Source: a virus. Taken from it: a DNA stretch of 22,994 nt. The notes below the pieces were generated by a model. It was not told the origin of the DNA and did no database searches. It saw only the letters and a program-made list of their open reading frames with translations. The stretch lies in IMG/VR virus record IMGVR_UViG_3300017932_000003, positions 1 through 22,994 of that record. One strand, written 5' to 3'. Shown here one piece after another: positions 1-22,994 of this stretch. Every line of letters begins with the position of its first letter. The stretch's first letter is position 1. The translations under genes and the position numbers were made by a program.

Positions 1-52
1 AGTTGACGACTTTATCCTCGGGGGGCGCGCCGCCTCCGTTTTCAGTACTCAT
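1..52 (-). CDS. Start of a gene cut by the window edge
   Basis: Seventeen codons are visible, beginning MSTENGGGAPPEDKVVN, then the window ends. The ATG overlaps the stop of the upstream gene as ATGA, and an AAGGAG-type ribosome binding site lies about 12 bases upstream. The glycine/proline-rich, polar start gives no family. In tailed phages the gene after the portal and its small companions is often a scaffold, protease or capsid gene, but that is only positional inference. Confidence 0.55.
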   Translation of the reverse strand, partial: MSTENGGGAPPEDKVVN

Positions 53-258
53 TGTGGCCCTTGCTCCTTGAACAAAGCGATCCGTCGGCCCAGAATGTCG
101 GAATACACGGACATCGCGGTTAGTTGCTGGCTGAGTAGCGTTTGTTCACCTTGGCCCAAGGTCGGAAAAATCTCGCCGCCAATGAAGGCTGAAAGCTTTG
201 AAATCTTTTCGTTCAGGTCTTTTTGCTCTTCGACAACGCGGAGTTGGTAGTCTTTCAT
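49..258 (-). CDS. Small helical phage protein, crAss001_48-related-like
   Basis: This 69-residue protein is mostly charged helix. Its N-terminal half reads RVVEEQKDLNEKISKL and its C-terminal half has a QLTAM..YSDILGRRIA pattern. That combination (a charged helix, a short FIGG/F..L linker, then a Q-L-x-A-M-x-x-Y-S-x-x-L-G-x-R-I helix) matches my memory of the widespread small phage family annotated crAss001_48-related; I could not search to confirm it. The function of the family is not established to my knowledge. The start is ATG with AAAGG seven bases upstream and overlaps the preceding stop as ATGA, so it is probably co-translated with 255-521. It is predicted to be a two-helix soluble protein without cysteines or membrane segments. 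Confidence 0.7.
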   Translation of the reverse strand: MKDYQLRVVEEQKDLNEKISKLSAFIGGEIFPTLGQGEQTLLSQQLTAMSVYSDILGRRIALFKEQGPQ

Positions 259-521
259 TTGTCGCCTTTCTCTCTCTTATGCTCTCGGCCCAGAATTTCC
301 GGAATCGTCAGAACGAGCTCGCAAACTTTGACGTGCGCCTGGCAGTCGGCGAGCTCCTCAGGCTTGCAGGTTTTGAGTTTCGCGGAATAGGTCTTGAGGA
401 TTTCAAGAAGCCGCTCATGGACCTTCGGATGAAACTTCAGGTCGTCGGCCGACCATTCGCCGATCTTGTGCGTTTCAATATCGAGAGGGTCGTTGGCGCC
501 GCGCGCGATTTCGGGTTTCAT
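255..521 (-). CDS. Hypothetical protein downstream of portal
   Basis: This 88-residue acidic/basic helical protein has three cysteines (TCKPEELADCQAHVKVCEL) and an LxxIL-rich middle. No known domain is recognised. It begins 48 bases after the portal stop. The short gap contains GGAAG...CTTCC, a five-base inverted repeat with a ten-base loop just before the ATG, and no strong Shine-Dalgarno. Its end overlaps the next gene as ATGA. The position between the portal and the next structural gene suggests a late-expressed accessory protein. Confidence 0.6.
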   Translation of the reverse strand: MKPEIARGANDPLDIETHKIGEWSADDLKFHPKVHERLLEILKTYSAKLKTCKPEELADCQAHVKVCELVLTIPEILGREHKREKGDK

Positions 522-569
522 TCTGGAAGTATAAACTAGCTTCCGCCGAAAACATATTCCCTATTCAGG

Positions 570-3092
570 TCATCGGCCCGGCTGAATTTGGCCCTGCGGA
601 GCTCCGGCTCCGGGCTGCCCCATGCCTCCCTGCAGGCCGGCTATGAGTGCGTCCAGTGGGTTTTGCTGCCCGCCCTGGCCCGGTTTTGCGCCGGCGGCGG
701 ATCCAATCATCCCGAGCATCGATTGAAGCCCCTGCATAAGCTCCTGAGTCTGGCGCTTCTGTACAAGCGAATTCTGATGCTCGTTGATGTGGTCGCGCAT
801 TTTCGTCATCGCGTCCAAATCGTGATCCGCTTCCGGGCCGTCCCACATCGCCATAATGCGGTTCTGGTGATCCGAGATATGAGCTTCGTCGTTGTCCTGG
901 GGGTGAACGTGAATATCGTTCTTGTGAAGCACGCTGGACCATTCATTCTCCGGCGTCTGCGGAGCAAAGCCCGGCGCCGGCTCTTTGGAATACTTCGTGA
1001 AGTCAAGGCCGAAGGCGTCAAAGACGTCGACCAAAAACCTGTACTGCAAAACCGGATCTTGCATGGCAACGGGGAAGCCGCGCATGAGTTGCATCAATTG
1101 CGCGAGTTCCTGTTTCTTGCCTTCCTTGACCTGGGCGTCATCGGCAAAGGACAAGCTGAAATCATACTTGCCTTGGCGTTCTTTCGCGCCTAACTGAGCC
1201 CAGCCGTTTTGAAGCTCCCCATGCTCAAAAAGCCCCTGAGCGTCTCCGTCTGCGACGCGGAAGAAGTTTTGCTCGCTCCCAAACATGGTCCATTCGTCCC
1301 AAACCATATCAAGGAATTTCTTCAGATCCTCAGACAGCATTCGCATGTCGAGGGCCAATCTTACATCGCCCGCGCCCATGAGCAACCTTTGACCCCCCAG
1401 AGTCCGCGGGGCGTTGGGCTGTTCCATCCCTCGACCCATCGCGTTTTGAGTCAAGCCGGTAAGCATTTCTTGCAGGGAAATGAACATCTGCCAGAGTTCG
1501 GCGAAGGGCTGCAGGTTTGGGTTAATGGCCATCTGCTTGACGCCGGCCGCGTTCGCCACCCAAATAACATCGTACGTTTCGTATTTTCGGTTAGCGACGG
1601 ACTCCCCGACATTCGGCTCGGCAAAAATCGGCGGGGCGATGGAGAAGTCAACGGCCTGGATTACCTTGTTGGCAAGGACCGTCAATTCATTCTCGATGTC
1701 CTGAATCATTTCCATCAGGCCCATCGGCCAGGCCTGCCCGTCGTTCAAAAGCCGCATATCGAAGAATGGCCGCTTATTCGGCGTGTCCGGATAAACTTCG
1801 TCGGCGTCCTGTATTCCGACAATCAACCTCAGTCGATCCGAGTAACGGACTATCAAATTGGATTCGACCATGTATTTACGGATTCCGTCGGTATCGATGA
1901 AAGTCCCGTCATCGGTGGGTTTGCTGGGGGAAGAAAACTCTTGATCTTCTTCGGCGCCTGGCGCCAATCCGGCATTAGCCGGCCGAATCTCCCCGGCCTG
2001 ATCTTCTTTGCCCGGATCGAGGGCAACGGGCGTGCTTGGCGTTTCTTTGTTGAAATCGACGCCGGCCATAGTATCGCCGCCCATAGCGGTTTCGGCGTTC
2101 TCGGCGGGCGGCTGTTCGGCCCAGCGCCGCCAATGTCCATGCCACTCCCAAATTTCAATCTGCTCGCGTTGCATGGTCGTTGACGAATCCCTGAGAATTC
2201 CTTCGGCGAGGTCGTCTTCGATCAAAGACGGGTCTTTCTGAGAATCGCGCTCAAGCCCGAATCGCGCGTAGAGAACAATCTTCTTCCAGTTCTGTTTGAT
2301 GCCCTGATACCAATCGCCCTCGGGATTCTGTTCACCCTCCGGCTCATTGTCCTGAGCGAGCATGTTCGTTGGGGTATCCCAATACCTCCGTATAATCCAT
2401 TCGACGTTTTGAATGTCATCAAAGCCGGTCTTGCCTTCAAGCGAGGCGGGGAAAATAATCTCATCATTTCCGAGGGGCTGAATCTCCGGCCCTTCGTAGT
2501 AAATTTTCCGCTCGGTTTTTCGCTCGCCGGTTATCGGATCGACGGTTGTCTTGTTGTAGAATTTCGTGATCCAGGGAAGATGGGCGAAGGATCGGCCATG
2601 TTTCAGTCTCCGGAGAATCACAAGCGCCAGGGGTTTCATACAGGCCATGTTTTTGAAGACCTGCCATTTCATGGCGAGGCTCACCTTCTTGGCTATCTTG
2701 TCGTCTTGTGGAGTCGCGGGCTCGGCTTCGACCGTTGCGTTCGTTCCAAAGAGGGCATCGATTTCTCGAGCCCACTTCGTTAGAACCAATGCCAGCACAA
2801 ACGGCACTTTGAAGTTTGATTTGCCTTGCTCGCCGCCTTGAAGCCCCACCCAGTTACGCCAGGATTTTTCCTGTTCGGCGCATCGGTCAATTCGGACGTT
2901 ATGATCTTCGATCGCTCGCCAGTAGTCCTGTTGAATCTGGCGCATGAGTGCTTCCATTTCGCGCTTCGAGAATTTGAGCTGGGTGGTCGGCCGGCGCGGT
3001 TTCTGTTGTGTAGGCTGAGGGTCGTTGAATCCTGCGCGGCGCCGGAAGTGGCGGCCGAGCCAATCGAAAGGGTTGAGGGAAGCTATACCCAT
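570..3092 (-). CDS. Portal protein
   Basis: The portal forms the dodecameric ring at one capsid vertex through which DNA is packaged and ejected. This 840-residue protein is long, as in P22-like or other large-portal phages. Features consistent with a portal are the N-terminal region with conserved aromatic/basic residues (about 50-90), a central acidic, proline-rich insertion (about 335-400), a long helical stretch (DIENELTVLANKVIQAVD, about 460-480) and the LTGLTQNAMGRG..APRTLGGQRLL segment (about 555-585), followed by long helices. The C-terminal 60 residues are Gln/Gly/Pro-rich (MLGMIGSAAGAKPGQGGQQN), typical of the low-complexity portal tail. Location one small gene after the large terminase supports the call. 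The ATG at 3092 has only a weak ribosome binding site. The family was assigned by pattern and context, not by alignment. Confidence 0.82.
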   Translation of the reverse strand: MGIASLNPFDWLGRHFRRRAGFNDPQPTQQKPRRPTTQLKFSKREMEALMRQIQQDYWRAIEDHNVRIDRCAEQEKSWRNWVGLQGGEQGKSNFKVPFVLALVLTKWAREIDALFGTNATVEAEPATPQDDKIAKKVSLAMKWQVFKNMACMKPLALVILRRLKHGRSFAHLPWITKFYNKTTVDPITGERKTERKIYYEGPEIQPLGNDEIIFPASLEGKTGFDDIQNVEWIIRRYWDTPTNMLAQDNEPEGEQNPEGDWYQGIKQNWKKIVLYARFGLERDSQKDPSLIEDDLAEGILRDSSTTMQREQIEIWEWHGHWRRWAEQPPAENAETAMGGDTMAGVDFNKETPSTPVALDPGKEDQAGEIRPANAGLAPGAEEDQEFSSPSKPTDDGTFIDTDGIRKYMVESNLIVRYSDRLRLIVGIQDADEVYPDTPNKRPFFDMRLLNDGQAWPMGLMEMIQDIENELTVLANKVIQAVDFSIAPPIFAEPNVGESVANRKYETYDVIWVANAAGVKQMAINPNLQPFAELWQMFISLQEMLTGLTQNAMGRGMEQPNAPRTLGGQRLLMGAGDVRLALDMRMLSEDLKKFLDMVWDEWTMFGSEQNFFRVADGDAQGLFEHGELQNGWAQLGAKERQGKYDFSLSFADDAQVKEGKKQELAQLMQLMRGFPVAMQDPVLQYRFLVDVFDAFGLDFTKYSKEPAPGFAPQTPENEWSSVLHKNDIHVHPQDNDEAHISDHQNRIMAMWDGPEADHDLDAMTKMRDHINEHQNSLVQKRQTQELMQGLQSMLGMIGSAAGAKPGQGGQQNPLDALIAGLQGGMGQPGAGAPQGQIQPGR

Positions 3093-3098
3093 AAAGAC

Positions 3099-3350
3099 TC
3101 AGTAAGAATTGGCGTTCTCCGCAAACCAGGCGAGAAACAGATCCGGCGGCTCCTTAATCAAGGGTTGAATTTTCTGGTCTCGCAAGACAAGACAAACGCA
3201 TGGGTGTCGTGTTTGATAATCGGATTGGTCGACATAAACTGCCTCGCTGGCGACCAATATGTCCCTGATACGGATAAGCATTTTTTGCCCGGCATCATAA
3301 GGGCACTCGGTAGTCAGCACTCCATTTGTCACATCGGGCTTATAGGCCAT
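3099..3350 (-). CDS. Hypothetical protein between terminase and portal
   Basis: This 83-residue protein has three cysteines (ECPYDAG, HPCVCLVL) and a beta-rich middle, ending in the aromatic PPDLFLAWFAENANSY. It is not recognised. It sits 36 bases after the terminase stop and 6 bases before the portal start, so it is almost certainly in the same late transcript. Small genes at this place in other phages include head-completion or portal-associated factors, but nothing in the sequence supports a specific role. Confidence 0.6.
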   Translation of the reverse strand: MAYKPDVTNGVLTTECPYDAGQKMLIRIRDILVASEAVYVDQSDYQTRHPCVCLVLRDQKIQPLIKEPPDLFLAWFAENANSY

Positions 3351-3386
3351 ACTGGCCGTGGAGTTTATTGAATTAGGAATTGCGGG

Positions 3387-5222
3387 TCAAGTGTAGTCGC
3401 CCCGTTTTGACCGCTCAATCGAATTTCGCATCCTCGCCTCACGGATCAACTTTTGCTTTTCGGCCTCACTGATCCCGTTGCCCTGGCCGTACTTTTTCGG
3501 AAGCTCGGCAAGCGGGCCCTTCGGTTTCGTGAGCATAACCGGCGCACGGTCCAGCGCCCAGGACAAGTACATACAGCCAAAAACTAAATCGTCGTGAGTT
3601 CCCTTCTGATGCTCGACCTTCCCGGTCGCGTGCTTCACGAAAGTGTTATGCTCAGAAATCGCCTGCTTTGAGTGCAGGATGATCCCGCGGTTCATCAGGA
3701 ACCTTTCGTGGGTCGCTATCAACGTCGGCCGCGTGTTCGGCCTAATGACGAAACCAACCTCTTTGCGCCGCCGCGCCGTTGCTTCGTCAAGAACCTCATC
3801 GAAGTAAAGGCGGTCTGTCGGGTATCCCAGCCGAATCAACTCGACCAAAACCGCCCTGCCATTGCCTCCGGAGAATTCGGCTTCCACCACCCAATACACC
3901 CAATTGCCCCAGCGCCCGCCATAGTACCATCCGAGATCATACAAATACTGAGCAAATGGTGTAGGTTCAAGGCGCGTGTGCAACTCGGCGACTTGTTCCC
4001 CTAAAGAACGCTCGCCGATTTCAGCCACACACCAATCGGGATCGGGGGTTCCTTCGCCTTCGTTGATGTCAACGCCTTTGGCGACGTCGACGCCTCCAAC
4101 GTACTGTCCGCCAGGCTGAGGGTGCTTCCAGATTGAGAGCTCGCCGTACTGATGCGGGGTAAACATAATTTCCTCGCGCCGAGTCGCGGGATTCAAGGTC
4201 ATGGACAGTTCGCCGCGGTCGTATGGAACATTGGTGGGCATCCAAATGAATAGCTTCGGGTCGAAGCGTTGTCGATCAGAGGCGGCAAAGCTTACTTGCC
4301 AGGAGTGGGGATATTCCTGGTCAAACTTTTTCTTGTCCCCCTTGAACTCTTCGAGCTTTTTCCGCCGCCAATAAAGCTGTTCGAGCTGCAGGTTGTATTG
4401 CTCCTGAAGCGCCCATTCCTCATCAGTGAGGGATTGTTCAAACTTCTCCGGGTCGATTCCTTCAGCGATGAAGTCCCGCCAGTTGTCTTCATCCTCAAAG
4501 CAGCCGGCGAAGAAGAACCGATAATCGCCGATCCCGTCCATCGCATCAATGCAGTCTTTGTAAAAGGCGTTGTGCCCATTAGCCGTCGATTCCTGAAAGA
4601 CCATCGTGCCCGGGTCGTTCGGGATCGTGCCAATGAGCGCCGTCATCAGGCCCCGAATGTTCGGGTAGTAGGCGGCCTCGGAAAGATGAAGGAACCTGAA
4701 GTCAAACGACCGCCCAAAGTCCAAATTCTTCGCGGTCGCAATTTCAACGCTTGAACGGTTTGCCCATTGAATAAAACCGGAATCAACTGAAGCGGAGCGC
4801 CGGGTCACGCGCGGGAGGCCGATTTTTAGATAAGGCTTATAAGTCTGCTCGTACTGGTGATAGTAGCTGAAAAGCTGGCGCGCCGCCTTCTTTTCGTGTG
4901 CAAGTATCAAGGCGGCCTGGCCCTCAAAGAAAGGCGTGCCGTGGAAGATTATCGCCGAGATGATCCGGGAGATTCCTATTCGCCGGGTCTTGTCGATGAT
5001 GAACCGAACAGGCTGGCTTTTCCGAATGCAGTCGTTGACCTCGTTCAAAAATCGAACCTGCGCGGCTTTTAGGTTGAAGGGTACAAGTTGGCCGGCTCGA
5101 TTCTGAAGGGTAAGGGCGGCCGGAATGAATTTGCCGTGATCCCTGAATTCGTTCCATAGATTGAGAGCGCCCGTTATTGTTGCGGGATCAATCGGCGTGT
5201 CAAATTGGACTTGAGATTGCAC
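3387..5222 (-). CDS. terL: Terminase large subunit (packaging ATPase and nuclease)
   Basis: This is the motor that pumps DNA into the prohead and cuts the concatemer. The 611 residues contain both expected halves. ATPase: a Walker A-like DKTRRIGISR at about 77-86 (the atypical K/R-x-x-x-G-x-S form common in TerL), Walker B FRFLHLSEA at about 174-182 with the catalytic glutamate, and coupling motif FQESTANG at about 209-216. RNase H-like nuclease: GGVDVAKG with D379, a glutamate in VVEAEF (447 or 449), and GTHDDLVFG with D544/D545, spaced as in the three-acid active site. Translation appears to start at GTG 5222, since no better in-frame ATG precedes the domain. A promoter-like region and a terminator lie directly upstream (5331-5486). 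The normal small-terminase partner is not adjacent; the best candidate is 9500-10297. Confidence 0.95.
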   Translation of the reverse strand: MQSQVQFDTPIDPATITGALNLWNEFRDHGKFIPAALTLQNRAGQLVPFNLKAAQVRFLNEVNDCIRKSQPVRFIIDKTRRIGISRIISAIIFHGTPFFEGQAALILAHEKKAARQLFSYYHQYEQTYKPYLKIGLPRVTRRSASVDSGFIQWANRSSVEIATAKNLDFGRSFDFRFLHLSEAAYYPNIRGLMTALIGTIPNDPGTMVFQESTANGHNAFYKDCIDAMDGIGDYRFFFAGCFEDEDNWRDFIAEGIDPEKFEQSLTDEEWALQEQYNLQLEQLYWRRKKLEEFKGDKKKFDQEYPHSWQVSFAASDRQRFDPKLFIWMPTNVPYDRGELSMTLNPATRREEIMFTPHQYGELSIWKHPQPGGQYVGGVDVAKGVDINEGEGTPDPDWCVAEIGERSLGEQVAELHTRLEPTPFAQYLYDLGWYYGGRWGNWVYWVVEAEFSGGNGRAVLVELIRLGYPTDRLYFDEVLDEATARRRKEVGFVIRPNTRPTLIATHERFLMNRGIILHSKQAISEHNTFVKHATGKVEHQKGTHDDLVFGCMYLSWALDRAPVMLTKPKGPLAELPKKYGQGNGISEAEKQKLIREARMRNSIERSKRGDYT

Positions 5223-5330
5223 AAGGATGTTTTAGTGAGCGCGCGGTCGTTGGTAACGAGATTCGTTCCATGCTTCATTTCGAATTTCCCAAACAGAGAC
5301 GCCCCCAAGCGTCTGCTCAAACGGTTTTTG

Positions 5331-5357
5331 GAGCGCGCGCTCGCGGTTGATTCTATA
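5331..5357 (-). promoter_or_regulatory. Candidate second terminase promoter with palindrome at its start site
   Basis: On the minus strand an extended -10 element TGCTATAGAAT (hexamer at 5357-5352) lies just after the terminator at 5401-5360; no good -35 is seen. About ten bases downstream, at the expected transcription start, is a perfect 12-base palindrome GAGCGCGCGCTC (5331-5342), placed where a repressor could act. A further hairpin, AGACGC-N6-GCGTCT, is at 5297-5314. The rest of 5223-5330 shows no convincing gene. Confidence 0.35.
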
Positions 5358-5359
5358 GC

Positions 5360-5401
5360 AAGTTCAAAGAAAATCAAAGCCCGGCTGGCAAGACCGGGCT
5401 T
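5360..5401 (-). terminator. Intrinsic terminator
   Basis: On the minus strand AAGCCCGG (5401-5394) and CCGGGCTT (5384-5377) form a perfect eight-base stem with a nine-base loop, followed by the T-rich TGATTTTCTTT. It follows the glycosyltransferase gene and its downstream promoter and precedes the terminase gene. It can end transcripts of the upstream operon, or end a short RNA started at about 5451. Confidence 0.75.
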
Positions 5402-5451
5402 CGATTCCATTCAGCACTCGTAATGCGTCAGTGTGTCCCTCACTGAAGATT
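5365..5451 (-). ncRNA. Candidate small RNA or attenuated leader upstream of terminase
   Basis: A good promoter (5486-5458) would start an RNA near 5451, and an intrinsic terminator would end it near 5365, giving about 87 nucleotides. The stretch has no credible reading frame. It can fold as CAGTG-N7-CACTG (5445-5429), with an overlapping alternative stem UUCAG/CUGAA (5447-5410), followed by the terminator hairpin. It may equally be a 5' leader in which terminator read-through controls terminase expression. Confidence 0.35.
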
Positions 5452-5457
5452 AAGTTG

Positions 5458-5486
5458 ATTATGGCATGGGATCGGGGGCGCGTCAA
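5458..5486 (-). promoter_or_regulatory. Sigma-70-like promoter
   Basis: On the minus strand TTGACG (5486-5481) and CATAAT (5463-5458) each match five of six consensus bases and are separated by exactly 17 bases. The predicted start is near 5451, in the region between the glycosyltransferase and terminase genes. It is the clearest consensus-like promoter in the window. Confidence 0.65.
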
Positions 5487-5519
5487 GGATCAGCGTTTTT
5501 ATCTTGAGTGGTTTGATTC

Positions 5520-6581
5520 TCATACTGGCATATCCTCGTTTCGCTGTCTGAAATACGCTCGAATGCCGTCCCTCAGTTTGATGTCTCTGAGGGTTCCGTG
5601 ATCGACCAAGTGATAAACCCCTTGCCGGTCCCTCTTCAAATCGTGGGTTGGATCAAACTGACAATCAATTAAAATCTGGTCCCTGGTCGCGTACCTCCGG
5701 AATTTTTTCGGCCCGTGAGGATAATGCAGGGCGAGGCCCTTGACGACGCCTACATTCCTTCTGATGAGTCTTTCGGCCCTTTCCTGCCAGGACATCATCG
5801 CGTCAAGAAAATTCTTGTGGTAGCCCTTCCTGATGACGCGCTGCACGCCTCCAATCAACGCAAAGACCGTGTAATAATCGCAGGCGCCCAAAATAGCGGT
5901 GTCGATCAATCCCCCTACCGCGTCCCAGGCATCGCGCCGACAAGCCCAGGCCAGGCCCGGCGCGCCGGGATAGCCGGGCTTCCCGTAAGGGTAGTAGTAG
6001 CCAGCGGCCGGCGGCTTCGTGAAGTCGTACCTTCCGGAAACGTAGTTATCCATAAAGCCGTTTGCGGTGCCGATCAATTCGCCATCCGAATTCAAATCCT
6101 GATACTGACTCCACATCTGCACGAAGGAATAATACTGCAACTGATGGACGGTTTCATCGGCCCAATCGGGTCGAGCAAACAGCACGTCAGAGTCCACCCA
6201 CGCGACATACTTCCAGTCCGCGGGCAGCCTCGACACAGCCAAGTTGATGAGATTCTCTTTGATCCAAAGATCAGTCGAGGGCCAATCAGACCGGAGCTGA
6301 ATGTTGAACGGATCGTTTGGGGTCGTGACAACGAAATCGCGATCTCCGAAGGCTACCTCGATCGTAACAAGCTGAGCCTGATGCCCCGCGTTGACAACCA
6401 TGTCCTTGAAGTCTTCATAGAGCCTCCACCGACTGCGCCAACGAATGGGATTGAAAATTGGCGTGACCACGTAGAGAGGATGGTTATGTCTATCAGGGCG
6501 CTCAAAGAGTCTGTGCGGGCGGTCAATCAGGAGTTGGCGCGAAGGCGCGGGCGGGTTTGCTCGGGGCAGATTCGGTTCCAC
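5520..6581 (-). CDS. Glycosyltransferase, GT-A-like
   Basis: This 353-residue protein resembles phage-encoded glycosyltransferases that move a sugar from a nucleotide donor to an acceptor. The N-terminus has YVVTPIFNPIRWRSR (about 37-51), a Rossmann-like start. AWVDSDVLF at about 127-135 supplies the DxD motif (D130, D132) that binds the metal and nucleotide-sugar. GAPGLAWACRRDAWDAVGG and GACDYYTVFALIG follow as acceptor-site elements, and ALHYPHGPKKFRRY plus a C-terminal YFRQRNED resemble the ends of the same phage family. The start is GTG at 6581, because TAG precedes it in frame. The acceptor is unknown; modified phage DNA, a virion protein or host surface glycan are all possible. It lies at the end of the operon before the terminase control region. 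Confidence 0.8.
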   Translation of the reverse strand: MEPNLPRANPPAPSRQLLIDRPHRLFERPDRHNHPLYVVTPIFNPIRWRSRWRLYEDFKDMVVNAGHQAQLVTIEVAFGDRDFVVTTPNDPFNIQLRSDWPSTDLWIKENLINLAVSRLPADWKYVAWVDSDVLFARPDWADETVHQLQYYSFVQMWSQYQDLNSDGELIGTANGFMDNYVSGRYDFTKPPAAGYYYPYGKPGYPGAPGLAWACRRDAWDAVGGLIDTAILGACDYYTVFALIGGVQRVIRKGYHKNFLDAMMSWQERAERLIRRNVGVVKGLALHYPHGPKKFRRYATRDQILIDCQFDPTHDLKRDRQGVYHLVDHGTLRDIKLRDGIRAYFRQRNEDMPV

Positions 6582-6594
6582 TAGAAATGGCCTT

Positions 6595-6732
6595 TCAAGG
6601 CATCAGCGCGATCAAGAAAATCGGGACCAAAAGTACAGCGGTGAGGGATAGCCAAAAAAGAGTTTTCAAGACTCGGGCGCGGCGGCGCATTGCTTCTATT
6701 CGGGCTAGGACCGCAAAGGAAACGGAGGTCAT
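6595..6732 (-). CDS. Small single-pass membrane protein
   Basis: This 45-residue product begins MTSVSFAVLARIEAMRRRAR and then has one strong hydrophobic helix (about 24-44, TLFWLSLTAVLLVPIFLIAL), ending with proline. The basic stretch before the helix predicts the N-terminus inside the cell. The ATG overlaps the stop of 6729-7268 as ATGA and AAGGAG lies seven bases upstream, so the start is well supported. Size and topology fit a holin, spanin-like or other membrane effector, but no family is recognised. It precedes the glycosyltransferase by 13 bases. Confidence 0.7.
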   Translation of the reverse strand: MTSVSFAVLARIEAMRRRARVLKTLFWLSLTAVLLVPIFLIALMP

Positions 6733-7268
6733 GGGAGCTCCTTCCGCGGCAAATAGGTTCCACGCTCAGGGTGAGGGAGAGCCTGGATGGATCTAGTTTC
6801 CTCAGATGCCGAAGCAACACAGCGCTCATTTTCCCCAGCCAAGTGAAATGCGCGCGTTTTAGCTGTTCCGCGAACGAGGACAAGGTTTACCTCATCGCCG
6901 AGCTTCAGAGTTCCGAAGGCGGCATTTGCGGTCTGGCACCCTAACACGAACCCAACTTGAGTACGACCAATGTGAAGGGATAACGCGAATGCATTTTGCT
7001 GTCCGTCGGGAACAGCATCGACCACGATTTTCAGGGTTTTGTCGCTGGCTGCGGGTAGATGGCTACACAGGCTAAACTCGTCATGAGCGGCTTGGCGTTG
7101 CTGTTCGTATCGCACGTCCTGCTCTTTACGCATCAGCAAAAGTACGTTGTCAAGCTCTTCAAGCGTTTGCGGGATACTAACACCGGCTCTGGCGCATACC
7201 TCTTGAAGATCGGCCCGGCCTTGCCAGTAGGCAAGTTTTTGGTTGTCGTAATGCTGTTCAGTCGGCAT
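6729..7268 (-). CDS. Hypothetical protein
   Basis: This 179-residue soluble protein is not recognised. The N-terminal 75 residues are helical and charged (YWQGRADLQEVCARAGVS, then a coiled-coil-like LDNVLLLMRKEQDVRYEQQRQ). The middle (about 85-150) is beta-rich, with GFVLGCQTANAAFGTLKLG and EVNLVLVRGTAKTRAFHL, and the last 30 residues are polar. The start ATG at 7268 lies just after the stop of the HELLE protein, with GAGGGG upstream, so the two are probably co-expressed. Its stop overlaps the next small membrane gene. Confidence 0.65.
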   Translation of the reverse strand: MPTEQHYDNQKLAYWQGRADLQEVCARAGVSIPQTLEELDNVLLLMRKEQDVRYEQQRQAAHDEFSLCSHLPAASDKTLKIVVDAVPDGQQNAFALSLHIGRTQVGFVLGCQTANAAFGTLKLGDEVNLVLVRGTAKTRAFHLAGENERCVASASEETRSIQALPHPERGTYLPRKELP

Positions 7269-7271
7269 TGT

Positions 7272-8087
7272 TCACCGCCCCTCGTGGAAAAGAGACTTGA
7301 GAATCGGCATTTGACGGGTCTCCGTGTACCCGTGTGTAGGCGAAAAGCTTGGTTCAAATCCAATTTTGGACCGGCGGGCAAGCCGGCTTCCCGCGTGTTT
7401 GGCCGCCATCGCCGGGTTAATCTCGGTCCAGTTTCCCGTTGTCGGGTCGAAGGTCTGCGCGTAGCCCCCGGCCAACACTTGAAAGGACCTGCTCATGTGG
7501 CCCCTGAAATCGTACTTCTCGCCCGGTTCGTGGAAGAGCTCAAACCACGAGGGGAATACGAAATCAGAAACCAAAATACCATCGCCCGGTGGAACAGTTG
7601 GGGGTAACGCGATGGCGTAGGCGTACTGATCGTCTTCGCACGGGTCACAGACTTCGTATGCCCAAAACCCCTGACCAGCCTGGGCGATTAGATTTATCCC
7701 CGGATCGGCCAGCATTTCGAGCAGCTCGTGAGAAGCGCAGACGGTCCAAGATTCGCCGTCGTCCATCGTAGTTTTCGCAAAACATTTCCCGAGCGGCTGA
7801 CCTGTCGGAGTTACGTCGTGATAGCCCAGCGCGTCGGCCTGATCGGAGTTGTCGAGGATCGCCAGAATCCAAGCGTTTGCGGGCGGCCTCTCAGGTACGG
7901 CCGCGCTGCTAGCCTCGACGGCGAGCGAAGGTTTGTAGCCAGGCCAGAATTTTACCGCGTAGTCGTCCCCCCAGGCCGGGAGCCAGTCACGGGAGACCTG
8001 GATTTGCAGGGCCGCGGCAAGCTGCTGGCATTGCAGGCCGGTGATTACGGTTGATTCGTTGACGATTGCGATTTGTGGGTTGCTCAA
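7272..8087 (-). CDS. Putative zincin-like metallopeptidase family protein
   Basis: This 271-residue protein contains ASHELLEMLADPG (H120, E121, E124), then AYEVCDP (E145, D148) and a later VSDFVFPSWFEL (about 170-185). The HExxE arrangement followed by E..CDP resembles a set of uncharacterised bacterial and phage proteins with an HELLE-type motif, and it is close to, but not the same as, the classic HExxH zinc site. A second histidine ligand is not obvious, so catalysis is unproven. The start is taken as TTG at 8087, with AGGA upstream and the first Shine-Dalgarno-like GGGAGG inside a hairpin (8093-8142). There is no signal peptide. It lies among possible lysis genes; a role in peptidoglycan or protein cleavage is only an inference. 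Confidence 0.6.
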   Translation of the reverse strand: MSNPQIAIVNESTVITGLQCQQLAAALQIQVSRDWLPAWGDDYAVKFWPGYKPSLAVEASSAAVPERPPANAWILAILDNSDQADALGYHDVTPTGQPLGKCFAKTTMDDGESWTVCASHELLEMLADPGINLIAQAGQGFWAYEVCDPCEDDQYAYAIALPPTVPPGDGILVSDFVFPSWFELFHEPGEKYDFRGHMSRSFQVLAGGYAQTFDPTTGNWTEINPAMAAKHAGSRLARRSKIGFEPSFSPTHGYTETRQMPILKSLFHEGR

Positions 8088-8092
8088 GGCGT

Positions 8093-8142
8093 CCTAGACC
8101 TCCCTGTCTTGGATTGGGCTTGAGCCAGTTTGCCGGTCTAGG
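8093..8142 (-). promoter_or_regulatory. Hairpin covering the ribosome binding region of the HELLE gene
   Basis: On the minus strand CCTAGACC (8142-8135) and GGTCTAGG (8100-8093) form a perfect eight-base stem. The enclosed 34 bases contain a small GGCT/AGCC hairpin and a GGGAGG directly before the 3' arm. The structure spans the stop codon of 8138-8326 and ends five bases before the TTG start of 7272-8087, so it could limit ribosome access or couple the two genes. No U-tract follows, so it is not a typical terminator. Confidence 0.45.
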
Positions 8143-8326
8143 TTAGCGCCCCGGCCCTTACCCAAGCTGCAACGGGAGCGAGTGTATACCTAAACTGGGG
8201 GGCCTTGTCAAGGGAAAAGTTTTTAGCGGGGGTCGGAAGGGTTTTCGGGGGGAAGATAACGGCAACCACGGGGCCACTGATCAGGCCGAGGACGTACCCA
8301 ACGAAAAAAGCAAAACCTAAGCTCAC
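8138..8326 (-). CDS. Small membrane protein
   Basis: The product has 62 residues. A hydrophobic helix near the N-terminus (SLGFAFFVGYVLGLISGPVV, about 2-22, continuing AVIF) is followed by a proline/lysine-rich polar part and a second mildly hydrophobic stretch, LAPVAAWVRAGAL. I chose GTG 8326, with GGAAGGA eight bases upstream, over an ATG at 8401, because the longer form adds a basic, atypical N-terminus and would cover the upstream gene 8323-8442. GTG overlaps that gene's stop as GTGA. Topology fits a class of small phage holins or membrane effectors. Confidence 0.55.
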   Translation of the reverse strand: MSLGFAFFVGYVLGLISGPVVAVIFPPKTLPTPAKNFSLDKAPQFRYTLAPVAAWVRAGALT

Positions 8327-8442
8327 TTCAGTCCTTCCAGCGCCTCCAGAGCGAGGATTTCGATTGCGAGAGCGTAGGGCGCCATCAGCCACCACGACCA
8401 CTGATCCCAGAGGGCGAGTTTCGCGTGCAGGTCGGGGCTCAC
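8323..8442 (-). CDS. Tiny aromatic-rich protein
   Basis: This 39-codon frame encodes SPDLHAKLALWDQWSWWLMA then PYALAIEILALEALEGLK, with four tryptophans and an amphipathic helix. The start is GTG 8442 with GAGG eight bases upstream. A nine-codon frame with a strong AAGGAG (MRSKRPLK) ends in a TGA overlapping this GTG, suggesting coupled initiation. Its own stop overlaps the next GTG as GTGA. The overlaps on both sides are the main support. Confidence 0.45.
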   Translation of the reverse strand: MSPDLHAKLALWDQWSWWLMAPYALAIEILALEALEGLK

Positions 8443-8472
8443 TTCAAAGGCCTCTTCGAGCGCATGGTCTCC

Positions 8473-8625
8473 TTAGCGAAGGCTCAGCATAAGCCGTTCT
8501 TCCCCTGCGTCGCCCGAGAAACTCTTCGACGGGACACGTTCGACACTCGCGATAAAAAGCAACTGAGCTTTGGCGTGCGGTCGGTCGATCGCGGTATTAT
8601 TGCCAGTAATGCCAATCATGCTCAT
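8473..8625 (-). CDS. Small hypothetical protein
   Basis: The frame from ATG 8625 (or ATG 8619) gives about 50 residues, MSMIGITGNNTAIDRPHAKA onward, with a short hydrophobic LLFIASV and a charged end. A longer frame up to 8703 would run through the preceding small gene and is very basic, so I prefer the short form. The 5' part overlaps the end of 8597-8770 in another frame by 29 bases. The ribosome binding site is weak, so this is less certain than its neighbours. Confidence 0.35.
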   Translation of the reverse strand: MSMIGITGNNTAIDRPHAKAQLLFIASVERVPSKSFSGDAGEERLMLSLR

Positions 8626-8770
8626 GCGGCGGCGGTGCGGCTTCCTGTTTTGCCTGATAGAGCGGGGATAGCGCCGCTTTTTTCTTTGGGACCCAATGGG
8701 CAAATTCCAAAAGTCGCCGAAGGATATCGATGCTAAACATGCTTGTCGCTCTCCGTAGCGGGCGGTTCAT
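8597..8770 (-). CDS. Small hypothetical protein with His/Trp-rich tail
   Basis: This 57-residue frame begins MNRPLRRATSMFSIDILRRL and ends PPPHEHDWHYWQ. The ATG at 8770 overlaps the previous stop as ATGA. A second ATG (8740), with GGAG nine bases upstream, would give 47 residues. An amphipathic helix near the start and the proline/histidine/tryptophan tail are the visible features. It is not recognised; it may act with the membrane proteins around it. Confidence 0.5.
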   Translation of the reverse strand: MNRPLRRATSMFSIDILRRLLEFAHWVPKKKAALSPLYQAKQEAAPPPHEHDWHYWQ

Positions 8771-8919
8771 TTCAACCCCTCCACAAACTCCACCTGGCGC
8801 TTGATGAGATTTTCAGTGTCACTCAGATTATCGGTTGCTCTCCGCGCCGGTATGGGTTCGGGCTCGGAGAATTTGAGCGCGAAGTAAATCACGAGTGGAA
8901 GTATCGCGATGATGATCAT
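8767..8919 (-). CDS. Membrane-anchored small protein (spanin-like topology)
   Basis: This 50-residue protein starts MIIIAILPLVIYFALKF, one N-terminal hydrophobic helix, followed by a charged helical tail (EPEPIPARR...DTENLIKRQVEFVEGLK). It overlaps the genes on both sides as ATGA. An inner-membrane anchor plus a charged periplasmic or cytoplasmic helix is the arrangement of i-spanins and of some other lysis regulators, but the tail is short. The translation is supported by the neighbours' overlaps and by the clear membrane helix. Confidence 0.65.
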   Translation of the reverse strand: MIIIAILPLVIYFALKFSEPEPIPARRATDNLSDTENLIKRQVEFVEGLK

Positions 8920-9104
8920 TTCGGCAACCTCACAAGCACAAACTCATCGCCCCTACGAAGAGGCGCGCGACCGATCATTTGGCGAAGGTCTTTTAGTGGG
9001 ATCCAAACGGAATCGAGGTAATTTCCTTCGTCATCGGCGAATCTGAGAATGGCGCAACGTTGAAAGTCGAGATTGTCGGCGGTGCCGTCGTAGATGATTT
9101 TCAT
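8916..9104 (-). CDS. Small hypothetical protein
   Basis: The product has 62 residues, MKIIYDGTADNLDFQRCAI onward, with alternating strands (ILRFADDEGNYLDSVWIPL) and a C-terminal DEFVLVRLPK; it is probably a compact beta-rich fold. ATG 9104 has GGGCGG close upstream. It is the first gene after the repeat-bearing gap 9105-9211 and its stop overlaps the next ATG, so it probably begins the small-gene run 9104-6595. No family is recognised. Confidence 0.6.
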   Translation of the reverse strand: MKIIYDGTADNLDFQRCAILRFADDEGNYLDSVWIPLKDLRQMIGRAPLRRGDEFVLVRLPK

Positions 9105-9122
9105 TTCCGCCCTTTGGTATCA

Positions 9123-9191
9123 CGCTCGGGAGCGCCTTAGTGTCAAAGTTTTCGGTTTTTTCGAATCAAGTTGCTTGACCGCTCCCGAGCG
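9123..9191. repeat. Pair of inverted palindromic sites in an intergenic gap
   Basis: CGCTCGGGAGCG (9123-9134) and its exact reverse complement CGCTCCCGAGCG (9180-9191) are 45 bases apart, and each is itself a five-base inverted repeat around two central bases. The gap 9105-9211 has no gene. On the minus strand a TTGACA lies just upstream of the first copy, with only a poor -10 (TGATAC). Paired operator sites or a large hairpin are both possible. Confidence 0.5.
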
Positions 9192-9211
9192 CATTCTTAC
9201 GCTACTACGAA

Positions 9212-9496
9212 TCAGGGCCGTTGTAAATTCCCCGCTTGGGTTAGGTGGTCGGGGTATTTTGCAAGCGCGACTCTCATGGCGTGGCGAATCACGTACAGGT
9301 TGGCGATCGCCACTAAATCCGGTAAGCCATCGGAAGCGTTTCTGCGGGCCAAGCGCCGAACATAGCGCAGAATCGATGGTGTTGGATACATCCCACACTG
9401 GTGCATCTCGTGGAGAACAGTGTCGGTGTTGATCGCCACAGGTGTTGGTGCGAAATAAGCGGAGCCCAGATCCTCTGATGTGTAGCGCCTAACCAC
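9212..9496 (-). CDS. Hypothetical protein
   Basis: This 94-residue frame starts at GTG 9496, three bases after the stop of 9500-10297. It shows an N-terminal polar part with HEMHQCGMYPTPS and a basic helical centre (ILRYVRRLARRNASDGLPDL) followed by IANLYVIRHAMRVALAKY. It has no recognised domain. The basic helix may contact nucleic acid. An internal ATG near residue 31 is an alternative start. Confidence 0.5.
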   Translation of the reverse strand: MVRRYTSEDLGSAYFAPTPVAINTDTVLHEMHQCGMYPTPSILRYVRRLARRNASDGLPDLVAIANLYVIRHAMRVALAKYPDHLTQAGNLQRP

Positions 9497-9499
9497 GTT

Positions 9500-10297
9500 T
9501 CATCGCTTCAACATTCCCACTTCAACCAGAATATTCTGAATCACGCTGAGTTGGATGGTCCCACCTTCCCCAAGCGCTTTCTCGACGGGCCGGTATCGGC
9601 CTTCGAGTTTCGCCATTTGATCAACGGTCTGAAGCAGCGTCGCGGCCGTCTCACTCGCCATCTTGCGTGGGTCGTGAAACTTCGCCGGCGTCTTGCGCCA
9701 GAGTCGACGGTCGGAGCTTGGGAAGGCGGCATTGATTGCATCTTGCAGGGAGCCCTTAACGCGCGTCCAGCGCTCGTTGCCCGACTCTCGAAAATATTCC
9801 TCGTCGCGCTGTTCCCAAATCACCTGGACCTCGGAAGCGTGCGTGTCAAGCGTGTACTTGTCCGGGTTCTCCGGGTCAGTGAGATATTCGTCAATCGCGT
9901 CATAGACTTTAATCGACTGGTCGATGATCCGGTCCATCAGGGACTCAATGGTGCGGTAGCGCGCCAAGTCGATCTTTGCTTGCTCTTCGGCGTCCTCGCC
10001 GGCTAAGACCTTCGCCCGGGCAACCTCCCGGGCCCTTCGGATCTCAGCCGCGGCCGCGGTCATGTGGTTGGCTCGATGGTTTCGGAGAATCTGCGTGCCC
10101 GTGTGGAATTCGGCCCGAACCTCGGAGATTGATTTGACCACGAGGGCCGCTTCAATCTCAGCACGCCTAGCGTCCAAACAAACGCGGCAGAAGCCGCCGG
10201 CTCGCCCGAGTTTACCAGGGACGCGCTTGACCCTGACGTCGGTCGACGGGTGCGGATCGTCGGTTAGAGCAGTGTATGGTTCCGTTAGATTCGGCAT
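9500..10297 (-). CDS. Zinc-finger/helix-turn-helix protein, candidate small terminase
   Basis: This 265-residue protein has an N-terminal CRVC (about 38-41) followed by a helix-turn-helix-like segment (RRAEIEAALVVKSISEVRAE then TGTQILRNH) and HRANH, so two cysteines and two histidines bracket the HTH. This layout occurs in many small phage DNA-binding proteins. Residues about 85-150 are long charged helices (EDAEEQAKIDLARYRTIESL), suited to oligomerisation, and the end is a helical LLQTVDQMAKLEGRYRPVEK with a terminal region containing IQNILVEVG. The HTH head, helical core and C-terminal tail resemble a small terminase that selects phage DNA for packaging. It lies after the DnaB gene, 4 kb from the large terminase, so a replication regulator is the main alternative. 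Confidence 0.5.
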   Translation of the reverse strand: MPNLTEPYTALTDDPHPSTDVRVKRVPGKLGRAGGFCRVCLDARRAEIEAALVVKSISEVRAEFHTGTQILRNHRANHMTAAAAEIRRAREVARAKVLAGEDAEEQAKIDLARYRTIESLMDRIIDQSIKVYDAIDEYLTDPENPDKYTLDTHASEVQVIWEQRDEEYFRESGNERWTRVKGSLQDAINAAFPSSDRRLWRKTPAKFHDPRKMASETAATLLQTVDQMAKLEGRYRPVEKALGEGGTIQLSVIQNILVEVGMLKR

Positions 10298-10305
10298 GGT
10301 TTTGG

Positions 10306-11678
10306 CTAGTACAAATCCGCTTGGTTGGACTCACCTTCGATTTCAGCCTCATTCACGTTGCACATCTGAAATTGCAAGTACTGCCGGTTGAACCGGAGGT
10401 AACAGCTCCCGGTTGGCCCGTTTCGTTGCTTCGCCAAAATGAACTTTACCACGGGGGTCTTACTGTCGCGATGTAGAAAACAAACTAAGTCCGCGTCTTG
10501 TTCGATCGCGCCAGATTCTCGAAGGTCCGACAAATGCGGCCGGCGGTTTTCTTTTTCGATGCCCCGGCTAAGTTGACTGAGAGCGATTACCGGGCAATTC
10601 AGATCCTTTGCCAGCGCCTTCAGGTCGCGGGACACGCCTGCAACTTCCTCTTGGCGGTTCCGGGCGGCCAGAGGATTAGACACGAGTTGCAGGTAGTCTA
10701 CGATTACCAAGTCAATTTGCCCTTGTTCGAGCGCAAGCCGCTGGGCCCTGGCTCGAATCTGCGTCGACTTGAGCGCCGCTGAATCGTCAACCCAAAGTTT
10801 CATCTCCGAGATTCGCCGCCAAGCATCGCTGAGCCGATCCCATTCGTGACGCTCCACGTAGGCGGATCTGAGCCGGTGAGAATCAAGTTGTGTCTGTCCC
10901 GCGAGCGTGCGCGACATCAATTGCTCGGCCGACATCTCGAGGCTGAAGAAGCCGACAACGCGATCAGACTTGGCCGCATACTCTGCAAAGTTCAAAGCGA
11001 GCGCCGTCTTGCCTTGGCTGGGCCTGGCGGCCAGGATAATCAAGTCGGGCGCCTGCCAGCCAGCCGTCAAAGCGTCGATATCCGGAAAACCCGAGCTCAC
11101 CCCCGTGTTTGCCGCATACGAGCCCTGGTGTTGTTCGAAGAGCTGCTCAATTCTGGAAATCACGCGGCCGGTTATTTCGCCCGCAGACTCAAGCCCGCCC
11201 TTCGCCGTTTGCCGGTCGAGGCTCAGAAGCGCCTTCTCGGCCGATGTGATGATTTCCTGGCTTGAATCCTCGGCTTCAATCGCGCGGGCCTGCACCTGGG
11301 CCCCAAAGCGGATCAAAGCGCGAAGCGTCGACTTCTCGCGGAGGATTGGCAGGTACGGCTTCAGTGTGTTCGTCCTGGGAACTCCATCGATCAAGCTGGC
11401 GAGATAAGTAGCGCCGCCGACCTGCTCAAATTCTCCCTCTAGCCTGAGTGCGTCGCTGAGTGTGAGGAAGTCGACAACTTGGCCAGCCTGTGAAAGCTTC
11501 AGCATCGCGCGGTAAATTCTCCGGTGACTCTCGAGGTAAAAATCATCCAAGCGCGCCAAGTCGGATAATTCCGCCAGCACGAGGTTATCGAGCAACACGG
11601 CGCCTAAGACCGATTTTTCAATTTCCACGGCACACGGCATGCCTTTTTCCAAAAACGCATCACCATGAATTTGGTTTT

Positions 11679-11682
<4 letters not shown>
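10306..11682 (-). CDS. dnaB: Replicative DNA helicase, DnaB-like
   Basis: This 458-residue protein is full length for the DnaB family, which unwinds the fork as a hexamer using ATP. The N-terminal primase-interacting domain (about 17-110) contains AVEIEKSVLGAVLLDN and FYLESHRRIYRAM. The RecA-like domain has Walker A AARPSQGKTA (about 218-227; usual GRPxxGKT), FFSLEM (245-250), Walker B LVIVDYLQL (about 325-333) and LSDLRESGAIEQDAD with the arginine-finger region near 395-415. The ATG overlaps the stop of the DUF1376 gene as ATGA, which is typical of a loader/helicase pair. The first Walker A residue is A rather than G, which is tolerated in phage members. Confidence 0.95.
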
Positions 11683-12533
<851 letters not shown>

Positions 12534-12907
12534 GAGCGCCCCCTTTCACACGTATAGGATAGCATCGAAAACCGTCCCCGCTCTGGTAACACAAGCATCC
12601 ACACGGTTTGAAGATTAGGAAGCAAGGCCAGGGGAGCGACCCCCGGCCCGTCGACAGGATGCTTACCTTACCCCCGTGTGAAGGCCCGCCCATCCTATCA
12701 CCCCCCCCTCAGCGAGTCAATAGCCGGTTCAAAATGTCATTTTTGCGATATTTACCCCAGGCGATGTTTAGAATGCGCCAAAGTTTTGTGGAATTCTGGT
12801 ATAGCCAAACGCCCCAAGTGTGGTGGAACGCCCCGTATAGAATTTACACTGTTTGTTGATAACAAAGGGGTTAGGGCCTGGCCTTTCGGTTGCAGTATCG
12901 AAGACGC
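12534..12907. promoter_or_regulatory. Divergent intergenic region with nested inverted repeats
   Basis: This 374-base gap separates the minus-strand replication genes from the plus-strand cassette and contains no convincing gene. It holds three nested inverted repeats: TTCACACG/CGTGTGAA (12545-12552 and 12675-12682), AAGCATCC/GGATGCTT (12593-12600 and 12657-12664), and an inner hairpin GGCCaGGGG-AGCGA-CCCCcGGCC (12626-12648). ATAGGAT/ATCCTAT (12554-12560 and 12692-12698) crosses the outer pair. Two ACGCCCC copies sit near 12810-12835. Both divergent transcripts must begin here, but no clear -35/-10 pair is seen. The position beside the helicase operon also fits a replication origin. Confidence 0.55.
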
Positions 12908-13552
12908 ATGGCAAAGAAACAGAAACGAGACAGAGAGCAGCCCGATTTAGAATACGGCTTTGTGCTGGAGGGAGAGTTGTTTGACCAATCTCCAGAGCCT
13001 CACGCTTATGACTGCGAATGTGAACAATGCCGGTCTGTCTCCCAGATAATCACAGCGAAAAACGTCGATGGGTATATCTGGGGCGACGGGGAAATTGAGG
13101 TGTACACCTCCAACTGTTTGCGAGATTCGCGCTTAAAAACCCAACGGAGGACTCAGATGGCAATGACACCGAATAATATCCAGAAATCACTCTGGCCCTG
13201 GCTCACCCAGAAGGGCCCGACCGCCGGCAACCTGGCCGACCTCGAAATGGCTCAGGAAATCGACCGTATTCTCAGGGACGCGCAGGCCAAAACGTTTGAG
13301 ATGCGCGCGCCCTACTTCGAGGTTGAGAAACAATTCAGGGCCGAGATTGACCGGCTTAGAAAGAAACTCCTGTCGATCAAATGGTACATCGTGAGTGAAG
13401 CTGTCCAGAAGTTCGGGCGGCCGAATCCGCGGCATCCTGATTGCTCGACGTGTTTGACGCAAAGCGTTTTTCCAGGTGGGCCGGACCACGAGCCAAGCGA
13501 GTACTGCAGATCTGGGAAGCGTCCTCACTGCAGCTGCGATTCCTGTTTCTGA
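12908..13552 (+). CDS. Cysteine-rich hypothetical protein, first gene of the plus-strand cassette
   Basis: This 214-residue frame from ATG 12908 (MAKKQKRDREQPD) has cysteine groups DCECEQC (about 36-41) and, at the end, CSTC and CSCDSC, which could bind zinc. The middle is helical, with EIDRILRDAQAKTFEM and FRAEIDRLRKKLLSIKWY. Upstream ATG 12890 would add six residues (MQYRRR). A second ATG at 13157 has a very good GGAGG seven bases before it and would give a 131-residue protein (MAMTPNNIQKSLWPWL), so two products, or a fusion of two genes, are possible. No known family. It is transcribed away from the replication genes. Confidence 0.6.
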   Translation: MAKKQKRDREQPDLEYGFVLEGELFDQSPEPHAYDCECEQCRSVSQIITAKNVDGYIWGDGEIEVYTSNCLRDSRLKTQRRTQMAMTPNNIQKSLWPWLTQKGPTAGNLADLEMAQEIDRILRDAQAKTFEMRAPYFEVEKQFRAEIDRLRKKLLSIKWYIVSEAVQKFGRPNPRHPDCSTCLTQSVFPGGPDHEPSEYCRSGKRPHCSCDSCF

Positions 13553-13586
13553 AGTATGGTATGGTAATTGAAAGGACTTAATCGAT

Positions 13587-13757
13587 ATGAACACTATAGC
13601 GCGTCTTGACGTTTTCGGCCCGGCTGGAATTTGGCTCTACACGATCGACAGCGGATTGATTGACCTGCTGATCGAACGAGCCGACAGCATTTACCGCAAT
13701 CAACCCACCTGGCGGCCAGTGCTGAGCGCGGCCAGCGTAGCCCGAACGGGGAATTGA
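13587..13757 (+). CDS. Small hypothetical protein
   Basis: This 56-residue product runs MNTIARLDVFGPAGIWLYTI and ends VLSAASVARTGN. The ATG has AAAGGA 11 bases upstream. The central DSGLIDLLIERADSIYR is a likely helix. No family is recognised. It is one of the short orphan genes of the plus-strand cassette and is followed by a structured intergenic element (13785-13834). Confidence 0.55.
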   Translation: MNTIARLDVFGPAGIWLYTIDSGLIDLLIERADSIYRNQPTWRPVLSAASVARTGN

Positions 13758-13784
13758 CAGCGCCGTCATACTATTAATTGAAAA

Positions 13785-13834
13785 CCCCGATCCGCGCCGG
13801 GGAGTAGCGCGGGAAACAAGCTGGTGAATCCAGC
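13785..13834 (+). promoter_or_regulatory. Two-hairpin leader before the next cassette gene
   Basis: CCCCG-N8-CGGGG (13785-13802) is followed by GCTGG-TGAAT-CCAGC (13820-13834), then TCTGAAGGGG and the AGGAG-preceded ATG at 13884. The segment GCTGG..AATCCAGC..TCTGAA is shared with the leader at 15789-15828, and CCGGGGAGTAG..GAAAC with the sequence near 16131. No reading frame of note is lost by treating it as non-coding RNA structure. Confidence 0.45.
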
Positions 13835-13883
13835 ACCGGGCAACAGCGATCTGAAGGGGCAACTAAAATCAGGAGATACGATA

Positions 13884-14366
13884 ATGACACAAGAAACTGT
13901 AACCTACGAAGAGATCAGCGAGGAGCTTAACAGCTGCATATCCGCCGACGATATGCAGAAATACGCGCAGTGGCTGTATACTTCCGGTGCCCTAGACGAG
14001 AGCGAGCAGGTATTCAGCGTGACTGGTCCACTCGCTCCATGGAGCCTCCCTGACGCAGCAGAGGAATTCTGGACGGACGGCGCAGATATGCTCGTCATGT
14101 TCCCTGACTGCTCGACCCATGGCCTGAATTGGGCATATTGGGACAACTCCAATAGGAGTTGGAGAGAGCCGAGGGACCGGGATTTCGCGCTTGCTGGTAC
14201 TAAGGGTAGCAAATACGCGGTCGAGCCCGGCACTAAATGCGACCGCTGTCACGAAAAACTGACCGACGATGAGCGCCTCAATAACGAGATCGAAAACGAG
14301 GAGCAAGACGGCAATAGCTCCCTCTGCTCGGAATGTCAGGAGATCGAAGAGTCTCTCACTGATTAG
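13884..14366 (+). CDS. Acidic hypothetical protein with a C-terminal zinc-ribbon-like motif
   Basis: The product has 160 residues. The start ATG 13884 has AGGAG eight bases upstream. The N-terminal half is acidic and helical (YEEISEELNSCISADDMQKY) and the centre holds EEFWTDGADMLVMFPDCSTH and WAYWDNSNRSWREPRDRD. The end has KCDRCHE and SLCSECQE, two CxxC pairs about 32 residues apart, consistent with one zinc ribbon. The strong acidity is typical of DNA-mimic or protein-binding early phage proteins, but that is speculation. No family is recognised. Confidence 0.65.
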   Translation: MTQETVTYEEISEELNSCISADDMQKYAQWLYTSGALDESEQVFSVTGPLAPWSLPDAAEEFWTDGADMLVMFPDCSTHGLNWAYWDNSNRSWREPRDRDFALAGTKGSKYAVEPGTKCDRCHEKLTDDERLNNEIENEEQDGNSSLCSECQEIEESLTD

Positions 14367-14372
14367 TCTTAT

Positions 14373-14443
14373 GGTCCCGCTGTGGCTCCTGATGCTCGCT
14401 CGGCTATTCAGAGCAGCCCGAAAGGGTTTTCCACGGCGGGACC
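14373..14443 (+). promoter_or_regulatory. Three-stem RNA element between cassette genes
   Basis: GGTCCCGCTGTGG (14373-14385) pairs with CCACGGCGGGACC (14431-14443) over 13 bases with one G-U. Inside are TGCTC/GAGCA and CCC-GAAA-GGG, a GNRA tetraloop, giving a three-way junction shape. It starts six bases after a stop codon and ends 23 bases before the next ATG, with AAGGAG in between. There is no U-tract, so it looks like a leader or processing element rather than a terminator. Confidence 0.55.
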
Positions 14444-14466
14444 GCCCATCGAAAGGAGTAGCGAAT

Positions 14467-14712
14467 ATGGAACCCTCTGGACGATTGAGCGATGAAGATA
14501 TCTGCCTCGCGGATCAAGTGCTCGAATTCAGTGATAGTCAGATGTACAACTGGCCGGGCGAATTGTTGGAAGCACTCCGGCTTTACCCCGAGCAGGTTCT
14601 TGAGAGCACGGCGAACGGAAAACTCCGGCGCGTACATCGCATCACGGTCCCCGGCTACTATTATCGCGATACAATAGAGCCTCTGATTCGGCGATTGCCG
14701 GGCGCCAAGTAA
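14467..14712 (+). CDS. Small hypothetical protein
   Basis: The product has 81 residues from ATG 14467, with AAAGGAG ten bases upstream. It has an acidic helical first half (LSDEDICLADQVLEFSDSQ) and a basic second half, including KLRRVHRITVPGYYYRDTIE and ending RRLPGAK. A longer frame begins at 14269 inside the previous gene and is not favoured. No family is recognised. Confidence 0.6.
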   Translation: MEPSGRLSDEDICLADQVLEFSDSQMYNWPGELLEALRLYPEQVLESTANGKLRRVHRITVPGYYYRDTIEPLIRRLPGAK

Positions 14713-14727
14713 CGGCAACAACAGCAA

Positions 14728-14745
14728 CCGCGCCGCCCAGCGCGG
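14728..14745 (+). promoter_or_regulatory. Hairpin before the 14763 gene
   Basis: CCGCGC-CGCCCA-GCGCGG is a perfect six-base stem. It lies between the stop at 14712 and the AAGGAG ribosome binding site of the next gene, so it repeats the layout seen at the other intergenic gaps of this cassette. Confidence 0.5.
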
Positions 14746-14762
14746 GGACAAGGAGATTGAAA

Positions 14763-14954
14763 ATGTCACAAGCACAAGCACTGAGCGTAAAGGAAGCGAA
14801 AGCAGCCGGACTGGTGCTGCCTTACGATCCTGCCCGCGACACTGGCTATGTCGTCATCTGCGGCGGCAGGGTCGAGCAAGACAGTAACGGTCACCCGATT
14901 GTAACCAACGAGTCAGAGGCCTTGGCTCGCGTGGCTGCGCTGGACTGCGATTAA
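14763..14954 (+). CDS. Small hypothetical protein
   Basis: The product has 63 residues, MSQAQALSVKEAKAAGLV then DTGYVVICGGRVEQDSNGHP. A helix, a two-strand element and a final helix (NESEALARVAALDCD) suggest a small compact fold. AAGGAGATTGA precedes the ATG by five bases; the same 11-base string precedes the ATG at 15375. A 23-base repeat begins six bases after the stop. No family is recognised. Confidence 0.6.
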   Translation: MSQAQALSVKEAKAAGLVLPYDPARDTGYVVICGGRVEQDSNGHPIVTNESEALARVAALDCD

Positions 14955-14960
14955 TTTTTT

Positions 14961-14983
14961 CCCGCCGCAGCGGACTCCGCGGA
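14961..14983 (+). repeat. Copy 1 of a 23-base hairpin repeat
   Basis: This sequence and the one at 15189-15211 agree at 21 of 23 bases. Both begin CCCGCC and end CGGACTCCGCGGA, can form CCGC-N4-GCGG, and lie directly after a TAA stop codon. The two differences fall in the four-base loop, so the stem is kept. A T-run (TTTTTT) precedes this copy. Confidence 0.7.
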
Positions 14984-14994
14984 CAGGTTAAACA

Positions 14995-15186
14995 ATGACT
15001 ACTATGCTTAAACATCAACCGAAATCAATCTATATCGACGTTGACACTGATTTGCAACTTACTCCGTTGCTCGCGGCGCTGACCCGTCGCGTGAAAGTCG
15101 GGATGCGAATCTCTCTCAGGAGCGGAATGGTTCTGCAACGCTCGGACGCACGCAGAAGCGGCATAGCTTGGATCACAGTGAAGTAA
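14995..15186 (+). CDS. Small basic hypothetical protein
   Basis: The product has 63 residues, MTTMLKHQPKSIYIDVDTDL, then LLAALTRRVKVGMRISLRSG and a final AWITVK. It is probably beta-rich and basic (many Arg). The ribosome binding site is weak (ACAGG), unlike its neighbours, and ATG 15004 is an alternative start. It is flanked by the two copies of the 23-base repeat. No family is recognised. Confidence 0.5.
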   Translation: MTTMLKHQPKSIYIDVDTDLQLTPLLAALTRRVKVGMRISLRSGMVLQRSDARRSGIAWITVK

Positions 15187-15188
15187 TA

Positions 15189-15211
15189 CCCGCCACGGCG
15201 GACTCCGCGGA
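15189..15211 (+). repeat. Copy 2 of the 23-base hairpin repeat
   Basis: This is the partner of 14961-14983 (21 of 23 identical) and lies two bases after the TAA of the preceding gene. It is followed by the long structured leader 15225-15338. Confidence 0.7.
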
Positions 15212-15224
15212 ACTTCTTAACTTT

Positions 15225-15338
15225 GCTGGTCTGTACGTGACCCGGCCCGACCCTGCGGTGACAACGCGTCAGAGCGAATGGCTTGGGGAGATGTCCCCCT
15301 TGACGTACAGACCGGCCGGCCGCCCCGATGAAGAGGGG
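15225..15338 (+). ncRNA. Long structured leader or small RNA
   Basis: GCTGGTCTGTACGT (15225-15238) and ACGTACAGACCGGC (15303-15316) form a 14-base stem with one G-U pair. The enclosed 64 bases include GGGGA-GATG-TCCCC (15285-15298) and TGAC-AACGC-GTCA (15259-15271); a further CCCC-N8-GGGG follows at 15323-15338. The 188-base gap before the ATG at 15375 otherwise has no gene except a frame that starts inside the previous gene. The layout is like a riboswitch or structured leader, but no known class is recognised. Confidence 0.5.
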
Positions 15339-15374
15339 ATTGAGGAACGAATTCAACGAATAAGGAGATTGATT

Positions 15375-15779
15375 ATGTTTATTGGAGGAATCGTTATCTA
15401 CAGCGCCCAGGCTGAATTGGAGCGCTGGGGCTATCCACGCACCTACAGCGAAGAGGTTGAATATGATCGGGCTATGCAAGAAGCCAGGAGCATTGGCTCG
15501 AATCGGAATCCTCTTCCCCGCAACTTTTCAGAAGAGGGGGCTCGACGGCTGTTCTTTGTCTTGGGGCATAACGGACTTGAACCGTTCAAAACGATGGACG
15601 ACGCGAAAGAGGCATCGGCCTCGAAGTTGGCTCGCTGGAAAAGTGTAGCCAGCACGCCGGACGCGATTGACGAATTCCCGGTGTTCGCCGGGGCTGACCT
15701 ACTGGATAATCCGCCAAAGGAAATCGTGCTGGGCAACGGCAGATACCCGTTCTTGACACACGTATACGAAACCAGATAA
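15375..15779 (+). CDS. Hypothetical protein
   Basis: The product has 134 residues from ATG 15375, with AAGGAG eight bases upstream. It starts MFIGGIVIYSAQAELERWGY, followed by charged helices (EEVEYDRAMQEARSIGS), a LFFVLGHNGLEPFKT strand/loop and a SASKLARWKSVASTP helix. The C-terminal third is beta/loop-rich. An upstream extension to 15168 would run over the structured leader and the preceding gene. The first ten residues are hydrophobic but too short for a membrane helix. No family is recognised. Confidence 0.6.
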   Translation: MFIGGIVIYSAQAELERWGYPRTYSEEVEYDRAMQEARSIGSNRNPLPRNFSEEGARRLFFVLGHNGLEPFKTMDDAKEASASKLARWKSVASTPDAIDEFPVFAGADLLDNPPKEIVLGNGRYPFLTHVYETR

Positions 15780-15788
15780 ATCAAATCG

Positions 15789-15832
15789 CTAGGCTGGAGC
15801 GGAAATCCAGCCACATTCTGAAACCTAGGAGG
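15789..15832 (+). promoter_or_regulatory. Leader that may hide the ribosome binding site
   Basis: CTAGG (15789-15793) can pair with CCTAG (15824-15828), which overlaps the AGGAGG at 15827-15832. Its last two bases also belong to GGCTGG (15792-15797), which can instead pair with CCAGCC (15807-15812). The two pairings compete for the same GG, so the site could be open in one fold and covered in the other. Confidence 0.4.
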
Positions 15833-15839
15833 AACTCAA

Positions 15840-16112
15840 TTGAAAAGAATATTTCTAATCCTTACGCTGGTCGCGCTTTCCATTTGCGCCAGCGCGAACA
15901 CCGTCAACCGAGCTAACCGCGCTCACCGCGCAATGTCGCAAGACGATTGTGCGGACTGCGCGTATAGCGCCGATCACTACGCCTCGGCTTATGAGGCGCT
16001 GTGTGACGTGCGTGGAGGCACTGAGGAAGAGTGCCAGGCAATTTACAATTTTCGATATCAGGACTATTGTATCGAGCATTGTTCTCCATGCGCGGCGTGT
16101 ATCTTGCAATAG
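15840..16112 (+). CDS. Secreted cysteine-rich protein
   Basis: This 90-residue product starts at TTG 15840, supported by a near-perfect AGGAGG seven bases upstream. Residues 1-19 (MKRIFLILTLVALSICASA) form a signal peptide with a basic start, hydrophobic core and an ASA cleavage site; the cysteine at 16 does not fit a lipobox. The mature part has eight cysteines (DDCADC, ALC, EEEC, DYC, EHC, SPC, AAC), suggesting up to four disulfides in the periplasm or outside the cell. It is acidic, with an N-terminal basic run. It is the last gene of the plus-strand cassette. No family is recognised. A role outside the cytoplasm, such as superinfection exclusion or interference with envelope processes, is an inference. 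Confidence 0.65.
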   Translation: MKRIFLILTLVALSICASANTVNRANRAHRAMSQDDCADCAYSADHYASAYEALCDVRGGTEEECQAIYNFRYQDYCIEHCSPCAACILQ

Positions 16113-16127
16113 CACGTAGCGCGCCAC

Positions 16128-16157
16128 GGGCCGGGAGTAGATCACCGAAACCGGCCC
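16128..16157. terminator. Hairpin between convergent genes
   Basis: GGGCCGG (16128-16134) and CCGGCCC (16151-16157) make a perfect seven-base stem with a 16-base loop between the ends of 15840-16112 (plus) and 16175-16636 (minus). It could separate the two convergent transcripts. No U-tract is present on either side, so termination strength is uncertain. Confidence 0.45.
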
Positions 16158-16174
16158 ACGCAACGACAAAAGAG

Positions 16175-16636
16175 TTATGTGCCGGCTTTCCACTTCTCAG
16201 GATTCCCCCGGGTAATCACCGCCACGATTTCATCCTCTTTCACGATGATATAGTTACAATCGCGCTCAAGTTCAATTTCCGTCCCGGCGAATTTGCCGAG
16301 TAAAACGTGATCTCCTACCTCCAACGGGATCGGAATATGGCCGCCTGTCCCAAGTAGACGCTTGCCGGGCCCCACTGCCAGAACGTCGGCTTCTTGGCCC
16401 TTGGGTTTCCAGACGTCAGGCGTAACAAGCAAGTTGCCAGAATCATAGAACGGCTGAGCCTCGCGCATTCGAACGACAACGCGATCAAGCATCGGCTCGG
16501 GCACGCCAGGCTTGATTACTCCCGGGTGATTGATAGGCGCCCTCGCCTCCGTTTTTTGGGCCGTCCTGCGGCGCTTTGCCATGTGCTCGATCCGTTTGAG
16601 TTGACGCTGCGGTTTCGGCCGTGGGTGAACGCTCAT
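16175..16636 (-). CDS. groES: GroES-like co-chaperonin
   Basis: Co-chaperonins of this fold cap the GroEL chamber; phages such as T4 (gp31) encode their own to fold capsid protein. This 153-residue frame has a basic N-terminal extension (about 1-45), then the Cpn10 pattern: PMLDRVVVRMRE (about 48-59), a segment QPFYDSGNLLVTPDVWKPK where the GroEL-binding mobile loop should be, ADVLAVGPGKRL (about 83-94), VGDHVLLGKFAGTEIELE (about 107-124) and YIIVKEDEIVAVI (about 128-140). The loop region is not the usual GGI sequence, so its GroEL contact is unclear. The ATG overlaps the preceding stop as ATGA. No GroEL is seen in the window, so it would act with the host chaperonin. Confidence 0.8.
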   Translation of the reverse strand: MSVHPRPKPQRQLKRIEHMAKRRRTAQKTEARAPINHPGVIKPGVPEPMLDRVVVRMREAQPFYDSGNLLVTPDVWKPKGQEADVLAVGPGKRLLGTGGHIPIPLEVGDHVLLGKFAGTEIELERDCNYIIVKEDEIVAVITRGNPEKWKAGT

Positions 16637-17319
16637 TCCTCGTCCCCCTCTCCCTCAGATTCCGCCGGCGTGCTACCCTTCGGCGGCTTCACGTAAGTTA
16701 AGCTCGGCTTGCCGGCTTTGAAAACCAGCTTCCCCCCGTTCGGTAATTCGACGGAGGCGAGCTCGTGCTTAGCCATAAGCTCTTGAATTTGCTCCTTGTA
16801 CTCGTTTTCGGACTGCTTCCACACACCGGCGTTATGAATAGCCTCGGAACAGGGGGCAAGAAGTTTTTTGAGTGCAGCCGGCAATTTCTTTGATTGCCTG
16901 GCATCCTCAATCAATTCAGGCTGCAGATCTGGCTCGCCTTTGGTTTTCTTTTGCAGGCGAGGGGGAGCGGTCGACCTCGGGGCGGCTGGGGTTGTATTTG
17001 CCATAAAGGTATTTTCTCCTTCTGATTTAATTTCTGGAATTTGCAAAACCTCACGGATTTTTGAGAGTAATTCGTAACTCTCATAAACTAAAGCTTTTTT
17101 ATTCGGGTCCGGGCTGTCGAAAAATTGCAACTTCGGGATGGCTCGAAGATAATAGAGCCCGTTTGTCAGGCCCCCACGATATTCGTCAAGAATGAGATCC
17201 TGGAGGTAGCCATCTGAGCAGCCTTCGGTTTGTAGCGTTTCCCATTCCCGATCTTGGGTCAGAAATTGGAAAAGTTTTTGCTCAGGCGTCAGGATTACTG
17301 TAAGCGGATTCGTCATCAT
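16633..17319 (-). CDS. Hypothetical protein, co-transcribed with GroES
   Basis: The product has 228 residues. The N-terminal 100 are helical (QFLTQDREWETLQTEGCSDG, KALVYESYELLSKIREVL), then a Pro/Ala/Lys-rich linker (about 105-130), a helical ARQSKKLPAALKKLLAPCSE and a C-terminal beta hairpin (ASVELPNGGKLVFKAGKP) with an acidic tail. An internal ATG (residue 105, MANTTPAAPRSTAPP) has AAGGAG about 12 bases upstream, so a shorter product is possible. The start region overlaps the previous gene by 38 bases, and the end overlaps groES as ATGA. No family is recognised. Confidence 0.55.
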   Translation of the reverse strand: MMTNPLTVILTPEQKLFQFLTQDREWETLQTEGCSDGYLQDLILDEYRGGLTNGLYYLRAIPKLQFFDSPDPNKKALVYESYELLSKIREVLQIPEIKSEGENTFMANTTPAAPRSTAPPRLQKKTKGEPDLQPELIEDARQSKKLPAALKKLLAPCSEAIHNAGVWKQSENEYKEQIQELMAKHELASVELPNGGKLVFKAGKPSLTYVKPPKGSTPAESEGEGDEE

Positions 17320-17587
17320 ATTGAGCCTCTAAAATCTTCGCGTAATTTTGAGCGTGCAATGCTGAACAGGCCAGAAATTGTTTGATCAGTACCAAGTATT
17401 TCCATTCCCAAAGATAACCGGTCAGAGCGCCGCAGACCGGGCATTTGCCTAGAATGGCAAATCGCGCCTCATCGGTCGCGGCATCGGGCCGGCCTTCAAG
17501 CATACGCACGGAGGAAGGCGGGGGCAAGCGGCGGGAGCCCTTCGGCGGCTGATCACGGCGGGCGCGGGTTTTAGTTGAAGGGACCAT
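17282..17587 (-). CDS. Small hypothetical protein with CxxC
   Basis: The product has 101 residues. It has a basic/proline-rich N-terminus (TRARRDQPPKGSRRLPPPSS), then ARFAILGKCPVCGALTGYLW, in which one CPVCG zinc-knuckle-like half is visible, followed by FLACSALHAQNYAKILEAQY. With C-x2-C and the later C..H it may bind one metal. It overlaps the genes on both sides. No family is recognised. Confidence 0.5.
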   Translation of the reverse strand: MVPSTKTRARRDQPPKGSRRLPPPSSVRMLEGRPDAATDEARFAILGKCPVCGALTGYLWEWKYLVLIKQFLACSALHAQNYAKILEAQYDDESAYSNPDA

Positions 17588-17828
17588 GAATTACCTCGGG
17601 TTTCGGATTCGGCGGCGGCGCGGAGGGCGGAATATTCCAGGCCGGAACCTGCGAATGATTCATCCTCTGCCCCAAAAATGTGACGCGCGCCGGCGGTTCA
17701 TCATAGCGCATTCGTTTCTCACGCGCGCATTCATGGCAAATGACCCAAAGGGCGTTGTCGGGACCGCGGAAAGGCAGGCCCCAATCGTGGCGATGAAAAC
17801 ACAGAAAATACAGGAACCGCCAGATCAT
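17571..17828 (-). CDS. Small putative zinc-binding protein
   Basis: The product has 85 residues: MIWRFLYFLCFHRHDWGLPF, then DNALWVICHECAREKRMRYD and a proline-rich tail. The spacing of C-F-H-R-H and C-H-E-C fits a small zinc ribbon of the kind often seen as short orphan proteins in phage genomes. The ATG is 17828, with AAGGAG upstream. It overlaps 17282-17587 by 17 bases. Confidence 0.55.
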   Translation of the reverse strand: MIWRFLYFLCFHRHDWGLPFRGPDNALWVICHECAREKRMRYDEPPARVTFLGQRMNHSQVPAWNIPPSAPPPNPKPEVIHGPFN

Positions 17829-17883
17829 ATACCCTGCTCCTTTTCACAATACGCGGACAGGCTGCTGTAGCGATGCAGGATCA

Positions 17884-18528
17884 TTAATGGTCGTCATGGT
17901 CGCTACTCCCCTGCCGTTGCGCCGTCAGAAAGCGATCGATGTCGGTGGCCTCAACTAGCCGATTAAGACTGCATGTGTTCCACCAGGCCGCAAACGCCTC
18001 CAGCAGCGCTCGGTCGTTTCTCTCGTTCTCGGCCCCTGCGGTCAGGCGAGTGATGCTTATTGACGGTCGCGGCTGTGTATCGCGGCAACGGCTGATCTTC
18101 TCGCCCGCTGGCGGCTCCGGGGCGTCGCCCTCTGGCGGCAACGGCTGATCTTTCACGAAGTCAGCGAGGATTGCGTTGGCTGCTTCTGAGTGGAATGGTA
18201 GCGGTGCTGGCGGCTCCGGGGCGTCGTCTGGCGCGGGCTGCGGAACTGACAGTAATGGCTCAACGTGCTCTTTAACAAATGCTTCTAGCTGTTCCGTACT
18301 GCCATGAAAACCCAGCTCCGTGCGTGACTCCGGGGCCTGCCTCGTTATCTGCGACTCTTCTCGACAGATAAAGTCACGAAGTCCGCCGCCCGCGGTTAAA
18401 TGATGCTTGCCCTTCCGTACCGGGCAGGGCTCTAGGTAGAAATAACTTAAGCCCTCCCGCTGTATGTCCAACTTAACGGGTTCGCCCTTTCGCCACTCGC
18501 GCCACTGCTGCTGCTTATCGTTGGTCAT
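17884..18528 (-). CDS. Hypothetical protein
   Basis: The product has 214 residues. The first half has WREWRKGEPVKLDIQREGLS, which is beta-rich with several cysteines (CPVRKGKHH, ICREE). Residues about 95-145 are an acidic proline-rich linker (PAPDDAPEPPAPLPF and DAPEPPAGEK, two similar units), followed by a helical end (NDRALLEAFAAWWNTCSLNR, then LVEATDIDRFLTAQRQ). ATG 18528 overlaps the preceding stop as ATGA, with AAAGGA upstream. No domain is recognised. Confidence 0.55.
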   Translation of the reverse strand: MTNDKQQQWREWRKGEPVKLDIQREGLSYFYLEPCPVRKGKHHLTAGGGLRDFICREESQITRQAPESRTELGFHGSTEQLEAFVKEHVEPLLSVPQPAPDDAPEPPAPLPFHSEAANAILADFVKDQPLPPEGDAPEPPAGEKISRCRDTQPRPSISITRLTAGAENERNDRALLEAFAAWWNTCSLNRLVEATDIDRFLTAQRQGSSDHDDH

Positions 18529-18614
18529 AGCTTTGTTCCTTTCAGCGCTTCATCAAACCTGGTCCGCCATTCCTTCAATATCAGCGCGATGCTGTACTGG
18601 ATGGACCCGTTCAT
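18525..18614 (-). CDS. Possible tiny protein
   Basis: A 29-codon frame, MNGSIQYSIALILKEWRTRF then DEALKGTKL, ends in a TGA overlapping the ATG of the next gene. A competing 23-codon frame (ATG 18624, MTNDERVHPVQHR) overlaps the previous stop. ATGACCAACGAT occurs at the start of both that frame and 17884-18528, suggesting a small duplication. Only the overlaps support translation. Confidence 0.3.
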   Translation of the reverse strand: MNGSIQYSIALILKEWRTRFDEALKGTKL

Positions 18615-18620
18615 CGTTGG

Positions 18621-18809
18621 TCATTGCTGTCGCTCCGGTACGCTTAACATCAGCCGCCCGTACTTCGTCGGACCCGATGATTCTTGCTGTCCCGCCCACT
18701 CAAGCACGGTGGATAACGGCGCACTGTCATCAAACAGTGCCGTTTCTAGCCATGCTGAGCCCGTCTCAGCATTGCCAGCGGATCGTTCTTTAATCACTAC
18801 TATGATCAT
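18621..18809 (-). CDS. Small hypothetical protein
   Basis: The product has 62 residues from ATG 18809, MIIVVIKERSAGNAETGSAW onward, beginning with a short hydrophobic strand; the rest is polar. GGAG lies 11 bases upstream, rather far. A longer frame starting at ATG 18887 gives 88 residues with an unusual Cys/Arg-rich N-terminus and is less likely. The gap 18810-18998 before it otherwise shows only a 15-codon frame (MKKAKRIKPPALSPV, from 18978). Confidence 0.45.
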   Translation of the reverse strand: MIIVVIKERSAGNAETGSAWLETALFDDSAPLSTVLEWAGQQESSGPTKYGRLMLSVPERQQ

Positions 18810-18998
18810 CGCCGCCGTCGCTCCTTTCGTGATGGTAGCGCCTCGGACACGGACGCACAGGCGCAAGATCGCCCGACAATCCGCCATTGCGGCGCTTCCA
18901 GAGTGCGCTGAGATGCCGCCGCGCCTTCCGCTACACCGGTGACAGTGCGGGCGGCTTAATTCGCTTTGCTTTTTTCATGAAATGACCTCTCGCCATTT

Positions 18999-20264
18999 CT
19001 ATTCCCTCGACGCTTTTACCAGTGCCGCAATCGCCAGCTCGACTTTATCATCGGGGACTTTGTTTAATTTGACCGTTCCGGCCGTCAACTCAAGAACCTC
19101 TTTCGCCCGGGCCGTCCCTTTAGCCTCCCCACAGGCGACAAAGGCGTCCGCCATGCGCCCTCGCAGGTCCGTAGGCTCGCCTTCCTCTTCCAAGGGAGTT
19201 TCGGGCTCGGGGACCTCTTCCGGCTCATCCTGGGGCGGCTCTGGTTCGGGAGCGCCCCTTTTAGCGCGAAGCTTGGCCGCCAGATCCTCGGCCTTGCCGT
19301 TTTTGCGCTCGGGCTCGGGGTTTTGGGACTCCTCTGGCTCGCCCTGGTCGGCTAAGGCCTGGGCGAGCGCCGCCTGCCATGTCGTCTCGCCCTTATTGAT
19401 CGCCTTGTACAAATCGCGGAGATCGGACAGTTCGGCCGGCGTGGATTCCCCGAGGTCATGGCCGAGGTAGCGCTTGAGTCCTGAGGGTAAGACGTTTAGT
19501 TTCGCAAAGCCGTCTGAAATCTCCCGCTCGAATTTCTTGGGATCTTTAGCTATGTCACCGAAGCGGATCTCCAGTATTCGCGCCCGACACTCAGACTGTA
19601 TGTCCCCCGGAATATGTCGGAGGATGCACTGCCGAAGAGCCTTAGACGCCAGTGCGTTTTGTTTATTCAAAACATCGTCGTCGGTTGCCGGTATTGTATG
19701 AACCGTCTCTCCGTAGCTGTTCAGCCTCGAACTTATAGCGATGTCGCAGTTCTTACACGCGCCCCGATCCTTATGCTTGCGCTCCACCGTCTTGCTCACT
19801 ACGACCGTGGCGCTATGGGCAGTATTGGATTCCAGGTCAACGACAATGATATTGAGTAGGCGCTTGTCGTCGTCGTCGTAAACCGTGATCACCTGCTCGT
19901 CCATATTGGTCATGCAGCGCATGGCTTCCTCCGCGAAGCGAATAGAGAACCCCTCGACGCCATCGCCGACCGGCTTCTTATACCACGCCGCGCCTTGCCG
20001 CTGAGTCTGACCCGGGACTGCGTACCCTTCGGCAAACCCCGGACGCTCGCACGCGTCTAACAGTCTCCGGCGAACGTCGCTCCAATCCCGCGGGCGCCGG
20101 ATGGCCATCACGAAGCGCGCCTCCACCATCGCGCGCGCCTGTGCGGCTAAAACCGCCCCTGCGGTTTCGCCCGTTGTCTCGATCTCTTCGGAGCCAAAAC
20201 CCCGACGCTCAATTGTTCCACCGCCGCCCGATCGGGCTAGCGCCCTGCTTTGATCTTCAGCCAT
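18999..20264 (-). CDS. RecT-like single-strand annealing protein
   Basis: The product has 421 residues from ATG 20264, chosen because AAAGGAC lies six bases upstream; a frame up to 20354 adds an atypical start. The region about 40-130 carries AARAMVEARFVMAIRRPRDW-like sequence, RPGFAEG, YKKPVG and EGFSIRFAEEAMRCM, which matches my memory of a phage family that anneals complementary single strands in recombination (RecT/Redbeta-like). A middle part (about 140-270) has KTVERKHKDRG and an IPGDIQSE segment. The last 150 residues are Glu/Pro-rich (PEPERKNGKAEDLAAK), then a helical end. It is separated by two small genes from the YqaJ exonuclease, a classic exonuclease/annealase pairing. The family call is by motif and context. 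Confidence 0.65.
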   Translation of the reverse strand: MAEDQSRALARSGGGGTIERRGFGSEEIETTGETAGAVLAAQARAMVEARFVMAIRRPRDWSDVRRRLLDACERPGFAEGYAVPGQTQRQGAAWYKKPVGDGVEGFSIRFAEEAMRCMTNMDEQVITVYDDDDKRLLNIIVVDLESNTAHSATVVVSKTVERKHKDRGACKNCDIAISSRLNSYGETVHTIPATDDDVLNKQNALASKALRQCILRHIPGDIQSECRARILEIRFGDIAKDPKKFEREISDGFAKLNVLPSGLKRYLGHDLGESTPAELSDLRDLYKAINKGETTWQAALAQALADQGEPEESQNPEPERKNGKAEDLAAKLRAKRGAPEPEPPQDEPEEVPEPETPLEEEGEPTDLRGRMADAFVACGEAKGTARAKEVLELTAGTVKLNKVPDDKVELAIAALVKASRE

Positions 20265-20275
20265 TATTAGTCCTT

Positions 20276-20455
20276 TCAGTGACCCAAATATTTCTGATAC
20301 TTCGAAAGCGTCAGGCATCGCTCGCAAACACACTTGCTCACGCCATCGACGCAAACACTCGTTAGAACCTGATCAATAGTCGCCGCGTCCTGGCACTCGA
20401 CACATGCCCCTCTCGGGACTTTTGGCTCAGGCGCCGTGTTCATTGGAAAACCCAT
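20276..20455 (-). CDS. Small cysteine-rich protein
   Basis: The product has 59 residues from ATG 20455, MGFPMNTAPEPKVPRGACVE then CQDAATIDQVLTSVCVDGVS and KCVCERCLTLSKYQ. Six cysteines (C-x2-C, later C, then C-x-C-x2-C) indicate zinc binding or disulfides; a cytoplasmic zinc protein is more likely given no signal peptide. GGAAAGGACTAATAA precedes both this gene and the RecT-like gene. A TTG upstream (20485) is an alternative start. Confidence 0.55.
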   Translation of the reverse strand: MGFPMNTAPEPKVPRGACVECQDAATIDQVLTSVCVDGVSKCVCERCLTLSKYQKYLGH

Positions 20456-20462
20456 TGTTTTA

Positions 20463-20639
20463 TTAGTCCTTTCCAAGTTTGTCAATCTTCGCCATCAGCG
20501 CCCCAACGTCCGGCGCGTCATCCTCAAAGAGCCAATTCATAAACGCGCGCCCGCACGGTCGACAAATCCATGAACCGAGAAATCTTCGGCAAATCCGCAT
20601 TTGGGCGCATTCCATGCAGCGAGCGTACTTTTCCATCAT
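20463..20639 (-). CDS. Small zinc-finger-like protein
   Basis: The product has 58 residues, MMEKYARCMECAQMRICRRF onward, with C-x2-C, C, then SWICRPCGRAF: a compact four-to-five cysteine zinc ribbon. The C-terminal half is acidic and helical (FEDDAPDVGALMAKIDKLGKD). The first ATG overlaps the YqaJ stop as ATGA, so translation is coupled to the exonuclease. It sits exactly between the exonuclease and the annealase genes, which suggests it acts with that pair, but this is untested. Confidence 0.65.
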   Translation of the reverse strand: MMEKYARCMECAQMRICRRFLGSWICRPCGRAFMNWLFEDDAPDVGALMAKIDKLGKD

Positions 20640-21709
20640 CGGGGAGCCTTCACACGCGGCTTTTTATATCTAAGTGTTCGATGTTTGCCCTGACGGACCA
20701 CTTTATCGAACAGCCCCTCAAGCCTCGCGGTAAGCGGCTCTGTTAGCTTCGCATCAGCCGGCAAAACGTAAACGGCGCGCGCGAGTTCCATTAGCTCGAC
20801 TTGAAGCGCGTCCAGATCCGCATGCCGCGCCCCGTTCTGCTCGAAATAGGTCAACAGCGCCCCATCTTCAAGCCTCCCAGCCTCAGCGTCCCCGAGCGCG
20901 CTTAGAATGATCCGCCGGTAATGCTCAACGTCGGACTCAAGATGCGAAATCCGCTCTTTAGTTTTGGCCATATTCGCCCACGCCTCGGAAATTTCCGGTT
21001 TCAGAGAAACTATCTCTCCCTGAATCCTTCGGCGTCGCTGAAGCGTTTCAACGTGCGCGACTTCGGAGAAATCCGCCGGCGGCGGAAGATCCTTGATAAC
21101 GTATTCCCAGAATCTTTCGCCGGTTTGCCGCATTTCCAATATCAGATCGTCGGCGCGGGCCGCCCGGTAAACCTCAGACTGGAACATTTTCTTGTAAGCG
21201 GGAAAGTAGACCGGAATCCAGGCGATTTCACAGCCAGCGTGCATCATCTCCCAATTAGCCTGACAGATGACGTTTAGAGGAACGTCGTCAATAGAGTCGC
21301 CCCACCGCTCTTTTTGGATAGTTGACTTCGCTTCAACGACAGCCTCAATTTGCGGGACCATTGTCAGGTTAAGGAGAACGATTCCACACCCGTCTTTTAA
21401 GATGGGCTGTCCCGCCAAAACTGCTCCATCAAGATTCACGCAGAAGATACCGTTGCTGTCAAATAACGTGGGTATGCCCGTCATAATCGGCTTTCCAATT
21501 TTGCGCGAGCACATCCGCATAATCGCGTCCTCAAGATCGTGCCCCGTTTCCGCGGGCTCAGAAGTCTTACCCTCTTCGAGCCGCCCGGTCTTGTCGAGCC
21601 AGACATCGGAGGCGTTTTTGTACGGGTCGGCCCCAACGATAGCGGCGATGTCGGATCCCCCGATGTACCGCTTTCGGGCTTCTTTCTGTTCAGGAGTTAA
21701 TGGAGGCAT
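20636..21709 (-). CDS. YqaJ-like exonuclease
   Basis: This 357-residue protein resembles the YqaJ family of phage nucleases (lambda-exonuclease fold), which resect DNA ends for annealing recombination. The motifs are in order: RYIGGSDIAAIVGADPY (about 14-30), TGHDLEDAI (about 55-63, with H57 and E60), NLDGAVL (92-98, D94), EAKSTIQKERWG (about 126-137, E126/K128 as catalytic pair) and QANWEMMHAG (about 150-159). The second half is a helical, coiled-coil-like region (RRRRIQGEIVSLKPEISEAW to LESDVEHYRR) and a basic tail (KHRTLRYKKPRVKAPR). The ATG has AAGGA seven bases before it. A terminator-like hairpin ends 12 bases upstream. Confidence 0.85.
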   Translation of the reverse strand: MPPLTPEQKEARKRYIGGSDIAAIVGADPYKNASDVWLDKTGRLEEGKTSEPAETGHDLEDAIMRMCSRKIGKPIMTGIPTLFDSNGIFCVNLDGAVLAGQPILKDGCGIVLLNLTMVPQIEAVVEAKSTIQKERWGDSIDDVPLNVICQANWEMMHAGCEIAWIPVYFPAYKKMFQSEVYRAARADDLILEMRQTGERFWEYVIKDLPPPADFSEVAHVETLQRRRRIQGEIVSLKPEISEAWANMAKTKERISHLESDVEHYRRIILSALGDAEAGRLEDGALLTYFEQNGARHADLDALQVELMELARAVYVLPADAKLTEPLTARLEGLFDKVVRQGKHRTLRYKKPRVKAPR

Positions 21710-21720
21710 TTGATTCCTTC

Positions 21721-21779
21721 AAAAAAACAGGGGCGACCGGCATTGATTCTTCCGTGTGTTTTCCAGGTCCGATCGCCCC
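21721..21779 (-). terminator. Terminator or attenuator just before the exonuclease
   Basis: On the minus strand GGGGCGATCGG (21779-21769) pairs with CCGGTCGCCCC (21740-21730) over 11 bases with one U-G pair. The 28-base loop is followed by TGTTTTTTT (21729-21721). The exonuclease ATG starts 12 bases after this run. A 38-codon frame (ATG 21835, MYPSTLFASSKVV) ends at the T-run (21719). The layout is that of an attenuator controlling exonuclease expression. Confidence 0.65.
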
Positions 21780-21821
21780 CGGAAGTCCATAAATGAAACT
21801 ACTTTACTAGAAGCAAACAAA

Positions 21822-21887
21822 GTTGACGGGTACATCTTTCGGTCCCGCCTTCCGTTTCCCCGGCCTTTGGGCTGAGGGAAAGTCAAC
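21822..21887 (-). promoter_or_regulatory. Structured leader upstream of the exonuclease terminator
   Basis: On the minus strand GTTGAC (21887-21882) and GTCAAC (21827-21822) enclose TTTCCC..GCC-CAAA-GGC..GGGAAA and a purine-rich GGAAGGCGGGACCGAAAG. It begins at the stop codon of the ASCH-like gene and is followed by ACTTT...AAAGT and then the terminator hairpin. It has the look of a ligand- or protein-binding leader, but no known riboswitch class is recognised. Confidence 0.4.
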
Positions 21888-22254
21888 GAATTCTTGCGAT
21901 TCGGCCCCGGCTTGTCCACTTGAACGGTATCGGAGCTAAACGTTTAGGATTACGCAATATGATTTCAAAGTCCGCGCCGGTTTCCGTCATGGGATACTTG
22001 CGGCACTCGTATACCTCGACGGTTCCTACGATATGGCCTGGATGCCCCGCCCCTGCCTCAACCTTAACGGCGCGGTCGGCGGCCCATTCCGTCCCGTCTG
22101 GATCGCCATTGCCTTTTGTGTCGTATAGGTAAACCGTGCCCCGGTATCTCCAGGGGAAGGCAATAGTCTTGAACGTGCGCACGCGCCGCAGGATCAAATC
22201 GTTCCAAGGCCGCGTATTAGCAACCACGGGATAGTCTGGATTTAGCTCGCTCAT
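21883..22254 (-). CDS. ASCH-domain-like protein
   Basis: This 123-residue frame has the segments expected of the ASCH fold, a small beta-barrel related to PUA domains that often binds RNA: RRVRTFKTIAFPWRYRGTVY (about 23-42), HIVGTVEVYECRKYP (about 74-88) and FEIILRNPKRLAPIPFKW (about 95-113). The order and spacing agree with the family (a Pro-xx-YRG strand, an IVG strand and a NP-R-L-x-x-PIP end), but some members of this shape are uncharacterised. The start overlaps the preceding stop as ATGA. A structured leader begins at its stop codon. Confidence 0.65.
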   Translation of the reverse strand: MSELNPDYPVVANTRPWNDLILRRVRTFKTIAFPWRYRGTVYLYDTKGNGDPDGTEWAADRAVKVEAGAGHPGHIVGTVEVYECRKYPMTETGADFEIILRNPKRLAPIPFKWTSRGRIARIR

Positions 22255-22409
22255 TCTTCAACCTCGATTCCGTGTTCTCGGAGAAAATCGGTCAAATCGT
22301 CCATAAGATCCTGCTTGTCGTAGTGACCGCGCCCGGAGACGTTATCCCCGAAAGCGTCCTTGATCCGGTAGCAAAATGCCTCAAGGTCGGCTTTAGTTAA
22401 TCTTGGCAT
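22251..22409 (-). CDS. Small acidic hypothetical protein
   Basis: The product has 52 residues, MPRLTKADLEAFCYRIKDAF then SGRGHYDKQDLMDDLTDFLR and EHGIEVEE, two amphipathic helices around a glycine/histidine turn. It starts at ATG 22409, overlaps the preceding gene by 17 bases and the next as ATGA. No family is recognised. Confidence 0.6.
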   Translation of the reverse strand: MPRLTKADLEAFCYRIKDAFGDNVSGRGHYDKQDLMDDLTDFLREHGIEVEE

Positions 22410-22644
22410 TCGAAACCTCGAATTCAATTATCGCCATTGGCACAATGCACCAAAGTATTTTAGGACTGTGAACGTATGGCGATGTCACCAGCGCTTGGGC
22501 CGCAGCATCATCGTAGCAGACCGAGTAGGCCGTCTTGCCCCAATCGTTCGTATACTCGAAAACCGCAAAGCATTGCGGATCGCCTGGGTACACGCCGTCT
22601 CCGGCTATGATTTCATCAGCGATTTTCTTGCTAATTGTCGCCAT
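22393..22644 (-). CDS. Small hypothetical protein
   Basis: The product has 83 residues from ATG 22644, MATISKKIADEIIAGDGVYP, then FAVFEYTNDWGKTAYSVCYD, VTSPYVHSPKILWC and a hydrophobic IVPMAIIEFEV. It is probably a compact alpha/beta protein. It overlaps the upstream ATPase gene by 14 bases and the next gene by 17. No family is recognised. Confidence 0.6.
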   Translation of the reverse strand: MATISKKIADEIIAGDGVYPGDPQCFAVFEYTNDWGKTAYSVCYDDAAAQALVTSPYVHSPKILWCIVPMAIIEFEVSNAKIN

Positions 22645-22994
22645 GTTCTACCTCGAAATGCTTGATCTTCAGTTCGTCGCCCCTTTTGGTCGCCAGTTCC
22701 GTGATTCCGATGACGTCATGTTTCTCAAGCTCTTTGGCGACCTCAATCTTCGATTCTTCTTCCAGGGCGACCCAAAATTCCTCGGGGAAGGCCGCCAATC
22801 TCGCCGGATTCTTCTGAATCCAGATCGGCATAGCACAGCGCGTTCTTTCCCCGGCGCTCAGTCTGTGAAATGGCTCAAGCTCGCCATCGGGGTGAACAAA
22901 CTGAAGAACTCCGTCTTCGACGGTAAGTGAGGGAATCCCCGCTTTTGACAGCAACCCTCCGAGTTGTCGAGGCACCGCCTTTGCCAATGCTTCG
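22631..22994 (-). CDS. C-terminal part of a probable SMC/SbcC-like ATPase
   Basis: The frame is open to the window edge, so the N-terminus is missing; a TTG at 22987 could be a start, but the domain content suggests the gene continues. FHRLSAGERTRCAM matches the ABC signature LSxGE of SMC/SbcC/RecN-like ATPases. The expected Walker B would follow, here replaced by PEEFWVALEEESKIEVAKEL, with a plausible switch region HDVIGITEL and a beta-rich end. Such phage ATPases often lie next to YqaJ/RecT recombination genes, which fits here. The Walker A lies outside the window, so the call remains tentative. Confidence 0.5.
   Translation of the reverse strand, partial: EALAKAVPRQLGGLLSKAGIPSLTVEDGVLQFVHPDGELEPFHRLSAGERTRCAMPIWIQKNPARLAAFPEEFWVALEEESKIEVAKELEKHDVIGITELATKRGDELKIKHFEVEHGDN

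Follow-up and report, generated by a model that had tools for sequence, protein, structure and literature searches.

What occupies the gap ahead of the terminase large subunit gene of this virus: a stand-alone small RNA, an attenuated leader of the late genes, or the plain end of the preceding operon? The window, that is, the whole stretch of DNA analysed (an IMG/VR virus record of 22,994 bases, 55% G+C), is from an uncultivated tailed phage. The minus strand holds most of its long genes, and part of the region at about 12.9-16.1 kb looks plus-strand coding from its start-site context. The genes that orient the locus are as follows.

570-3092, minus strand: portal gene
3387-5222, minus strand: terminase large subunit gene (phrog_2, E 7e-23; 611 aa, GTG start)
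5520-6581, minus strand: last long gene of the upstream block (353 aa; without family match)
10306-11682, minus strand: DnaB gene
16175-16636, minus strand: phage-encoded GroES-like co-chaperonin gene
20636-21709, minus strand: YqaJ/RecE-type exonuclease gene

The terminase gene heads the late (terminase-portal) block. Between it and the 353-aa gene lies a gap of 297 bases (5223-5519), which is best explained as the place where the upstream gene block gives way to the late block.

Promoter P1, the terminator and the predicted leader

The gap and its edges carry the following elements.

5523-5440, minus strand: possible ORF of 27 codons, linked to the stop of the preceding gene by an ATGA overlap and crossing P1; unsupported
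5486-5458, minus strand: promoter P1, TTGACG-17-CATAAT; its -10 is of the extended type, with TG standing one base ahead of it
5451-5367, minus strand: predicted short RNA of about 85 nt, in which a hairpin of six pairs close to the 5' end precedes the terminator hairpin
5406-5372, minus strand: intrinsic terminator; stem of 8 perfect pairs, lengthening to 13 if G-U and A-U pairs are counted; T-rich tail TTCTTTGAA
5360-5350, minus strand: possible second promoter P2, TGCTATAGAAT, with TTGATT at 5377 and a 16-base spacing to TAGAAT

The TTGACG-17-CATAAT promoter described in the earlier note is present and matches 10 of 12 positions of a sigma70-type consensus, from which the host's own promoter preferences may differ. 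In a scored scan of both strands of the whole window, P1 is the top sigma70-type match (score 12). Matches at its level are expected at 0.025 per strand of order-1 random sequence, a figure that, like the other chance figures given here, is a guide and not a test, since scores and thresholds were picked after the site was seen. The terminator core, AAGCCCGG-N9-CCGGGCTT, likewise has the eight perfect pairs attributed to it. No other terminator-like site in the window, whichever the strand, is as strong as this hairpin (-22.0 kcal/mol), which has the G+C-rich stem and subsequent T-rich tract of an intrinsic terminator; a generic scanner overlooked it because its loop is 9 nt long. The distance from the P1 -10 to the stem, put at about 50 bases beforehand, measures 51, and both elements are oriented toward the late genes. 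Pairs of this strength occur in none of 120 random strands, and even a weaker, 'mid' class of promoter-terminator pair occurs at 0.008 per random strand. The elements and their order are plainly there, and their pairing is non-random.

We propose that an operon boundary and an attenuated leader coincide in the gap, a reading to which we give an even chance and which is favoured because P1 and the terminator are each the top of their kind, 51 bases apart and facing the late genes. Transcription, termination and any regulation, as we infer them, would proceed as follows. P1 would act as a host-type sigma70 promoter with a transcription start near 5451, and most transcripts would end at the terminator to give an 85-nt leader RNA. 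The same terminator would also block read-through arriving from the upstream genes. Terminase-portal transcription would then come from polymerase that passes the terminator, by leakage or through a phage or host antitermination factor, and/or from P2. The second extended -10 that had been noted after the terminator, TGCTATAGAAT, does lie there, and its -10, TATAGAAT (5357-5350), falls just past the terminator. Only two copies of TATAGAAT exist in the window, both in gene-free gaps, and its position next to the terminator also favours the attenuated-leader reading.

The bracketed stretch had been described as having no credible reading frame, which is mostly right: two frames exist, the 27-codon ORF and a 78-aa ORF (5410-5174) that starts inside the leader, but both are unsupported. 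The former gives no PHROG match and stops 33 bases ahead of the terminator stem.

A promoter and a terminator that bracket a non-coding stretch could instead produce a small RNA, about 85 nt long, that stands alone, acts in trans and pairs with mRNAs of the phage or the host. P1 would then be dispensable for the late genes, since P2 lies past the terminator, and the 93-nt leader stretch folds at -34.1 kcal/mol, better than its shuffles (z -3.81). However, this score is owed mostly to the terminator itself, an Rfam search of the leader gives no match, 27 of 100 random sequences pair with phage gene 5' ends at least as well as the leader does at its best, and the element is absent from the relative L094 described below. 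A complementarity of the leader to the terminase mRNA at 4433-4420 (13/14) was put down to chance, the window having several inverted repeats of that length. We consider such an RNA improbable. Thus, where the earlier note had offered a small RNA or attenuation, the short bracketed transcript is a sound prediction and an attenuated late leader the better half of it, whereas the stand-alone RNA lacks positive evidence. Attenuation by RNA folding, on the other hand, is unlikely at this leader, be it an attenuator or a riboswitch, because no fold competes with the terminator: the best competing pairing reaches -5.4 kcal/mol versus -23.3 kcal/mol for the terminator arms. The lack of a competing fold also weakens the attenuated-leader reading.

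The terminator alone against a second promoter-hairpin pair

The terminator at 5406-5372 also occupies the expected site of an end-of-operon terminator for the upstream block. It is possible, if less probable than an attenuated leader, that it only ends the upstream operon, that the late genes are transcribed from P2 or from a promoter nearer terminase, and that P1 is a chance match or of negligible activity. Other contigs of the same virus, which are 100% identical to the window over their overlaps and extend it on both sides, bear on this point. On one of them a plain operon-end terminator (L177:523-500) has a stem, AGCCCGGGCGTCACGTCCCGGGCT, very similar to that of the 5406-5372 terminator; it comes shortly after a stop codon, and a promoter-like site occurs only beyond it. 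This likeness of sequence supports an operon-end role for the 5406-5372 terminator too, which, if the 27-codon frame were real, would likewise come about 30 bases after a stop. Against a mere operon end, P1 outscores every other promoter match of the window and sits inside a 297-base gap, and the genome contains a second promoter-hairpin pair elsewhere. Also on the minus strand of L177 are a PAPS-reductase-like gene and two giant ORFs of 1423 aa and 2064 aa, the three lying at 2378-6649, 6675-7535 and 9662-15856; the 2064-aa ORF has a ddrB-like ParB domain.

The second pair consists of the following.

12720-12692, minus strand: second-best promoter of the window, TTGACT-17-TAGGAT with TG, before the DUF1376-DnaB operon
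12648-12626, minus strand: second-best terminator-like hairpin of the window, -19.3 kcal/mol, weak T-tract TTGCTTCCT

Its hairpin begins 43 bases after the -10, and the similarity of this pair to P1 and its terminator favours the attenuated leader. The hairpin is not obviously an operon end, because a divergent plus-strand gene region adjoins it upstream. Termination there is less certain, because the T-tract is weak and the longer DUF1376-DnaB leader folds barely better than shuffles (z -1.93). A third good promoter, on a linked contig (L092:9260-9289), has no comparable hairpin after it. It would be a long shot to suppose that the replication and late operons are each controlled by an attenuated leader of similar build (a promoter and, 43-51 bases on, a hairpin or terminator) and released by an unrecognised antitermination factor, in a system unrelated to N, Q and put. 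A 9-mer common to both leaders, TAATCTTCA, was dismissed as chance, as it sits at different places relative to the hairpin. The surrounding stretch, 12534-12910, separates the DUF1376-DnaB operon (minus strand) from the plus-strand gene cluster as a divergent regulatory region; it holds the second pair and a plus-strand TATAGAAT, and the inverted repeats CACACGG/CCGTGTG and AAGCATCC/GGATGCTT flank the hairpin.

The region before terminase in relatives

Conservation of both elements in relatives, named in the earlier note as a check, was found only as identical copies of the same virus: all other IMG/VR contigs with the terminator 25-mer are of this kind. A search for closer relatives gave only identical contigs and one relative with a 64-66% identical terminase in viral_contigs, and none in genome_contigs. 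This sole moderately close relative with upstream sequence (L094) has neither P1 nor the terminator, and its region upstream of terminase differs from that of the window. In many relatives at 32-41% identity, the terminase start overlaps or abuts the preceding gene. Across about 115 relatives, promoter-terminator pairs before terminase are no more frequent than in background sequence (1 in 80 kb versus 9 in 915 kb). Both their absence from L094 and this background rate weaken the attenuated-leader reading.

The single pair found among these relatives belongs to a remote low-G+C phage whose terminase is 28% identical (L020:1591-1750). There, TTGACA-17-TGnTATGAT is followed by 63 bases, a terminator with nine T, TGGTATAAT and, directly after, the terminase gene, an order that appears strikingly similar to the P1-terminator-P2 layout and favours an attenuated leader. 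It was set aside as independent support, because a search for sequences that could show conservation of its leader gave nothing beyond its own contig and remote relatives.

Several start codons have a -10-like, TANNNT-type hexamer exactly 6 bases ahead, which resembles leaderless mRNAs: L094:1713, 2682 and 2997 (TAAACT, TAAAGT and TAAACT) and window positions 5222 and 521 (TAAAAC and TATACT). A leaderless terminase start (TAAAAC 6 bases before GTG 5222; in L094, TAAACT 6 bases before GTG) is suggestive only and was set aside, because most genes here have purine-rich upstream regions.

Comparison with known systems

In the lambdoid paradigm, a late promoter is followed by a terminator that polymerase reads through by means of Q (PMC6606751), and at the IsrK locus one phage promoter yields either a short RNA that ends at a terminator or an mRNA made by read-through (PMC4825925). 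With these precedents, the expectation that a small RNA or attenuation of late expression would be new does not hold. A full-text literature search for this promoter-terminator layout ahead of a terminase gene returned no paper. As a special case of the attenuated leader, a phage protein could load at P1 and carry polymerase past the terminator, as lambda Q does; the layout is the same as that of the late promoter pR' with tR' (PMC6606751), and the predicted start is overlapped by TAATCT (5452-5447), which fits TANNNT, at the place where phages with this control carry a -10-like pause element. However, a match at one place is weak and may be due to chance, and the second leader has no TANNNT at that position. 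Neither PHROGs nor Pfam gave a match to a Q-family or other antiterminator gene among the ORFs scanned from the window and linked contigs, a scan that a diverged protein, or one outside those ORFs, could escape; the absence of a recognised antiterminator protein weakens the attenuated-leader reading in general. The Q binding element of phage 21 consists of 6-bp direct repeats between -35 and -10; the P1 spacer holds no 6-bp direct repeat, although other kinds of element could escape this search. The order of promoter, intrinsic terminator and late genes is thus found here, but two defining features of the Q system are not, and we do not assign the locus to it; regulated Q-type antitermination seems unlikely.

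If transcribed as predicted, the gap would provide a concrete late-control point in an uncultivated phage lineage without a recognised regulator, along with a short RNA that can be tested for. Late leaders of the promoter-terminator type, most familiar in lambdoid phages, would then extend to another group.

Compared with lambdoid pR'-tR'-Q (PMC6606751, PMC4604602), the locus shares a strong sigma70 promoter, a short leader, an intrinsic terminator and late genes beyond it, and possibly the -10-like sequence at the leader start. Unlike that system, it has no recognised Q homologue or Q binding element, a possible second -10 comes right after the terminator, and terminase rather than lysis genes comes first. 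As at IsrK of prophage Gifsy-1 (PMC4825925), one promoter is predicted to serve either a short, terminated transcript or an mRNA that reads through; the targets and downstream genes of IsrK are known and tested, whereas no target or antiterminator gene is recognised here. Like an ordinary phage operon-boundary terminator, the hairpin lies between gene blocks and shares its stem sequence with the one at L177:523-500, but here a strong promoter stands upstream of the terminator and not only downstream.
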